From the NCBI GenBank assembly GCA_038880555.1, contig JAVZRN010000002.1, forward strand, positions 124,001-188,000: a stretch of 64,000 bases of DNA. Direction: 5' to 3'. Below are positions 1 through 64,000 of the stretch, piece after piece. Position 1 is the stretch's first letter, and each line of letters begins with the position of its first letter. The notes beneath the pieces were generated by a model. The model was not told the origin of the DNA. It worked only from the letters and a program-made list of their open reading frames with translations, and did no database searches. This DNA is from Candidatus Bathyarchaeia archaeon. GTDB taxonomy: Archaea; Thermoproteota; Bathyarchaeia; Bathyarchaeales; Bathycorpusculaceae. The position numbers and the translations under genes were made by a program.

Positions 1-1006
1 AAATTGGAGCAAAACCTGAAACGGCAGCGCGGTAAATGGACTCTTGCATTCCCAAAACCAGACCGAAAAAGGCCGCAGCCACAATCAGCATTGTCAAGTC
101 TGCGTTAGCCATGGCGAAGAATGTTGGAACAACCGACAGAATGAACGGCAGCATCAAAACCCTAATCTTGAACTTGTCATAGGCGAATCCTGCAAAAAGT
201 GCAGTTGGCGCGTCCACCCCTTGTATAAGCGTGTAGATTAGGGGGACAATCCACAACTGGTTCGTTGGTTTCAGAATCTCCGTAGCCTTGAAAAGTATTA
301 ACTCGAAGGGTATAAGTCCAACAGTGTTCAGCAAAACAGCCGCTGTGTAAACATAGAAGGCTTTCCCAAGTTTACCTTCGCCCTTTCCCAGCGTTGCCTC
401 TGCTGGCTCGGCAGCTTTTCTCCAGCCAACTTTCCTAAATGTGTAGGCTAGAAATGCCAAAAGCATGATGAAGGGTAATGCTAGAAGGCTAAAGGTCAAA
501 TTGTAATTGTTGCTGGTGTAAAACATTAAGCCAGCTACGACAAGGGGACCTAAAATGGCGCCTATCTGGTCTAAAAGTTCATGGATGCCGAAGGCTTTTC
601 CAGCGCCAACTCCTCGACTCACAATTGATAGCACGGCGTCTCTTGCCGGCGATCTTATGGCTTTTCCAATCCTTTCCAGAAGCACCAAGATTATTGCTAT
701 TTCCCAAATTCTCGTAATCCCTAACAGCGGAATTGATATGATGAGTCCGTATCCTAAAAATATGAAAAGCCAGTAAGCCCTCGTGGTGTCCGCAAGTCTT
801 CCGCTTACAAGCCTTAGGGCGTATCCCAAAAACTCTCCAAATCTGCCGAAGAAGGCTATGGCGAAGGCGGAGGCTCCAAGAAACTCTAGGTATGGTGTAA
901 CAATTCCCCGCGAACCCTCATAGACAATGTCTCCCATGAGGCTTACTATTCCAAGAAGGAGAATGGCCGCATAGGCATTTTTCGCGTTCACTAAGCCATT
1001 TTTCAT
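1..1006 (-). CDS. MFS transporter, N-terminal part (truncated by window edge)
   Basis: The minus-strand frame stays open from an ATG at 1006 to the window edge, giving 335 codons of a polytopic membrane protein. A hydrophobic helix near residue 15 is followed by a loop of the form SGRLADTTRAY, matching the conserved loop 2-3 motif of the major facilitator superfamily. Near the visible end is a GMQES..RA segment, as in drug/metabolite efflux members. It should move a small solute across the cytoplasmic membrane using an ion gradient; the substrate cannot be told. The C-terminus lies outside the window. Confidence 0.8.
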   Translation of the reverse strand, partial: MKNGLVNAKNAYAAILLLGIVSLMGDIVYEGSRGIVTPYLEFLGASAFAIAFFGRFGEFLGYALRLVSGRLADTTRAYWLFIFLGYGLIISIPLLGITRIWEIAIILVLLERIGKAIRSPARDAVLSIVSRGVGAGKAFGIHELLDQIGAILGPLVVAGLMFYTSNNYNLTFSLLALPFIMLLAFLAYTFRKVGWRKAAEPAEATLGKGEGKLGKAFYVYTAAVLLNTVGLIPFELILFKATEILKPTNQLWIVPLIYTLIQGVDAPTALFAGFAYDKFKIRVLMLPFILSVVPTFFAMANADLTMLIVAAAFFGLVLGMQESIYRAAVSGFAPI

Positions 1007-1037
1007 TATGGTTCCTGCTGAAGGTAGCCTTTTATTT

Positions 1038-1520
1038 CTAGGGTGAAGTTAAGAGTTTCGCTATCTTTTCAAGCCATTCCCTATCCTTCTCGTCAAAACT
1101 GCCATACTCGTCGCTGTCAACGTCCAACACCGCCACTACCTCGCCATTTTTATCAAAGACTGGCACGGCAATTTCAGACTTTGACCTCGGGTCGCATGCA
1201 ATGTGCCCCGGAAACTCGTGGACATTTGGCACAATAATGGCCTTTCCAGTTTTAACGCATTTTCCACAAACACCAGTGTAGGCTATTCTGGCGCATGCTG
1301 GCGGCCCCTTCGATGGACCAAGCTCAAGCCACTCCTCTTTTGGTATGTAGAATCCAACCCAGAAATAGTATGGAATTTTTTCCTTCAAAACACCGCATAC
1401 AAGCGCCATCTTTTCCTCAAAGGATTTTCTCCCAATTTCTTCCCTTATAGTGTTGAAGCATTCACCGTAAACCTTGTCTTTCGCTTGATGTTCCATAGCA
1501 TTCCCAACTTTAATCAGCAA
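1038..1520 (-). CDS. msrC: GAF-domain free methionine-(R)-sulfoxide reductase
   Basis: A single GAF domain of about 160 residues with the three cysteines that define the fRMsr family: one in ACARI, one in GVCGK and one in HIACD. The SEIAVPV and VLDVDS strands match E. coli YebR. Family members reduce free L-methionine-(R)-sulfoxide using thioredoxin, and a thioredoxin gene lies at 57.9 kb. The longest reading starts at TTG 1520; an ATG eight codons later (1496, MEHQ) is also plausible because neither has a strong ribosome-binding site. The gene lies 31 bp downstream of the MFS start, divergent from the FKBP gene. Confidence 0.85.
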   Translation of the reverse strand: MLIKVGNAMEHQAKDKVYGECFNTIREEIGRKSFEEKMALVCGVLKEKIPYYFWVGFYIPKEEWLELGPSKGPPACARIAYTGVCGKCVKTGKAIIVPNVHEFPGHIACDPRSKSEIAVPVFDKNGEVVAVLDVDSDEYGSFDEKDREWLEKIAKLLTSP

Positions 1521-1602
1521 ATTTAAAACATGTTTTGATTGGATAAAGCTTTTATTGATGTCTAGGTTTAGTTTGGCAAATGCCCCCTAAAGATGATGTG
1601 AG

Positions 1603-2304
1603 ATGGCTTTGCAAAAAGGCGACTTTATACTGTTAGACTATGTGGCAAAGGTGAAGGAAACAGGTGAAGTTTTCGACACAACGATTGAAGAGGTGGCCAA
1701 AAAAGAGCGCCTATACAAGGAGGGCGAAATCTACGAGCCAAAACTTGTCGTTATAGGCGAAGGCTGGGTTCTTAAGGCTTTGGACGAAAGCCTAACAAAC
1801 ATGGAGGTTGGAAAAACTGAAACAGTGGAAATACCGCCCGAAAAAGCCTTTGGAGCAAGAGACCCTGAAAAAGTTAGACGTGTTCCCCTTAGACACTTGA
1901 CGGCTAAGGGTATAACCCCAACCCTTGGGATGCGCCTCGAATACGATGGCAAAATGGCAACCGTTAGGGCTATTGGCGCCGGGCGTGTCCTTTTAGATTT
2001 TAATCCTCCATTGGCCGGAAAAACGCTTGTTTACGAGGTTACGGTTAAAAGGAAGCTTGAAACACCGGAAGAGAAGATAGCCGCCCTAATCCACCGCAGA
2101 ATACCAACGGTTGATGCTGAAAAGTTCAAGTTCACCATTAAAGCGAAAAATGTTAGCATTGAAATGCCCGAAGAAGCCTTCTACTTGGAAGGGATTCAAG
2201 TTGCAAAACGTGGCATAGCCCTAGACATACAGAAATTCTTCCCAGAAATAACAGCCGTAAAATTCACGGAAACCTTTAAGGCGGAGCTGAAGGCAAAAGC
2301 CTAA
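1603..2304 (+). CDS. FKBP-type peptidyl-prolyl isomerase, long archaeal (SlyD-like) form
   Basis: Catalyses cis-trans isomerisation of peptidyl-proline bonds and assists folding. The N-terminus (DFILLDYVAKV, then GEVFDTT) and the later EIPPEKAFG segment are the FKBP core with the insert-in-flap region of SlyD-type proteins. The 233-residue length, with about 70 extra residues after the FKBP core, matches the archaeal long type, probably cytoplasmic because no signal peptide is seen. ATG 1603 is preceded by GTGAG. Its last 4 bp overlap convergently with egsA. Confidence 0.88.
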   Translation: MALQKGDFILLDYVAKVKETGEVFDTTIEEVAKKERLYKEGEIYEPKLVVIGEGWVLKALDESLTNMEVGKTETVEIPPEKAFGARDPEKVRRVPLRHLTAKGITPTLGMRLEYDGKMATVRAIGAGRVLLDFNPPLAGKTLVYEVTVKRKLETPEEKIAALIHRRIPTVDAEKFKFTIKAKNVSIEMPEEAFYLEGIQVAKRGIALDIQKFFPEITAVKFTETFKAELKAKA

Positions 2305-3365
2305 ACAACCCCGGTTATTTTTGCGATTCTTTCACATTCTTCAAGGCTTAGTTCCAGCTTGTTGAGGATTGTGTAGCGTTCAGGTCTTATGGAAGAAGCC
2401 ATAAACAAGGCTTTAACAACATCATCTTTCGATAATCCCAGCTCGTAGGCGTTTGTGGGCGCCCCAACAGTTTTCAAGGTTTCCCTTATGCGTTTCCAGT
2501 TGGCGCCGTGCAGATAAGCCATAACAATTGTTCCAACACCACACTGCTCGCCATGAAGAGCGTTATTCGGCTTAATTAGGTCTAGGGCGTGGCTGAACAA
2601 GTGTTCCGCGCCACTGCATGGTCGACTGCTCCCAGCAATGCTCATGGCTACACCACAGCTTATTAGGGCTTCGAGGAGCACTCGCAGTCCCTCCTCGTTC
2701 TGCGGTTTTATGAGGCTAGCATTCCGCATAACAAGTCTTGCACTCATTAGGGCTAAGCTTGCGGCGTATTCCCCATAATACTCATTTCTATCCATATGTG
2801 CCAATTTCCAGTCCCTTACGGCTGTAAACTTTGCAATAACGTCACCACAACCACTTGCAATAAAACGGTGGGGCGTCTGTGCAATTATGTTTGTGTCGGC
2901 TATTATTGCTATGGGAGCTTGAGCCATAACTGAAAAGGGTTTTTCAAGACCCTTAACTGATGAAAGCGGACTTGCAATTCCGTCATGGGAGGCTGTTGTT
3001 GGAACACTAATGAAAGGCACATTTTGCCGAGCAGAGCTTAGCTTTGCCACGTCAATTTTTGTTCCCCCACCAACACCGAAAACAACTTGAGGCTTTAAGG
3101 CTCTAATTTTTCCCTCAACGGCTTCCACGTCTTTTATTGTTGCCGACCCTACAATGTGGGTTTTGGCTTCTACGCCTTCTTTTTCAAGAATTTCCTCAAC
3201 AACCCTTCCAGCGACATCGTGGGTTTTCTGCCCAGTAATTATTAATGCGGATTCCGTGAAACCCAGTCTTCTGGAGATTTCTGCAGTTTGTTCTATTACG
3301 CCTTCTCCGACGATAACCTCTCTTGGAAGCTGCATCCAGTGGCGTTTTAAAGGCAAATCAATCAC
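2301..3365 (-). CDS. egsA: sn-glycerol-1-phosphate dehydrogenase
   Basis: Reduces dihydroxyacetone phosphate to sn-glycerol-1-phosphate with NAD(P)H, the step that fixes archaeal membrane-lipid stereochemistry. The 354-residue protein has the iron-alcohol-dehydrogenase/3-dehydroquinate-synthase fold: a GVGGGTKIDVAK nucleotide-binding turn, the SVPTTASHDGIASP segment and metal-binding histidines in SGAEHLFSHALD and ALHGEQCGVG. It starts at GTG 3365. Length and motifs are those of a complete archaeal EgsA. The gene is convergent with the FKBP gene and divergent from a small zinc-ribbon gene. Confidence 0.95.
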   Translation of the reverse strand: MIDLPLKRHWMQLPREVIVGEGVIEQTAEISRRLGFTESALIITGQKTHDVAGRVVEEILEKEGVEAKTHIVGSATIKDVEAVEGKIRALKPQVVFGVGGGTKIDVAKLSSARQNVPFISVPTTASHDGIASPLSSVKGLEKPFSVMAQAPIAIIADTNIIAQTPHRFIASGCGDVIAKFTAVRDWKLAHMDRNEYYGEYAASLALMSARLVMRNASLIKPQNEEGLRVLLEALISCGVAMSIAGSSRPCSGAEHLFSHALDLIKPNNALHGEQCGVGTIVMAYLHGANWKRIRETLKTVGAPTNAYELGLSKDDVVKALFMASSIRPERYTILNKLELSLEECERIAKITGVV

Positions 3366-3499
3366 TTGTTAAGCTTTTCCCTTTAAATGATATCGACGTG
3401 GCTCTTAAAACCCTTTTCAAGGCAACGTTTCAGCTTGGTATTTTAACTATGAATTTTAGTTTCATAACCGATAAGAATCCAAAATTTAAATCCATCATT

Positions 3500-3661
3500 A
3501 TGTCTGATAGGGTGACTATTGAGAGGGGAAAATGTAAACGTTACTGTATGAGGTGCGGCAGGGAAATATCAAGGGATGAATATGAAGAGTTTGGTGGTTT
3601 ATGCGAGGAGTGCTATTGGACGGAGGAAGACGAGCTAACAGAAGAAGAGGACATAATCTAA
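3500..3661 (+). CDS. Small zinc-ribbon protein, 53 aa
   Basis: A short acidic protein with two CxxC knuckles, CMRC and CEEC, about 19 residues apart, and an extra upstream cysteine in GKCKRYC; it probably binds one zinc ion. The frame is open further upstream, but ATG 3500 is chosen because the zinc ribbon begins directly after it and upstream residues look non-coding. The C-terminal tail is almost all Glu/Asp. The function is unknown; such proteins in archaea often bind nucleic acid or larger complexes, which is inference here. Confidence 0.65.
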   Translation: MSDRVTIERGKCKRYCMRCGREISRDEYEEFGGLCEECYWTEEDELTEEEDII

Positions 3662-3795
3662 AGGCTTTAAACGTTTATAGGTGAATTGCATTTTTCAAAG
3701 CGTAATATTAATAAGCTTCATGGCGTGATTACATGATGCTACTTCCTAGCAAAGTAATTTGGCGATGTGTTTAGGTTTTGGGAGAAATGCGTAAA

Positions 3796-4437
3796 ATGTC
3801 AAACAACAACGTAGTTGATAAGTTGACGTTGAAGGGAACGACAACCGTAGGGGTTGTCTGTAAAGACGGGGTAATCCTAGCCTCAGACACCCGTGTAACC
3901 ATGGGATTCTATGTAGCCCACAAGCATGGGAAGAAAATTTACAAGATAGACGACCACATGGCAATGACAATTGCTGGAACGGTTGCTGACGCTCAAAGAA
4001 CAGTGGACATTTTAACGGCTAACGCCCAGCTTTACAAGATAAACATGGGGAGACCGATGCCCATAAGCTCAGCGGCGAGGCTTATGGCAAACATCCTATT
4101 CTCAGCCAGATACATACCACTGGCAACTCAAGTCCTAATAGGCGGCGTCGACGACACCGGACCTCACGTTTTTTCCATAGACCCCTTTGGAAGCCTAACA
4201 GAGGAGAAATGTGTTGCTACAGGTTCTGGTTCTCCAATAGCCTACGGCGTCTTGGAAGACAAGTTCCGCGAGGGCATGTCGGTGGCTGAGGCTTTACCAA
4301 TAATTGTTAGGGCTGTTGACTCAGCCATGAAGAGGGACTCGGCCAGCGGAGACAGTTTCAACGTGGCTGTTGTGGATGCAAATGGTTATAGGGAGCTAAC
4401 CGAGGAGGAGAAAAGAAAACTTTTAGCTGCAAACTAG
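3796..4437 (+). CDS. psmB: 20S proteasome beta subunit
   Basis: Catalytic subunit of the archaeal 20S proteasome. The propeptide ends in LKG and is followed by TTTVGVVC, so self-cleavage would expose threonine 15 (counting from this start) as the nucleophile. ASDTRVTMG, GTVADAQ and GSGSPIAYG are further beta-subunit signatures. In-frame starts exist at TTG 3778, ATG 3787 and ATG 3796; the last is preferred because GGGAG at 3780-3784 lies 11 bp upstream. The next gene, aCPSF1, follows after 18 bp, so proteolysis and RNA-processing genes are probably co-transcribed. Confidence 0.95.
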   Translation: MSNNNVVDKLTLKGTTTVGVVCKDGVILASDTRVTMGFYVAHKHGKKIYKIDDHMAMTIAGTVADAQRTVDILTANAQLYKINMGRPMPISSAARLMANILFSARYIPLATQVLIGGVDDTGPHVFSIDPFGSLTEEKCVATGSGSPIAYGVLEDKFREGMSVAEALPIIVRAVDSAMKRDSASGDSFNVAVVDANGYRELTEEEKRKLLAAN

Positions 4438-4455
4438 AAAAGGGAAGTCTAAAAG

Positions 4456-6375
4456 TTGGCGCCCAACACTGAAAGGGAGAAAATCGAAATAAGCAAATAC
4501 ATACTTGAGCATGTTCCAAAAGAGGCGGAAGTCACAAGAGTAGAATATGAAGGTCCAATGCTGGCAGTCTACGCCAAAAGACCAGAAATCCTCGTAGAGC
4601 AAAGCAGCCTAATTGCAGACATAGTCAACGTCATAAGAAAAAGAATAGTCGTCCGCTCAGACCCATCTGTTAGGCTCCCAGAAAAGGAAGCTGAAAAAAT
4701 AGCCCGCGAAATAATCCCGCCAGAAGCTGAAGTCACAGATGTATACTTTGATCCAAGCCTTGGCGAAATAATTATTGAAGCTAAAAAGCCTGGGCTAGTC
4801 ATAGGGAAAAATGGCACTGTTCTTCAGGAGATTATAAGGAAGACGAAGTGGCGCCCCCACGTTTTGAGAAGTCCACCACTGCGCTCCAAAATTATTGCGC
4901 ATATGCGCCACTACCTCCACTCAGAAAGCAAGGAAAGGGAGCGGAACCTCCGCACCTTTGGCGAGAGAATCTTCAGACCAAAAATCTTCGAAGTTGGGGA
5001 TGTTCGTATCACGCCTCTTGGTGGCGTTCAAGAGGTTGGGCGTTCAGCTTTCCTTGTGCAGACTAGGGAAAGCAGCATCCTCTTGGATTGTGGCATAAAC
5101 CCTGGCTCATCAAAGCCCTTTGAGGCATTTCCAAGGTTTGACCACCCAGCCTTTGAAATAGACTCGCTGGACGCTGTTGTTATAAGCCACGCCCACCTCG
5201 ACCACTGCGGCTTGGTGCCCTTCCTTTACAAGTATGGCTATGAAGGTCCTGTTTACTGTTCCGCGCCAACATCAAACTTAATGACGCTGCTCCAACTTGA
5301 CTATTTGGATGTAGCCAGCAAGCAGGGTATAATCCCACCCTACGACCAGAAAGATGTTCGAGAGTGTGTCCTCCACACGATTCCACTGCGTTATGGTGTT
5401 GTAACCGACATAGCTCCAGACGTTCGGCTGACACTGCACAATGCCGGACACATTTTAGGCTCTTCGATTGTACATTTGCACATAGGCGAAGGCTTACACA
5501 ACATTGTCTATACGGGCGACTACAAGTATGCACGAACCATGCTTTTAGAGGCGGCAACAGCCGAGTTCCCAAGAGTTGAAACCGTCATAACTGAAAGCAC
5601 TTATGGCGGTCCAGAGGACATTATGCCGTCAAGGGTTGAGGCTGAAGAACGCCTAACAAAAATAGTGAACGAAACCCTAGAGAAGAGGGGCAAAGTTCTC
5701 ATCCCGGTGCCAGCGGTGGGCAGAGCCCAAGAAATAATGCTTGTTTTGGACGGCTACATGAAGCGGGGGCTCATGAAGGAGGCTCCAGTTTTCATCGAGG
5801 GCATGATTTCTGAAGCCACCGCAATCCACACGGCTTATCCGGAATATCTGGGTAGAGAGGTTCGCAACAGCATCCTCCACGACGGAGTAAACCCCTTCGA
5901 GTCGGACTACTTTACTGTTGTGGAACATCCAAGCGTTAGGCAAAACGTCATTGATGGGGAACCATGCATTATAATGGCTACGTCAGGCATGCTTGAAGGC
6001 GGACCGGTAATAGAATACTTCAAAAGCCTAGCAGAAGACGAGAGAAACTCCATAGTCTTCGTAAGCTACCAGATTGAGGGCACTTTAGGCAGACGTGTCC
6101 AAAAAGGCATAAACGAAGTGGCAATGATTGACAGTGAAGGCAAAATGAGCGTTGTAAAAGTCAAGATGCGAGTAGAATCCATAGAGGGCTTTTCGGGTCA
6201 CTCTGACAGGCGGCAAATAATAAATTACTTGACACATTTGAAGCCTAGACCAGAAAGGGTTATAGTTTGCCATGGTGAAAGAGCCAAAATAGCCAGCATA
6301 TCCAATTTCATAGAGAAAAAGTGTGGAATCCAGAGCTTTGCGCCGGCGGTTATGGAAACAATTAGGCTGCTGTAG
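4456..6375 (+). CDS. KH-domain metallo-beta-lactamase/beta-CASP ribonuclease (aCPSF1)
   Basis: Archaeal homologue of the CPSF73 endoribonuclease, which acts in transcription termination and 3'-end processing. Residues 1-150 hold two KH-type RNA-binding domains (GLVIGKNG lies in the second), followed by a metallo-beta-lactamase core with H245-x-H247-x-D249-H250, a beta-CASP insert with ATSGMLEGG and a final FSGHSD segment. At 639 residues it is the family's usual length. TTG 4456 is the start, with GGGAAG about 10 bp upstream. Its 3' end overlaps the convergent sepF gene by 14 bp. Confidence 0.95.
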   Translation: MAPNTEREKIEISKYILEHVPKEAEVTRVEYEGPMLAVYAKRPEILVEQSSLIADIVNVIRKRIVVRSDPSVRLPEKEAEKIAREIIPPEAEVTDVYFDPSLGEIIIEAKKPGLVIGKNGTVLQEIIRKTKWRPHVLRSPPLRSKIIAHMRHYLHSESKERERNLRTFGERIFRPKIFEVGDVRITPLGGVQEVGRSAFLVQTRESSILLDCGINPGSSKPFEAFPRFDHPAFEIDSLDAVVISHAHLDHCGLVPFLYKYGYEGPVYCSAPTSNLMTLLQLDYLDVASKQGIIPPYDQKDVRECVLHTIPLRYGVVTDIAPDVRLTLHNAGHILGSSIVHLHIGEGLHNIVYTGDYKYARTMLLEAATAEFPRVETVITESTYGGPEDIMPSRVEAEERLTKIVNETLEKRGKVLIPVPAVGRAQEIMLVLDGYMKRGLMKEAPVFIEGMISEATAIHTAYPEYLGREVRNSILHDGVNPFESDYFTVVEHPSVRQNVIDGEPCIIMATSGMLEGGPVIEYFKSLAEDERNSIVFVSYQIEGTLGRRVQKGINEVAMIDSEGKMSVVKVKMRVESIEGFSGHSDRRQIINYLTHLKPRPERVIVCHGERAKIASISNFIEKKCGIQSFAPAVMETIRLL

Positions 6376-6733
6376 GTATAGGCTCGCTTGCCACCGGCGT
6401 TTTCTCTCTCCAAATCTTCACGTTAGGAGGACAAATAACAACACGTTCCTCGCCTAGGCGGGCAATGTCCCCGCCAACAGACTCAACAAACTCGCATAAC
6501 TCGTTAACAGCCCGCTTAACATCGTCCACGCTCTTATTTGCAAGGGGAGTTATTCTAAGAATCAAGATATTTCCGGAGCGCACCTCCTTTTTAACAACAT
6601 CCAAGTCAGATAAGTCTCGGAGGGGCATAGCCTTCAGGAAGGTTTTGCCGGGCTTCTCCTTGGCTTCCGCTTTCGGCGTTTCCGCCTTTTCCTCTTTCTT
6701 GTATTTGCGGAAGAGTTCACCTAAACCCGGCAA
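6362..6733 (-). CDS. sepF: SepF-like cell division protein (DUF552)
   Basis: In archaea SepF anchors FtsZ to the membrane. The first residues (MPGLGELFRKYKK) form a short amphipathic helix like a SepF membrane-targeting helix. A charged Lys/Glu/Pro linker follows, then the beta-alpha-beta SepF core from KTFLKAMPLRDLSD to ICPPNVKIW with ILILRITPL in a central strand. The 123-residue length fits. It is monocistronic and convergent with aCPSF1. Confidence 0.88.
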   Translation of the reverse strand: MPGLGELFRKYKKEEKAETPKAEAKEKPGKTFLKAMPLRDLSDLDVVKKEVRSGNILILRITPLANKSVDDVKRAVNELCEFVESVGGDIARLGEERVVICPPNVKIWREKTPVASEPIPTAA

Positions 6734-6879
6734 ACTTCTCCTCTCTATTACGCTCTTTATACCTATTTACCTCTTTTAAGAGTTTAAGCGTTTCCTTGTT
6801 GAGCGATGCTCTGAACCTAAAATACAGATTAATGTTAATAGGTTTATGAATCCGGAATATGAATTTAAGCTTACTTTTG

Positions 6880-7386
6880 CTATGCTCCTGCCAACTCCCT
6901 TATAGTTTTCCAGATTTTGTCGCCGACATAGTGAATGTTCCTAACCACAACGCCATGTCTAACCTTAACAGCCTCTTCCAAATCGTAGAGAATTTCGCCA
7001 ACGGCAATAGGCTTCCCATATTTCTCGTCCACAACCAAAACCATGTCGCCTTTCACAAATTTTCCTTCAAATCGTAAAATTCCCGGAGCCATCACGTCTG
7101 CACCATTGCAAACGTGGGGAACAGCTCCCATATCCACAACGACTTTAGGCAACAAGCTGAGAACTTCTTTAAACAGTAGGGTTGGGTAAACGTTTTCTTC
7201 GATTTTGAAAAGTACCGGCTCGTCGTTTAAGAGGTAGACCTCACCGAAATCCGATTCAAAAATTTCTATTTTTGGCATTTTGGCGAAACATTTTTCCAAC
7301 GCTATTTTGAGACTTTTTGAGGCGTTTTCTAAAAGCTTCTTCGCCTCTTTATCCTTTAGAAAATGTCTCTTACCCCTTTTCGACAT
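6880..7386 (-). CDS. PUA-domain protein, MCT-1/Tma20-like
   Basis: About 85 N-terminal residues form the pre-PUA domain seen in archaeal MCT-1 homologues. A PUA domain follows (VVVDMGAVPHVCNGADVMAPGI and KGDMVLVVDE..GKPIAVGEIL). Eukaryotic relatives (MCTS1, Tma20) bind ribosomes and help translation re-initiation and tRNA/mRNA recycling; the archaeal role is inferred to be RNA- or ribosome-binding. Its divergent neighbours Lsm and eL37 also belong to RNA metabolism and translation. Confidence 0.85.
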   Translation of the reverse strand: MSKRGKRHFLKDKEAKKLLENASKSLKIALEKCFAKMPKIEIFESDFGEVYLLNDEPVLFKIEENVYPTLLFKEVLSLLPKVVVDMGAVPHVCNGADVMAPGILRFEGKFVKGDMVLVVDEKYGKPIAVGEILYDLEEAVKVRHGVVVRNIHYVGDKIWKTIRELAGA

Positions 7387-7430
7387 GGTTTTTCTCTTCT
7401 TGTTTAGATAGGTTTAAATGGTATAAGTTT

Positions 7431-7443
7431 AAGTATAAAAAGG
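7431..7443 (+). promoter_or_regulatory. TATA box of the lsm-rpl37e operon
   Basis: An AAGTATAAAAAGG element is centred about 31 bp upstream of the lsm ATG (7468). Archaeal transcription begins about 25 bp after the box centre, so the leader would be only a few bases long. Confidence 0.55.
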
Positions 7444-7467
7444 GTAAATGTCTATTGAGGTCTGCAA

Positions 7468-7695
7468 ATGAGCGAGATGACAACAGAAATCCTCGAGCAA
7501 AACCTTGGAAAAATAGTGCTTGTGAGATTGAAGGGTGGAAAAAGCCTTAGAGGTAGGCTAAAGGGCTTTGACCAGCATCTAAACCTTGTTCTTGAGGAGA
7601 CTGAAGACACGACCGACGCTGACAACACAAAGAAGCTTGGCCTAATAATTGTCCGCGGAGACAACGTGGTACTAATTTCGCCGCCGCCTAGGTGA
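7468..7695 (+). CDS. Sm-like archaeal protein (Lsm)
   Basis: A 75-residue Sm-fold protein that should form a hexameric or heptameric RNA-binding ring. The Sm1 motif ([27 protein letters not shown], residues 17-43) has the conserved FDQHLN loop; the Sm2 motif is [15 protein letters not shown]. It overlaps the next gene, rpl37e, by GTGA. The Lsm-eL37 pair is a widespread archaeal arrangement. Confidence 0.95.
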
Positions 7696-7889
7696 AAATT
7701 TTGGGAAAGGGAACACCATCCTTTGGAAAACGCGCCGGGAAAACTCTTCACATACGTTGTAGGCGTTGTGGAAGGAGAGCCTATAACGTTTCTAAAAAGC
7801 GATGTGCTGCATGCGGTTATGGGGCTTCAACAACTATTAGGCGTTATTCTTGGCAGACCAAAAACCTTAACAGAGAGCGAATCCGCTAA
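7692..7889 (+). CDS. rpl37e: 50S ribosomal protein eL37
   Basis: A 65-residue, very basic zinc-ribbon ribosomal protein. GTPSFGKR at the N-terminus, CRRCG and CAACG as the two zinc knuckles, and the RRYSW segment are diagnostic for eL37. It starts at GTG 7692 inside the lsm stop region, which implies translational coupling. Its end overlaps the convergent gene at 7886 by 4 bp. Confidence 0.96.
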
Positions 7890-8500
7890 AACTCGTTATT
7901 ATTGTAATATCCCTTATCAATTCTAACGAATATAAGCGGTCCCTTACTTCTTGTCAACTCTCTAGCTCTGCGCAATGTGCTGTTCACGATGTTTAGCACT
8001 TGCTCTTGGTCGCTTGTATACTTCCTCTTGTTTTCGCCCAGTTCCATTTTTAGAAGGTTTTCAGCCAAAATTGACGTGCCGCATATCTCCCCATTTTTAA
8101 TGAGTGTTGATATGACGACTTCTTGCATTTCTCTGCGATTGGTGAGCCTCCTCCATATGGGCTCAGCGCTGTTTAGGATTTTTGTAACTTTGTTCCATCT
8201 GTGGGCTTCCTCGTTGCCTATCAGTAGTTTTACCCTTTCACCCCACTTTTTCAGCCATATGCCAGTCCACAAGTCTACGAACTCTTCAAACTCTTTAGGC
8301 TCCTTTTGATAGAATTCCTCTAGTTTGTCGGCAAGTTCGAAATCGTTTGCTTCTTTGCCCACAAGGTTCCAGTAAACCTTCATGTAGTTGGTGAAGTCTT
8401 GGCATGCTATTTGCAGAACCTTTCGATCAGCGCCAAAGAGGTCCAGCATTGGATTTTTGCTTTTAAGTTTTTCAGACAGCAAAGTCTCAATGAAATTCAT
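7886..8500 (-). CDS. Conserved hypothetical protein, 204 aa
   Basis: Not recognised. The protein is predicted soluble, mostly helical and rich in aromatic and charged residues (for example [23 protein letters not shown] and [13 protein letters not shown]). It lacks cysteine pairs, a signal peptide or a nucleotide-binding motif. The C-terminus ([13 protein letters not shown]) looks like a short beta-hairpin. Coding use resembles its neighbours, so it is probably a real lineage-specific gene. Confidence 0.6.
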
Positions 8501-8621
8501 TGTCTTCGAAGCCCTCTCCGCTTTAATACTAAGTTTAAGGTTTTAATTAAGCTTTATTTATGGTTGCTTCTATAATATTCTTAAGTAATTTTCAACCATA
8601 TTGCATGCTCTGTAATATTCC

Positions 8622-9272
8622 CTAGTCAAGAAAACTTGGGAGTTCCCCGATGTTATTAATGATCAGGTCTGGTTTTTCCCCCTCCAACTCTTCCTTTGTG
8701 AAGATTCCGGATAAAACAGCGATTGTTTTTGCTCCGGCATTCTTTCCAGCCTTAACGTCCGTTACGGAGTCACCTACAATGGCACATTCGTCTACTTTAA
8801 CGCCTAACCGTTTAGCACATTCAACCAACGCCTTGGGAGAAGGTTTCGGAAACGGTGTATTCAGAGCTGTCACAACGCATTGGAAATATTTGGCTAAACC
8901 AACCTTCTCCAGCCACTTTCCAATATTTTCGCATGGAACATAGCGCATTGTAAGCAAAGCCATTTTAGCTTTTCCCGAAAGTTTTTCAAGCGTTTTTTGT
9001 ACGTTTGGCATTAGTCTCGCCTTATCCTCGGCAATCTTGTAATAGGCTTCAAGATAGATATTTAGGAACTTTTCAACGTTTATTTTTGGCAGTAAACTCT
9101 CTATTGGCAAGTTCTGCTCCAATCTTCTCGGGATTTCCAAAACCAAACGAGGGTCAAACTCTTCAATGCCAAAAGTTTCTAGGGCTCTTGCTAGGGCTTC
9201 ACGGTAGGCTTCTTTAGAGTCTGTGAGCGTGCCGTCCAAGTCTATGATTATCCCTTTGACTTTAAGCTTCAT
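8622..9272 (-). CDS. HAD-superfamily hydrolase, phosphoglycolate-phosphatase-like
   Basis: A 216-residue protein with all four HAD motifs: IIDLDGTLTDS (nucleophile Asp and acid/base Asp), LLTMRY (motif II Thr), the lysine in PKPSPKALVECAK (motif III), and VGDSVTDVKAGKNAG (motif IV). A helical cap of about 65 residues lies between motifs I and II, as in the subclass I phosphatases. It should remove phosphate from a small metabolite; phosphoglycolate is the family default, not proven. Confidence 0.88.
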   Translation of the reverse strand: MKLKVKGIIIDLDGTLTDSKEAYREALARALETFGIEEFDPRLVLEIPRRLEQNLPIESLLPKINVEKFLNIYLEAYYKIAEDKARLMPNVQKTLEKLSGKAKMALLTMRYVPCENIGKWLEKVGLAKYFQCVVTALNTPFPKPSPKALVECAKRLGVKVDECAIVGDSVTDVKAGKNAGAKTIAVLSGIFTKEELEGEKPDLIINNIGELPSFLD

Positions 9273-9358
9273 CCTTCCGCCTCTTTTGCCAGTTGAAAGG
9301 CTTTTGTTTCGATAAGTTTTTATTCTATGGTTTATTGTCTAAAAGGATGCCTACTAAA

Positions 9359-9370
9359 GGATATAAAAGG
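9359..9370 (+). promoter_or_regulatory. TATA box of rps10
   Basis: GGATATAAAAGG is centred about 29 bp before the rps10 ATG at 9394, which implies a very short leader or leaderless transcript. Confidence 0.5.
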
Positions 9371-9393
9371 TTGAAGGTTTGGAGTATTAGCCT

Positions 9394-9702
9394 ATGGTTA
9401 GGAAGGCGCGGATACGCCTAACAAGCACAGACTATAAGAAGCTCGAGGAAGTATGCCAAGAGCTTAAGGCGATAGCCGAAAAAACAGGGGTGAAAATGAC
9501 AGGGCCTATTCCGTTGCCTACCAAGAGGCTTAAGGTTCCAGTTTTGAAGTCTCCATGCGGTGAGGGAACAGCTACATGGGACAAGTGGGAACTACGCATC
9601 CATAAACGTCTAGTGGACATTGACGCTGAAGAACGCGCCATGAGGCGGATTATGCGTATCCGCGTCCCAGAAGAAGTACATGTGACAATAGAACTTCTTT
9701 AG
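9394..9702 (+). CDS. rps10: 30S ribosomal protein uS10
   Basis: A 102-residue basic protein. [51 protein letters not shown] and EVHVTIEL are the conserved strands and loop of archaeal uS10. It stands alone rather than next to tuf, which is the more usual archaeal order. The neighbours are a HAD phosphatase and a site-2 protease, neither connected to the ribosome. Confidence 0.96.
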
Positions 9703-9740
9703 GCGTTTTCAGCTGGACTACGAGTTTACAGAATTTGGAG

Positions 9741-10556
9741 CTATACTGGTAAAAGTATGAATGATGCCAATGTTAAGACTAAACTTGTGGTGAAGGCTAA
9801 AGCCCAAACAACCTTGTTCCAGAAGAAGACTTTTAGGCCGTCAAGCATTCCGAAGGGGATTAGGTTGATGAAGGCTATCCAGGCATTTATCGCGAAACTC
9901 AGTAGAAACAAATACTCAAAGCTGCCCGCTGGGGCAAAATGCGCAGCGATAAGAAACACCATGGACAATAAGATGTTTGTGAATGGTCCGGCTATTGAGA
10001 TTTTACCAACACTTCTCTTGCTTGTTAACCCCGAAATGACCACTGCTCCCGGTGATATTATTTTGAAGCGTGGCAAAATAATGGATATGGCCGTTAATAC
10101 TAAGCCAAAAAGTATTATTCTGAATTCCGCCCATAAGCCGTTTTTCTGAGCTGTGAACTTGTGGGCTAATTCGTGGATTAGAAAGGAGGCCATTACTATA
10201 ACTCCAAAGGCGAGGAGCATCGGAACCCCTCCGATATTTTTGATTGTTCTGGGCGAAATTCCTAGGGACAGTCCTATGCCAAAAACAACCAGCGCCGCCA
10301 CCGCAAAATGCATGACTTCTTTGGTGCTGAAGTGAATTTTCCTTCTAGTTTCTATTGGGATATATGTGATTGTGTATTCAAGCGGCTTCCATGTTTGGGA
10401 AGCTCTTGTTTGCTCTTCCTTTACTGGTGCCCGTGCCGTTTCGATTCTTGGGCATTCATGGTTTTCTGGTAGACGGTGCTCGGTGCAGAAATACCCTCCA
10501 CAGTAAGGACATTTAAACGGCAGAAAGGTCTCTGTTCCACATTTTTGACACTTCAT
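9741..10556 (-). CDS. AN1-type zinc finger fused to site-2 protease (M50)
   Basis: The first 40 residues are a complete AN1-type zinc finger (KCQKCG, FKCPYCGGYFCTEHRLPENHECP). After a linker come about five membrane helices with the M50 metalloprotease active site: IHELAHKF (HExxH) near residue 140 and NLIPFGMLDG near residue 240, supplying the third metal ligand. Site-2 proteases cut membrane-embedded substrates to release regulators; the cytosolic AN1 finger may recruit substrates or ubiquitin-like partners, which is inference. It is divergent from mre11. Confidence 0.88.
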   Translation of the reverse strand: MKCQKCGTETFLPFKCPYCGGYFCTEHRLPENHECPRIETARAPVKEEQTRASQTWKPLEYTITYIPIETRRKIHFSTKEVMHFAVAALVVFGIGLSLGISPRTIKNIGGVPMLLAFGVIVMASFLIHELAHKFTAQKNGLWAEFRIILFGLVLTAISIILPRFKIISPGAVVISGLTSKRSVGKISIAGPFTNILLSMVFLIAAHFAPAGSFEYLFLLSFAINAWIAFINLIPFGMLDGLKVFFWNKVVWALAFTTSLVLTLASFILLPV

Positions 10557-10673
10557 TTTGAGGCGCCTTTTAACCGCTTAAAATGAGGTTTTGCTCTTTA
10601 TATGTTTCTATGGGCGATGGGTTAAACGTTAATAGGAGTAAACGTCCAGTTAATTTGAAAGGGTGGAGAAAGC

Positions 10674-11879
10674 GTGAAGGCTTTCAGTTTCGTTCATGCC
10701 GCAGACTTGCATTTGGGCTATTCTCAATATGGTTTAGAAGTGAGACGTGAAGACTTTGACAAAGCGTTTAAGGAGCTTGTTGACAAAACCCTTGAGCTAA
10801 AACCGTCATTCCTCATAATTTCTGGAGACCTTTTCCACAATGCCAGACCATCCAACGTAACACTGGAGAATGCCATAAAAAACTTCAGCAGACTCCGCGA
10901 GGCCGGCATTCCAGTGCTGGTTGTTGACGGCTCCCACGACTCTGCGCCAAACGTTGTCACCAGCACAATTCTCAACCCATTGGACAGTGCCGGGCTCATC
11001 TACTATCTGCCAAGACATGAGGGGGCTTGTTGGCGGAAACCGGAATGCTGCTACGTTTACGGAGTGCCCAACTATCGGACTAGGCGTAAAACTGAGGAGA
11101 TGCTTCCAGCTTTTATGGAGCAGAACAAACCAACGCCTGACCCTTCACTGTTCAATATTTTCGTTTTTCACATGGCACTGGATATTCCAGAGGTTAATCC
11201 GCCCTACATAGAGGCTGAAGCCCCAGTTGAGCTTATACCCGAAGGCTTCAATTACTATGCTGCTGGACATGTTCACAGATCCTACATGGGAACGCTAAAA
11301 ACCGGATTACTCGTTTACCCAGGAAGCACAGAGACAATAAACTATGACGAGGCTGGGAACGAGAAAGGCTTCTACTATGTGGAAGTGAACGAGAAAGGAG
11401 AGGTTACTCCACAGTTTATAAAGTTGGAGTCTCCCCGCAAATTTGTTGTTTTAGAGCAAGACTTCACTGGTGTTACTGCGTCGAAAATCACTGAACTCGC
11501 TGTGCAACTCGTGAAGGGCGCCGACGAAGAAGGTGCTGTTTTAATTCCAGTTTTGCGTGGTGTCTTGCCCGTTGAGGCTAGCCGTGCAGAGGTTGATGTC
11601 GCCCAAATTAGGGGCGCGGCTGAAAAGGCTTTGCTTGTCCATCCGGTTATTTTGCTGCGGGAGAGCGAAGTTCCAGAGGCTGTTGTTCGCTCCATATTCG
11701 AAAGCGAAATCAAGGATTTGAAAACGAAAAGCTTCGAATACTTCCTCCAAATCTTCTCTGAACGCTATGGCCCGCAAGAAGCTGAGAAAATTGCCAAGGC
11801 TGCTGTCAACCTAATTGAGCCGCTAACCAAAAAGCAAGACGAAAAGGTTAGGCAGATTCTGGAGGAGCTTCTCCAATGA
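10674..11879 (+). CDS. mre11: DNA double-strand break repair nuclease Mre11
   Basis: Nuclease subunit of the Mre11-Rad50 complex. Phosphodiesterase motifs: HAADLHLG (I), ISGDLFHN (II), DGSHD (III), FHMALD (IV) and AAGHVHRS (V). Motif III has Ser where the family usually has the metal-binding Asn (GNHD). It starts at GTG 10674 with GGGTGG about 10 bp upstream, and overlaps rad50 by ATGA. At 401 residues it has the normal archaeal length, with a C-terminal helical Rad50-binding region (SFEYFLQIFSERYG). Confidence 0.94.
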   Translation: MKAFSFVHAADLHLGYSQYGLEVRREDFDKAFKELVDKTLELKPSFLIISGDLFHNARPSNVTLENAIKNFSRLREAGIPVLVVDGSHDSAPNVVTSTILNPLDSAGLIYYLPRHEGACWRKPECCYVYGVPNYRTRRKTEEMLPAFMEQNKPTPDPSLFNIFVFHMALDIPEVNPPYIEAEAPVELIPEGFNYYAAGHVHRSYMGTLKTGLLVYPGSTETINYDEAGNEKGFYYVEVNEKGEVTPQFIKLESPRKFVVLEQDFTGVTASKITELAVQLVKGADEEGAVLIPVLRGVLPVEASRAEVDVAQIRGAAEKALLVHPVILLRESEVPEAVVRSIFESEIKDLKTKSFEYFLQIFSERYGPQEAEKIAKAAVNLIEPLTKKQDEKVRQILEELLQ

Positions 11880-13963
11880 AAATCGAAGTTGTCCAGTTGG
11901 AGAACATTCGCTCCCACGTGAAGTCCACAGTTCCATTTGCAAGAGGCTTCAACTGTCTTGTTGGCGGTTTGGGTTGCGGAAAATCCAGTATACTTTACGC
12001 CATAGACTTCGCCCTTTTCGGAGACCCCCTTGGAAGGAGTTACGACTATCTATTACGGGATGGTGCTGAAACTGGAAAAGTTGTTGTCCAGTTCACCCAC
12101 AACGGCAAAAGCTACACTATATCGAGGGGTTTAAAGAGGCGTGGGAAGGGCATAAGCCAAGACCTTGACGAGCTTAAACTCTTTGAGGGCGAAACCCTAA
12201 TTGCAAGTGTGAAAAGCGACGCTGTTGCAGAACAATTGAAGGCTATTACGGGATTGGAGAAGGAGCTTTTCCGAGAAATAGTCTGGGTTCGCCAAGAACA
12301 CCTAAAAGAGCTTTTGGACGCCCCGCCGAGAGAGCGGCAAAAACGCCTAGACGAACTCTTCGGTTTGTCAGAATACGAAACAGCATGGAGCAATATGGCT
12401 GGTTACCAGAAAGAATACGAAGGCGAAAAAAGAGCATACGAAAAGGACCCGGACATAGTTGGAATTAAAAAGCTTAATGAGGATTACAACAGCCTAGCCA
12501 GAGACTTCGCCCAGCTAGAGGTTGACATCCAAGAAAATACGAGAAAACTGGGCGAAGCCAAAAAGGCTTTGGAGGAGGCAGACCAGAAACTCAAAAAACT
12601 TGAGGAGCTTAGAACATCCGTAGAGAACCTCAAACGCAGGGAAGCCCAGATACAAGCCAGCCTAGCAAGCCTTGAAGATTCTCTGGCTTCGCTGGCTGAA
12701 AAATTTGAAGGGAAAAAAGCAATAATTGAGAATTTGAAGCAGCGCATCAACGCTATGGAGTCGCAAGCAAACACCTACAAGGAAGCGCTTAAAGCGGTTG
12801 GGGTTCCAGCAGACCAGTCTATCGAAACCTTGAGGCAACACCTTTCAGCCTTCGACGAGCAAATCGCAAGCCTAAAAGCAGAACAAGAAGCTATTCTCAG
12901 AAATCTCCAAGCAGACCAGCGAAGGCTTTCATCGCTTTCAACTGAAAACCGGTGCCCGCTCTGCCTCCAGCCTCTAACTGCCGATTACAAGAACAGCCTA
13001 GTGGAGCGCATCCAAAAGGAAAACAGCGAAAGGCAAATGACCATAAGCCAGCTTCAAGAAGACATCGAGGAACTGCAGCAGATAAGGGAGAAAGCCAGCT
13101 CCGCCATATCCAACCTTCAGGCTTTGCTGCCGAGAATTGAAGACTTGAAAGCCCGCTTAAACGAGGAGTCTAAGGCTTTAGCTGAGCTTTCAACGGAATT
13201 TGAGGAAAAGCAGAAAATGGAAAACACGTTGAGAGTTCAGCTTGAAGGCATAAGGGCGGAAATTGGCAGATTTGACATGTCTCAGCTTGAAACCGCCAGA
13301 AGGCTTAGAGAACAAGCCTTTCAGCAGTATTATAGACTTGAAGCTGACCTGCGAACTAAGGAAAACCGAAAGAAGGACATGATGCAGCGGTTGGATGAAA
13401 TTAAGGAGCGCATAGACCAGGCCCAGAAAAAATTGGAGGAGTTGGAAAAGCTTGACAAGCTTTTGGGCGTTATAAGTAGCATACGTGACGCCTATAGGAG
13501 CATTCAGCCAAAACTGCGAAGCGAATTTGTAAAAGTCTTGAAGAATTTTGTTCAGCAAATCCTAGACAGCCTGGTAGGCGAAGAAGGAGCGCCCATAAAC
13601 ATCACGATAGACGAGACTTATACGCCGTATGTGATAAGCGAGACTGGTGTGGAAAGAGAAGTTTCAAACCTTTCTGGTGGAGAGCGCACCCTAATAGCCT
13701 TCGCATACCGCCTCGGGCTTGGTCAACTAATAATGCAGTCCAGAACCGGTCATGGCTTAAGCCTCCTACTGCTTGACGAACCCACTGAAAGCCTTGGAAG
13801 GGAAGACGGCTCAATAGACCGCTTGGCAGAAGCCATCTCAAGGTTTAAAGCTGTGGAGCAAATAATTGCTGTAACCCACAGCGAGGCTTTCGCCGAGAAA
13901 GCCGAACACGTCATCCGTGTGGAGAAGGAGGCTGGTGAAAGCAAAATCTCAGTTGAAAAGTAG
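11876..13963 (+). CDS. rad50: DNA double-strand break repair ATPase Rad50 (short-coil form)
   Basis: SMC-like ATPase partner of Mre11. The N-terminal half has a Walker A of the form GGLGCGKSS, and IVWVRQEHLKELLDAPP follows, as in Rad50. A coiled coil surrounds the zinc hook C360-P-L-C363. The C-terminal half has the signature NLSGGERT and Walker B LLLLDEPTESLG. At 695 residues it is shorter than many archaeal Rad50 proteins of about 880, because each coiled-coil arm is only about 180-200 residues. Confidence 0.95.
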   Translation: MKIEVVQLENIRSHVKSTVPFARGFNCLVGGLGCGKSSILYAIDFALFGDPLGRSYDYLLRDGAETGKVVVQFTHNGKSYTISRGLKRRGKGISQDLDELKLFEGETLIASVKSDAVAEQLKAITGLEKELFREIVWVRQEHLKELLDAPPRERQKRLDELFGLSEYETAWSNMAGYQKEYEGEKRAYEKDPDIVGIKKLNEDYNSLARDFAQLEVDIQENTRKLGEAKKALEEADQKLKKLEELRTSVENLKRREAQIQASLASLEDSLASLAEKFEGKKAIIENLKQRINAMESQANTYKEALKAVGVPADQSIETLRQHLSAFDEQIASLKAEQEAILRNLQADQRRLSSLSTENRCPLCLQPLTADYKNSLVERIQKENSERQMTISQLQEDIEELQQIREKASSAISNLQALLPRIEDLKARLNEESKALAELSTEFEEKQKMENTLRVQLEGIRAEIGRFDMSQLETARRLREQAFQQYYRLEADLRTKENRKKDMMQRLDEIKERIDQAQKKLEELEKLDKLLGVISSIRDAYRSIQPKLRSEFVKVLKNFVQQILDSLVGEEGAPINITIDETYTPYVISETGVEREVSNLSGGERTLIAFAYRLGLGQLIMQSRTGHGLSLLLLDEPTESLGREDGSIDRLAEAISRFKAVEQIIAVTHSEAFAEKAEHVIRVEKEAGESKISVEK

Positions 13964-13969
13964 CCAAGG

Positions 13970-14899
13970 CTAGCCTTCTTCAACAACCATATTTTCTAAA
14001 ACGCCTATCCTCTCAATCTCTACCATCACAGTGCTTCCGGGTTTCAGAAATTTTGGTTCCGGCTTTATGGCGAAGCCAACACCGGCGGGTGTCCCTGTGG
14101 CAATTATGTCGCATGGCTCCAAGGTCATGACTCTGCTTAGGTGGTGAACTATCTCGTAAACGTTGAAAACCATGTTTCTCGTTGTTGAGTCTAGGCAGAG
14201 TTCTCCGTCAACCCATGTTCTAATGCGGAGATTGGATGTGTCACGCATTTGGTTTTCCGTTGTTATGCATGGTCCGATAGGCGCGAAGGTGTCGAAGCTT
14301 TTGCCCCTTGTCCACTGCCTATCTTTGAACTGGATGTCCCTTGCTGAAACGTCGTTTAAAATTGTGTATCCAAAAATGTGCTTTCGCGCCTCTGAAACTG
14401 GAATGTTTTTACCTTTTCGCCCTATCACTATGGCTAGTTCCGCTTCGTAGTCAAGTTCTTTGACAAATTTTGGCTTAACAATATTTTCTTTTGGTCCAAT
14501 TATTGTTGTGTGGGGCTTAAGAAAGATTATTGGCTCGTCTGGTATTCGAGCATTTTGTTCTGCGGCATGGTCTCTATAGTTTAGCCCTAAGCAGATGATT
14601 TTTGGCGGGTGGGCTATGGGTGCCAGAAGCCTTATCCTACTAACAGGCACCAAGTTTTTCTCAATGGCGCGTTTTGAGGCTTCTCTAAGGAGCTTTTCTG
14701 CAGTTTTAATGGCCCTTTCTCCCACCGTCACGAAGGCTTCCATTCTATTTGGAAGTCGTCTATGCATGGTTTTGGCGAGGCTTGGCAAGTAGACCACGGT
14801 TTTTTCATCGCTGGATAAAACACCGTAACTTTCCCTTTCTCCGTCAAAGTAGCGGACGAGCTTCATTATCAACCCTCTTTCAGCTTGGGATAATGACAT
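13970..14899 (-). CDS. Fumarylacetoacetate hydrolase family protein
   Basis: A 309-residue enzyme with an N-terminal region of about 70 residues and a C-terminal FAH catalytic domain: KIICLGLNYRDHAAE, PIIFLKPHTTI, DYEAELAIVIG (metal-binding Glu residues), GYTILNDVSARDIQ and TGTPAGVGF. Family members cleave or decarboxylate 2-oxo or acylpyruvate compounds with Mg2+. The substrate cannot be assigned from sequence, and the neighbours (rad50, DMT transporter) give no pathway. Confidence 0.88.
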   Translation of the reverse strand: MSLSQAERGLIMKLVRYFDGERESYGVLSSDEKTVVYLPSLAKTMHRRLPNRMEAFVTVGERAIKTAEKLLREASKRAIEKNLVPVSRIRLLAPIAHPPKIICLGLNYRDHAAEQNARIPDEPIIFLKPHTTIIGPKENIVKPKFVKELDYEAELAIVIGRKGKNIPVSEARKHIFGYTILNDVSARDIQFKDRQWTRGKSFDTFAPIGPCITTENQMRDTSNLRIRTWVDGELCLDSTTRNMVFNVYEIVHHLSRVMTLEPCDIIATGTPAGVGFAIKPEPKFLKPGSTVMVEIERIGVLENMVVEEG

Positions 14900-14948
14900 T
14901 CATTTACTGAAACTTCACTTATTCTCTCCCTTTTTGTGGAGGCGAAAA

Positions 14949-14960
14949 TGTATAAATGTG
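14949..14960 (+). promoter_or_regulatory. TATA box of DMT transporter gene
   Basis: TGTATAAATGTG is centred about 28 bp upstream of ATG 14982, so the transcript is probably leaderless; no ribosome-binding site is visible before the ATG. Confidence 0.5.
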
Positions 14961-14981
14961 ATTTGAAGAAGAGCATACATC

Positions 14982-15884
14982 ATGCATGTTAAAACAAGAA
15001 AACTAGCCATCATAGAGGGCGTAACCGCCGGCACCCTCTTTGGAACTTCAGCCATCTTTATAAGATATCTTCAAAATTTTGATGCTTTTTCCATAGCCTT
15101 CTGGCGCTTAACCATCGCTGGCATCGTGCTGGCTGTGATGCTTTTTGGGATTAAAAGAGTTTTCAGCTTTAACCTTATAAAAAAGAATTTGAGAAATCTT
15201 TTCATCCTCAGCTTCTTTCTAGGCTTACACTTCATATTTTTCATATCAGCTGTGAAGGATACGACTATCTTAAACGCGACGGTTCTGGTCAACACAACTC
15301 CAATTTTCTCCCTGTTTCTCTCAAGTTTCCTCTATAAAGTTAAGCCTTCAAGCCTTGCTGTTTTGGGCATAACATTAGCCTTTATCGGTGTGGGCATTAT
15401 TGCCCACGCTGAAACTCAAACGACTGGCGCTTCGTTGGATAGCTTTTCTCCCAGACTAAAGGGGGATTTAGAAGCCACATTAGCCGCTGTGCTTGAAGCC
15501 TTGTTCCTCACCTACGGAAGGAAGATAAGGAGTCAAATGGACACAATCTCCACAATGCTTCCCATATATTTCCTAGCAGCGATGATGGTGGGCGTCTTAG
15601 GATTGGCTTTTGTAAACAAAACTTTAGAATTGCCAACAACTATGGAAAGCCTTCTCCCACTGATAGGGTTGGGCGTTTTGCCAACGGCAGTGGCCCGCAC
15701 CTTGGCATTTTCTTCTCTGTCAAACCTGAAATCTTTTGAAACTGCAACTATGGCTTTACTTGAGCCATTAGGGGCAACAGTCCTAGGCATAGTGCTTTTC
15801 GGCGAATTGCCCATCCCAATTTTTATGGTAGGAACCGCATTAATATTAGCTGGAATAGTGTTCGTTTCTAGAGGGGAAAGCTGA
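14982..15884 (+). CDS. EamA-family (DMT) transporter
   Basis: A 300-residue integral membrane protein with two EamA repeats of five predicted helices each: repeat one starts GTLFGTSAIFIRYLQ and FSIAFWRL, repeat two ATLAAVLEALFLTYGRK. PTAVARTLAFSSL and ATMALLEPLGATVLG are typical of the second repeat. It should export or import a small metabolite, such as an amino acid or drug; the substrate is unknown. It appears monocistronic. Confidence 0.9.
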   Translation: MHVKTRKLAIIEGVTAGTLFGTSAIFIRYLQNFDAFSIAFWRLTIAGIVLAVMLFGIKRVFSFNLIKKNLRNLFILSFFLGLHFIFFISAVKDTTILNATVLVNTTPIFSLFLSSFLYKVKPSSLAVLGITLAFIGVGIIAHAETQTTGASLDSFSPRLKGDLEATLAAVLEALFLTYGRKIRSQMDTISTMLPIYFLAAMMVGVLGLAFVNKTLELPTTMESLLPLIGLGVLPTAVARTLAFSSLSNLKSFETATMALLEPLGATVLGIVLFGELPIPIFMVGTALILAGIVFVSRGES

Positions 15885-15946
15885 AAGCTTTTACGAAACA
15901 GATAAAAAGCTTCATAATATATTGTGCAGAAAGCGAGCTGAAATCT

Positions 15947-16342
15947 ATGGCGTCTAACGACAAAATATTGAAGGCTTTGGAATCCGCGACCAACTACTTG
16001 GAAAAATCGATTTCAGCATTGAGCTGCAGGGATGAAAACTCCTTTAAAGAACATTTTTGGCACGTGGCTGCCGAGCTAGAATACGCCATTTTCATGTTTT
16101 CCCTAACTTTTCAAGAAGAAAATGCTGACAAATCCAAATGGAAGCCAAACCCAGACATAAAAAAGGATGATATCCACAACGTTTTGGCCGAGGTTCACAG
16201 TTTGTTAGGTAATGCTAAAAGGCTTTTGCTAAGCGGCAAGGTTTTAGATGCGTATAAAGACGTTTATGTGGCGAGGCACTGCGTTTTCGTTATTGAAGAG
16301 AATCTTGCAAAGAAAAAGCGTGAACGCTTCAAAGCGAAGTAG
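15947..16342 (+). CDS. Hypothetical helical protein, 131 aa
   Basis: Not recognised with certainty. The sequence predicts four to five amphipathic helices with basic ends, no signal peptide and no membrane segment (for example ILKALESATNYLEKSISAL and DIHNVLAEVHSLLGNAKRLL). The arrangement is reminiscent of four-helix-bundle HEPN-like proteins, but no RxxxxH catalytic motif is clear. A TATA-like ATAATATA lies about 30 bp upstream. It is convergent with the eL22-like gene, with only 1 bp between the stops. Confidence 0.6.
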   Translation: MASNDKILKALESATNYLEKSISALSCRDENSFKEHFWHVAAELEYAIFMFSLTFQEENADKSKWKPNPDIKKDDIHNVLAEVHSLLGNAKRLLLSGKVLDAYKDVYVARHCVFVIEENLAKKKRERFKAK

Positions 16343-16343
16343 G

Positions 16344-16622
16344 CTACTCTTCTGGCAGCTTTCGCCCCTTAACCTTTAAGGCGCCTTCTTCCCAGCTTAT
16401 AACCCTATAATAGTCTTTGAGCTCGTTCTTGTGCAGAAACTTTTTCAGGAGCACCCTCAAATACTGTTTTGAAAGGTTTTTCTCTTCGCCTCTTACAACG
16501 ATTTCGTTTGTTAGGGTTTTCACTTCAACGTTTGTCTTTTCCTTCAAGAATTCTGCAAGCTCCTTTACAACATCCCCGCCTTCAGCCTTAAGTTCTGATA
16601 TGTCAACTTTTATTTCAACCAT
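16344..16622 (-). CDS. Ribosomal protein eL22-like
   Basis: A 92-residue basic protein. The segment SKQYLRVLLKKFLHKNELKD followed by YYRVIS aligns well by eye with eukaryotic RPL22 (KRYLKYLTKKYLKKNNLRD then WLRVVA). The preceding VEVKTLTNEIVVRGE strand fits too. eL22 occurs only in some archaeal lineages, so it is useful for placement. It lies 22 bp after the DUF47 gene on the same strand. Confidence 0.7.
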   Translation of the reverse strand: MVEIKVDISELKAEGGDVVKELAEFLKEKTNVEVKTLTNEIVVRGEEKNLSKQYLRVLLKKFLHKNELKDYYRVISWEEGALKVKGRKLPEE

Positions 16623-16644
16623 CTCGTCTCCACCTCCATCCAGC

Positions 16645-17304
16645 CTACTTTCTAACCATTATAACCCTTACTTGGTCGCATGCATCCTCACACGCGTCTG
16701 CAATCATCTCTAAGGCTTCAAAAAGCTGACCAATTAGGACGGCAACCCCAGCCCTTTGCAAGTTCTCCTTTCCCAATAGTATCCTCGCCTCCTCGTGTAA
16801 GTCGTCAACCTTTTCTTCCTCCCTTTCCACAGCGTCTGCCGCCTGAAGAGCTTCTTCCGGCTTCGTTAATATTTTGTTTATGCACTTTTGAAGCAGTATG
16901 GCACATTCTTTTACGCCCTTTGCCATTTCCACAAACCCTTTCTTGATGGAGGCAGGCACATGCTCCATAGGCGTAGCCATTAAAACCCTTGTTGATTCTC
17001 TGCTCCAGTCTGCAACCATGTCCACCCTTTTAACAAGATGCATTATGTCTTCTCTCGCTGTTGGAGGAAGCTCTCCCTTCGAGACTTCATCCATGACTTT
17101 CCGGCGTAGGCTATCCGCATCTCTCTCGCCGCTGGCAATTCTTTCCACACAGTTTCGCAACTCTTTTGAGTCTCCGTTCACCGCTGCCTTAACGGCTTTT
17201 TCTAAATCCTCAACTATACTTGTTGTTATGGCTAGGTGCTGCTGTATCATTGTTAGAGCTTTTGTCTCCCTACGCTTTTCAAACCATTTTATTAGTTCAC
17301 TCAA
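16645..17304 (-). CDS. DUF47 family protein (PhoU-like)
   Basis: A 219-residue all-helical protein with two similar three-helix bundles. The repeated acidic metal-binding motif is seen in ASGERDADSLRRKV and AVEREEEKVDDLHEEA. DUF47 proteins resemble PhoU and often accompany phosphate or other inorganic-ion transporters. Its start overlaps the end of the upstream ABC ATPase gene by 8 bp, so it is probably translated with it and may tune that transporter; this is inference. Confidence 0.88.
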   Translation of the reverse strand: MSELIKWFEKRRETKALTMIQQHLAITTSIVEDLEKAVKAAVNGDSKELRNCVERIASGERDADSLRRKVMDEVSKGELPPTAREDIMHLVKRVDMVADWSRESTRVLMATPMEHVPASIKKGFVEMAKGVKECAILLQKCINKILTKPEEALQAADAVEREEEKVDDLHEEARILLGKENLQRAGVAVLIGQLFEALEMIADACEDACDQVRVIMVRK

Positions 17305-18400
17305 CAGCCAACTCCTCCCTCAAGCCCAGCTCCGGATAAGCGAACAAGTGGGCGTTTTCTGGTTGGAAACTTAAGGTAACTTTCTCCCCTATATTAAACC
17401 ATTCACAAGCCATTGAGGGGGTAACAACAACCACCAAATCCTGATTTTCAAGCCTAACCTCATACCTTACATTTGTTCCTTCAAAGGCTAACCTTTCAAC
17501 CACGCCTAACATGGCGTTTTCATCAGTGCCTTTCCCCCTCTTTATGGTGAAAGTTTCAGGTCTGATAGCCAAGACCACCCTTTCGCCTTTACTTATGCCT
17601 TTATTGACTGCTTGGACTTTTAAGCCACCACGAAGCTCAATAACAGCCATCCGCCCCCTAGTTTCAGCTATGAAGCCTTCCAAAAAGTTTGAGCCTCCAA
17701 TAAAGTTCGCCACAAAAATGCTCTGCGGATTCATGTAAAGCTCCTGCGGCGTCCCCACCTGTAGGACCTTTCCCTTCTTCATAACAGCTATCCTGTCCGA
17801 TATTGCCATAGCCTCTGACTGGTCGTGAGTCACATGGATGGCGGTTAACTCCAAATCCTTAGTCATGCGCCTAATCTCATACCTAAGCTCGTTTCTAACC
17901 TTAGCGTCCAAATGCCCCAAAGGCTCATCTAAGAGCAACAGTTTTGCACCAGCGGCGAGTGCCCTCGCAACAGCTATTCTCTGCATCATCCCACCACTCA
18001 ACTCGCTTGGAAAAGCATCTAAACGCTCGTGAAGCCTAACCATCTCCAAAACTTCATGCCCTATCCTTTCGGCCTTCTGCATGTCAAAGCCCTTAACCCT
18101 TGGACCATAAGTCACGTTTTCCCAAGCATTCATGTGCGGGAAAAGCGCAAAAGTCTGAAAGACAAAGCCCACATCACGGTCTTCGGGTGGAACATTATTC
18201 ACAAGCCTATTGCCAATGTATATTTCGCCTTCGTCAGGCTCTATCAATCCAGCAATAAGCCTAAGCAAAGTTGTTTTTCCACATCCGCTCGGTCCAAGAA
18301 TTGAGAAATACTCCTTATCCTTTATGTGGAGGCTAACGTTGTCAACAGCCACAATTTTTCCAAACTTTTTCGTAACATTAACTAAGCGCACATCTGGCAT
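17297..18400 (-). CDS. ABC transporter ATP-binding protein (CysA/FbpC/PotA type)
   Basis: A 367-residue ATPase with Walker A GPSGCGKTT, Q-loop in FVFQTFALFPH, signature LSGGMMQR, Walker B LLLLDEPLGHLDA and switch HVTHDQSEA. About 130 C-terminal residues form a TOBE-type regulatory domain, as in sulfate, molybdate/tungstate, iron or spermidine importers. It follows the permease gene after 2 bp and precedes DUF47. The imported substrate is not identifiable, and no binding-protein gene is adjacent. Confidence 0.93.
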   Translation of the reverse strand: MPDVRLVNVTKKFGKIVAVDNVSLHIKDKEYFSILGPSGCGKTTLLRLIAGLIEPDEGEIYIGNRLVNNVPPEDRDVGFVFQTFALFPHMNAWENVTYGPRVKGFDMQKAERIGHEVLEMVRLHERLDAFPSELSGGMMQRIAVARALAAGAKLLLLDEPLGHLDAKVRNELRYEIRRMTKDLELTAIHVTHDQSEAMAISDRIAVMKKGKVLQVGTPQELYMNPQSIFVANFIGGSNFLEGFIAETRGRMAVIELRGGLKVQAVNKGISKGERVVLAIRPETFTIKRGKGTDENAMLGVVERLAFEGTNVRYEVRLENQDLVVVVTPSMACEWFNIGEKVTLSFQPENAHLFAYPELGLREELAVE

Positions 18401-18402
18401 GC

Positions 18403-20082
18403 CTAGTACCTTCCCTTGCCCCTAACGATAAGCCTTAAGGCTAATAGGATTATGAAGGAGATTAATATTAAGAAACCGCAACCCAAACCAATCTCCAAAA
18501 ATTTAACGTCGCTTCCAATTTTCATCCATTCTCTAACCCAATCCACAAGAACCACGGGCGCGGTTTTGAGGTTTGTAACCGCCATGGTGGCACCAGTTTC
18601 GCTTACACTTCTCGTGAAGACCATTATGGCGCCAGAAAACATAGAATACTTAGTTAACGGGAATATTATTGTTCTGAAAACGCCTAAAGGTTTAGCTCCT
18701 AAAGTCCTTGATGCTTCTTCCAGCTCTATGCTTATCCGCTCAACAGCCGCAGACATAGACCTCACAAAATATGGGTAAGTGATAGCTAAATGGGCAAAAA
18801 TAAGAAGCCACATGTCTGGTATGAAAGCTAAGGTTTCTTTCCAGAAGAATTTAAGAGAAGCGCCCAAAGCCACTGAAGGCACGATTATAGGGATGTCGAC
18901 AAGCACGTTTAAGGCTGTCGAGGTTTTACCAAGCCTTTTCCGTGCAACTATTATTGCCATGGGTAAGCCTATAAGAACATTCAAGACTGTTACCACGGCT
19001 CCGAGAGAATATGAAAGAACGAGGCTTTGCCAATACTCCCCCCATGGATAAACCCCCAGGAAAGCGTTACGCAATATATCCGTTGATGCGGCTTCGAAGG
19101 CTGGAAGGGCCGCAAAAAGCGAGGGAATCAGCACAACAATAAAGAAGATGAAAAGCGTAATGCCATTTCTGGTTAAAGCCGCTGAAGAATAGCTTATTTT
19201 CCTTTCAACAGTCGGCCAAGCCCTTTTAAATGGCAGTTTCAACCTACCTCCGAGAACACGTACCGCAGCAAAAATTAGGCATGAAACAATTATTAGGATG
19301 ATGCTTGCAAAAACCGTTGAGCCTTCATAAACAGCCCGACTAACCAAAGGCGGTTGAGCTGAAAACGCATTTTTCATGTTTTGAATAAAAACAGGGCCAT
19401 TTTCGAAAGCGCCGGCAACCATCATTGTGGCACCAGTTTCCGAAATCGACCTAGCAAATGCCAAAATAAAAGCCGCAATCAAGGAAGGCTTTATTATGCC
19501 AAAAGTGACGGTTCTAGCGGTTGTAAAGGGCGGCGCACCCAAAGTTCTTGATGCTTGTTCATATTCAATCTTATAGTCTAGCAGGGCGCCGACGATGACT
19601 CTTACAACAACAGGGTAAGAAAACGTAAAATGAAGCAACGCAACAAGAAGCCAGCCTGGCGAAACAAGCGAGCCGCCGAAAAACGCTGAAACTCCTTCCG
19701 GCCTAAACCAGAAAAGTAAGAGCGAGTAGCCGAGCACAGCCGTCGGCACGATAAAAGGGACGTCTGCAAGCGTGTCCAGAACATTTATCCATTTAGACCT
19801 GCTTCTGGCTATAAGCCAAGCCATTGGAATGCCAGCAGCCACATCCAAAATCGAAACCAAAACAGCCATAACAAAGGAATTTTTCACAGCGTCCAATGCC
19901 CGATTCATAAGTTGGCTGTCGCCAAAAACCTCCCGCATCGAGCCCCACTTAATTACTATACCTAAAATTGGCGGAATCAAAATTAAGGCGAAAAACAGTA
20001 TAACAGCAGTTAAATAGACCCCATATTTAACCACAGGCCTTGAGGAGAGCCTATCAAGCTTCTCTACGAATTTTTTTGGCAA
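18403..20082 (-). CDS. ABC transporter permease, fused double-domain (FbpB/ThiP-like)
   Basis: A 559-residue membrane protein with two tandem BPD_transp_1 domains. Each half carries an EAA loop: EQASRTLGAPPFTTARTVTFG about residue 177 and EEASRTLGAKPLGVFRTIIFP about residue 463. Such fusions occur in iron(III), thiamine and 2-aminoethylphosphonate importers. Twelve or so hydrophobic helices are visible. It forms an operon with the ATPase and DUF47 genes, and no solute-binding protein lies upstream. Confidence 0.92.
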   Translation of the reverse strand: MPKKFVEKLDRLSSRPVVKYGVYLTAVILFFALILIPPILGIVIKWGSMREVFGDSQLMNRALDAVKNSFVMAVLVSILDVAAGIPMAWLIARSRSKWINVLDTLADVPFIVPTAVLGYSLLLFWFRPEGVSAFFGGSLVSPGWLLVALLHFTFSYPVVVRVIVGALLDYKIEYEQASRTLGAPPFTTARTVTFGIIKPSLIAAFILAFARSISETGATMMVAGAFENGPVFIQNMKNAFSAQPPLVSRAVYEGSTVFASIILIIVSCLIFAAVRVLGGRLKLPFKRAWPTVERKISYSSAALTRNGITLFIFFIVVLIPSLFAALPAFEAASTDILRNAFLGVYPWGEYWQSLVLSYSLGAVVTVLNVLIGLPMAIIVARKRLGKTSTALNVLVDIPIIVPSVALGASLKFFWKETLAFIPDMWLLIFAHLAITYPYFVRSMSAAVERISIELEEASRTLGAKPLGVFRTIIFPLTKYSMFSGAIMVFTRSVSETGATMAVTNLKTAPVVLVDWVREWMKIGSDVKFLEIGLGCGFLILISFIILLALRLIVRGKGRY

Positions 20083-20236
20083 ATCTATCAGCCTAAATCC
20101 AACTCAGCAAACCAGCATGCTTCTTTTCTCATTCTCAAAATTTGCTGATAAGCTTTCCGTATGAGAGCAAATGTTTCATCTTGTTCAATTATGAAAATAA
20201 GGAAAATTGTAAAAATTGGGAGATGTTGCCCTTAAT

Positions 20237-21403
20237 TTAACCAATTTTGGGTTTGCGTCTAGTGTAGATTATGGCTGTTGATACTATGGCTATTGCTATG
20301 GCTGTTGAGATGCATATAGACATGATTTCGATTGGCAGGTTTGGAAGTGATAGCGGGTTTGATGATGGCGTTCCTTGCCAAATGTTTGTGCTGGTCGCCT
20401 TATAGGCAATTGACGCTGAGCCTTGAGCGAGGTTTATTTCTAGGAGGACTCCTGTCTGCTTGTCCCAGCGGTAAGTATGTTGCACATCTCCTTCAGTTAT
20501 GCTTGCGTAAACGTAGGTTCTGCTTGCTCCAGCGTATGTTCCAGTTGCTTCTCCAGCGATTATTACGCTGCCGTTGGTTACCAGTTGGATGGCGTCTCCG
20601 GTTTTCGAGTTTGCTGGGATAATCGCCTGGAAAGGCGCGGTTCCAGAACCGCTTGCAACATCAATAGTATGGGTTTCTGTGTGCTCTGTTCCGTCACTCA
20701 TGTGCATGGTTATTTTCAAGGTTACGGTTGTCCCGGCAATTGATTTGTACTCTACTTTAACCCATTGAGGCATCTCTGGTGGAGGAGTAGTGCCGCTAAC
20801 AATGAGTTCATATTTTATCCAGTCGTCAACTTTGACGCCCACTTGTGCTTCTGCATAAGGCTGCCAAATGTTTGTGCTTGTTGCTTTAAAAGTAGCTGAC
20901 ATGGAGCCTTGAGTTAACGTCACTTCCACAATGATTCCTGTTTCCTTGTCCCAGCAGTAGCTGAACTGCATGTCTCCTTGTGTTAGGCTTGCGTAGACAA
21001 CTGTTCTGCTTGCTCCGGCATAGGTTCCTGTTCTTTCACCAGCGATGGTTATGCTGTTTCCTTCCACCGCTGGAATGATGTCTCCGGTCCTTGAGTTTGC
21101 TGGTATAAGCGCTTGGAAAGTCGCGTTTCCATCGCCGCTTGCAACGTCCCATGTCATGATTTCATTCTGTTCTGCGCCGTTGCTGAAGTGTGTTGTCACG
21201 CGTAACGTTGCAGCTGTTCCCGCTGCTGATAGACACTCCACTTTAACCCATTGAATAAAATCGCTTGGCAAATTGCTACCTGAAACATATTCGCATTTTA
21301 TCCAGTCGTCTGTTTTAACGCCTAGCTGCGCCGTAGCGTAAACTGAATCTAAACAGAGCAGAAAAAGGATGATGATTGTTCCCAGAGCAACTGCCTTACT
21401 CAT
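20237..21403 (-). CDS. Membrane-anchored surface protein with two tandem ~160-residue repeats
   Basis: Signal peptide (about residues 1-25), two homologous repeats and a C-terminal membrane helix followed by RRKPK. Each repeat opens with AQ(L/V)GVK(T/V)DDWIK, includes (A/V)IPANS(R/K)TGD and GTYAGASRT, and ends with ATSTNIWQ. The function is not recognised; the repeats look like beta-rich extracellular domains. It starts 13 bp after the upstream 608-residue surface protein, so the two are one operon. TTA 20237 precedes the gap to the ABC permease gene. Confidence 0.75.
   Translation of the reverse strand: MSKAVALGTIIILFLLCLDSVYATAQLGVKTDDWIKCEYVSGSNLPSDFIQWVKVECLSAAGTAATLRVTTHFSNGAEQNEIMTWDVASGDGNATFQALIPANSRTGDIIPAVEGNSITIAGERTGTYAGASRTVVYASLTQGDMQFSYCWDKETGIIVEVTLTQGSMSATFKATSTNIWQPYAEAQVGVKVDDWIKYELIVSGTTPPPEMPQWVKVEYKSIAGTTVTLKITMHMSDGTEHTETHTIDVASGSGTAPFQAIIPANSKTGDAIQLVTNGSVIIAGEATGTYAGASRTYVYASITEGDVQHTYRWDKQTGVLLEINLAQGSASIAYKATSTNIWQGTPSSNPLSLPNLPIEIMSICISTAIAIAIVSTAIIYTRRKPKIG
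20395..21325 (-). repeat. Tandem domain duplication within the surface protein gene
   Basis: Two copies of about 465 bp each (roughly 20860-21325 and 20395-20855) encode the two matching repeats. Several stretches, such as the GTYAGASRT codons, remain similar at DNA level, which points to an internal duplication. Confidence 0.65.
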
Positions 21404-21416
21404 AGTGTTGCCTCCA

Positions 21417-23243
21417 TCATCCTCGTTTCACGATCATTGCGGCTATCACAGATGCAACCGCTACGATGGCAACCGATAATATCAGCCACCAGTAGCTTAA
21501 TATGCCCGTCAAATCTAAACCGCCACCAGCTACGCCACCGCCACCGCTTAAATGCGCTGTCAACTGGTGGTAGCTGTGGTGATATTGCACATAGATTTGG
21601 GCGTATCCGCCAGCCTGGCTTATCTGAAAGTCTAGAGGTTGATTGTCCAATGTGACTGTTACAGCCGAAAGGGAGCTTATCATATCTATCGGTACTGTTA
21701 TGTTAGCTACTCCAGTCGTTCCATCTGGACCTCCAACGTTGACGGTTAAGGACATGCTTGTGGAGTTAAAAACCACGCCAAGCACGGAAGAGTTTGTTGA
21801 AACATACATTCTCTTGTTTCGCCACTCAAGCTGCATGCGAATCCAGCCCGCAGGCAAAACAGAGACGAAAGCGTTCAAACCAGTCGCTGCAGCCTCAAGA
21901 CCATCATCTACGCCGTCACCATCCGTATCCCGCTTCATCGGATTCGTCGAGAAAACTTTGATTTCAACACCGTCGCTGAGCCCGTCTCCATCGGAATCAC
22001 GGCTAAACATCCCTGTACCATAAGTAATTTCTTCAAGGTTTGTTAATCCATCATCGTCATAGTCCTCATGGACGTCTGTGGGGTTGCATGGATTAAGACA
22101 ATTCCGAAGTTCGTCCATATCTGATAAGCCGTCTCCGTCGCTGTCTGGATTGGGTGTTATTGGAAGATTTCGATTCAGAAGATATGGAATGAACTTCAAA
22201 CCTTCAACGTCTGAAAATTGCAGGAAGGCGACTAAAGAACCATCGACTGGCGATGGTGAACCGCAGAAACCCTTACAAATTATTCGCTTGTTGCTCCCAT
22301 CTACGTTTACAGCGATTATATTGGCGGTGGGTGCCCACTCATACTCGTTGCCATACATTAAAATACCGCTCGATACCTCGGTATAAATCAGCGTTTCGTT
22401 GGATACCCAATTAACCCAAAGCGCAATGTTTCCGTCCGCAACAGCAGGAACTCTCGTCGCGTTGGTTCCATCTAAATTAACAACATAGAGACCATCGTAG
22501 CTATTTTCGGAGGTTTTGGTTGCTGTGAAAGCTATCTTGTCATTTGAGGGTGCAATCTTCAAACTTGTGATACATCCCTCAAACTCAAGAACCAAAGATG
22601 TTTCGTTCATATTAAAGTCGAACTTTTTGATTCGACTGAAATGGACTGTTCTATAGTTCTCCCAATCGTAGAACGAGCCTCTTTCTGTATAAACTAGGAA
22701 CATGCCGTTTCGTGCAACGTCAATGATAGTTTCGTAAAGTTGATCCTGAACTATGGAGATTCTTTTTATGATTGTTTGGCTTGAACCGTCAAGATTTGCT
22801 GAAACTATTTCCACAGAGTCCCTGCCGCTGTTCGCGAAGAAGATTCTTGTTTCATCTGGCGATATGGCGAAACTGCTTCGCATGCGATCACAAATGGCGC
22901 CCGGAGTTGAGAATTTATTGATTACTTCCATAGTGCTAGCGTTGATCACTACAACTTTCGTCATATAGAAAGGGCCATAGACTTCCATTTCGCTAACTAC
23001 TAGCAAAAGTATTCGCCCAGAAGGCGACCACATAATGTGATATGCATTTGGGTTGGGATAGAACCACCAACTACTTTGATTAGTCCGATTAACAAATATA
23101 TGGTCTGTCCAATAAACCATCCTTGGATTAGCCGTTGTTGTAAGTGCAAGGGCGCTTGGAACATAGAAATTGCTGAGCGTAAACGTTAGAATGACTGCGA
23201 CAAAGGCGGTTGCTAGGGTTTTGTATTTTTTCAAACTTTTCAC
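21417..23243 (-). CDS. Membrane-anchored surface protein: beta-propeller, calcium repeats, beta domain, TM
   Basis: 608 residues. The signal peptide is followed by a TolB/WD-like beta-propeller (residues about 35-365; repeats such as ILLLVVSEMEVYG, AISPDETRIFFANSGRD and SPDETR-like turns). Next come thrombospondin type 3-like calcium repeats (DSDGDGLSDMDEL, DYDDDGLTNLEE, DSDGDGLSDG, DTDGDGVDDG; about 375-450). A beta domain follows with GGPDGTTG and a YHHS motif, then a C-terminal membrane helix. It starts at GTG 23243 with AAGG upstream and is the first gene of the operon. Confidence 0.8.
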   Translation of the reverse strand: MKSLKKYKTLATAFVAVILTFTLSNFYVPSALALTTTANPRMVYWTDHIFVNRTNQSSWWFYPNPNAYHIMWSPSGRILLLVVSEMEVYGPFYMTKVVVINASTMEVINKFSTPGAICDRMRSSFAISPDETRIFFANSGRDSVEIVSANLDGSSQTIIKRISIVQDQLYETIIDVARNGMFLVYTERGSFYDWENYRTVHFSRIKKFDFNMNETSLVLEFEGCITSLKIAPSNDKIAFTATKTSENSYDGLYVVNLDGTNATRVPAVADGNIALWVNWVSNETLIYTEVSSGILMYGNEYEWAPTANIIAVNVDGSNKRIICKGFCGSPSPVDGSLVAFLQFSDVEGLKFIPYLLNRNLPITPNPDSDGDGLSDMDELRNCLNPCNPTDVHEDYDDDGLTNLEEITYGTGMFSRDSDGDGLSDGVEIKVFSTNPMKRDTDGDGVDDGLEAAATGLNAFVSVLPAGWIRMQLEWRNKRMYVSTNSSVLGVVFNSTSMSLTVNVGGPDGTTGVANITVPIDMISSLSAVTVTLDNQPLDFQISQAGGYAQIYVQYHHSYHQLTAHLSGGGGVAGGGLDLTGILSYWWLILSVAIVAVASVIAAMIVKRG

Positions 23244-23545
23244 CTTGTATAATATCTTACGAAATAATATTTAAAAAAAATTACGCTGCCAAACAACATA
23301 TACCACATATAGACAAAATATCAAAAGCCAAACTATACATTTCAAACAAAATCTGGCAAAATAATTTCCTTATGTGTCAGTTCGCCCGTCGAGTCATATC
23401 ATAGCTTATGCCAAAGCTCTATTGACTCTCCAACTCATCATCCAAAAAAGGATGCTTCACCGCCAAATTTAAGGTTTCCCAAACCGCAAACTTTTATCAA
23501 GCAAGTCCACAAACTTGAATACGACGAAACAAGGAGTGTAAATTA
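23244..23545. other. Divergent intergenic region, 302 bp
   Basis: AT-rich region between two divergent genes. A TTTAAATATT element at about 23264-23274 lies at TATA distance from the surface-protein GTG on the minus strand. AAGGAGTG at 23531-23538 is the nitroreductase ribosome-binding site. No small gene or RNA was recognised. Confidence 0.5.
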
Positions 23546-24067
23546 ATGGATGTTTTTGAGGCTATAAAAGGGAGGCGAAGCATCAGAACCTTTAAAGACG
23601 TTGACATCTCACAAGAAACCGTTGAAAAACTTGTTGATGCTGCTAGGTGGGCTCCCTCCGCGGGAAATATTCAGCCATGGGAGTTCATAATTGTCCGCAG
23701 TCCAGAAACTAAAAGACGTTTGGCTGAAGCTGCATTAGGGCAATCGTTTATCGAAGAGGCGCCGGTCGTAATTGTTGTATGTGCTGATGAGGAGCGTTCT
23801 GCAAGAGGCTATGGTACACGCGGAAGAACACTGTACTGCATACAGGACACCGCCGCTGCGATACAAAACATTCACCTGGCAGCCTACGCCATGGGCCTAG
23901 GCACATGCTGGGTTGGAGCCTTCAGAGAAGACGAAGCAAGAAAAATCCTAAAAATTCCAGAGGGTGTAAGACCCGTAGCCATAATCCCAGTCGGCTACCC
24001 GGCTGAGTCTCCTTCACCGAGGAGTAGGCGGCCCCTAAAGCAGATAATTCATTATGAAAAGTTTTAG
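23546..24067 (+). CDS. Nitroreductase family protein
   Basis: A 173-residue FMN-dependent oxidoreductase. RRSIRTFKD at the N-terminus and RWAPSAGNIQPWEF are the FMN-phosphate and isoalloxazine contacts. AIQNIHLAAYAMGLGTCWVGAF is the central helix, and VAIIPVGYPAE is the C-terminal FMN loop. Members reduce nitro, quinone or flavin substrates using NAD(P)H; the physiological substrate is unknown. ATG 23546 has AAGGAG 8-10 bp upstream. Confidence 0.92.
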   Translation: MDVFEAIKGRRSIRTFKDVDISQETVEKLVDAARWAPSAGNIQPWEFIIVRSPETKRRLAEAALGQSFIEEAPVVIVVCADEERSARGYGTRGRTLYCIQDTAAAIQNIHLAAYAMGLGTCWVGAFREDEARKILKIPEGVRPVAIIPVGYPAESPSPRSRRPLKQIIHYEKF

Positions 24068-24089
24068 GAGAAGTGTAAAGATTTTGAAA

Positions 24090-24848
24090 ATGCGAAGCTA
24101 CTATTTGGGCGAATTAACATGGGTTGACGTGGAAGAGTTCCTGAAAGTACACAAAACCGTGGTTGTGCCCGTTGGAAGCTGCGAGCAACACGGTCCCCAC
24201 TTGCCATTAGACACGGACGCCTATGATGCCTTTTGGCTTTCTTTAAAGGCTGCTGAAAAAGCGGAATGCACCCTTGTAGCTCCACCCATATATTACGGCG
24301 TTTCACTGCACCACATGGACTTTCCCGGAACAATAACACTGAACCCGCAAACCCTCGAGCAAATAGCCTATGAAATAGGCATGTGCCTAACAAAGCATGG
24401 ATTCACGAAAATACTTTTCGAAAACGGCCATGGCGGAAACACTCCAGCCTTGGAAGCTGCAGCCCAGAGGATTAAGGCTGAAACGACCGCTTTTGTGGCC
24501 ATTGACACTGTCAGCCTTATACCAGACTTCATAGACCAGTTTATAGAAACTCCCTATGACGCGCATGCCGGAGAGTTTGAAACCTCCACAACACTGGCCA
24601 ACCGCGAAAACGCAGTTGTCAAAGAAAGAATCACAAAGCCGAGGCTGACTCTTCCAAAGTCAAAGTACACGAAAATTGGACTGAAGGAGGCTGGACCAAA
24701 AGTTTCATGGGCTTTCAGAACAAGAGAAATAAGCAGCACCGGCGTTATAGGCGACCCGACAAAAGCCTCAAAAGCGAAAGGCGAAAAAGCTTGGCAATTA
24801 GCCATAGAAAGGCTAGCGGAACTTTTAAAAGAGTTGGATAGCATGTAA
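24090..24848 (+). CDS. Creatininase-family amidohydrolase
   Basis: About 252 residues with the metal-binding motifs of the creatininase/MftE superfamily: VGSCEQHGPHLPLDTDAYDA, LHHMDFPGTITL, FENGHGGN and DAHAGEFETS. Family members hydrolyse cyclic amides or process formamide intermediates and small peptides. An in-frame ATG at 24054 would overlap the nitroreductase stop; ATG 24090 is preferred because the conserved YLGELTW begins right there. It lies downstream of the nitroreductase and is probably co-transcribed. Confidence 0.88.
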   Translation: MRSYYLGELTWVDVEEFLKVHKTVVVPVGSCEQHGPHLPLDTDAYDAFWLSLKAAEKAECTLVAPPIYYGVSLHHMDFPGTITLNPQTLEQIAYEIGMCLTKHGFTKILFENGHGGNTPALEAAAQRIKAETTAFVAIDTVSLIPDFIDQFIETPYDAHAGEFETSTTLANRENAVVKERITKPRLTLPKSKYTKIGLKEAGPKVSWAFRTREISSTGVIGDPTKASKAKGEKAWQLAIERLAELLKELDSM

Positions 24849-24873
24849 GCACAAACAACCACGGTGTGGTTTT

Positions 24874-25330
24874 ATGAGCAATTTAGAGGAAGGCCTAAGA
24901 TGGCTAGCCGACTTCAAGATACCCCAACTTTTATCCCAAAGGACCAGCATACAAATATTATACGGAGGAAATAGCCCGAAGATGCTTAAATTACGCAGAG
25001 TCAATATTGAAAGAAGTGAAGAAGTTTTTGAGAAAATAAAGGCCTATGTAAAGGCGGTTGTCAGCCATCTTAATCCACAGCTAGTCATCCTTTTCGGTTC
25101 CTTTGCAACTGGTGACATAAATGAGGGCTCAGATGTTGATATACTCGTTGTTGCTGATTTCAAAGAAGATTTCCCCGAAAGAATAGGAACGCTGATGAAA
25201 TTGAATACTTTTTGGCATACCAGTCGAGCCTTTGGGCTACACGCCCGAGGAGTTTGAAGATATGAAAAGGCGGAAAACCCCATTCATCATAGAAGTTTTA
25301 GAGAAGGGCAAAATCCTTTACAAGGCATAA
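24874..25330 (+). pseudogene. MNT-type nucleotidyltransferase with a frameshift
   Basis: The region encodes a minimal nucleotidyltransferase: VILFGSFATG and the EGSDVDILVV metal-binding aspartates are intact. After LMKLNTF the first frame goes out of register and ends at 25257. Removing one T from the T5 run at 25209-25213 restores GIPVEPLGYTPEEFEDMK and FIIEVLEKGKILYKA, the normal family C-terminus ending at 25330. The gene is either newly inactivated or affected by a homopolymer read error. The start may be ATG 24874, or ATG 24982 with GGAGG at 24964-24968. No HEPN partner is adjacent. Confidence 0.75.
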
Positions 25331-25346
25331 GCGTCAGCAGTATCAA

Positions 25347-25358
25347 ACTTAATATATT
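25347..25358 (+). promoter_or_regulatory. TATA box of DNA ligase gene
   Basis: CTTAATATATTT lies about 38 bp upstream of TTG 25391. A GTGAGGGT ribosome-binding site at 25379-25386 sits between it and the start and supports the TTG. Confidence 0.5.
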
Positions 25359-25390
25359 TGGCATTGTTCCTATCACCGTGAGGGTCAATT

Positions 25391-27154
25391 TTGCTCTACT
25401 CTGAAATTGCCGACGCCTACGAAAAAATTGAAGCTACAACTAAAAGACTTGAAATGACAGATCTGCTAGTAGACCTGTTAAAAAAGACGCCTAAAGAAAT
25501 AATCGACAAAGTTGTTTATTTAACACAGGGCAAAATTTACCCAGACTTTGTTAAGCTCGAAATTGGAGTGGCTGAAAGACTCGCCATAAAAGCCCTTGCC
25601 CATGCATCTGGACGACGCGAAAGCGAAATCGAGGAGGACATAAAGAAGAGTGGGGATATCGGCGAGACAGCCCAGAAGTTCATAGCTCAAAAAAGGCAGC
25701 TAACCTTCTTCCAGAAGCCATTAACTGTTCAAAGGGTTTACGAAACCTTCGACAAGATGGCACATGCTTCAGGGTCTGGGGCTGTCGACACTAAGATTAC
25801 ACTTTTGGCCGGGCTTTTGGCCGATGCTACACCAAAAGAGGCTAAATACATTATGCGGACGGTTACTGGAAACCTCCGCTTGGGCATTGCAGACATGACG
25901 GTGCTTGATGCTCTGGCAATAGCTTATGGAGGCGGAAAGGAAACCCGCGAACTAGTGGAACGCGCCTACAACATATCATCAGACCTTGGAAGAGTAGCCA
26001 AAGTCCTAGCCGAAGAAGGCCTTGAAGGAATCAAAAAGTTCAAGGTTGTTGTAGGCGAACCCATAAGGCCCATGCTGGCGGAAAGGCTCTCTTCGCCTGA
26101 GGAAATCCTCGAAAAATTGGGCGGAAAATGCATAGCCGAATACAAGTATGACGGCGAAAGAATTCAAGCCCACAAGAAGGGCGATGAGATAACGCTTTTC
26201 TCAAGGCGCCTAGAAGACATTTCCGACCAATATCCAGACGCTATAGAACTTTTAAAACGGCATGTTCTAGCCAAAGAAGCCATTTTAGAGGCTGAATGCG
26301 TAGCCATAGACCCCGACACCAGCGAAATGAGGCCATTCCAGGAGCTTATGCACCGCAGACGAAAATACGGCATAGAAAAGGCTATGGAAGAATATCCAGT
26401 ATCGCTCTTCATGTTCGACGCCTTATACGTTGACGGAAAAGACCTAACATTCGAACCATATCCGGTTCGGCGAAAAACCTTAGAGAGCATAATCAAAGAA
26501 AGCGAAAGGGTGAAAATAGCCAAATCCATAATCACAGGCGATGTTAAAGAACTTGAAAACTTCTTCCTAAAAGCCATAGAAGACGGATGCGAAGGCCTAG
26601 TATGCAAATCAATAAACGAAGACTCTGTTTATCAAGCTGGCGCAAGGGGCTGGCTCTGGATAAAGTACAAGCGGGACTACAAAAGCGAAATGACAGACAC
26701 CGTAGACCTAGTAGTAGTCGGCGCCTTCCACGGAAGAGGAAAACGCGCAGGAACATACGGCGCACTACTATTGGCGGCATACAACCCAGAAAACGACACC
26801 TTCGAAACAGTAACAAAATGCGGGACGGGCTTTACGGACGAGGACTTGGCAAAACTTCCCCAAATGATGAAGAAACATGTTATACCGCATAGGCATCCAA
26901 GGGTAAACTCGCTTATTGAGGCGGACGTGTGGTTCGAACCAAAAATAGTCATAGAAGTCCTAGGTGCAGAAATAACCCTAAGCCCCATCCACACATGCGC
27001 CATGAACACAATACGCCAAGGAAGCGGTTTGGCAATACGCTTCCCAAGGTTTACAGGCAACTATAGGTTCGATAAGGCAGCGGAAGACGCAACAACCACC
27101 AGTGAAATAGTTGAAATGTACCAAAAACAACTGAAGAAAATCGCTGAAGGTTAA
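25391..27154 (+). CDS. lig: ATP-dependent DNA ligase
   Basis: A 587-residue replicative/repair ligase. The DNA-binding domain (residues 1-215) is followed by the nucleotidyl motif EYKYDGERIQ with catalytic lysine K252. Motif III is SLFMFDALYVDG, motif IV EGLVCKS, motif V WLWIKYKRDY. An OB-fold follows, ending around IRFPRFTGNYRFDKA. It seals nicks in Okazaki fragments and repair. Start TTG 25391 has a ribosome-binding site 4-11 bp upstream. Confidence 0.96.
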   Translation: MLYSEIADAYEKIEATTKRLEMTDLLVDLLKKTPKEIIDKVVYLTQGKIYPDFVKLEIGVAERLAIKALAHASGRRESEIEEDIKKSGDIGETAQKFIAQKRQLTFFQKPLTVQRVYETFDKMAHASGSGAVDTKITLLAGLLADATPKEAKYIMRTVTGNLRLGIADMTVLDALAIAYGGGKETRELVERAYNISSDLGRVAKVLAEEGLEGIKKFKVVVGEPIRPMLAERLSSPEEILEKLGGKCIAEYKYDGERIQAHKKGDEITLFSRRLEDISDQYPDAIELLKRHVLAKEAILEAECVAIDPDTSEMRPFQELMHRRRKYGIEKAMEEYPVSLFMFDALYVDGKDLTFEPYPVRRKTLESIIKESERVKIAKSIITGDVKELENFFLKAIEDGCEGLVCKSINEDSVYQAGARGWLWIKYKRDYKSEMTDTVDLVVVGAFHGRGKRAGTYGALLLAAYNPENDTFETVTKCGTGFTDEDLAKLPQMMKKHVIPHRHPRVNSLIEADVWFEPKIVIEVLGAEITLSPIHTCAMNTIRQGSGLAIRFPRFTGNYRFDKAAEDATTTSEIVEMYQKQLKKIAEG

Positions 27155-27252
27155 AGTTAAGGTTGATGTAAACCTACAGTTATTTAAAACAATTATTTCC
27201 ACTTTTCAGTTTTCTGAATAAAACGCCATCTCTAGAACAAATTTTCACAAAT

Positions 27253-27263
27253 CTTATATATAG
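27253..27263 (+). promoter_or_regulatory. TATA box of the 1168-residue secreted protein gene
   Basis: CTTATATATAG lies about 60 bp upstream of ATG 27317, leaving a leader of about 30 nt that contains GGGAGGAG at 27301-27308. It looks like a strong promoter. Confidence 0.6.
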
Positions 27264-27316
27264 AAAAAGGACACTTAAAATTGCATTTAAAGGTTTAATA
27301 GGGAGGAGAAAGGAAA

Positions 27317-30300
27317 ATGAAAAGCAAAACATTGGCAGTAGCAATGATTCTAATAATTTTCCTAAGTTCTACGGCGATATTGGTTCCGATTAAATCGTCG
27401 AAAGCCAACAGATCTGTAATACGTGTATTATTTGATCAGGATGTCGCTTGGGCGCATGTCAATGTTGAAGAGTACGTCGACTTTATCAAGTGGACTATTG
27501 ATTTAAATGAAAATAGCGCCTATCTAAATAACCCCGTTGCCGGAATCGTTGTAATAATAGGCCTAGGCAGTGAAATTAAATTCCAAATACATAATAATGA
27601 CGGAATCGACCCTCACTATTCATATGGAACATGGCTGATCAGTTACTATGAAAATGGATGGCGTACTGGCAGCCCATATTATGCGAATTATCCATTGCCA
27701 GATGGCATAACTGCCACTGGCGGTAGAAGCAAAAGCGAAAATCCACAGATGGTTTTCACGGTTACTATAGATAAGTCTTACTTGTCAAATGAGTTTAAGT
27801 GGGCTGTTTACTTCAAAGGCGGCAGTGGTGGCAGAACCTTTTTCCCTCCAGACTTCTCATGGTACGATACAGACACCAGTGACATGGCTACTGCCAAATA
27901 TCTTATTCTAGGCGGCGCTGTTGCCACGCTGGCCAAAGCTGTCGGGACCAACGCGCAATTTTATTGGGGAAGTGGATGCTGGGCTGCAGTTTTGGGACAG
28001 AAATTCGAAATATACATTGACCCAACGCTTCCTCCATTCGACGCTCTAGGCGCTTTCAAAATAGATGATATAGCCAGCATATCATACCACACTAATACTC
28101 CACATCCAATTACCGGCACAACTCCACATAACTTCTACATAATAATATACACAAAGCCTGACGGTATTGATGATCACGGCTGGTATGGATACAAACTAAT
28201 CGGTGAACCATACTTCTCCAAAAACCTTAACGCTCCGGCTAATCAATGGAATAGGTGGAGTACAGATGCGGATACAAACCAGCTTACCTTCTTTGACCCA
28301 GACACCATAGGCTTTTACGGGTTCTATGGCCAACCAACGCTTCAAGACATCCAAGCCGGCCCAATAAACTGGCACAACTATTATTCTGGATGCCCTGAAA
28401 CAAATATCGACTACGGAGTTGAAGTTGTAAAGTACATTTCTTTCCAAACAGCAACCGGTTGGATGAACGTTTTTCAAGGCTGCATAGACGCAATAACCAT
28501 AGCATTAAAAGATGGAACAACGGTCTCAATTGACCTTGAAGGTTTTGCAAGCGAGGTATGGGTGGATGACGACTGGGCTAGCTTGCCTCCAGGCTACGAG
28601 GTTGAACCGGGCAAATTTATAGGTTATAATGCTTTCGCAAAAATACAAGATGGAATCAATGCGGTACTCGCTGAGGGCGTGGTGCATGTATATCCCGGAG
28701 AATACGTGGAACAGTTGGTTATCAACAAAAACTTAAGCCTAGAAGGGATGACCGGAGCTAAAATAGTGGCTCCAGACATTCGAAGTACGTTTACAATTCC
28801 AGAGTCTAGTGCTGTATTTGATCCAATAATATTTGCTTATGGTTCTTTAAGCGGAACCGAAACAATCAGTGTAACCATTAAAGGTTTTGAAATAGACGGC
28901 GGGAATAAAGCTGCCAGCAGCTATCGCTATGTTGGAATATTATGCCGCAATATTAAGTCTGGCACCGTATCAAACTGTGTCATTTATAGCATGTACCCGC
29001 CCTCTGGAAAAGGAAGCGGTCCTCAAACATTTGGCATTCTAGTCTACGGAGATTCAGAAGCAACTATCGAATACAACGAAGTCCGGGACTTTAGCCGCGG
29101 CGGCATAGGCGTTTTAGGCGATGCTGGTCCAAATGTTGATCCACACGCTATTGTCCAAGAGAACACTGTTTTTGGAAATGGTTTTGAACCGGAAACTGGA
29201 TGGTGGGCTGAAAACGGCATACAAATAGCATATGGCGCAACTGCACATGTTTTAGGCAACGATGTTTTCAATTGCACCGTCAACAATCCATACTGGTCGG
29301 CAACCGGAATACTTGTCGTTGACACAAGCGATGTGATTGTTGAAAACAACTATGTTGAAGGCTGCGACATTGGCATAAGCGCCGCAGACTTCCCCGGATC
29401 AATTTATGGGTCTCCATGGGATTATCACGCCTTGTCAAATGTCCTCATCAAGGGCAACACGCTCTTTAATAATACATGGCAAGTGGACATATCAAATGAT
29501 GCGAAAAATGTCACACTCATCTGCAACAACATATTAAATGCTGTAGAAGACGGAATAGATGTGTGGAGCTATCCAAACGCTGGAGTCGCACCAACAGACA
29601 TTAAGATTAATTATAACAACATCATAGGCAGCGGCACATATGGTTTATGGGTAAGTGAAGACGTGACAGAACCTGTTGACGCACGCTATAACTGGTGGGG
29701 TGACCCGACGGGGCCATACCACCCAACATTAAACCCAACAGGATTAGGAGACGAAGTGAGCGGCAACGCCAACTTCAAGCCATGGCTACTAACAGAAAAA
29801 GTTCCACCACTAGTTCATGATGTCGCTATATTGGATGTTGTCCCCTCAGCTATCAGAGTGGTGTCCGGGGCAACAATACAAGTTAACGTGAAAGTTAAAA
29901 ACGAGGGGAACACCTATGAAACCTTTAATGTTTCGCTATACTATGACGGCAACATGATAGACACATATACAATAATTGACATGATTCCAGGGTCAACCGA
30001 AACGCTGACGTTTAGTTGGGATACTTCTGGAGTACCCTACGGCACCTACACATTGAAAGCCGAAGCAACCGTAGTTCCTGGAGAGACAGACACAGAAGAC
30101 AACGTTTTTGTCGATGGGATAGTGAGAATCGGACCTGAAGCCATAATCAAGGTTGAGCCACCATTGTACGAAGCCCAGCTACTAAACAAGACATTCCAGG
30201 TTAACGTGACCATCAACAACCTATGGGAAGGCTGGAGGGCTATATTTGTCCAATTCAGACTTCTTTACAACCGAACGCTTCTGCAAGTTGTTGATATTGC

Positions 30301-30823
30301 CGAGGGAACTTTTATGAGGCAAGCCGGAGAAACGTTCTTGGTTTATTATGATGAGTATCATCCACGCTACGGGTGGAACGTTGTTGTTGGTATTTTACTT
30401 CTACCAAACGCTACGGGTTATTGGAATACTTTCCCAAGCGGAAGCGGCGTTCTAGCGACTATAACGTTCAGAACAATTTATCAAGAACGAGGCTATAGTG
30501 TAATAGGAGGCTACATCAAACAACCATTAACATGCAACTTGACGCTGGCAAACACTCTGATACTTGACGAGGATGTAGAGGAGATACCGCACACTAAAGA
30601 AAGCGGATTATACAAAATTTACCCAACAAACATAGCGGATTTCAACTTCGATTACTACGTTGACGGCAAGGACATATCTATGGCTGCAAGGTCTTTCGGT
30701 TCCTATCCAGGTCATCCAAGATGGAATCCACAATTTGATATCAATGAAGACAAAACAGTAGACGGTAAAGATTTAACAATTGTGGCGCGCAACTTTGGCT
30801 GGACACCGACATACGACCCATAA
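27317..30823 (+). CDS. Secreted beta-helix/CARDB/cohesin-like/dockerin protein, 1168 aa
   Basis: Signal peptide (1-30), then about 380 residues of unrecognised domain. A right-handed beta-helix of NosD/pectate-lyase-like repeats follows (about 415-830), starting AKIQDGINAVLAEGVVHVYPGEYVE and ending in ARYNWWGDPTGP. A CARDB domain (about 834-945) comes next, then a cohesin-like domain (about 947-1095, FVQFRLLYNRTLLQVVDI and GSGVLATITF). A type I dockerin closes it (about 1112-1168) with loops DFNFDYYVDGKD and DINEDKTVDGKD. It should bind calcium and a partner cohesin outside the cell; whether the helix binds or cleaves polysaccharide is unknown, and no catalytic residues are identified. Confidence 0.85.
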   Translation: MKSKTLAVAMILIIFLSSTAILVPIKSSKANRSVIRVLFDQDVAWAHVNVEEYVDFIKWTIDLNENSAYLNNPVAGIVVIIGLGSEIKFQIHNNDGIDPHYSYGTWLISYYENGWRTGSPYYANYPLPDGITATGGRSKSENPQMVFTVTIDKSYLSNEFKWAVYFKGGSGGRTFFPPDFSWYDTDTSDMATAKYLILGGAVATLAKAVGTNAQFYWGSGCWAAVLGQKFEIYIDPTLPPFDALGAFKIDDIASISYHTNTPHPITGTTPHNFYIIIYTKPDGIDDHGWYGYKLIGEPYFSKNLNAPANQWNRWSTDADTNQLTFFDPDTIGFYGFYGQPTLQDIQAGPINWHNYYSGCPETNIDYGVEVVKYISFQTATGWMNVFQGCIDAITIALKDGTTVSIDLEGFASEVWVDDDWASLPPGYEVEPGKFIGYNAFAKIQDGINAVLAEGVVHVYPGEYVEQLVINKNLSLEGMTGAKIVAPDIRSTFTIPESSAVFDPIIFAYGSLSGTETISVTIKGFEIDGGNKAASSYRYVGILCRNIKSGTVSNCVIYSMYPPSGKGSGPQTFGILVYGDSEATIEYNEVRDFSRGGIGVLGDAGPNVDPHAIVQENTVFGNGFEPETGWWAENGIQIAYGATAHVLGNDVFNCTVNNPYWSATGILVVDTSDVIVENNYVEGCDIGISAADFPGSIYGSPWDYHALSNVLIKGNTLFNNTWQVDISNDAKNVTLICNNILNAVEDGIDVWSYPNAGVAPTDIKINYNNIIGSGTYGLWVSEDVTEPVDARYNWWGDPTGPYHPTLNPTGLGDEVSGNANFKPWLLTEKVPPLVHDVAILDVVPSAIRVVSGATIQVNVKVKNEGNTYETFNVSLYYDGNMIDTYTIIDMIPGSTETLTFSWDTSGVPYGTYTLKAEATVVPGETDTEDNVFVDGIVRIGPEAIIKVEPPLYEAQLLNKTFQVNVTINNLWEGWRAIFVQFRLLYNRTLLQVVDIAEGTFMRQAGETFLVYYDEYHPRYGWNVVVGILLLPNATGYWNTFPSGSGVLATITFRTIYQERGYSVIGGYIKQPLTCNLTLANTLILDEDVEEIPHTKESGLYKIYPTNIADFNFDYYVDGKDISMAARSFGSYPGHPRWNPQFDINEDKTVDGKDLTIVARNFGWTPTYDP

Positions 30824-30838
30824 ACATGAATACCTCCC

Positions 30839-30858
30839 CATTTTTTTAATTATTTTTT
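30839..30858 (+). terminator. T-rich terminator after 1168-residue protein gene
   Basis: CCCC is followed by A and two long T-tracts (T7 then T6) just after the stop codon, a typical archaeal T-tract terminator. Confidence 0.5.
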
Positions 30859-30907
30859 AATAGAAGCGCCTTAAGGTCAACTAAATAATCTGATTTTGCT
30901 TGGGAAC

Positions 30908-30920
30908 AATTTTTATATTG
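30908..30920 (+). promoter_or_regulatory. TATA box of thioredoxin/CcdA fusion gene
   Basis: ATTTTTATATTGG lies about 30 bp upstream of ATG 30944, which implies a leaderless or near-leaderless transcript. Confidence 0.45.
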
Positions 30921-30943
30921 GTCAACTTTGCAGAATTATTTGA

Positions 30944-32674
30944 ATGAAAATGAGATTTCAATTATTTTTAACAACATCAATTCTTGTTGGCGTGTTTATA
31001 CTCGCCTTCCCTAGGCCTGCCCTATCTAATCCTACAGTTCTTGTAGAATTTCTGTTTTACGACAATTTTTGTCTCTATTGTCCAACGCAGCAAATTTACT
31101 ATCAAGTCTATGTACATAACAGCCGTGTGATCGATAATATTCAGCGAGATTATGGAGACAATGTTTTAATTAACCGCATTTACTGGGCGTCTGCGGAAGG
31201 GCATGAAAAAATGGAATTATACAATCTTGGTTCATCAGACTGGAATACTATAGTTGTTAATGGAGAGGTGATTTTGAAAGGCGGCGATAAATTTGTTGAT
31301 GAAGTTTTCTTAAGAAGTGTTATTGATTCTTACTTGGCTTTGGAGCATGATGTTGCTATATTAGATGTTCTGCCCGACACCCGTAACATCGTAGTCGGGG
31401 AAACTTTAAACCTAAACGTTATCGTTACAAACAAAGGAAAACAATCTGAGTCTTTCACTATAAAGATTTATTTCAATGAAACTTTCGTCGGAACACTTTT
31501 TATTGATTTGTTGGAACCAAATGCTACACAGACGTTCCGTTTTTATTTAAATACTGCTGGATTTTCTGAAGGATTTTATTCCCTATGTGTTTATATCCCT
31601 CCAGTTCAAAGCGAAACCAATACTGTTGACAATACATATTTGGCTGGAATGGTGGAGCTTAAAGCTCAAAATGCAAGTCACACCATTATTCATGATCTAG
31701 CCGTAGTTTTGTCGGCCCCTTTTAAATCGGTAGTAAACCAGGAACAAATTAACATAACGGTAACTATGAAAAACTTTGGGAACGTTGCTGAAAATTTTAC
31801 GCTAAAAGTTTTTTTAAATGAATCACTTATTAAAGAAATGAATTTTTATAATTTAGGTCCGGGCGCGAGTTTTTCCGAAACGCTTATTTTATATACTTAT
31901 GGCTGGATCAGCGGGAACTATGTTATCAGAGCTTATGTGAAATCAGCTGAAAATGAGCTGGATGAGAGCAACAATGAATTTTCATATGTGATAAATTTTT
32001 TGAAGCGTTCTGACACTAGGTTGGATTTCACAGTTAACGTTTTATTGGCTTTTGTTTTTGGCTTTTTTGAGACTTTTTCTCCGTGTTTGTTGGTATTATT
32101 GTCGATGATTCTTAGTTATACGATTGGAGAGGCTGTAAGCTTTAGGGAAGGTTTTTTGAAAGTTATACTTTTTGGGATTGGTTTTGTTTTTGCAGGGTTG
32201 ATCGTTAGTTTAGTAACTTTTTCTTTGTTCCTTTCGCTTCCTTTTCAAAACTTATTAACTTTGGCGGTATGCGTTTTTGCTGTACTGTTTGGACTTGACA
32301 TGGTGGGTTTTGATCTTGTAAGTTTTTTCAGAGTTAAGAGTGAGAAAAAAGTCTTGCTTCAAAGGATAGCAAGGAAATATGTCAAAAAACATTTGGGAAT
32401 TGTAATGTTGGGATTTATTTTTTACTTTCTTGATCCATGTATTGCCCCGTTCTTTTTTGCTGTTGCACCGTTAGCAATTAATGTTAATTTTGTGTTGATA
32501 GTTGTGGCGTTTTGTTTGGGAGTTATGCTTCCTTTTGTGGGGATTGGGGTTTTTACTGGTTCAATATCGAAATTTGTCAGGAGTGCATATAGGCACAAGT
32601 TTAAACTTCGGGTTGTGAGTGGATTAATCCTTATTTGTTATTCAATTTACATAACGATTTGCTATTTAATTTGA
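30944..32674 (+). CDS. Thioredoxin-like / CARDB / CARDB / CcdA-DsbD-type membrane fusion
   Basis: 576 residues. Signal peptide (1-28), then an extracytoplasmic thioredoxin-like domain (about 30-135) with C43-L-Y-C46. Two CARDB domains (about 140-245 and 252-350) follow, then six or so membrane helices (about 360-576) resembling CcdA/DsbD: cysteine in FSPCLL of the first helix and in LDPCIAP of a later one. CcdA/DsbD proteins pass electrons from cytoplasmic thioredoxin across the membrane; here the receiving domain is fused on a CARDB stalk. It may keep secreted Cys-containing proteins reduced or isomerise their disulfides; this is inference. Confidence 0.8.
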   Translation: MKMRFQLFLTTSILVGVFILAFPRPALSNPTVLVEFLFYDNFCLYCPTQQIYYQVYVHNSRVIDNIQRDYGDNVLINRIYWASAEGHEKMELYNLGSSDWNTIVVNGEVILKGGDKFVDEVFLRSVIDSYLALEHDVAILDVLPDTRNIVVGETLNLNVIVTNKGKQSESFTIKIYFNETFVGTLFIDLLEPNATQTFRFYLNTAGFSEGFYSLCVYIPPVQSETNTVDNTYLAGMVELKAQNASHTIIHDLAVVLSAPFKSVVNQEQINITVTMKNFGNVAENFTLKVFLNESLIKEMNFYNLGPGASFSETLILYTYGWISGNYVIRAYVKSAENELDESNNEFSYVINFLKRSDTRLDFTVNVLLAFVFGFFETFSPCLLVLLSMILSYTIGEAVSFREGFLKVILFGIGFVFAGLIVSLVTFSLFLSLPFQNLLTLAVCVFAVLFGLDMVGFDLVSFFRVKSEKKVLLQRIARKYVKKHLGIVMLGFIFYFLDPCIAPFFFAVAPLAINVNFVLIVVAFCLGVMLPFVGIGVFTGSISKFVRSAYRHKFKLRVVSGLILICYSIYITICYLI

Positions 32675-32700
32675 GGGCATTTGGCATTGTTTGAAGCGAT

Positions 32701-32973
32701 TCACTTTTGTATTCTTATTGATAAGATGTTTAGGTAGGCTAGACCCAACCGGTCTAGGTTTTGAAGTAGGTATTCTTTTGCTACTTCATATGGCACGTTT
32801 CTCCCTATTACGATGCAGCTTAGTCCGTATTTTGGTCTTGTTCTGAATTTTGGTTGTATTATGTCTGGGTCGATGTTATGCTTTTTAACTACTTTTATTC
32901 TGTAGCGTTCTATGCCGTGGATCCTGCATTTAGCCTCTATTAAGAGGCTTGCCACTCTCTTTCTCCTCCTCAA
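32701..32973 (-). CDS. Hypothetical protein, 90 aa
   Basis: Not recognised. A basic, soluble protein with a mixed alpha/beta prediction (SLLIEAKCRIHGIERYRIKV). It starts with TTG 32973, whose bases overlap the stop of the upstream 128-residue gene by 4 bp, so the two form a translationally coupled pair. It is convergent with the thioredoxin/CcdA fusion gene. Confidence 0.55.
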   Translation of the reverse strand: MRRRKRVASLLIEAKCRIHGIERYRIKVVKKHNIDPDIIQPKFRTRPKYGLSCIVIGRNVPYEVAKEYLLQNLDRLGLAYLNILSIRIQK

Positions 32974-33356
32974 ATTTTTATTTCATTAAGTATTTTATTT
33001 ACGTTTCGCCAAAACTCTCTTGTAAACTCTATGTATTTTTCTTCTGTTTTTAGTCTTTTTAGGAGGAAGTATCCTCCGCCGAACATTGTTGCTAGTAGTG
33101 GGGGGATTTTGTATTCGCTTCTTTCTTTTTTGTTTTCTATTCTTATTGAGAAGTTGTTTGGGTTTCCGTGGATTTGGATAGCTATGTCACCTTCTATTCC
33201 GTATTTTGGTGAGTTCGTGGCTATTATCAAATACCCTTCTTCTTCTTGATAGACTGTTAAGTCAAAGTCTTCTCTCTCCAAAAATTTTGTTATTTCTTCT
33301 GTTAGGGTTTGGATGCTTATATTTTGGCTAGTCCAGCTTTTTTGCATAATTACCAC
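32970..33356 (-). CDS. Hypothetical protein, ~125-128 aa
   Basis: Not recognised. A small alpha/beta protein: helices at both ends (LTEEITKFLEREDFD, EFWRNVNKILNEIKI) and central strands (GYLIIATNSPKYG, DIAIQIHGNPNNFSIRIEN). GTG 33356 and ATG 33347 are both possible starts; a CATATAAT element about 20 bp upstream of the ATG favours a leaderless ATG. It is the first gene of the pair with the 90-residue protein. Confidence 0.55.
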   Translation of the reverse strand: MVIMQKSWTSQNISIQTLTEEITKFLEREDFDLTVYQEEEGYLIIATNSPKYGIEGDIAIQIHGNPNNFSIRIENKKERSEYKIPPLLATMFGGGYFLLKRLKTEEKYIEFTREFWRNVNKILNEIKI

Positions 33357-33397
33357 TTTAAAATTATATGTATGTCCGGCTTTAATTAAGGTTGACG

Positions 33398-33877
33398 CTA
33401 TTCGTATGTGATTATATCTTCATCCTTAAGCCAGAGGGTTACGTCTCCTTCCGATTCGTCTGATCTTATGTGCAATTTTATTGAATATCCATTTGCTTTT
33501 TTATATAATTGTATTTGATATTGGAGTTCTATTTCGAAGTGTTCCTCTGTTCCGTTTTTTATTTCAGCACGCCAATAGTTCTCATAGTTTATTGGTAAAC
33601 CTGTTATTGCGAAGTTATGGGCGTCTCCACTTACCGGTTTTACTGTCAGGGATAGCGATTGTATCCTTACAACATTTTGTGACACTCTTGTGCCAAATGC
33701 AGAAACGTCTAGGAATTGGAAGTATTCGTTTGGGTCTTTTTTGGGGTTTGTTGTGTTTTCCGTTCGTTGACGGATGGTTGATATTGTGATTATTGTAACC
33801 ATCACGGCTATTATGGACGCTATTGCGATCTTTCTTTTTGAATATGCCCTTTTTCCCCCTTTTGTTTTGGTTTTCAT
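33398..33877 (-). CDS. Hypothetical membrane-anchored protein, 159 aa
   Basis: A positively charged N-terminus (KTKTKGGKRAYSKRK) followed by one membrane helix (about 17-36) and about 120 extracytoplasmic residues of predicted beta structure (HFEIELQYQIQLYKK, YSIKLHIRSD). This gives a single-pass N-in/C-out topology. No family recognised. Its first 104 bp overlap a reading frame on the opposite strand. Confidence 0.5.
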   Translation of the reverse strand: MKTKTKGGKRAYSKRKIAIASIIAVMVTIITISTIRQRTENTTNPKKDPNEYFQFLDVSAFGTRVSQNVVRIQSLSLTVKPVSGDAHNFAITGLPINYENYWRAEIKNGTEEHFEIELQYQIQLYKKANGYSIKLHIRSDESEGDVTLWLKDEDIITYE

Positions 33878-34202
33878 TTTGGTTTTCCTGGCGTGTGGTG
33901 CTGTTGTTTTCGGAAATATTCAAATAGGAGTTGGGGCATATTTTTGTTGTGGTGTGAGTTTGTATCCTTTAGATCAGAAGTGGTTTTGGCAGCTTTTCTT
34001 TATCCTTTTAGTTGCTATTTTGGCTCCGCTTATAGTTTTTTATATTGTTATGGTTTTTGCTCCGTACGCGATAGTTGTTGTTTTGGTTGCCGCTGTTTTT
34101 GTTTGGGTTATTTTTAGGAGTTATATGCGATGGATCAGTACGGAGAAAGAAAAAAGCCAGAATGGGGCTGGTTCTGGAGGCGAGTCTGAACCTTCTAAGT
34201 GA
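33774..34202 (+). CDS. Possible small membrane protein, up to 142 aa
   Basis: The frame encodes three to four hydrophobic segments followed by a polar tail (STEKEKSQNGAGSGGESEPSK). The part before 33877 is antisense to the convincing 159-residue gene and may not be translated. A TTG at 33879 (107 residues) or GTG at 33954 (82 residues, two helices) would avoid the overlap. No family is recognised; the charged, non-hydrophobic C-terminal tail is the best evidence of real coding. Confidence 0.4.
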   Translation: MVDIVIIVTITAIMDAIAIFLFEYALFPPFVLVFILVFLACGAVVFGNIQIGVGAYFCCGVSLYPLDQKWFWQLFFILLVAILAPLIVFYIVMVFAPYAIVVVLVAAVFVWVIFRSYMRWISTEKEKSQNGAGSGGESEPSK

Positions 34203-34229
34203 AGGTTTTCACTAGAACTTTTTTCCGTA

Positions 34230-34241
34230 AGAATTAAATAT
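34230..34241 (+). promoter_or_regulatory. TATA-like element of the dockerin-tagged binding protein gene
   Basis: GAATTAAATATC is about 55 bp upstream of ATG 34292, leaving a roughly 30-nt leader with AAAGGGGAG at 34276-34284. Confidence 0.45.
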
Positions 34242-34291
34242 CTGCTTACCTTTTAGAAGTATTGCGGAAAAGGTTAAAGGGGAGAAAGAAA

Positions 34292-36499
34292 ATGGATAAG
34301 CGAATACTTATAGCTGCAGCGTTGGGTATGCTGATGGTCTTTTCGACGTTCGCTTCTGCAAGCGCTATGCCACCAATAAATGAGAAGATGCACCTTATAG
34401 TTGCTACCATCGAAGGTGCACCACCTGAAACTGTTGACCCTGCATGGTGCTATGATACGGCAAGCGCAGAACTAATATTCAACGTTTATGACACGTTGGT
34501 AACTTTTGATGGAGAACACATGGACGTCTATCTGCCGTCAATAGCAACAGAATGGAAGATTGAGAATATTACTGGCACGGTTAGCCCGGAAGGTCTACCT
34601 TGGTATTTCAGGTACACATTTAAAATTAGGACAGGTGTAAAGTTCTACAACCTCTCAGGCGAAGTCGATACACTTACGCCAGAGGATGTTGAGTACAGCT
34701 TTGAAAGGGCTATGGTTCAGGATAGGGATTCTGGCCCGGTGTGGATGCTTTATGAGCCTTTGCTGAACACTTGGGGCGCCTTCGGACTGTTGTCACCAGA
34801 GTATGGTGGGGAGGGCGAATATGATGCTGTGACTGTTGGCAAGATGATTGATCACGCTGTTGAGTCAAACGCCACCCACGTATGGTTTAACTTGGCCTTT
34901 CCAGGTGCATATCTGCCTTTCATGCAGATTCTCGCCCAGTCATGGTCCAGCATAATGAGCAAGGAATGGATAATCAGCCTTGGCAGGAATGACTGGAACG
35001 GAGAATGGGGTGATTACACGGACTGGATAAACTACCACAACCCAGAACTGTCGCCACTAGACGACCCAGCCCAAGGCGGCCCAGCGATGTGCGGCACAGG
35101 CCCATTCATACTCGAAACACTCTCATACACAGACGAGTATTGGACGGTGGTCCGAAACACCAACTATTGGCGCGGCTGGCCAGCAGACTTTCCAAAGCTT
35201 GGTGCAACAAAGCCAGCAGGCTATGTTGATAGGCTAACTGTAACATGGCACTACACATGGGAAGCTAGGCGTGACATGTTCTTAAACGGACAAATTGACT
35301 TCTGCGCCGTGCCAAGAATGTACCTGGGTGAAATGTACCTAGACACGGCAAAGACAAAGCTGAAGCCAGGGATAAGATGCATATACCCACTGCCCATACT
35401 GGCAGTGGACGGCGTATTCTTTACATTCAACGTTACAACGGCCTCACCATATGGCAAAGTTTATCCATGGGGTTCAGGCTTCCACAGGGATGGCATACCA
35501 GCAGACTTCTTCGGCAACCCAGACTGGGGTATACACGTTAGAAAGGGATTTGCCTACGCCTTCGACTACAACAGATTCCTACAAGAAGCCTACCTAGGTG
35601 AGGCAATAGCACCAGCAACAGCCATTATTCCAGGCTTGCCATGCTATGATCCAACAGTCAAAGGCTACACATATGACATTAACAAGGCTTTCCAAGAATT
35701 TAGCCAAGTTCCAGGACTACTTACTACAGGTTTCTCGATAGTATTAGTGTACAACACTGGAAACATTCCAAGGCAGAAGGCCTGCGAAATAATTAGAGAC
35801 GGTCTCGAAGCAATAGACACATTAGAAGGCCCAGAAGACAAAATCACGGTAACCATAACCAACGTAGATTGGAGGACCTATCTAAGGGCATGTCTCTACC
35901 ATCAAGCGGCGCTCTTTGTCATAGGGTGGCTGGCTGACTATCCAGACCCCCACAACTTCGCCTTCGCCTTCTACTACAGCCACGGAGCCTTCGGCGCATG
36001 GCAACTGTACCACAACCCAGTAATGGACGAGCTAATCGAGGAAGCTATTGCCACTCCCGACTGGCCGACAAGATGCGCACTATACCGTCAAATAGCATTA
36101 TTAGCAGTCCAAGACTGCCCAAGCTTCCCAATAGACCAAGCCATTGGCAGACACTTCGAGCGTTCATGGGTTGTAGGCTGGTACTACAACCCAATCTATC
36201 CAGGCGTTTACGCCTACAACCTCTGGAAATGGTACTACATACCCCACGCCCTACAAGACACAACACCAGAACACCCAATAAACAACCACCTACCCTACGA
36301 CGTCAACTATGACGGCACAGTCGACGGCAAAGACATAGCAGTAGCCTCAAAAGCCTTCGGCTCAGACCCAGGCCCACCAGTCCACCCAAGATGGTGCTAC
36401 AGAGCAGACGTCAACAACGACAGAATCTGCGACGGCAAAGACCTATCCCTCATCAGCAGAAACTTCGGAAAAACAAGCCCAGTATGGACTCCTACGTAA
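34292..36499 (+). CDS. Peptide-type ABC solute-binding protein (SBP_bac_5) with C-terminal dockerin
   Basis: About 735 residues. Signal peptide (MDKRILIAAALGMLMVFSTF...), no lipobox cysteine and no C-terminal membrane helix. The body is a family 5 solute-binding protein (Dpp/Opp): VDPAWCYDTASAELIFNVYDTL, VEYSFERAM, GTGPFILET, VRKGFAYAFDYNRF and IGWLADYPDPHNF. Residues about 675-735 form a type I dockerin with loops DVNYDGTVDGKD and DVNNDRICDGKD. ATG 34292, with AAAGGGGAG 7 bp upstream, is preferred over TTG 34262. The dockerin probably replaces a membrane anchor by docking to a cohesin-bearing surface protein. Confidence 0.9.
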   Translation: MDKRILIAAALGMLMVFSTFASASAMPPINEKMHLIVATIEGAPPETVDPAWCYDTASAELIFNVYDTLVTFDGEHMDVYLPSIATEWKIENITGTVSPEGLPWYFRYTFKIRTGVKFYNLSGEVDTLTPEDVEYSFERAMVQDRDSGPVWMLYEPLLNTWGAFGLLSPEYGGEGEYDAVTVGKMIDHAVESNATHVWFNLAFPGAYLPFMQILAQSWSSIMSKEWIISLGRNDWNGEWGDYTDWINYHNPELSPLDDPAQGGPAMCGTGPFILETLSYTDEYWTVVRNTNYWRGWPADFPKLGATKPAGYVDRLTVTWHYTWEARRDMFLNGQIDFCAVPRMYLGEMYLDTAKTKLKPGIRCIYPLPILAVDGVFFTFNVTTASPYGKVYPWGSGFHRDGIPADFFGNPDWGIHVRKGFAYAFDYNRFLQEAYLGEAIAPATAIIPGLPCYDPTVKGYTYDINKAFQEFSQVPGLLTTGFSIVLVYNTGNIPRQKACEIIRDGLEAIDTLEGPEDKITVTITNVDWRTYLRACLYHQAALFVIGWLADYPDPHNFAFAFYYSHGAFGAWQLYHNPVMDELIEEAIATPDWPTRCALYRQIALLAVQDCPSFPIDQAIGRHFERSWVVGWYYNPIYPGVYAYNLWKWYYIPHALQDTTPEHPINNHLPYDVNYDGTVDGKDIAVASKAFGSDPGPPVHPRWCYRADVNNDRICDGKDLSLISRNFGKTSPVWTPT

Positions 36500-36509
36500 T
36501 CTAGTTAAA

Positions 36510-36533
36510 CCCCCATTTTTTATTTTATTTTCT
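36510..36533 (+). terminator. T-rich terminator after the binding-protein gene
   Basis: CCCCC-A-T6 followed by two more T-runs directly downstream of the stop. It separates the binding-protein mRNA from the permease operon. Confidence 0.5.
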
Positions 36534-36541
36534 CCTCGTCA

Positions 36542-36553
36542 AGCTTAAATATT
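36542..36553 (+). promoter_or_regulatory. TATA box of the dppBCDF-cohesin operon
   Basis: GCTTAAATATTC lies about 35 bp upstream of ATG 36583, so the permease operon has its own promoter with a short leader. Confidence 0.5.
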
Positions 36554-36582
36554 CAGCTCGCATCTACCACTTTTGAAGCGCT

Positions 36583-37629
36583 ATGACATCTCTTCCAGCA
36601 TACATTGCAAGGAGACTCATACTCCTAATATTCGTGATATTGGGCGTCACAATTTTAATATTTGCAATAACAATGCTTGTCCCAATCGAAATAAGGGCAA
36701 TGCTATATGTAAGAAACGTCCAACACACCTCTCCTGACCAGCTGAGGAGCATTGCAAAAAGATACGGACTTGACAGACCTTTCTACGAGCAATACTTCAC
36801 ATGGCTCAGCCAAGTGCTTCAAGGTAACCTTGGATTTGCAAAATTCTCACAGCAATCAGTTGCAGACGCAATTCTTGAAAGATGGCCCTACACCTTCGAA
36901 ATAGTCCTTTTCGCCGCTCCGTTAATTATCTTTATCGGAATATTTTTAGGCGTCCAATCCGCTATACATAAAGACGGAATGATAGATCACGCTTGCAGAA
37001 TCCTATCTATAATCGGCTGGTCCCTCCCGTCCTTCTGGCTTGGGCTTCTTCTGCTCTCAGTATTCTCCGGGTACTTACGCTGGGTCTCACCCGGTCCATT
37101 AGATATAAATCTGCAACAATTTAGAAACGATCCCAAATCTGGATTTGTGCGGTACACTAAAATCGACTTGATTGACGGTCTCCTAAACGGACGGCCAGAC
37201 ATAACCTTAAACGTAATTCAACACGCCATACTGCCCGTAACAGTGATAGTAATCATTAACATTGCATTACTAATTAGAGTTATGCGCTCATCGATGCTGG
37301 AAGCCCTCAATAAACCATACACAACAGCGGCAAGGGCGAAAGGGTTAGATGAGAAAACAGTCATATATAAACATGCAAGAAGAAACGCTCTAATACCAGT
37401 CGTCACCCTTTCGGGAATGCTGGTGGCAGGGCTTTTAGGTGGGCTTGTAATAACCGAAACAGTTTTCGGGTTCGGCGGACTAGGACAATGGGCTGCAAAC
37501 GCAGCTATACAACTTGATGTTCCAGCAGTTTTAGGATACGCAATGCTAAGCGCGTTCCTTTTTGTTATTGCAAACTTAATTGTTGACATCCTATACGCCT
37601 ACATTGACCCAAGAATAAGGCTGGTGTAG
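36583..37629 (+). CDS. Peptide-type ABC transporter permease (DppB/OppB)
   Basis: A 348-residue permease: first helix LILLIFVILGVTILIFAI, then the DppB-type periplasmic loop (YGLDRPFYEQYFTWL and GNLGFA). Five further helices include the EAA loop (TTAARAKGLDEKTVIYKHARRN) and GGLVITETVFGFGGLG. It pairs with DppC to import oligo- or dipeptides, or oligosaccharides in some archaea. The downstream DppC gene begins 4 bp after its stop. Confidence 0.93.
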   Translation: MTSLPAYIARRLILLIFVILGVTILIFAITMLVPIEIRAMLYVRNVQHTSPDQLRSIAKRYGLDRPFYEQYFTWLSQVLQGNLGFAKFSQQSVADAILERWPYTFEIVLFAAPLIIFIGIFLGVQSAIHKDGMIDHACRILSIIGWSLPSFWLGLLLLSVFSGYLRWVSPGPLDINLQQFRNDPKSGFVRYTKIDLIDGLLNGRPDITLNVIQHAILPVTVIVIINIALLIRVMRSSMLEALNKPYTTAARAKGLDEKTVIYKHARRNALIPVVTLSGMLVAGLLGGLVITETVFGFGGLGQWAANAAIQLDVPAVLGYAMLSAFLFVIANLIVDILYAYIDPRIRLV

Positions 37630-37632
37630 AAT

Positions 37633-38748
37633 TTGAATTTAAGTGTGAAGTGGGAAGAAATCAAAGCTTCATGGAGGCCACGAATAAAAGAATGGAAATT
37701 TATGCTTAAAAGAATCAGTGAATCACCACTGGCAATCATTGGCATCGCAATAATATTGGGTTTTGTTATAATTGCGTGCCTTGCTCCAGTACTTGCTCCT
37801 CCCTACTTTAACGAAAACCCATTCATACTTAAGCCTGACGTAGAAATTTCCGTTTTAACTCCAGAACCTATACCGCCTACCATCAACCACATTTTCGGGA
37901 CTACCGCTGAAAAATACGACATTTACTACGCGTGCATATGGGGCACAATAAACGCCTTCCGCGTAGGCTTAATCGTTGTAGTTATAGCACTTGTCATAGG
38001 AGTAGTCTTAGGCACAACAGCCGCCTATTACGGCGGCATGATCGATGAACTATTAATGCGATTCACAGACATAATAATCGCTTTGCCAGGGCTAGTGCTT
38101 GCAATGGCACTTGTAATAGCTTTCCCGACGGTAATTCCCATGGACGTAACACTCACGATACTCGTGATTTCAGCTGTCATATCAGTATTTTTTGCGGCAT
38201 TTAAGCCGGAGCGAAAATTTCTTCTGCCTAGCCAAATAATTTTACTTGTATCTCTTTACCTTTACCTAACCAATCCCATAATTATAGGATTAAATTTGTC
38301 TAGACTAGACAAGGTTCTCATATCCCTAGCAATAGTAGGGTGGCCCGGCTACGCAAGACTCATCCGTGGCGAAGTTCTCAGAGTTAAAAACGAGGATTAC
38401 GTCGAAGCCGCAAAAGCTTCAGGCTGCTCAGACTTAAGGATAATAATAAAGCATATTTTACCAAATACGGTTTACCCCTTACTAATAGTTGTAACACTTG
38501 ACATAGGCTCAATAGTTCTAACAGCAGCAGCATTAAGCTTCCTTGGAATAGGCGCTGAACCCAACTTTGCTGATTGGGGCAACATAATCAGTATGAGTAG
38601 AGTTTGGGTTAGCTCTCCTGAAAATCTTGTGCGGTACTACCACACGTTTCTAATACCTGGCATATTCATAAGTTTATTCGTTCTAGGATGGAACCTTCTA
38701 GGGGATGCCCTTCGAGACGTTCTCGATCCCATGATAAGGAGGCGCTAA
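37633..38748 (+). CDS. Peptide-type ABC transporter permease (DppC/OppC), with insertion
   Basis: A 371-residue permease. The N-terminal OppC helix, HIFGTTAEKYD, ALPGLVLAMALVIA, WPGYARLIRGEVL, EAAKASGCSDLRIIIKHILPN and FLGIGAEPNFADWG match the family. Between the TDIIIALPGL helix and the WPGYARL segment are about 60 extra hydrophobic residues (including a KPERKFLLPSQ loop) not present in ordinary DppC, probably adding one or two membrane segments. It starts at TTG 37633, 3 bp after dppB. Confidence 0.92.
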   Translation: MNLSVKWEEIKASWRPRIKEWKFMLKRISESPLAIIGIAIILGFVIIACLAPVLAPPYFNENPFILKPDVEISVLTPEPIPPTINHIFGTTAEKYDIYYACIWGTINAFRVGLIVVVIALVIGVVLGTTAAYYGGMIDELLMRFTDIIIALPGLVLAMALVIAFPTVIPMDVTLTILVISAVISVFFAAFKPERKFLLPSQIILLVSLYLYLTNPIIIGLNLSRLDKVLISLAIVGWPGYARLIRGEVLRVKNEDYVEAAKASGCSDLRIIIKHILPNTVYPLLIVVTLDIGSIVLTAAALSFLGIGAEPNFADWGNIISMSRVWVSSPENLVRYYHTFLIPGIFISLFVLGWNLLGDALRDVLDPMIRRR

Positions 38749-38750
38749 AC

Positions 38751-39872
38751 TTGACTGAAGAAGCCCTTGTAGCAGTCAAAAATCTTGTGGTAAGATTCTA
38801 CACATACGCTGGAATAGTTGAAGCACTAGACGGTGTCAACCTTAAAATAAAGCCAGGCGAAATACTTGGACTAGTTGGAGAAACAGGTTGCGGCAAAAGC
38901 GTTACAAGCTTTTCAATATTACAGCTTGTACCACCACCTGGAAAAATTGAAGAAGGAGAGATACACCTTAAGAGGGACGGCAAAATCATAAACATAAGTG
39001 GTCTCCGCAAAGACACAATAAGACAAATACGCGGAAAAGACATAGCTATGATCTTTCAAGAACCTAGAGCCTACTTAAACCCAGTATACACAGTCGAAAC
39101 ACAAATTGGAGAAGCCTTGCTAACACATAGAAAAAATGAATTCCTTCAAAAAGCCATACAAGCCCTTGAGAAGTCAGGTAAAAGTTCAAATTTTGAAAAG
39201 AAAGTTTATGAGCGAATGTTAAAGAAACCTAAGTCGCCTATAACAAAAATCATGGCTAAATTCTGCCGAAAAAAAACCCTAAAGGCTGAAGTAAGTAAGG
39301 AGGTTGTCAATCTCCTAAGAAGTGTTGAGATTGCAGATCCTGAAAGAGTAGCAAAGATGTATCCTTTCGAATTAAGCGGGGGAATGGCTCAGAGGGCCGT
39401 AATAGCCATGGCCCTTTCATGTCAGCCTTTAGTACTTATAGCAGACGAGCCAACAACAAACTTGGACGTGACAGTTCAAGCTCAAATACTAAATCTCATC
39501 AGAGAGTTAAGAAAGACTTTCAAATCCTCCATCCTTTACATAACCCATGATTTGGGAGTTATAGCTGAACTCTGTGACAGAGTAGCTGTTATGTACGCTG
39601 GAAACGTCGTTGAAACCGCAGATGTCTATGAACTTTTCGAGGCTCCGCTTCATCCCTACACTAAAGCCTTATTAGAATCGATTCCAAGACCAGGCGAAGA
39701 GTTTAAGTCTATTCCAGGAACTGTTCCGAGCCTTATAAATCCGCCGAAAGGATGCCGTTTTCATGATAGATGCCGATATGAAATGGACATATGCAAGAAG
39801 GTTAAGCCTGCTTTCATAGAAGTTAAGAAGGACCACTTTGTTGCATGTCATCTTTACGGAGGCTCCAAATGA
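38751..39872 (+). CDS. Peptide-type ABC transporter ATPase (DppD/OppD)
   Basis: 373 residues with Walker A GETGCGKS, Q-loop MIFQEPRAYLNP, signature ELSGGMAQR, Walker B LIADEPTTNLD and H-switch ITHDLGV. The C-terminal OppD extension contains four cysteines (CRFHDRCRYEMDIC, then ACHLYG), often an iron-sulfur site. TTG 38751 is preferred over an upstream ATG inside dppC because GGAGG at 38738-38742 lies just before it and the spacing to the dppC stop is only 2 bp. Confidence 0.93.
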   Translation: MTEEALVAVKNLVVRFYTYAGIVEALDGVNLKIKPGEILGLVGETGCGKSVTSFSILQLVPPPGKIEEGEIHLKRDGKIINISGLRKDTIRQIRGKDIAMIFQEPRAYLNPVYTVETQIGEALLTHRKNEFLQKAIQALEKSGKSSNFEKKVYERMLKKPKSPITKIMAKFCRKKTLKAEVSKEVVNLLRSVEIADPERVAKMYPFELSGGMAQRAVIAMALSCQPLVLIADEPTTNLDVTVQAQILNLIRELRKTFKSSILYITHDLGVIAELCDRVAVMYAGNVVETADVYELFEAPLHPYTKALLESIPRPGEEFKSIPGTVPSLINPPKGCRFHDRCRYEMDICKKVKPAFIEVKKDHFVACHLYGGSK

Positions 39873-40921
39873 ATAGCATAATTATAGTTAGGAATCTAAA
39901 AAAACATTACCCAATACTTGGTGGTGTGTTTAAGCGTAGGGTAGCTTCTGTAAAGGCTGTTGACGGTGTTTCATTAAACATTTTTAAGGGTGAAACCTTC
40001 GGCTTAGTTGGCGAGTCTGGCTGTGGGAAGACAACTCTTGGCAAAACGATTTTGAGGCTTCTCAAACCCGATGCTGGCAATATATTTTTTGATGTTCCTG
40101 AACGTGTTATTGACGAGATAATAGAGTTAGAGAGGACTAACCCCAAATCAAAAAGACTTAAACTTTTGAGGACACAATATGATATTGCCACTTTCTCCGG
40201 CGAAAAATTGTTGAGACTTAGAAGGCACATGCAAATCGTCTATCAGGATCCAACAACTTCGCTTGATCCAAGAATGCTTGTTAAAGATATTGTTGCTGAG
40301 CCTCTTGTTGCACAGGGTATAGCTAAGGGTGAAGAGGCGAGAAAACTTGTTGTTGACATTTTAAATAAGGTTGGTTTGGGTGAGCAGCATCTTTACAGGT
40401 TTCCCCACGAGTTTAGCGGTGGGCAGAGGCAGAGAATAGCCATAGCCAGAGCTCTTGTTTGTAGACCGGAATTTGTTGTGCTTGATGAGCCTACATCTTC
40501 GGTGGATGTTTCCGTCCGAGCTCAGCTTCTTAATCTCTTTAAAGATTTGCAGAAAGAGCTTGACTTAACATACATGTTTATCAGCCACGATTTAAGCATA
40601 GTTGAGTGTATAAGCGATAGAGTTGCAATAATGTATCTTGGAAAGATTAATGAGCTTGCCCCTACATATAAAATCTTCAAGAATCCTATACACCCATACT
40701 CACAAGCGCTAATAGCTTCTGTGCCCATTCCAGACCCAAAAAAGCGAAGGGAACGGGCACCCTTAGCCGGCGAGGTTCCAAGTCCGGTTAATCCTCCAGC
40801 CGGATGCCGTTTTCATCCCAGATGTCCCCTTGTGATGGATGTTTGTAGGAGAGAGGAGCCACAGTTGTTTGAAGTTGAGAAGGATCATTATGTTGCTTGT
40901 TTCGCTGTTGCTAGACGGTGA
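39869..40921 (+). CDS. Peptide-type ABC transporter ATPase (DppF/OppF)
   Basis: 350 residues with Walker A GESGCGKTT, signature FSGGQRQR, Walker B VLDEPTSSVD and H-switch ISHDLSI. The C-terminal Cys-rich OppF extension (CRFHPRCPLVMDVC, then ACFA) is present. ATG 39869 overlaps the previous stop as ATGA and has GGAGG at 39858-39862. About 45 residues are inserted between Walker A and the Q-loop compared with usual OppF (the VIDEIIELERTNPKSK region). The stop is 6 bp before the membrane-anchored cohesin gene. Confidence 0.93.
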   Translation: MNSIIIVRNLKKHYPILGGVFKRRVASVKAVDGVSLNIFKGETFGLVGESGCGKTTLGKTILRLLKPDAGNIFFDVPERVIDEIIELERTNPKSKRLKLLRTQYDIATFSGEKLLRLRRHMQIVYQDPTTSLDPRMLVKDIVAEPLVAQGIAKGEEARKLVVDILNKVGLGEQHLYRFPHEFSGGQRQRIAIARALVCRPEFVVLDEPTSSVDVSVRAQLLNLFKDLQKELDLTYMFISHDLSIVECISDRVAIMYLGKINELAPTYKIFKNPIHPYSQALIASVPIPDPKKRRERAPLAGEVPSPVNPPAGCRFHPRCPLVMDVCRREEPQLFEVEKDHYVACFAVARR

Positions 40922-40927
40922 TGAAAT

Positions 40928-41995
40928 ATGGTCGGTTTTATTAATTATTTAAAGAAAAAATCCGTGACCTACATAATATTATCTACGGTGTTGGTAACTC
41001 AATTTTTCATTATGGTTCCATTGTCAAATGCTCAGGAGGGTGCTCAAATGCTAATTGAGCCTGAAACTCTTTCGCTTAGGGTTGGCGATAACTTTACAAT
41101 AACCATTATCGCAAGGAATCTTGAAACTCTTTATTCATGGCAGGTTTTCTTGAAATTTAATGCTTCAGTGGTGAACTGTACAGAAACTGATGTTTGGATT
41201 CCCCCAGACAACGTTTTTTCAGGACATAGGGCAAATCCAACAGATGTAATTTTCCGTAAGGATGTTGTCGACGGCTTAGATGGCATGGGATTATCTTGCT
41301 CTCTTCAAGGTGACGACTATGTAAGTGTTAGTGAAGGGGTCTTGTTTAAAGTAAACTTCACAGTTAAAGCTGTTGGATCTACGGTAATAAAAATTGCCAC
41401 AAAGGATGATCCGGTGAAGACCGGGCAGTTCTATACGTTTTACTCGTGGTTTTGTGATTACTATCTAGAGGAGGTTCCATTCTCATCTAGTTATTGTATT
41501 GTAGTGGTGGAGGGATCCGTTGTTAATCTGCCTCCTGTCGTCCGTCTTGTTGTCACGGTTCCCGAGGTTGACACAAGTAAGTATCTCGTGTTAAGGGGAC
41601 ACACTCCTACTGAGGCGCTTCCTTATACGTTTGCTTTTAAGGGGTATCCTGTGATTTTTAATGCGTCAATTTCTATAGATCCTGATGGGAATATAACTAG
41701 TTATTTGTGGGATTTCGGGGATGGGAATGTAACTGAGACTAGTGGACCTATTGTTGTTCATGTTTATGGTTCTACTGGTAAGTATTACGTACTTTTGACT
41801 GTTTTTGATGATGGTGATCCTCCAATGAATTCAACTTACCGATTTATTGTTGTTGTTGGTTTGCTTCTTGAGCTTTTTGATTGGAGTCCTGCTCTTTATG
41901 GTTTGGGAGTTGTCATTGCCGTTGCTGTTGTTGTTTCTGTTGTTAGAAGGGTTAGAAATTATTTGAAGTTTAGGAGTAAATTTAGAAGCCGTTAA
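40928..41995 (+). CDS. Membrane-anchored cohesin-like / PKD protein
   Basis: 355 residues. Signal peptide (about 1-36), a cohesin-like beta-sandwich (about 38-190: LRVGDNFTITI, YSWQVFLKFN, VFSGH, GVLFKVNFTV), a PKD domain (about 205-305: SIDPDGNITSYLWDFGDGN), and a C-terminal membrane helix (LYGLGVVIAVAVVVSVV) with a basic cytoplasmic tail. It should display a dockerin receptor on the outer face of the membrane. It begins 6 bp after dppF with GGTGAT as ribosome-binding site, so it belongs to the transporter operon. It is the best candidate receptor for the dockerin of the binding protein. Confidence 0.85.
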   Translation: MVGFINYLKKKSVTYIILSTVLVTQFFIMVPLSNAQEGAQMLIEPETLSLRVGDNFTITIIARNLETLYSWQVFLKFNASVVNCTETDVWIPPDNVFSGHRANPTDVIFRKDVVDGLDGMGLSCSLQGDDYVSVSEGVLFKVNFTVKAVGSTVIKIATKDDPVKTGQFYTFYSWFCDYYLEEVPFSSSYCIVVVEGSVVNLPPVVRLVVTVPEVDTSKYLVLRGHTPTEALPYTFAFKGYPVIFNASISIDPDGNITSYLWDFGDGNVTETSGPIVVHVYGSTGKYYVLLTVFDDGDPPMNSTYRFIVVVGLLLELFDWSPALYGLGVVIAVAVVVSVVRRVRNYLKFRSKFRSR

Positions 41996-42038
41996 CCCAA
42001 TTTTGGCTGTGTCTTTTGGTGGTAGAAGATATTTCCAG

Positions 42039-42048
42039 AAAGTTTAAA
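42039..42048 (+). promoter_or_regulatory. TATA box of the triple cohesin-like gene
   Basis: AGTTTAAATG lies about 55 bp upstream of ATG 42099. An ATG at 42048 falls within this element, which argues against it as a start. Confidence 0.5.
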
Positions 42049-42098
42049 TGTGGTTCTGTACTAATTGTCATTTGCTGAAAGGTGAGGGGAGAAGAAAA

Positions 42099-44429
42099 AT
42101 GAGAAAGGCTTTAGCAACTATTCTAGTGGCTTTGATGCTATTGGCCGCTTTACCGCCGTTTCTACTAAAGCCGGCTTATGCCCAAGTTGAGAATGCGATG
42201 TGGATTGAACCAGCTGCATTAAACTTTGGAACCGACACAGTTTCTCCAGGCGACAAATTCAATGTGAGTATAAAGGTTTGGGTGACAGCGGACAACATGT
42301 TTGCTTGGCAGTTCCGATTAATTTTTGATCCAACGCAATTAAAGGCAACGAGGGCTGGCTATAAGCCTGGACCTGCAAACAGTGAATGGGCTAGCTATAG
42401 AACTGGCGGCGCAGTAGCTACTGTAACCCCGGACATAGGGGCAAACTATGTGCTATTCACTGAGTCTTGCCAAGGTGACAACTATGTGCCGAAGAACACG
42501 CCTCCAGTCTATTTGGCTTGGGTTGAGTTTGAGATTGTGGCGGCTCCACCGATGGGTGGAGAACTAACAAGCGCTTTGAGCATAGATCACCCGCAGACAT
42601 GGGTTATGAATCCTAGCATGGAGGAGATTTCAATTCAGAAGATTGGGGCAACTTATAGGTATTACTGGGTTGCTCCTCCAAGGCCGAAGCTGGCTGTCGA
42701 CCCGTCCTATAGGGAGTACGGTCCATACCCACCATCAGTTATTGGAACAGAGTTTGACGAAAACATAATAATCAAGGGATTAAGCGCTGCATGGTTCTTG
42801 AAGAATGCTTCAACATGGCTGGCCTACGACCCAGACTTGCTTGTTGTTGTGGGCGTAACATTTGGCCCTGCATGGACATATACGGAGTTTGACAATTCAA
42901 CTGCTGGAGACCTGTACCTGTTTGCTGAAACAACAACTCCGCCAAGCGGGGATGTGCTACTAGCCACGGTTAGATTTAAGATAATATTCCAGGACACGGC
43001 CCCACCGAGAACACCAGGCGAGTATGATGAGTCGCCGTTAAACCTACATGACTACCACTTGTTCGCAGAGCCAATAGAAATACAGACCATGCCAGAAATC
43101 GATGGAAAAGTTAGAATATACTGCCTCATAACCCTGCCAGTGCCATACCTGGAAGTATCAAGTCACGTTATGAGTGTTTGCGCTGAAGGAGACGAATTTA
43201 ACGTGACAGTTTCACTGAAGAACCTCGACAGCCACTGGTACCTAGTCGCAATACAATTCAGATTAAAGTATCCAGCCGACCTAATCGAACCAGTAGCATG
43301 TTACGAAGGGCCATTCCTGCCAAGCTTCGCAGCCCTACAACCCGACAGCCTAGGAACCTTCTGCGTTTCATACTTTGAAGACTGGCCACCATACGGACCC
43401 CACGTCCTCTATGGCGAACTCATATATCCAAACGCAAGCGGATGGTGGAATGAACCATTCCCAGAAGGCAGCGGAGTAGTTGCAATAATAACCTTCAAAG
43501 TGAAATACGCGCCCTACCCAGATGAAGGAACCATAACAGCCCCACTTGAAATTGTCTGGCAAGGCGCTGTCGGATTAGACGGTCCATCAACTCAAAACAT
43601 TGTTGACGTACCACTTGCCAACCCAGTAAACGGAACCTACACAATAACACCATACTTTGCTGGAAGACGCATTGACCTATATGGAGGTGCAATAAACAGC
43701 GGATATGGTACAACCCACGGGTTAACGTACGGCCCTGGCATATTCTGGCCAGCACCATACGGTGGTCAAGGACCTAACAAACCAATGGATTTAGTAATAG
43801 ATCAATCATTAGTATGGCTCTTCGCAAACGTTACATATCACGGCTGGCCAGTACAGGCCAAACGGGTAAACTTCGAAGTATTAATGCCCGACGGTACAAC
43901 CTATACAAAGCTTAGTGCAGTCACAGATTCCAACGGAGTTGCATGTGTAAGCTTCAGAATGCCATGGCCATGTGACAATCCAGAAGGCCTCTTTGGAAAA
44001 TGGAAAGTAATAGCCACATGCAGTCTAGCAGACGAGGTGATAAATGACACTATGGAATTCCACTACGACTATCTAGTCCACATATGGAAAGTCACAACAA
44101 ACAAGTACTACTACAACCATACGGAAAAGGTAATCATAACGATAGAGTATGGATCTCACGCCATGCAAACATACCCAGTGCTGTTCACAGCCATAATACA
44201 AGACGAATTAGGAGTTACCATCGGCTTAGCCACAATAAACACAACAGTTGGCGGAGCCAAATTCTGTACATACAAGAACGACATACAAACACTGTCGATA
44301 GAAATTCCGAAATGGGCATTTGCAGGAATCGCAAAGGTTCGTGTTAATGCATTTGACAAAGAGCCGGCTGAAGGTGGATTTAACTGGTGTCCAGAGGCAA
44401 CAACGAAAATCTGCATACTACCAGCATAA
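42099..44429 (+). CDS. Secreted protein with three cohesin-like domains and C-terminal Ig-like domains
   Basis: 776 residues. Signal peptide (about 1-28), cohesin-like domain 1 (about 34-185: MWIEP, FNVSIKV, WQFRLIFDP, TESCQGDNYVP), domain 2 (about 195-345) and domain 3 (about 348-515: FNVTVSLKN, IQFRLKYPA, GSGVVAIITF). About 260 residues of beta-sandwich or macroglobulin-like repeats (VNFEVLMPDGTTYTK, VIITIEYG) follow. It has no dockerin and no membrane helix, so it may act as a free scaffold. ATG 42099 has GGTGAGGGGAG 8-18 bp upstream. Confidence 0.8.
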   Translation: MRKALATILVALMLLAALPPFLLKPAYAQVENAMWIEPAALNFGTDTVSPGDKFNVSIKVWVTADNMFAWQFRLIFDPTQLKATRAGYKPGPANSEWASYRTGGAVATVTPDIGANYVLFTESCQGDNYVPKNTPPVYLAWVEFEIVAAPPMGGELTSALSIDHPQTWVMNPSMEEISIQKIGATYRYYWVAPPRPKLAVDPSYREYGPYPPSVIGTEFDENIIIKGLSAAWFLKNASTWLAYDPDLLVVVGVTFGPAWTYTEFDNSTAGDLYLFAETTTPPSGDVLLATVRFKIIFQDTAPPRTPGEYDESPLNLHDYHLFAEPIEIQTMPEIDGKVRIYCLITLPVPYLEVSSHVMSVCAEGDEFNVTVSLKNLDSHWYLVAIQFRLKYPADLIEPVACYEGPFLPSFAALQPDSLGTFCVSYFEDWPPYGPHVLYGELIYPNASGWWNEPFPEGSGVVAIITFKVKYAPYPDEGTITAPLEIVWQGAVGLDGPSTQNIVDVPLANPVNGTYTITPYFAGRRIDLYGGAINSGYGTTHGLTYGPGIFWPAPYGGQGPNKPMDLVIDQSLVWLFANVTYHGWPVQAKRVNFEVLMPDGTTYTKLSAVTDSNGVACVSFRMPWPCDNPEGLFGKWKVIATCSLADEVINDTMEFHYDYLVHIWKVTTNKYYYNHTEKVIITIEYGSHAMQTYPVLFTAIIQDELGVTIGLATINTTVGGAKFCTYKNDIQTLSIEIPKWAFAGIAKVRVNAFDKEPAEGGFNWCPEATTKICILPA
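42578..42605 (+). repeat. 28-bp segment identical to 50196-50223
   Basis: The sequence encoding the SIDHPQTWV region of cohesin domain 1 is identical over 28 bp to the anchored cohesin gene at 49678 (50196-50223), indicating recent duplication or gene conversion. Confidence 0.7.
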
Positions 44430-44437
44430 ACTTCCTC

Positions 44438-44450
44438 TTTTTTTATTTGT
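44438..44450 (+). terminator. T-rich terminator after the triple cohesin-like gene
   Basis: TTCCTC precedes a T7-A-T3 run directly after the stop codon, matching other T-tract terminators in the cluster. Confidence 0.45.
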
Positions 44451-44599
44451 GTGCATGTCTTATCCACCTTTTTTGCTTATAATTCTGAATTCTACATAGG
44501 AAAATGTGCAGGGAACATCAAAACTTTCTTAAAATAAGGATAGAAGTTAAATCCATAACATTTATCAACAAAATCCCTTTACTTTAAAGGGGAGAAATC

Positions 44600-45595
44600 T
44601 TGAAGGAACATACACTCTTAACAGCATTAACATCAACAATGCTTCTCCTGCTTCTATGCTGCCCGCTAATACCGACATCAGAATCAGCAACATTAACCCT
44701 TAATCTAATGCCGAACAAGCAAAAATACAACGTGGGAGAACAAGTAAACCTTGTCGGAAACCTCACGCAAGACGGTGCCCTAGTATCCGATGCTCTAATA
44801 TCCCTCGAAATCAATAACCCCAAAAACGAGCTATTCATAATCAGAGCCTTCACAACAGGCCAACCCCTACAAGGCCCCTTACCAGTTGAAATAACAAGCC
44901 TAATACCATGCGACGCGGGCGGAAACCCAAAATACACCTTCATCAGAGGAGACACAATGGGATTTAAAGTAACCTTCAAAAACAACATGGCATCATCCTG
45001 CCAAGTAATCATAACAATAAACATGTTCTACAACAACGGCGTACCCTTCAAAGCCTTCATCGCATACAACGGCTCAATAGACGCCGGAAGAACAATCACC
45101 TTCACAATATGGCCAATACTAATACCATCAGACGCCCAAGCAGGCACAGCAGTAGCCTATGCCGCCCCATTTAACAAATTACCAACCAATGGCGGTTTAG
45201 CCTACTCCCCAGAAAAAAACGCAACCTTCAACATACTATCAACATCAACAATAAAGGAAACAGTCAAAGTAAACAGCGGAAAATTCAACATAACCTTCCC
45301 ACTGACATCCATACCAATAATGCTTGGCAATTACACCGCCTACGCAGTAACCTTCTACAACTACCGCCTAGCCTCAGCAACATGCACCTTCAACGTAATG
45401 CTGATAGGGGACATAAACAATGATGGAACCATAGATGGCAAGGACATAAGCATCGTCTGTAAAGCCTTCGGCGCAACACCCGAAAGCCCAAGATGGAACC
45501 CCAAAGCAGACCTAAACTCCGACGGCATAATCGACGGCAAAGACATAAGCATCGTCTGTAAAGCCTTCGGAATAACAGTCATAGTAGACCCATAA
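44600..45595 (+). CDS. Secreted dockerin protein, 331 aa
   Basis: Signal peptide (about 1-30), then two to three beta-sandwich domains of unrecognised family (about 32-265: KQKYNVGEQVNLVGNLTQDG, TMGFKVTFKN). A type I dockerin closes the protein (about 270-331), with two nearly identical loops (DINNDGTIDGKD and DLNSDGIIDGKD), each followed by ISIVCKAFG. It starts at TTG 44600 with AAAGGGGAG at 44586-44594. It is presumed to be a cargo or adaptor of the cohesin scaffold; no enzymatic motif was seen. Confidence 0.8.
   Translation: MKEHTLLTALTSTMLLLLLCCPLIPTSESATLTLNLMPNKQKYNVGEQVNLVGNLTQDGALVSDALISLEINNPKNELFIIRAFTTGQPLQGPLPVEITSLIPCDAGGNPKYTFIRGDTMGFKVTFKNNMASSCQVIITINMFYNNGVPFKAFIAYNGSIDAGRTITFTIWPILIPSDAQAGTAVAYAAPFNKLPTNGGLAYSPEKNATFNILSTSTIKETVKVNSGKFNITFPLTSIPIMLGNYTAYAVTFYNYRLASATCTFNVMLIGDINNDGTIDGKDISIVCKAFGATPESPRWNPKADLNSDGIIDGKDISIVCKAFGITVIVDP
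45443..45570 (+). repeat. Dockerin internal repeat (29-bp identical units)
   Basis: A 29-bp sequence encoding the ISIVCKAFG part of the dockerin loop helix occurs exactly twice (45443-45471 and 45542-45570) with a 99-bp period, which keeps the reading frame. Confidence 0.8.
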
Positions 45596-45660
45596 AACCA
45601 GCCCCATCAATTAACCCCTAACCGAAATAAAACTTATCAACAGCATTCCATAATATAAAG

Positions 45661-46689
45661 TTGGTCACACTCATGAAAACGCTTCAAAAAACCTTAAAGC
45701 TTACAATATTATTACTTTTAATCTTAGTGTTCCCAAAAATCGCACAATCAACAAACACCACTACTATTTCGACAAGCCCCACACAACTTCAACTAAACAC
45801 ACTCACTACATTCAACATAAACATCACAGTTTACAATGTAACAGACCTAAGCGCATGGCAGATAAAAATCTCCTTCAACCCAAACATAATTCAATGCATA
45901 AATGTCTCACTTCCCCAACAACACATTTTTTCAGGCCACAGCACAACAGGATTATCCTACATAATCGAAAACCAAAAAGGCTACATCCTAGCCTTCAACG
46001 GGCTATGGGAACCCACGGGAGTTAACGGCTCCGGCATACTCTGCCAGCTGACCATCCAAGCAATAAACATAGGAATGTCCAGCCTAACCTTCACCAGAAC
46101 AATGCAGATGGGCGGAACATATCTGGTAAACTCAAAAGACAACATGATTCCAATAGAAACAATTAATGGACTGATAACCATTGCGCCAAAAGGCTTCAAT
46201 CAATATCAATTCAACGTTCAAGTGGACATCCAAACATACACCGTCTTAATCCTAACAAACTCCTCATTAACAAACTTCAACTTCAACAACACCTCAAAGA
46301 AAATCGAATTTTCACTAAATGGACCTGACGGAACCAGCGGAGCATGCTCAATATCAATACCCAAAGGACTTCTAAACGGAGCATTCGCAATACTACTAAA
46401 CAACAAAGCCACAGCCTTCTCATCTTCAAACGATGAAATCAACAACTACCTATGCTTCACGTACCATCACAGCATAATTAACACCCAAATACTAATAACA
46501 ATACTTGGAGACATAAACGGCGACAGAACAATCGACGGTAAAGACATATCAATAGCCGCAAGAGCCTTCGGATCATACCCAAGTAGCCTAAGATGGAACC
46601 CGCTAGCCGACATAAACCAAGACCTCGAAGTCGACGGCAAAGATCTAGCATTAATAGCTAAAAAATTCGGACAAACGTGGAACCCCTAA
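45661..46689 (+). CDS. Secreted cohesin-like / beta-domain / dockerin protein
   Basis: Signal peptide (about 1-30), a cohesin-like domain (about 36-175: LSAWQIKISFNP, HIFSGH, GSGILCQLTI) and a beta domain (about 180-280) with GPDGTSG and a YHHS motif. A dockerin closes it (about 283-342: DINGDRTIDGKD, DINQDLEVDGKD). It resembles the surface protein at 21417 in the beta domain. Both TTG 45661 and ATG 45673 are possible starts; neither has a strong ribosome-binding site. It can in principle both receive and dock, which would allow chaining. Confidence 0.8.
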   Translation: MVTLMKTLQKTLKLTILLLLILVFPKIAQSTNTTTISTSPTQLQLNTLTTFNINITVYNVTDLSAWQIKISFNPNIIQCINVSLPQQHIFSGHSTTGLSYIIENQKGYILAFNGLWEPTGVNGSGILCQLTIQAINIGMSSLTFTRTMQMGGTYLVNSKDNMIPIETINGLITIAPKGFNQYQFNVQVDIQTYTVLILTNSSLTNFNFNNTSKKIEFSLNGPDGTSGACSISIPKGLLNGAFAILLNNKATAFSSSNDEINNYLCFTYHHSIINTQILITILGDINGDRTIDGKDISIAARAFGSYPSSLRWNPLADINQDLEVDGKDLALIAKKFGQTWNP

Positions 46690-46704
46690 AATTAAAACTA
46701 AAAT

Positions 46705-47376
46705 CTACCCATAAAGAAGACGCTTCTTAACCAACGACGCAAAAACAAAAACACCTACAAACACAATTGCAACCACGAGAACCAAAATGAAAACACCAAC
46801 AACCCCAAACGAAACAAAAACATCCCAAAAAGCTGAGAAGGAAGAAAAACCTAAAAGAAACCTCGACCAAAAAATTGGCAAAAGCAAAGCTGAAACAAAA
46901 AATGCAACAGAAAGACCCAAACAGTAATTGCTAAGCCTATTTAAAATTTTCTTAAGACTCTTTAAAACTTCGATGTCCCCAACACCAAATTTTAAACCAT
47001 TCCGCAATGCCTTAACAAAATCACCAGAACTCCTATAAACCTCAAAAGCGGCTTCAAGGGGCAGCAGATTCAAGCACACAACCACCAAAACAAAAGGAAA
47101 CAAAAAACCGCTCTCCAAAGCTTTAAAGAAAAAATAGAGAAGCAACATACAACCATACCAAATACCAATAACAGCTAAAAGCAAAAACCTATGAAAAATT
47201 GTAACCTGAGAATATGGGTTAAACACAACAAAACTACGACTGAAAACCTCAGGCTTTACATAGGAGCAAAGTCTGTTAATGTTATGTAACCTACTCTTAA
47301 AAAGCACAGACAAAAATAACCCAGTCACAGCCATAAGAATAAGGATTATACATGAATACAACAAGTATATATCCAC
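46705..47376 (-). CDS. Polytopic membrane protein of unknown function, 223 aa
   Basis: Not recognised. Four to five membrane helices are predicted: one at the N-terminus (CIILILMAVTGLFLSVLF), two in the middle (FLLLAVIGIWYGCMLLLYFFF, FLFPFVLVVVCLNLLPL) and two close to the C-terminus. A helical cytosolic stretch (VLKSLKKILNRL) lies between. It is the only minus-strand gene inside the cohesin/dockerin run, convergent with the 45661 gene. It could be a secretion or assembly helper, but nothing in the sequence shows that. Confidence 0.6.
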   Translation of the reverse strand: MDIYLLYSCIILILMAVTGLFLSVLFKSRLHNINRLCSYVKPEVFSRSFVVFNPYSQVTIFHRFLLLAVIGIWYGCMLLLYFFFKALESGFLFPFVLVVVCLNLLPLEAAFEVYRSSGDFVKALRNGLKFGVGDIEVLKSLKKILNRLSNYCLGLSVAFFVSALLLPIFWSRFLLGFSSFSAFWDVFVSFGVVGVFILVLVVAIVFVGVFVFASLVKKRLLYG

Positions 47377-47451
47377 CTTTCGCCCTCAATAAACAAACTG
47401 AAAAATAAAGTTAAATGCTTGTCGCTTTTTATGTCGCCTTCTGCAATAGAA

Positions 47452-47461
47452 CTTAAATATG
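47452..47461 (+). promoter_or_regulatory. TATA box of the dual cohesin/dockerin gene
   Basis: ACTTAAATAT lies about 60 bp before TTG 47516. The leader carries AAGGAGAGGG just before the start. Confidence 0.45.
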
Positions 47462-47515
47462 TAAAAAATTTAAAAGTCAGCATAACGACTTATATTTTGA
47501 AAGGAGAGGGAAAAT

Positions 47516-49576
47516 TTGGGGAAGACACTGACCATCAATCTTTTACTACTATTAATAATTATGGCGTTACTGCCAATTTCAATGTCCCCGACAAAGGCAA
47601 ATCCAACAACAACCCTTAAAATTGTGCCCGACAGAATAGTAAACCCCTCAATTGCGCCAGGCTCCACAATAGCTATAAATGTCAGCGTAGTCGACGTATC
47701 ATACTTCTATTCGTGGCAAGTAAAAATATTTTTCAATCCAGCCGTGCTCAACTGCACTAACGTTGAAATCCCCTCAGACCACATATTCGCGGGCAGAATA
47801 TATGCAACCGTTACTCCAATAATCGACAACATCAAAGGCTATATAATGCATACCGCAACCCTAGTTGGCGAGCAATACGTCGACGGCAGCGGCACGTTAT
47901 GCAAAATAACCTTCAAAGTTATAAGCAAAGGTGTTTCTAACATTAACTTCTCCAGACCTTACGGCGATAAAACATACCTTTGGAACTATGACCTTGAACT
48001 AATAGACGCCGACATTATTGACGGATATTTTGCAAACGCTGTTCCTCCGACGGCAAACTTTGATTTCAGCCCTAAATCGCCAATAGTTAATGAAGAAGTC
48101 ACCTTTAACGCCTCCAAAAGTTACGATCCAGACGGCGCAATAGTTAGTTACAACTGGAACTTTGGAGACGGTGGAACAGCAACAGGGCAGATAGCAACCC
48201 ACAAATATGGCTCTCCAGGCACATACATAGTTTCCCTACAAGTCACCGACAGCGATGGTCTAATAGATATAGAAACAAAAGAAATAACCGTCTATGAATA
48301 CAGACCGGCAAGACTCTACGTAAATCCGCCTGAAATAGCCGACCCAACTTTGCTACCACCTTCTATTGTTAAAATAAATATAACGTTGGAAGGGGTCAGA
48401 GACATGTACGGCTATGAGTTCAAACTGGAATACAACACTGAAATGCTGACATGCGTAGGAGCAATAGTCCACATAATTCAAAATCAGATAAACTTCTCAC
48501 CAATAATTCTTATAAATGATCCAGCCGGTTTTGTACATGTTAATGTTACATATTATCCTCCATCAACCCCGATGGCAATAACCCAACCGGAAAATCTCGT
48601 CACCATATACTTCCTAATAAGTGGCATGGGATATAGCCAACTACATTTAAGCGACACAGAAGTAGTCGATGTTTACGGGAACTCCATTTCTCATCAAACA
48701 GAGGACGGTTTCATAATAACCTTAATACGGGATGTTGCTGTCACAGACGTTGCCCCTTCATCGTATTGGGCCTACCAAAACTGGACCATAAAAATATCAG
48801 TAACCGTGAAAAATATGGGGAACTTAAGCGAATCTTTTAATGTAAGAGTATATTATAACGATACGTTGATAGCTACGCGTCCAATAACTAATCTGCCCCC
48901 CGGTAACACATCCACGATTACGATAGACTGGAATACAACAGAGGTTGACGAAGGAGTTTACATAATAAAGGCTGAGGCCTCCCTTGTTCCATACGAGTAT
49001 AATGTTGAAAATAACATATTATATACGCGTCCCATTGTTATCTTCACTAAGATAAGAGACGTAGCAGTTAATTCCATTAGCCTATCAAGAAACTGGGCTT
49101 TTCCAGGTGTGACAATAAACATAATAGTTTCCGTTGAAAATTGCGGCGAATTCAACGAGTCTTTTGATGTCAGCATATATTATAACGATACGTTGATAGC
49201 TACGCAATCAGTTTCTGAACTGCCTGTTGGAGCCCAGCTTAACATATCGTTTACTTGGGACACTTCAGGTCTCCGCTCATGTAACAGCTACATAATAAAG
49301 GCTGAGGCATCATACATTCAGTATGAATATAATGTTACTAACAATGTCCTAATAGATGGAACTGTGAAAATCAGGATATTAGGCGATCTGGACGGCGACG
49401 GCGTCGTAGATGGAAGGGATATTTCAATAGTATCTAAGGCGTTCGGTGGTTATCCGGGCCATCCAAGATGGAATCCTGACGCTGATATAACAGGTTCGCA
49501 ATACCTTATTCCAGACGGACTTGTGGATGCCAAAGATTTGGCACTTGTTTGTAGAAACTATGGTAAAACATGCTAG
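47516..49576 (+). CDS. Secreted cohesin-like/PKD/cohesin-like/CARDB/CARDB/dockerin protein
   Basis: 686 residues. Signal peptide (about 1-29), cohesin-like domain 1 (33-175: YSWQVKIFFNP, HIFAGR, GTLCKITF), PKD (177-262), cohesin-like domain 2 (264-400: MYGYEFKLEYNTEMLTC). Two CARDB domains (404-508, 513-618) and a dockerin (621-686: DLDGDGVVDGRD and a second loop ending PDGLVDAKD) follow. TTG 47516 follows AAGGAGAGGG. Its architecture is that of an adaptor scaffold: two receptor-like modules and one plug. The second dockerin loop has an inserted QYLIP, an unusual variant. Confidence 0.82.
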   Translation: MGKTLTINLLLLLIIMALLPISMSPTKANPTTTLKIVPDRIVNPSIAPGSTIAINVSVVDVSYFYSWQVKIFFNPAVLNCTNVEIPSDHIFAGRIYATVTPIIDNIKGYIMHTATLVGEQYVDGSGTLCKITFKVISKGVSNINFSRPYGDKTYLWNYDLELIDADIIDGYFANAVPPTANFDFSPKSPIVNEEVTFNASKSYDPDGAIVSYNWNFGDGGTATGQIATHKYGSPGTYIVSLQVTDSDGLIDIETKEITVYEYRPARLYVNPPEIADPTLLPPSIVKINITLEGVRDMYGYEFKLEYNTEMLTCVGAIVHIIQNQINFSPIILINDPAGFVHVNVTYYPPSTPMAITQPENLVTIYFLISGMGYSQLHLSDTEVVDVYGNSISHQTEDGFIITLIRDVAVTDVAPSSYWAYQNWTIKISVTVKNMGNLSESFNVRVYYNDTLIATRPITNLPPGNTSTITIDWNTTEVDEGVYIIKAEASLVPYEYNVENNILYTRPIVIFTKIRDVAVNSISLSRNWAFPGVTINIIVSVENCGEFNESFDVSIYYNDTLIATQSVSELPVGAQLNISFTWDTSGLRSCNSYIIKAEASYIQYEYNVTNNVLIDGTVKIRILGDLDGDGVVDGRDISIVSKAFGGYPGHPRWNPDADITGSQYLIPDGLVDAKDLALVCRNYGKTC
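48849..49205 (+). repeat. CARDB internal duplication, 30-bp identical units
   Basis: Thirty identical bp encoding YYNDTLIAT occur at 48849-48878 and 49176-49205 (327-bp period), and an 18-bp match encoding IIKAEA follows in each. The two CARDB domains are a recent duplicate. Confidence 0.75.
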
Positions 49577-49677
49577 CTCCCTCTTTTCTTTGCTGCTTAA
49601 AGAAAGTATTAAGAAGATTTTGAAACCATAAATCTTAAAAAGGAAGCGAATGTTTAATTGGTATTCAAGGTGGAATA

Positions 49678-50697
49678 ATGTATAAAAAAAGGCGTTTGAC
49701 TTTTCTAATATCCTTCGCGTTATATATGTTTGCAATAATTGCGGCTATGCCACTGTTGTCTCTAACGGTTAACATTGTAGTTAAAGCTCAAACAGAATCT
49801 TATCCAGCGGATGCTATGTGGATTGAACCATCTATGGTGAGCCTTAGCGCCTATGCAGTAACCGTTGGATATACCTTTAATGTGACAATATGGGTCAATG
49901 TGACATCTGCGGATATGTTCTCTTGGCAATTCAGACTTATCTACAATAATACACATCTACAGGCAACAAGGGCAGGGTATACCGGTCCAAATGGAGCAAA
50001 CAGTGAATGGGCAACCTATCGAACTGGCGGATCTGTATCTACGGTGACACCAAGCTTTGGGGCAGATTATGTGTTACTTACAGAGTCTTGTCAAGGGGAC
50101 AATTATGTGCCGAAGGGTACATGTGCTAGCCTAGCATGGGTGGAGTTTAACGTAACAGCTGTTCCGCCTGCAGATGAAGAGTTCCTAAGCACGCTGAGCA
50201 TAGATCACCCGCAGACATGGGTTCTCGACTTTGACCTAAATGAAATTCCAATAACAAAATATTCTGCAGAATACCACATTTCATATGTAGACAACATCCC
50301 ACCACGCATGAGTGATCCGACGCAGACTCCTTCCACAAATGTTCTGCCAGGTCAGACAGTAAAAGTTTCAGTAAACGTTACCGATCCCGAATCCGGTGTT
50401 AAAAACGTCACGCTGTATTATACTAATGACACAACATGGTATTCTATTTCAATGGAGTTTAATAGCACTAGCGGATTATGGGAGGCAACGATACCCGGCC
50501 ATGACCAAGACGTAACAATAAAGTATAAAATAGAGTCATATGACAATGCCGAAAATCATGCAGTCAAAGACAATTCAGGCGCCTACTATGTTTACACAGT
50601 AGTTCCCGAATTCGTCTCACCAATAATGTACGTTTTATTGCTGGCATTTGCTTCAGCAGCAACAACTATCAGATTTCGAAAGAAACTTAAAAATTAA
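49678..50697 (+). CDS. Membrane-anchored cohesin-like protein
   Basis: 339 residues. Signal peptide (about 1-38), cohesin-like domain (about 45-205), a beta-sandwich domain (about 210-310: VKVSVNVTDPESGVKNVTLYY) and a C-terminal membrane helix (PIMYVLLLAFASAATTI) with a basic tail. The cohesin-like domain is very close to domain 1 of the 42099 protein (WQFRLIYNN, ATRAGY, SEWATYRTGG, TESCQGDNYVPK). It starts at ATG 49678 with AAGGTGG upstream. It likely displays a second type of receptor on the cell surface. Confidence 0.82.
   Translation: MYKKRRLTFLISFALYMFAIIAAMPLLSLTVNIVVKAQTESYPADAMWIEPSMVSLSAYAVTVGYTFNVTIWVNVTSADMFSWQFRLIYNNTHLQATRAGYTGPNGANSEWATYRTGGSVSTVTPSFGADYVLLTESCQGDNYVPKGTCASLAWVEFNVTAVPPADEEFLSTLSIDHPQTWVLDFDLNEIPITKYSAEYHISYVDNIPPRMSDPTQTPSTNVLPGQTVKVSVNVTDPESGVKNVTLYYTNDTTWYSISMEFNSTSGLWEATIPGHDQDVTIKYKIESYDNAENHAVKDNSGAYYVYTVVPEFVSPIMYVLLLAFASAATTIRFRKKLKN
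50196..50223 (+). repeat. 28-bp segment identical to 42578-42605
   Basis: It encodes the SIDHPQTWV stretch of the cohesin-like domain; see the matching feature at 42578. Confidence 0.7.
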
Positions 50698-50716
50698 CCC
50701 CCACTTTTTATCTTTA
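50698..50716 (+). terminator. T-rich terminator after anchored cohesin gene
   Basis: CCCCC-AC-T5-A-TC-T3 after the stop, similar to the terminators after the binding-protein gene and the 1168-residue gene. Confidence 0.45.
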
Positions 50717-50749
50717 AGCCAAAACAAAACTTATAGAAAATAATTCTAG

Positions 50750-50763
50750 TAAGGCTTATATGT
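50750..50763 (+). promoter_or_regulatory. TATA box of the PKD/InlB-like surface protein gene
   Basis: AAGGCTTATATGTG lies about 47 bp before TTG 50804. A GTG at 50762 sits within the box and is therefore an unlikely start. Confidence 0.5.
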
Positions 50764-50803
50764 GTTTGGGGCTTATTATTTTTTGCCGAAGGGGAGAGGG
50801 CGT

Positions 50804-53767
50804 TTGCATTCAAAGTTTAAGCATTTGTTACTTTTAATGTTTTTACTGAGTTTTCTGATGGTTTGCGCTGTTTTTGTTTATCCTGTTGGTGCAACGCCTT
50901 GTGCTGTTCTTAGGGTTTCTTTGCCTGAGGGCGTTTATCGTGGTTATGATGTGGATCCTTGGCTTTCTGAGTGTTGGTTTTTGAATTTGACTGGGGCTGT
51001 TCAGACTTTTCTTGTTTGCATCAATAATACTAGTGGTTCTTTGCGTTCCTATGATACTCGTTTGGTTGTTGCGCTTAATGAAGCTGGCTATAGTAAGCTT
51101 GTTTCTTTGGTTGTTAATGGCACGAGTGTGCCTAAATCCGCTTTTAAGTGGGGTACGCCTAAACCTTACAAAAAATGGAATTGGCCTAGTGGTGATGTTT
51201 ATCCAACATATTTTAACGACACTGTTATTAATGTCGGTTTGATTCCTAAGAAAGGCTACAAAACTTTGGTTGTTTCTGTGGCTTTTTCTGATCCTACTGG
51301 TGTGAGGGTGCATTTTGACGCTTATGGAAAGTCGACTAGTGGAAGCGTGATTTCGGATGGTCAAATTGTTCATAACCCGATTTCAGCAGATTCCACAGTT
51401 TTCCTGCAGGCGGGGCCTCCGCCTCCGCAGCCACCGTTTGCAGTTTTCACGTTTACTCCGACTTATCCGGAGGTTAATGAGGTTGTTACTTTTGATGCTT
51501 CTGGAAGCTATGACCCGGACGGCTATATTGTGAGCTACACTTGGGATTTTGGTGATGGCAACATTACAACAACATCCAACAAAATAATAACTCACAAATA
51601 CTCATCTTATGGAGACTATTCTGTTAAGCTAACAGTCACAGATAACGATGGCTTGACGGATGATGAAACCGTCACAATACATGTTAGCCAACATCCAGTT
51701 GCAGCATTCACGTTTTCGCCGCCAGACCCGCTGGTCCACGAGCTTGTTACTTTTGATGCTTCTGAATCTTCACCGGACGGCGGAGTGATAGTTAGTTACA
51801 CATGGAATTTTGGCGACGGCAACATTACAACGACAAGCAGTCCAATTATAACTCACGCATATTCAACTTATGGAACCTTTACGGTCACATTAAATGTTAC
51901 TGACAGCGAAGGAAAATGGGACACCGTATCTAAACAGATAACTGTTGAGAAGGCTCCCATAGCAGATTTCTGGTGGGACCCCTACTATCCACAGAGGGGC
52001 GAAACAGTAACTTTTGACGCTTCTGCCTCCACACCAGACGGCGGAACAATAGTAAGTTACGCTTGGGATTTTGGTGATGGCACACCCATAGTTGAAACAG
52101 ACCAGCCCGTAATAACCCATGTTTACGCGGCAGCAGGCGATTACGTAGTCACTTTAAACGTTACCGACAGTGAAGGAAGATGGGACACGGAAACAAAAAC
52201 AATCACGGTTGCCTTGCGTAGATATTACTTAACAGTTAAGACAGACCCCACCGGCGTAACAACAATTCCTGGCGAAGGCTGGTATACTGAGGGCACAGAA
52301 GTAGAGCTTACCGCTCCAGATACTGTTCCAGTCTCGCTTGGTGCGCGCTACAAGTTTAGCTATTGGGATGTTGACGGAACGCCAAAAGTTGGCAACCCGA
52401 TAACAGTTGTTATGGACGCTAATCACACAGCCACCGCCCACTACGTCCTAGAATACTATTTGACGGTTACCTCCCCCTTCGGCACAGTGGGCGGAGAGGG
52501 CTGGTATCCAAGTGGAGCAACAGCATATGCGACGTTGAATACAGGCTTGGTTGACCATGGGAACGGAACCAGAAGAGTATTCACGCATTGGAGCGGCGAC
52601 GCCTCCGGAACAAACTACGCCCAAAGCAACTCAATAATTATGGATGGTCCAAAAACGGCTGAGGCAAACTGGAAGACCCAGTATGCTGTAACTTTTACGC
52701 AGACGGGTTCTGACGTGGCTCCAACAGTCACCTACACGGCTGACGCAGACCCAACAGAAACAGTGCCTTTCACAGTCTGGGTTCTTGCGGGCTCCCAAAT
52801 CACATACACCTACCAAGACATTGTTCCAGGAGCTATTCCGGGTGTACGCTACATCCTAACAAGTGTTAATCCATCTTCTCCGCAGACGGTGAACGGTCCC
52901 TTCACTGTAAGCGCCTCCTATCAAGTCCAATATTACTTGACTGTGCGCACCGACCCGCCCGGCATCGTGACGATTCCTGGAGAGGGCTGGTACAACCCCG
53001 CGCAAAACGTTCAGCTTAATGCGCCAGCTGTGGCGGGTTACACGTTCCAATACTGGGATGTTGATGACGTATCGCAGGGAAGCGGAATAAACCCAATAAC
53101 AGTGGTTATGAATGCTCCCCATACAGCTACTGCCCATTACTCGGCGGTGGTGCCAACCTACACGCTGAAAATTGAGACGACAGCAGGTGGCACGACAAAC
53201 CCGACGCCTGGTACGTACACTTATGCCGCTGGTTCGCTGGTTCAAGTTACTGCAATTCCAAGCAGTGGCTATGTTTTTGACCATTGGGAGCTTAATGGCA
53301 CGAATGTGGGCACAGCCACAACCTACACGGTGACAATGAACAACAACTATGTCCTAAAAGCCTTCTTTAAGGCGGCGCCAACGCCGCCAACAGTTTCGAT
53401 AAGCCCCATGTCCGCCTCAATACTGGTTGGACAGCAGGTAACCTTCACATCCACCGTCAGCGGAGGGACGCCGCCCTACACATACCAGTGGTTCGTAAAC
53501 AACAACCCAGTTTCGGGCGCGACATCCAGCAGCTTTGTCTTTACGCCGACAGCAGCCGGCACATACTATGTTGTGCTGAAGGTTACGGATGCCGCTGGCA
53601 ACACAGCCCAGTCAGACCCAGCAAGAGTAACAGTCTCATCAGTCCCCGTTGGTGGATACTCAGTAGCCCTAACCAAAAACACTCCAATAACACTGACAAT
53701 CGCGTACGCAATGCTGATGGTGCTATTCGCCTCGCTTTTAAGCCTAACAAAAAGCAAGAAAAAATAA
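50804..53767 (+). CDS. Large membrane-anchored surface stalk: PKD x3, InlB-type repeats, Ig-like, TM
   Basis: 987 residues. Signal peptide (about 1-30), an N-terminal beta domain (35-205), three PKD domains (about 212-470, each with a DPDG or SPDGG turn and (N/D)FGDG). Four beta-grasp InlB-type or "Listeria-Bacteroides" repeats follow (about 475-860; YYLTV and GEGWY motifs), then an Ig-like domain (SASILVGQQVTFTS) and a C-terminal membrane helix. It starts at TTG 50804 after GGGGAGAGG. It contains no dockerin or cohesin and may be a rigid stalk or adhesin. Confidence 0.8.
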   Translation: MHSKFKHLLLLMFLLSFLMVCAVFVYPVGATPCAVLRVSLPEGVYRGYDVDPWLSECWFLNLTGAVQTFLVCINNTSGSLRSYDTRLVVALNEAGYSKLVSLVVNGTSVPKSAFKWGTPKPYKKWNWPSGDVYPTYFNDTVINVGLIPKKGYKTLVVSVAFSDPTGVRVHFDAYGKSTSGSVISDGQIVHNPISADSTVFLQAGPPPPQPPFAVFTFTPTYPEVNEVVTFDASGSYDPDGYIVSYTWDFGDGNITTTSNKIITHKYSSYGDYSVKLTVTDNDGLTDDETVTIHVSQHPVAAFTFSPPDPLVHELVTFDASESSPDGGVIVSYTWNFGDGNITTTSSPIITHAYSTYGTFTVTLNVTDSEGKWDTVSKQITVEKAPIADFWWDPYYPQRGETVTFDASASTPDGGTIVSYAWDFGDGTPIVETDQPVITHVYAAAGDYVVTLNVTDSEGRWDTETKTITVALRRYYLTVKTDPTGVTTIPGEGWYTEGTEVELTAPDTVPVSLGARYKFSYWDVDGTPKVGNPITVVMDANHTATAHYVLEYYLTVTSPFGTVGGEGWYPSGATAYATLNTGLVDHGNGTRRVFTHWSGDASGTNYAQSNSIIMDGPKTAEANWKTQYAVTFTQTGSDVAPTVTYTADADPTETVPFTVWVLAGSQITYTYQDIVPGAIPGVRYILTSVNPSSPQTVNGPFTVSASYQVQYYLTVRTDPPGIVTIPGEGWYNPAQNVQLNAPAVAGYTFQYWDVDDVSQGSGINPITVVMNAPHTATAHYSAVVPTYTLKIETTAGGTTNPTPGTYTYAAGSLVQVTAIPSSGYVFDHWELNGTNVGTATTYTVTMNNNYVLKAFFKAAPTPPTVSISPMSASILVGQQVTFTSTVSGGTPPYTYQWFVNNNPVSGATSSSFVFTPTAAGTYYVVLKVTDAAGNTAQSDPARVTVSSVPVGGYSVALTKNTPITLTIAYAMLMVLFASLLSLTKSKKK

Positions 53768-53822
53768 ACATCAAACTCTCTTATTCCATCCAGTAAAACC
53801 CGGTTAGAGGTCAACCTAACTC

Positions 53823-54890
53823 ATGCCAGAAAAGAGCAGAAAAACCACCAAAAAAGTTCGGGAAAAAGAGGCAAAGAAACCCTCGCTAAACAAGAAATTG
53901 CTGGTAATTTCGATAACACTGGCTGTCATTATAATTTTAGGCGCAGTAATATACCAACTTTTCTGGCGAGCCTCAGAAATCGAGGTTAAGTTCCCGCTTA
54001 AAGCTGCAATAATAGACCAGCTCAGCGAAGATGAAAATCTCCGTAACCAAACTTTTGTGGATAGAATAACCACAATTTTGGAGGAATATAATTTTTCGGT
54101 TGCTTATTATGACTATACAAAAACTAATGTTACATTTTTTAAGGGACTTGCAAAGGCCGGCTTCGGTATTATAATTTTAAGGCTTCACTCGGCACTGCGC
54201 ATAGACGGTTCTACAGTCGACTTTTTCACCTCTGAACCATATAGCCTTGGCAAATACGAAAAAGAGCAAAATGAGGGGCTTTTGGTCAACGGCACAATAA
54301 TCTATTCTGGAAGGCAATATTTTGCTTTTACGTCAAAATTTGTAGAAAAGTTAGAGGGCACTTTTCCCAAAAGCATAATTATCGCTATGGGGTGTCAAAC
54401 CTTAAACCAAACTGCAGGTCAACCTATGGCAAAGGCATTCTGCGATAAAAAAGGCGCAAAAGTTTATATCGGCTGGTCAAGCTGGGTATCGGCAACGCAT
54501 TCAGATGAGGAAACAATAAAACTAATGCAGCGACTTTTATACGAAGACAAAACTTTAGGAAAAGCTGTTGAAGAAGCGAATCCTGATTTGTCGTGTGTTC
54601 CCCCCTCCTATCTTAGATTCTATCCTCAAACAGTCAGAAACTTGAAAATATCAGACTTGATTGAAGAAGCACAGACATCAAGCGCGTCTACAAAATCAAA
54701 ACTGTTTAAGGGTTTTTATATAGTTGAAATGTTGTCTGTTAAACGCTTTAATTCTCTAGCCACCGTCATACATAATTGGTTTCGAAGGTTCTCTCCTGTC
54801 AAGTTTGCCGTTTTCAATTTTCTTACTTCTTCAGCTAATACGACGTCCTCTAGGACTTCGTTTATCCATTTTTCGAAGTCTCCGCGGTAG
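53823..54890 (+). CDS. Membrane-anchored protein with possible clan CD (caspase-like) peptidase fold
   Basis: 355 residues in the longest frame. A basic N-terminus and one membrane helix (about 25-46) precede an extracytoplasmic domain. LRLHSAL (His) near residue 122 and IIIAMGCQTLNQ (Cys) near residue 189, followed by GAKVYIGWSSWV and KAVEEANPDL, resemble the His/Cys dyad and flanks of clan CD (gingipain/CHAT-like) peptidases; this is a weak, by-eye assignment. The last 50 or so residues are antisense to a DUF5752 gene and probably spurious. Removing one T from the T5 run at 54713-54717 would create a stop near 54722. Confidence 0.6.
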   Translation: MPEKSRKTTKKVREKEAKKPSLNKKLLVISITLAVIIILGAVIYQLFWRASEIEVKFPLKAAIIDQLSEDENLRNQTFVDRITTILEEYNFSVAYYDYTKTNVTFFKGLAKAGFGIIILRLHSALRIDGSTVDFFTSEPYSLGKYEKEQNEGLLVNGTIIYSGRQYFAFTSKFVEKLEGTFPKSIIIAMGCQTLNQTAGQPMAKAFCDKKGAKVYIGWSSWVSATHSDEETIKLMQRLLYEDKTLGKAVEEANPDLSCVPPSYLRFYPQTVRNLKISDLIEEAQTSSASTKSKLFKGFYIVEMLSVKRFNSLATVIHNWFRRFSPVKFAVFNFLTSSANTTSSRTSFIHFSKSPR

Positions 54891-55054
54891 AGGTGGAACT
54901 CTAAAGATTTTACGTTAACCTCGTTTATTTTTTCCATAAACTCCTTTAGGGATGAGGCACTTTCGCCTATATAGTTCCCTATTGATGTGAAGAAATAGAA
55001 GGCTTTATCTCTCGGAACTGTTTTTAGGGCTTTTATTTCCGTTTCCCTTTTCAC
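54716..55054 (-). CDS. DUF5752 family protein
   Basis: A 112-residue alpha-helical protein. AFYFFTSIGNYIGESASSLKEF, VKSLEFHLYRGDFEKWI and LAEEVRKLKTANLTGENLR are the hallmarks of the DUF5752 family as I know it from archaea and bacteria. The function is unknown. It lies 16 bp after the Lrp-type regulator gene and is likely co-transcribed with it. Its 3' end overlaps the peptidase-like frame on the other strand by about 175 bp. Confidence 0.8.
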   Translation of the reverse strand: MKRETEIKALKTVPRDKAFYFFTSIGNYIGESASSLKEFMEKINEVNVKSLEFHLYRGDFEKWINEVLEDVVLAEEVRKLKTANLTGENLRNQLCMTVARELKRLTDNISTI

Positions 55055-55070
55055 TTTTGTTTCTCCCTTC

Positions 55071-55592
55071 TTATTGTCTATTTTTGTTTTCCGTTGGTGT
55101 TAACTTTTTTGGATCATTTACTATTAAAGGTTGGGTTTCCTTAAACTTTTTTGTAACTATTGACGTGCGGATTCGTAGGACTCCGGGAAGAGGCGCAACC
55201 GTACTGGCTATAAATTCGTGGAGGTTTTCCTGGTTTTCGGCTACGACCTTGGCTATTATTTGGAGCTCTTCTGATAAGGATGTGTAGACTTCTGTGACTT
55301 GGGGGACTGTGCAGAGTTTTTCGGCTACTTTCTCGCTTTCCTTTGGGTCTGTGATTATTGTCATTATGGCTGTTATGTTTTTGGCTCCGGTCTTTTCGGA
55401 GTCTATAAGCGCGGTGTACTTTTTTATTATGCCGTGTTGCTCCATCCGCTTTATTCTGTCGTAAACTGTGGAGTGGGCTATTCCGAGGCGCTTGCCGATG
55501 GTTGTGTAGGTTTGCCGTGCATCCTCCTGTAGCATTTCCAATATTTTAATGTCTGTTGAGTCGAGGCTTAACATGTTGTTCTTGACGCGCAA
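55071..55592 (-). CDS. Lrp/AsnC-family transcriptional regulator
   Basis: 173 residues. An N-terminal winged helix (LDSTDIKILEMLQEDARQTYTTIGKRLGIAHSTVYDRIKRME) is followed by a RAM/AsnC ligand-binding domain (about 70-150: AIMTIITDPKESEKVAEKLC, VTEVYTSLSEELQIIAKV). It should bind DNA as an oligomer and respond to an amino acid or small ligand. Four copies of TCGGAAA(A/T) lie upstream and may be its own operator. It is first in an operon with DUF5752. Confidence 0.93.
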   Translation of the reverse strand: MRVKNNMLSLDSTDIKILEMLQEDARQTYTTIGKRLGIAHSTVYDRIKRMEQHGIIKKYTALIDSEKTGAKNITAIMTIITDPKESEKVAEKLCTVPQVTEVYTSLSEELQIIAKVVAENQENLHEFIASTVAPLPGVLRIRTSIVTKKFKETQPLIVNDPKKLTPTENKNRQ

Positions 55593-55947
55593 ACTCTAAC
55601 CTCGCTGCTGAGTGCTTTATTTAGAGTATTGCCTAGACAATATATCGTTTGTTATCGGAAAAGTGTAGAAAAAACTGTTTAAAATCGGAAAATGTTCGAT
55701 TAAATATCAACAGAAAAGGCAATCGGAAATCGAATAACGAGCCGTATGTTTTAAGCTCTTAAAATATCGCGGGAAATTTCGTCTCTTATTTTTCGGAAAA
55801 TTGTTTGAAAAATAATTTTTAATCTTCAATCTTTCAATTTTAAAATTTTAAAATCTACATTTTTGCAGATAAACTGACAAATAAGTTTAAATTTGTGGGA
55901 TAGAATTTTCTTCTAGAAGATTTTAACAGAGAGGTTTGTGTTGGAAG
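55593..55947. other. AT-rich divergent regulatory region, 355 bp
   Basis: Between the divergent Lrp-type and hypothetical genes. It contains four TCGGAAA(A/T) copies (55655, 55685, 55723, 55793) and an A/T palindrome-like TTTTAAAATTTTAAAA near 55845. No coding frame or RNA was recognised. Confidence 0.5.
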
Positions 55948-56436
55948 ATGAAAACATCGAGAGTTTGGGAGATTCTGGAAAAGTTTAAGGAAGCTTGCAG
56001 ATTTCGTGGTTGGAGAACCTCTGAAAGTGAAGACTGGGTTGAAGCCGATCACAAATATCATAATTTCCTCTTAACCCGAAACATTCACCCCTCATCTTTC
56101 CGTAATATTGCTCAAAACAGAAAGTGTGTTGTTCGTGAGGGCTTATCCTATCGTGTTGTTGAAGCCTCTTATATGGCTTGGGTTTTCTCCGAATCGCCGC
56201 CGGAAAGTCTTCTAAACCTTTTTCTTGAGAATCCAGGCTTTTCAAAGAGGGTTGCTCTGTACGATTTGAGTCCTCTCACGGAGGGACGGAATACTTGTGT
56301 CAAACTGAATTTTACAGACAGCCCAGTTTTCCAAGAGTTTGAAAACTTCCTTGAAAAAGAGTTTGGAGTCAAAATCGAAGAGTACGCTAACCTGAAGCCA
56401 AGCCTTGAAGATTGCACGCTGGCGGAAACCCTCTAA
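55948..56436 (+). CDS. Conserved hypothetical protein, 162 aa
   Basis: Not recognised. A soluble alpha/beta protein: an N-terminal helix (SRVWEILEKFKEACRFRGW), a Trp-rich strand and a C-terminal helix (VFQEFENFLEKEFGVKIEEYA). No metal-binding or nucleotide-binding motif is obvious. ATG 55948 is chosen; upstream TTG 55936 overlaps the GAGG ribosome-binding site. It shares the regulatory region with the Lrp-type gene, so it may be regulated by it; that is inference. Confidence 0.65.
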   Translation: MKTSRVWEILEKFKEACRFRGWRTSESEDWVEADHKYHNFLLTRNIHPSSFRNIAQNRKCVVREGLSYRVVEASYMAWVFSESPPESLLNLFLENPGFSKRVALYDLSPLTEGRNTCVKLNFTDSPVFQEFENFLEKEFGVKIEEYANLKPSLEDCTLAETL

Positions 56437-56501
56437 ACTCTTATTTTATCCAATCAAAGATTTGATAAGCAAAAGCCGCATATATTCTAGCTGTGAGCTG
56501 T

Positions 56502-57104
56502 ATGTCTGAAGAGGCTGAAGAGGTTAAGAGGCTTCTAGCCTTCAAAAAGAAGCTTGAAAAAAGAGTTGAGAAGCTTGAATCAGAGCTTAAAGAGCTAAAA
56601 TCAATTTTGGAAGCCGTAAACTCTGTTCTTTTAGCTAAAGGGTTTAAACGGGCTGAAATCGCTAAAGCTCCAGCGCCACTGCAGCCAGCAGAAGCCGTAC
56701 CAGCAAAAGAAGAGATGATTCCGCCGCTGGCGCTTATGCCGGAGTTTAAGGAGATTATTCCGTTAAAAACTGCTGCTGGCGAGTCCCTTGCAAAACTTTA
56801 TGTGGGCGACGGTTTCCTAAAAGTTATTTTAGCTGAAGACAAAAACTTTAATGTTAATACGCCGCCCTTCAACCAGTTTCTGGTGGAAAGGGTTTTGGCG
56901 AAAATGCAGCAGAAGGACGGCGAGCTAGCCAAGGCTGGAAAGCTTAAGCCAGAAGAAATCTTCTCCTACAACATTGTTAGGGAAGGCGAAATCATCCGCG
57001 AAATTCACATTAAGAATTTTGATGCTGAACGCCTAAGAGAGCTTAAATCAAGCATCAAGTGGACTTTAGAGAAAATGTATGAGAAAATGAGGAGCCAAAG
57101 CTAA
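56502..57104 (+). CDS. Conserved hypothetical coiled-coil protein, ~200 aa
   Basis: The first 50 residues form a coiled coil (KRLLAFKKKLEKRVEKLESEL...), followed by an Ala/Pro-rich linker. A C-terminal domain of about 120 residues has LPLKTAAG-like and NVNTPPFNQFLVERVL segments and ends FDAERLRELKSSIKWTLEKMYEKM. Similar proteins appear widely in this archaeal group; function unknown. GTG 56493 and ATG 56502 are both possible starts; a GCATATATTC element about 20 bp upstream favours a near-leaderless ATG 56502. Confidence 0.72.
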   Translation: MSEEAEEVKRLLAFKKKLEKRVEKLESELKELKSILEAVNSVLLAKGFKRAEIAKAPAPLQPAEAVPAKEEMIPPLALMPEFKEIIPLKTAAGESLAKLYVGDGFLKVILAEDKNFNVNTPPFNQFLVERVLAKMQQKDGELAKAGKLKPEEIFSYNIVREGEIIREIHIKNFDAERLRELKSSIKWTLEKMYEKMRSQS

Positions 57105-57115
57105 AGCTGAAAGGC

Positions 57116-57682
57116 TTAAGGCCATTTCCTATCAAAGTATATGTTCTTGCCCTTTGCCGAAAGCGGTATGCCCATTGCCACTGTTGCTTCGGGCATTTGG
57201 TTCAGCTTTAGTGCCGCCGTTCCTATGCGGTACATTATTCGGTTGTCGATGTTTAAAAGGCTCGCAATTTTTACGGCTGAGCCTAGGGCTATTCCAAGGT
57301 CTAAAGCCTTAAAAAGACATGTGGGGCCAGTAAAGTCTTGTCCGCCCCTTTTTTGGGCTTCTTCAAATTCGCTGCAGTTTTTGTAGCCGCAGGCTCCACA
57401 GTTGATTCCTATGCTCTTGTTTCCTCTAACCCCTATTAGAACCACGGCTTCAGAGTCTCTCACATTTTTCGCGTCTCGTTTAAACCCGTCAATTTTTCTC
57501 TGTTCGGCTATTTCCTCCATTTTTTCAGCTATGGCATCCTTCTCCTCACCATAAACGATGAGGGTTAGGACGTCGTCTATCCCAGCCGTTTTTGGGGCTG
57601 TTCTCGCCGCGGCTAGCATAAGCCTCGCCGCTTCAAGGATTGCCTCTTTCTCTCCAATTTCACCTTCAATTTTTGGGCTCAA
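57116..57682 (-). CDS. DUF2148 ferredoxin-domain protein
   Basis: About 188 residues. An N-terminal flavin-reductase-like helix (AARLMLAAARTAPKTAGIDD) is followed by a Cys-rich cluster, CGACGYKNCSEF, with another cysteine in GPTCLFKALD, suited to bind a [4Fe-4S] cluster. DUF2148 proteins are redox proteins of unknown partner. The frame extends to TTG 57706, but TTG 57682 has GGGGTGA just upstream and is preferred. Confidence 0.88.
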   Translation of the reverse strand: MSPKIEGEIGEKEAILEAARLMLAAARTAPKTAGIDDVLTLIVYGEEKDAIAEKMEEIAEQRKIDGFKRDAKNVRDSEAVVLIGVRGNKSIGINCGACGYKNCSEFEEAQKRGGQDFTGPTCLFKALDLGIALGSAVKIASLLNIDNRIMYRIGTAALKLNQMPEATVAMGIPLSAKGKNIYFDRKWP

Positions 57683-57747
57683 ACATTCACCCCGTTGAGT
57701 AAACAAAACTAGATTAGGCTATATGAAGTTAAGTGTTTTATCTTCCG

Positions 57748-57888
57748 CTAAAAGCCTAAAGGTCTGAAAGCCTTCTTTAAAAGCTCAATTATGGCGTTTA
57801 ATTGTCCAGCATATAAACCTATAGCAAATAGGGATACCCCTACAAGTAGTAGGAGGGCGCCAATAACTCTGCGTTCATGTACGTCCAT
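57748..57888 (-). CDS. 46-residue membrane peptide downstream of thioredoxin
   Basis: Too short for most gene callers. The minus frame from ATG 57888 gives MDVHERRV followed by one membrane helix (IGALLLLVGVSLFAIGLYA) and an amphipathic tail (ELLKKAFRPLGF). GGAGTGA, overlapping the thioredoxin stop, is an ideal ribosome-binding site 5-6 bp upstream, so the peptide is probably translated with thioredoxin. It may anchor or modulate a partner; function unknown. Confidence 0.55.
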   Translation of the reverse strand: MDVHERRVIGALLLLVGVSLFAIGLYAGQLNAIIELLKKAFRPLGF

Positions 57889-57894
57889 ATTTTG

Positions 57895-58329
57895 TCACTC
57901 CAAATATTTTTTGAGGCGGGCTTCAACTTGGCTTTTCGGGGCAAAGCCGACTATTCTGTCAACTTCCTCGCCAGCCTTTATGATTACAAGGGTTGGTATG
58001 CTGAAAACTTGGAAGCGGTCGGCCGTTGCAGGGTTCTCATCTACATTAAGCTTTCCAACGAGAACTTTGTCAGCGTATTCTTTTGCTAGTTCCTCTATTA
58101 CTGGCGCCATCATTCTGCATGGCATGCACCAGTCTGCGAAGAAGTCGATTAGCACAAGCTTATTTTTGCCCACAACTTCTTTAAAATTTGAGTCTGTTAT
58201 ATGAATTACTTGTCCGCTCAAACTCTTCTTCTCCTTAAACTCTTTCATTAATTTGTGCAGTTTTCTTTTCTTAATACGTTCCAGTTCAACGTCATCTTCA
58301 GATATAAACTCTTCGTGTTTCTCAAACAT
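57895..58329 (-). CDS. trxA: Thioredoxin with N-terminal extension
   Basis: 144 residues. The first 40 are a charged helix (ELERIKKRKLHKLMKEFKEKK) not found in ordinary thioredoxins. The remaining ~105 form a thioredoxin fold with WCMPC active site, IDFFADWC and the cis-proline loop FSIPTLVIIK. It should reduce disulfides in the cytoplasm and may feed the methionine sulfoxide reductase or the CcdA-like fusion. It is followed by the 46-residue membrane peptide. Confidence 0.93.
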   Translation of the reverse strand: MFEKHEEFISEDDVELERIKKRKLHKLMKEFKEKKSLSGQVIHITDSNFKEVVGKNKLVLIDFFADWCMPCRMMAPVIEELAKEYADKVLVGKLNVDENPATADRFQVFSIPTLVIIKAGEEVDRIVGFAPKSQVEARLKKYLE

Positions 58330-58339
58330 ATGGGCAACC

Positions 58340-58777
58340 TCATTTCTGTTTGCTTTTAAGGCTGTTGAGCAGTGCTTTTAACTTTCCATAAGCCTCTTTT
58401 GGATCGTTAATTTTCATGGCGACTTTTTCAAAGGGGCAAACATTCTTCCCAGAGGCGTCCAATATCTTTTCTACAAGCTTGTCCCATTCAAAATAGATGC
58501 CGTAATTTTCAAAGGCTTGCTTGGCTTTGATGCTTATGGTTGATGCGTAAACAGCCCTAACTCTGGCGTAAATGCATAGCAGTGCAATGGCTTTTCCAAC
58601 GACTTTGTCTGCAACCGACGTTCCCCTCATTTTGCCTCTAAACTTGTCTAAGGCTTCTAGGAAGGCGGAAACTCCATGGGCTTTACTTTCAAAAAGCACT
58701 TTGGAATCTTTAATTACCACGAGTGTTAAGCTTTTTTCGTGTAGTCTCTTTTTAGCTAATTCTAGGTCTTCCAACAT
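58340..58777 (-). CDS. DUF1893 domain protein
   Basis: 145 residues matching DUF1893: an N-terminal LTLVVIKDSKVLFESKAHGVSAFLEAL strand-helix, then VADKVVGKAIALLCIYARVRAVYASTIS and the motif KNVCPFEKVA at the end. The family is distantly related to cytidine deaminase-like folds; no function established. Its start overlaps the MBL-fold gene end by 16 bp, and thioredoxin follows 10 bp downstream. Confidence 0.85.
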   Translation of the reverse strand: MLEDLELAKKRLHEKSLTLVVIKDSKVLFESKAHGVSAFLEALDKFRGKMRGTSVADKVVGKAIALLCIYARVRAVYASTISIKAKQAFENYGIYFEWDKLVEKILDASGKNVCPFEKVAMKINDPKEAYGKLKALLNSLKSKQK

Positions 58778-59592
58778 TCACTTTTCATCTCGAGAAGTGC
58801 TTTAACAAGATTCTCCCGGGACCATTCGCCTTGACTAGCAGCCTCCATTTGTAAAACTTTATCTGGCACTTTGGAGAAAAGCCTATCCACAATTTGTGCG
58901 GTGCTTAGTCCTTTACACCGAAGGGCTTCAACATTGGTTTTTAACGCAAAAATGTTGTCTAAAAACTTAATCAAGGCTTTCTTGTCCCAGACGCCGTGCC
59001 CTCCGTAGGCTTTCTCAAAATCTAAACTCGCAACTTTTCTAACAGAATTTACAGTTTCCGTTAGGTTTTCATCCCGCATCATAATAACTGGTTTAGGATT
59101 TGTCACTAAATCTCCAATAAATAGGCGATCTCCAACAAGAAAGGAAACACTGTCAAAGCTATGCCCTGGAGTTTCAAAAGTTTTAACGGTTAAGCCGCTG
59201 ACCTCGGCGATCTTTTTTAGCGGTGTGGCTTTCACCGGTTTAGGTTGACCCCAAACCACTCGCCTATAAGCTGGAATCTCCGGAGGTTTCGCTAAGACTT
59301 CCAGCGATTTTTTAGGGGCAAAAATTTCAACGCCAAACTTTTCTCTGAAAATTGGGGCTCCGCCACAGTGGTCCTCGTGGTGGTGCGTTAGGAAGATAGC
59401 CTTAACATCCAAATTCATGTCTTCTATGAATTTTGCCGCTTCTTCAGCCGTGTGTGGGCAGCCAGAATCTATGACAAGCCCTTTGTAGTAGTAGAAGGTT
59501 GTCCAATAATATGGCTCGCCGTTAAATTCTTCGCCGACGCTAACGGATACGAAATCTTTAGCAATGCGCTCCCATTTGAGCATGTCAAACAC
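58762..59592 (-). CDS. Metallo-beta-lactamase-fold hydrolase
   Basis: 276 residues with LTHHHEDHCGG (HxHxDH), ETPGHSFDSVSF and FIGDLVTNPKPVI metal-ligand motifs and GGHGVWDK for the final His. It resembles the glyoxalase II/lactamase-like MBL subgroup. The C-terminal 60 residues are helical (STAQIVDRLFSKVPDKV), as in LACTB2-like winged-helix tails. Possible starts are GTG 59592 and ATG 59583. The substrate is unknown. Confidence 0.9.
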   Translation of the reverse strand: MFDMLKWERIAKDFVSVSVGEEFNGEPYYWTTFYYYKGLVIDSGCPHTAEEAAKFIEDMNLDVKAIFLTHHHEDHCGGAPIFREKFGVEIFAPKKSLEVLAKPPEIPAYRRVVWGQPKPVKATPLKKIAEVSGLTVKTFETPGHSFDSVSFLVGDRLFIGDLVTNPKPVIMMRDENLTETVNSVRKVASLDFEKAYGGHGVWDKKALIKFLDNIFALKTNVEALRCKGLSTAQIVDRLFSKVPDKVLQMEAASQGEWSRENLVKALLEMKSECWKT

Positions 59593-59618
59593 TAGATTAT
59601 GATGCGTAAAGATTGAAT

Positions 59619-60062
59619 TTATCCATTTTCAACTTTAAACAACTGGCTTTCTGGCATAGCCGCTATTTTCCAGGCGAGCTCCTCGTTAGGCACCCTCTTT
59701 GAAAGTTGTTCTATAAGCGTCTCTAACACTTGCTTGTTTACGTGGATTTTCAAGGCTTTATTTTGACTTTTGATTCTAAAAATCGCCACAATGTCTCCAT
59801 CCGAGTTCCTTGCTTCAAGTTTTCTGTTCCCAACAGTGCATTGGGTGGCTGCCTGAATGCCGTCAAGGATGCAGGAAAAAGGAGTGATTAACGGAAGCCG
59901 CGCCACAACTTGCATATCCCGCAGTTTATCCCCATCCACGTTTAGTGTTTTCTTTGCAAGTCTAGCCATCTTCACGCCTATAACTAGGAATGGTCCCAAA
60001 TGTCCGTGAAGGTTTTCGGCATTCTTAATCTCAAGCGTTAGGGTTTCCCTTTCATCAAGCAC
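59619..60062 (-). CDS. FmdE-family (formylmethanofuran dehydrogenase subunit E-like) protein
   Basis: 147 residues. The NLHGHLGPFLVIGVKMARLA segment with conserved His, and SCILDGIQAATQCTVGN with two cysteines, are the FmdE signature; the C-terminal zinc-ribbon of methanogen FmdE is absent. Family members may bind molybdenum/tungsten-pterin related or other metal cofactors. The start overlaps the upstream membrane-protein gene by 8 bp. Confidence 0.85.
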   Translation of the reverse strand: MLDERETLTLEIKNAENLHGHLGPFLVIGVKMARLAKKTLNVDGDKLRDMQVVARLPLITPFSCILDGIQAATQCTVGNRKLEARNSDGDIVAIFRIKSQNKALKIHVNKQVLETLIEQLSKRVPNEELAWKIAAMPESQLFKVENG

Positions 60063-60585
60063 CTTTCACTCCCTTCACTTTTGCCCTTTCAAGTGCACCT
60101 ATCACTGGTAAAGCTATTATTAGGCTTATTATTCCGCCTATTGCGTGCCACACACCCCAAAACGTCAGCGACCAATCAAGTGATCTTCCCATGAAAACTG
60201 TTCCAATCACTACGCCGGCAAAATACGCGGAAATTATTGTTGCAATGGTTGCCACTGCCATGTTGTAAGGTTTGAGGCTGATTTTATGCTTGCATATTGC
60301 CATTATGGCGTCGAAGAGAATAGCTGACGCTAGGAAACCTATAATTTGTGTTGATGCTGGCCTCATTGCCAGCACTATTATGGCGCCTATTGTGCCGACC
60401 ATTGAGGGTATTCCGGTTTTGCCAGAAGCCCATGTGGCTAAAAGCAGAGTGAAATAGACGGAGAAGTCGCAAAATATGGGTAAACGAAAAAGTGTGAACC
60501 CTAAGGGTCCAACTGTTATGTTTAATATTGCCCACATGGCTGAAAAGACTGCTATTATGGCTATGTCAACTGGTTTGAGGGACAT
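60055..60585 (-). CDS. ECF-transporter S-component-like membrane protein
   Basis: 176 residues and five to six membrane helices, beginning with DIAIIAVFSAMWAILNITVGPLGF, as in ECF substrate-binding (S) components such as BioY/ThiT-like families. The conserved small-residue-rich first helix contacts the shared T component. It would need EcfA/T from elsewhere, since none is adjacent. With FmdE it forms an operon divergent from nikR, so a metal or cofactor precursor is a possible substrate. Confidence 0.78.
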   Translation of the reverse strand: MSLKPVDIAIIAVFSAMWAILNITVGPLGFTLFRLPIFCDFSVYFTLLLATWASGKTGIPSMVGTIGAIIVLAMRPASTQIIGFLASAILFDAIMAICKHKISLKPYNMAVATIATIISAYFAGVVIGTVFMGRSLDWSLTFWGVWHAIGGIISLIIALPVIGALERAKVKGVKGA

Positions 60586-60596
60586 TTAATCATCTT

Positions 60597-60625
60597 CGTA
60601 ATACTTTTTTCTAGAAACGTAATAC
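60597..60625. promoter_or_regulatory. Direct repeat in nikR divergent promoter (possible operator)
   Basis: CGTAATAC occurs at 60597-60604 and 60618-60625, exactly 21 bp apart (two helical turns), between the divergent ECF-S-like gene and nikR. It could be the NikR operator; the match is only 8 bp per half-site. Confidence 0.4.
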
Positions 60626-60679
60626 CAATATACATAAAAACTTTATGGTTAAAACACAAAAATAAAACCGTGGTTCCCC

Positions 60680-61105
60680 ATGGCAAAAACTAGGAAAACG
60701 GGGAAAATAGTGCGGATAAGCGTAACCTTTCCGCCAGATTTGCTGAAAGATTTTGATGAAGTTACCAGTAAAATGGGTTACGAAAATCGTTCTAAGGCTG
60801 TTCAGGACGCCGTTAGACTTTTTATCTCTGAACGTAAGTGGCTTCATGAGGAGAAGGGTCTCCAAGCTGGAGTTTTAATGCTTCTCTACGACCATGAGGT
60901 TAGGGGTCTGGAGGACGCCCTAACAGATGTGCAGCACCACTATGCTGGCATAATCTCCTCAACAATGCACATTCACCTAACCGAGCGGGACTGCTTAGAG
61001 GCTATAGCGGTTAAAGGCGACGCCGCTGAAATTCGACGATTAAGCGATGAACTGTCTTCGAAACGGGGCGTTAAAATTCTAAAAACAATGATTGTTTCGC
61101 TTTAA
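60680..61105 (+). CDS. nikR: Nickel-responsive transcriptional regulator NikR
   Basis: 141 residues. A ribbon-helix-helix DNA-binding domain (VRISVTFPPDLLKDFDEV, NRSKAVQDAVRLFI) is followed by an ACT-like metal-sensor domain. The nickel ligands His (VQHHYAG), His-x-His (MHIHL) and Cys (RDCLEAI) are present, so the high-affinity site is intact. It represses nickel transport genes when Ni2+ is bound. It is divergent from the ECF-S-like/FmdE operon. Confidence 0.95.
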   Translation: MAKTRKTGKIVRISVTFPPDLLKDFDEVTSKMGYENRSKAVQDAVRLFISERKWLHEEKGLQAGVLMLLYDHEVRGLEDALTDVQHHYAGIISSTMHIHLTERDCLEAIAVKGDAAEIRRLSDELSSKRGVKILKTMIVSL

Positions 61106-61112
61106 AAGGCTT

Positions 61113-62024
61113 TTAACGTGTTATTTCAAACATTTTTTCCAGGGCTTTTCTTGCTTTGCCTGCTATGGGCTCTGGGACCTTGACCACGTGTCTCTCCTCT
61201 TTAAGGGCTATGTAAATCCTTTCAAGGGTGTTAAGCTTCATGTTGGGGCAGACAGCGCCCTCGTAAGCCAAAATAAAACGTTTACCTGGATTGTCCTTCC
61301 TTAAACGGTGGAGAAGCCCCTCTTCGGTGGCTACAATAAATGTTTCTGCGTTGCTTTCCTTTGCGTAACGGCACATTTGGGATGTACTCCCAATAAAGTC
61401 GGCTATTTTCCGCATTTCAGCCGTGCACTCTGGATGAACCATGACAACAGCGTCTGGAAAATCAGCTTTTAGAACCTGCACTTCTTCCGGTTGGAAGAGA
61501 AGATGGGTTGGGCAGAAGCCCCGTTCCGGAATTGGAATAATTGTTTTACCAGTTTTTTCCTGCACGTATTCTGCCAAGTTGTGGTCTGGTCCAAAAAGAA
61601 CTGTTTCAGCGTCCAGGGCGTTTATCACTTCAACAGCGTTGGCGGAGGTGCAGCAGACATCGCAGTAAGCCTTTGCAGAAGCCAAAGTGTTAACGTATAG
61701 GACCAGTGGCACAAGGGGGTAGAGCACCCGCATCCTCTTAATTTCGTCAACGGTGAGCATCTGAGCCATAGGGCAGCGGGCGCCAGCAGAGGGCAGCAAA
61801 ACCTTCTTTTCCGGGTTCAAAATAGCTGCGGATTCAGCCATGAAATCAACGGCTGCAAAAACAATTATTTCGGCTTCCTTCTCCTCCATGGCTTTTCTGC
61901 TGAGTTCTATGCTGTCCCCTACGTAGTCGGCGATGTCTTGAACCTCTGGCCTCTGATAGTTGTGAGCCAAAATGACGGCTTTCTTCTCCTTCTTCAACTG
62001 CAATATTTTTTCGGCAAGAGCCAT
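61113..62024 (-). CDS. nadA: Quinolinate synthase A
   Basis: Condenses iminoaspartate with dihydroxyacetone phosphate to quinolinate in de novo NAD synthesis. About 303 residues with the three [4Fe-4S] ligands: Cys in KAYCDVCCTSANA, Cys in HPECTAEM and Cys in EGAVCPNMKLNTLE. AHNYQRPEVQDIADYVGDSIELS and ATEEGLLHRLR are other hallmarks. ATG 62024 is preferred over TTG 62030 two codons upstream. nadB and nadC are not in the window. Confidence 0.96.
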   Translation of the reverse strand: MALAEKILQLKKEKKAVILAHNYQRPEVQDIADYVGDSIELSRKAMEEKEAEIIVFAAVDFMAESAAILNPEKKVLLPSAGARCPMAQMLTVDEIKRMRVLYPLVPLVLYVNTLASAKAYCDVCCTSANAVEVINALDAETVLFGPDHNLAEYVQEKTGKTIIPIPERGFCPTHLLFQPEEVQVLKADFPDAVVMVHPECTAEMRKIADFIGSTSQMCRYAKESNAETFIVATEEGLLHRLRKDNPGKRFILAYEGAVCPNMKLNTLERIYIALKEERHVVKVPEPIAGKARKALEKMFEITR

Positions 62025-62155
62025 TTCCAACTTCGCCTTTAAGCATCTTCAAAAGCACACGGCGAGATATATGCCTTTATCTTTAAATAACGCTGTTGCA
62101 TAACAAATCAAATAGCAATTGTTAAAACACTGCGAAGCCCCAACTACACATAGAG

Positions 62156-63307
62156 ATGGGGAAGCTTAGATTTTTCGCCACCACGGTTATAGGGCTGGAG
62201 GATGTAGCCTCAAAAGAGGTTGAAAACCTAACGGGAGTTGAAGCCGAACAAGATGTCGGCAGAATAGCCTTCCAAGGAAGCCTAGAAGACGTTTACCTCC
62301 TAAATTTGAAGGCTTCCACCATCAACAAGATCTTCATTGAACTTTGCAGGTCAACTTTTCAGAGCCTAAACGACATTTACAAGCTTGTAAAAAGTTTGGA
62401 CTACACTTGGATATTGGACGCGCAGCAAACCTTTGCAATAAGAAGCGAAAGAATCGGCGTACATAGCTTCACAAGCATGGATGTTTCCCGCATCGCCGGA
62501 CAAGCGGTAATCGATTCTTTCGCCAACGCAACGGGCAAGAGGCTAAAAGTGAACTTGGACGAGCCGGATGTTGAGATATACTGCCTCGTAAGAAACAGCG
62601 ACTTCATTATGGGAGTAAACACTACAGGAGTCTCCCTACATAAGCGTGGATACCGCGTTTACAGCCATCCAGCAGCCCTAAAACCAACAATAGCATCAGC
62701 GATGCTAAGGATAGGCGGCTGGACACCAGCCAAATCCCTCATAGATCCCATGTGTGGAGGCGCCACCATCCCAATAGAAGCCGCGTTGGAGGCTAGCGGC
62801 ATCCCGCCAAACCATCTAAGGAGAGATTTCGCCTTCCTTAAACTCAAAATCTGCAACCAAGAAACGTTTGAAAGGATAAGGGCTGAAACATTAGCCCAAC
62901 GTAAAGAGAAAAGCGCAGACGCATGCACGATTTATGCAATGGAAAAATTTAACAAACATTTGCAAGGCGGAATTGAAAACGCCACAAAAGCCGGCGTACA
63001 TGAAGCAATAAAATTCAAAATTGGAGACGCCACAAAACCCCAAGATTATCCAGAAGCGGAACTTGACTTCGTAGTTGTGAATCCACCCTACGGGTTGAGG
63101 GCAAACCCAAAAGAGGGCGTAAGAAAACTATATGAAAGCTTTCTAAAAGCGCTGAAGACAAAATTTCCAGAGGCAACCCTAGTTATAATAACGGCGGCCT
63201 CAAAAAGATTCAGAGAAGCGGCAGAAAACACTGGAATCACCATAACCGAAGATCGCAAAATTTGGCATGGCGAACTCTTAACAAACATATTCATATGCAA
63301 AATCTAA
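62156..63307 (+). CDS. THUMP-domain RNA N2-guanine methyltransferase (Trm14/RlmL-like)
   Basis: 383 residues. An N-terminal THUMP/ferredoxin-like RNA-binding domain (LEDVASKEVENLTGVEAE, YKLVKSLDYTWI, TFAIRSERIG) is followed by a Rossmann methyltransferase domain. It has SLIDPMCGGATIPIEAAL (SAM motif I) and the catalytic VVNPPYGLR (NPPY). The architecture is that of Trm14, which makes m2G6 in tRNA; RlmL-like rRNA modification is the alternative. The tRNA-Leu gene lies 20 bp downstream on the opposite strand. Confidence 0.92.
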   Translation: MGKLRFFATTVIGLEDVASKEVENLTGVEAEQDVGRIAFQGSLEDVYLLNLKASTINKIFIELCRSTFQSLNDIYKLVKSLDYTWILDAQQTFAIRSERIGVHSFTSMDVSRIAGQAVIDSFANATGKRLKVNLDEPDVEIYCLVRNSDFIMGVNTTGVSLHKRGYRVYSHPAALKPTIASAMLRIGGWTPAKSLIDPMCGGATIPIEAALEASGIPPNHLRRDFAFLKLKICNQETFERIRAETLAQRKEKSADACTIYAMEKFNKHLQGGIENATKAGVHEAIKFKIGDATKPQDYPEAELDFVVVNPPYGLRANPKEGVRKLYESFLKALKTKFPEATLVIITAASKRFREAAENTGITITEDRKIWHGELLTNIFICKI

Positions 63308-63323
63308 AAGGCGGGAAAGGCGG

Positions 63324-63445
63324 TGGTGCGGCGGGCCGGATTTGAACCGGCGAACCCCTACGGGAGAGGATGGCTCATAGGGGTTTAGCCTTTCTAAACA
63401 CCGATCTTGAGTCCTCCGCCTTTGACCTGGCTTGGCTACCGCCGC
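63324..63445 (-). tRNA. tRNA-Leu(CAA) with 34-nt intron
   Basis: The acceptor stem pairs GCGGCGG (5' end at 63445) with CCGCCGC, followed by A73 and a genomically encoded CCA. The D-stem is GCC/GGC, and the long variable arm and T-arm (GCCGG-TTCAAAT-CCGGC) are typical of Leu. The anticodon loop CTCAAGA (CAA at 63407-63409) is interrupted after position 37 by a 34-nt intron (63372-63405). Exon-intron pairing CUCA/UGAG with flanking bulges forms a bulge-helix-bulge site for the splicing endonuclease. The mature tRNA is about 85 nt plus CCA. Confidence 0.9.
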
Positions 63446-63768
63446 CCATTTTTCAAAGAATGGATAATGAGATTTAAGCTTACCGACTCTTTTCTAAAAC
63501 TTAAAAACTAGAGAGGACGAGCTCCCATTGAATTTTGGACAGCCCAATAAATATTGGTTTTTGCTGTTTGCGGGCTTGAAGACGAATTTTTCCACAAAAA
63601 AGTTTATTAGTGAGCTGTGTAGTTTTACGTGTTTAGCTTCAATATATTGGAGACTTTTTAAAACTGGATGATCCAAAAGCGGAGGAATTTAAAAGTTTGA
63701 GGAAACCCGCACCACGTGTTCGCCTTTATCATCGAGTTGAAAGTGGAGATTGCGGGGGTTGAACCTTA
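63446..63768. other. Intergenic region before rpoB, 323 bp
   Basis: A 33-codon open stretch (about 63664-63765, LDDPKAEEFKSLRKPAPRVR...) ends with TGA just before rpoB but has an in-frame TAG upstream and no clear start. AAAGTTTATTAG near 63599 could be a TATA-like element. No RNA gene was recognised. Confidence 0.45.
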
Positions 63769-64000
63769 ATGGTTGAACTTTTAAAGGAAGATGTGAACAC
63801 GCTTTTGAAGGCTTTCTTTAAAGAGAAGGGGCTGGTCCGCCAGCATTTAGACTCCTACAACGAGTTCATAGACCACGGCTTACAAGAAGTTGTAGATGAG
63901 GTTGGAGAAATCCCGATAGAGGTTCCGGAAAGCCCTTACACCGTTAAGCTTGGGCAAGTCTGGATAATTGACCCGCAGACTAGAATCAGCGGTCCATACG
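63769..64000 (+). CDS. rpoB: RNA polymerase subunit B (Rpo2), N-terminal fragment
   Basis: 77 codons before the window edge. KEKGLVRQHLDSYNEFIDHGLQ is the strongly conserved N-terminal segment of archaeal Rpo2/Rpo2N and eukaryotic RPB2. LGQVWIIDPQTRISGPY follows, also family-typical. It is the second-largest RNA polymerase subunit. GGGGGTTGA upstream acts as a ribosome-binding site for ATG 63769. The rpoH gene usual before archaeal rpoB is not seen here. Confidence 0.92.
   Translation, partial: MVELLKEDVNTLLKAFFKEKGLVRQHLDSYNEFIDHGLQEVVDEVGEIPIEVPESPYTVKLGQVWIIDPQTRISGPY

Follow-up and report, generated by a model that had tools for sequence, protein, structure and literature searches.

The 64,000-nucleotide stretch of Candidatus Bathyarchaeia archaeon DNA analysed here (the window) encodes a solute-binding protein (SBP; 34292..36499, + strand) that is probably docked on membrane-anchored cohesins beside its permease, with a C-terminal dockerin replacing the anchor, a reading to which we assign a probability of about 0.75 on the strength of sequence comparisons. 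In the mechanism we propose, the Dpp/Opp-type receptor would be secreted unanchored, the dockerin would plug into cohesins held by C-terminal helices (encoded from 40928 and 49678) or into scaffoldins bound to these, and docking would hold the receptor at the membrane near the co-encoded permease. The dockerin would take the place of the helix or lipid that anchors related receptors, as a modular and in principle exchangeable part. We infer the cohesin–dockerin binding, the identity of the partners and the calcium dependence of docking. Docking is favoured because anchor types alternate on the tree of these receptors, the gene order is kept, and the specificity positions of the dockerins are matched within genomes.

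The receptor ORF (735 aa) starts with an ATG at 34292 that has GGGGAG upstream, and a longer form from a TTG at 34262 is possible. SBP_bac_5 (PF00496) covers residues 84–565 with E 8e-41, and a fold search with the predicted structure returned Dpp/Opp-type SBPs as top matches (best 6ofq, E 4e-34). Domain and fold, together with the Opp/Dpp/Nik-type permeases and ATPases of the operon, place the protein among the family 5 (cluster C) SBPs; it was the only SBP_bac_5 protein found in the source genome, and it presumably binds peptides or similar ligands. Residues 1–25 (34292..34366, + strand) form a cleavable-looking signal peptide, the cleavage site being placed by eye, and since no cysteine occurs within the first 45 residues the signal has no lipobox. 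A sequence scan detected no C-terminal helix, the N-terminal signal being the sole strongly hydrophobic segment. Both features agree with the original prediction, which had described a signal peptide without a lipobox cysteine and no C-terminal membrane helix, and a missed lipid or C-terminal helix anchor was ruled out at the sequence level. The AlphaFold2 model comprises a confident SBP, a disordered linker (residues 649–664) and a separate dockerin, whose ten-residue blocks mostly have pLDDT 83–93.

The dockerin occupies residues 668–726 (36293..36469, + strand) and has the two calcium-loop repeats of type I/II-like dockerins, loop 1 (DVNYDGTVDGKD, residues 670–681, 36299–36334) and loop 2 (DVNNDRICDGKD, residues 706–717, 36407–36442), with D1, N3, D5, D9 and D12 kept in both. 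The Pfam match (Dockerin_1, PF00404, residues 669–724) gave E 1e-4, exactly the curated cut-off; we attribute this weak score to the Pfam model, because a dockerin profile built on relatives matched with E 3e-24. The family profile also matched solved cellulosomal dockerins (2y3n_B, E 6e-15), and when the last 90 residues of the protein were shuffled 20,000 times, two such loops never arose. A chance match was ruled out by these three results, and the two-loop dockerin noticed earlier at this C-terminus is complete. Many SBP dockerins continue into a short end tail with a conserved Trp (TSPVWTPT, TSSVWAPP, SPVWVPP, SITWHL; 36470–36499 in the window), which is absent from the other dockerins of the SBP loci and is possibly a clasp or an additional contact.

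Downstream of the receptor gene, on the same strand, lie genes for two ABC permeases, B of the Opp/Dpp/Nik type (36583..37629; PF00528 and PF19300, NCBIfam Opp2B/NikB as best match, below cut-off) and C (37633..38748; PF00528 and PF12911), and for two ABC ATPases identified with NCBIfam, one OppD-like (38688..39872) and one DppF/OppF-like (39845..40921). Six bases 3' of the stop codon of the second ATPase starts the gene for a membrane-anchored cohesin (40928..41995, + strand), with a signal, a cohesin, a PKD domain and a C-terminal TM helix at residues 321–354. Pfam matched the PKD domain and scored the cohesin (PF00963, E 7e-5) just below its cut-off (23.4 vs 24.1 bits). A cohesin family profile reached PDB cohesins (E 2e-11), and a fold search with its model, which has pLDDT 56 as a whole and mostly 75–91 in the cohesin part, matched cohesins with E 1.5e-6; sequence and fold both identify a cohesin.

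Further cohesin and dockerin genes follow, all on the + strand. A scaffoldin (42048..44429) carries at least two cohesins (residues 68–166 and 381–486; PF00963 E 1e-12) and, by eye, a third cohesin-like stretch, and it has neither helix nor dockerin; counterparts of this anchorless protein occur at the same place in the genomes G028, G037 and G008. Next come a dockerin protein with cargo of no recognised kind (44600..45595; PF00404 E 8e-9), a cohesin and dockerin protein (45661..46689; PF00404 E 7e-6, cohesin by our own profile), a scaffoldin with two cohesins and a C-terminal dockerin (47516..49576; Pfam and own profile, by eye also PKD and CARDB-like stretches), and another membrane-anchored cohesin with a C-terminal TM helix (49678..50697; own profile and sequence), whose cohesin is 67% identical to the first of the 42048 scaffoldin. 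Upstream of the receptor, Pfam identified a beta-helix, CARDB, cohesin and dockerin protein (27317..30823, + strand). All five Pfam cohesin matches and five of the six dockerin matches of the source genome (1.75 Mb, 97% complete) fall within this cluster, from which it follows that its cohesin–dockerin machinery lies mostly around this transporter. We infer that the SBP, transporter and cohesin genes are co-transcribed; a promoter and terminator scan, with bacterial models only, gave counts not above those of shuffles.

SBP matches at a loose threshold were found in 18 of 151 near relatives, some of them distant or through the dockerin alone, and searches of the class and phylum followed. These homologues, which the original prediction had proposed to check for dockerins, do carry them: 11 orthologous SBPs from nine genomes have a dockerin and none of the 11 has a C-terminal helix, whereas the seven non-dockerin orthologues of the class have a C-terminal helix (4/7) or an N-terminal helix (the remaining three). 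Since the nine genomes belong to several families of the class, an oddity of one genome was ruled out. The proteins fall into three end types, namely signal plus dockerin, signal plus C-terminal helix and basic tail (G021, G142, G148 and one of the G008 SBPs), and N-terminal helix (G009, G175, G176 and the majority of phylum members). In a maximum-likelihood phylogeny built from the SBP core, dockerin and C-terminal helix forms alternate, and sister pairs of the two forms were recovered for G017/G021 and G031/G142 with 100% support and, more weakly, for G129/G148. In G017 a cohesin-helix gene lies directly 3' of the dockerin-SBP gene; in its sister G021 the SBP itself has the helix, and the 11.5 kb contig has no cohesin, cohesins being encoded elsewhere in that genome. 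To judge from the sequences, this pair is the clearest natural anchor swap. Most matches kept from a contig scan of named relatives were SBPs of bacteria or other archaea that lack a dockerin, and among these kept matches a dockerin was present in L084 (Bathyarchaeota DRTY-6_2_bin_115) alone; the closest named relative among them was Hecatellales B76_G16 (71–74% over a gene cut at the contig end).

The order SBP-dockerin, permeases, ATPases and cohesin genes is shared by the window, G028, G037, G008, G031 and G179. With shorter forms counted, cohesin genes lie near all eight dockerin-SBP operons with transporter genes and near none of the five others, and cohesins are present in 9/9 dockerin-SBP genomes vs 1/6 others; the groups in both comparisons are small, related and partly on short contigs, and the p-values take no account of kinship or short contigs and are hence optimistic. 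G179 represents a different family of the class and is a metagenome-assembled genome (estimated contamination 7%); a single cohesin was detected in it, encoded by the gene after the ATPases. Exceptions are the G032 dockerin-SBP and two extra ones of G008, for which the stretch read contains no transporter genes. Of these extra G008 proteins, one (L052:9853-12975) combines SBP, dockerin, cohesin and a second dockerin in one chain.

Positions 10 and 11 of the dockerin loops are established determinants of cohesin specificity (PMC8063739). When we ranked 56 columns of 49 dockerins from 14 genomes by how far agreement within genomes exceeded that between genomes, position 10 took both top places, in loop 1 and in loop 2 (within 0.65/0.60, between 0.15/0.12), and none of 300 label shuffles matched positions 10/11 taken jointly. 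At positions 10/11 an SBP dockerin is closer to the non-SBP dockerins encoded in its own genome (agreement 0.53) than to the SBP dockerins from other genomes (0.22); outside these positions the corresponding values, 0.47 and 0.42, are close. Four of the five dockerins of the window cluster, the SBP's included, have Gly-Lys in both loops, and the scaffoldin dockerin has GR/AK; elsewhere the code is Met-Lys (G028), mostly Met-Asp/Met-Gly (G037/G008) or mainly Val-Arg or Val-Lys (G032). The cohesins show a related pattern, the TM-anchored and first scaffoldin cohesins being most alike within one genome (homogenised) in the source genome (G000), G028, G031 and G129, with the 40928 cohesin closest to cohesins of other genomes (42%) and not to its homogenised neighbours. 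Dockerin code and cohesin homogenisation fit selection for one recognition surface per cell; recent duplication could partly explain the likeness of dockerins within genomes. The earlier view of the dockerin as an anchor substitute docking onto an anchored cohesin of the locus is supported, strongly if indirectly, by the homologues, the alternation of anchors, the gene order and the matched positions. As a candidate partner, 40928, whose cohesin that view proposed to assay, stands beside a second TM-anchored cohesin and several cohesins on scaffoldins.

Sixty dockerin proteins of relatives, picked by dockerin score, were scanned for domains. They included NosD/beta-helix (21 and 19 members) and CARDB (11) proteins, SBPs of the SBP_bac_5 (5), Peripla_BP_6 (3) and PnrA-like (1) types, and enzymes, namely subtilases (6), M14, M28, C13 and C39 peptidases (1 each) and penicillin amidases (2). 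Because Peripla_BP_6 and PnrA-like SBPs also carry dockerins, receptor docking would span more than one family. The three Peripla_BP_6 dockerin genes (L244, L245 and L246, in G001, G017 and G056) all adjoin two multi-helix permease-like genes, with ABC ATPase-like genes nearby in two of the three loci read; our reading is that these may be Liv-type importers, a second and unrelated importer type with docked receptors. Coupling of peptide breakdown to uptake is a plausible theme of these gene sets. More tentatively, and short of an even chance in our estimate, the class may share one socket system in which anchored cohesins and scaffoldins hold Dpp/Opp, Liv and PnrA receptors and secreted peptidases through the genome-specific dockerin code; if true, this would couple extracellular protein breakdown to uptake and make receptors exchangeable at one transporter. 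One G032 protein of 1435 aa (L185:595-4899) unites an SBP_bac_5 domain, NosD/beta-helix repeats and a dockerin.

Alternatively, the dockerin might recruit the SBP to a larger assembly of beta-helix, CARDB and PKD proteins and peptidases, located at the surface or associated with the S-layer and serving adhesion or peptide breakdown; its position near the permease would then be incidental or secondary. Many dockerin proteins of the relatives are indeed NosD/beta-helix, CARDB, PKD or peptidase proteins, a dockerin subtilase adjoins the dockerin-SBP of G032, and Chadwick et al. suggested dockerin–S-layer links in ANME archaea (PMC9012536). We nevertheless consider such an arrangement unlikely, as the cohesin genes lie within the transporter operon, two of those in the window encode membrane helices, and the C-terminus of the protein carries a dockerin in some orthologues and a membrane helix in others. 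Intact calcium positions, a genome-matched code and the accompanying cohesin genes make it very improbable that the dockerin is vestigial or a non-binding structural tail, with the SBP diffusing beneath the S-layer, even though some relatives have degraded dockerins (the G031 loops, G129). An uncleaved signal peptide could serve as an N-terminal anchor and leave the dockerin a different role, N-terminal anchors being common in related SBPs of the phylum and cleavage having been judged by eye. This we find scarcely credible: the dockerin-SBPs with a readable start show a short hydrophobic core, mostly followed by an Ala-x-Ala-type site (ASA, AFA, AEA, AYA, ALA), whereas the N-terminal helices are longer and lead into linkers.

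Docking on anchored cohesins, if true, would add a further tether for ABC receptors besides lipid and helix, one that is non-covalent, modular and possibly calcium-controlled. It would also provide a function for archaeal cohesins and dockerins outside the cellulosome, where what they do has been called unknown (PMC5244752). Recombinant domains would allow a direct test, since sister genes have swapped anchors and the specificity code can be read.

The original prediction called this mode of holding a binding protein new, which was overstated: Chadwick et al. (2022, PMC9012536) had described SBPs of the NikA/OppA and TroA types as common among the dockerin proteins of ANME archaea, and the SBP–dockerin combination is therefore already known. 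There, as here, SBPs with dockerins occur in archaea rich in cohesin proteins; the SBPs described here come from a different class of archaea and have cohesin genes alongside those of the transporter, and the present analysis adds the anchor comparison, operon linkage and specificity code. No description of anchor replacement, operon linkage or a genome-specific code was found in the open-access literature, and both the exchange of anchors and the linkage in one operon are apparently new. With the cellulosome of Clostridium thermocellum and relatives the locus shares dockerin cargo, multi-cohesin scaffoldins with a terminal dockerin and cell-anchored cohesins (47516, 42048, 40928 and 49678 providing scaffoldins with several cohesins and anchored cohesins). 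The locus differs from the cellulosome in its cargo, a nutrient receptor and, in relatives, peptidases as well, and in its anchoring by TM helices, and Pfam found no plant-polysaccharide hydrolase or cellulose-binding module among the scanned dockerin and cohesin proteins of the window. In the way it works it would resemble a small cellulosome with a nutrient receptor as cargo, but it is not a cellulosome. The receptor shares the core fold and the B, C, D, F operon with DppA/OppA family SBPs, but where these are free in the periplasm or anchored by lipid or a helix, it has a dockerin. AF2375/AF2376 of Archaeoglobus fulgidus is likewise a non-cellulosomal archaeal pair, and the 40928 model matches the A. 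fulgidus cohesin 2xdh (E 5e-5). We know of no transporter link for AF2375/AF2376. The A. fulgidus cohesin–dockerin pair binds strongly (PMC9705933).

Three further proteins deserve mention. One in the window (53823-54890, + strand), without a match in NCBIfam, is a membrane protein whose outer part is caspase/C25-like by eye (an ALGCQ-type GCQ after a hydrophobic strand). The sixth dockerin of the source genome lies between two TM helices in a 154 aa protein (G000:C3:40500-41800; L184:460-921, - strand); its 10/11 code differs (ML/DY), and it might hold the anchorless scaffoldin 42048. A 576 aa protein at 30944-32674 (+ strand) has a thioredoxin-like CxxC (CLYC) by eye, two CARDB domains (Pfam) and a C-terminal multi-helix region resembling a redox domain of the DsbD/CcdA type, which would make it an uncommon redox fusion at the surface.
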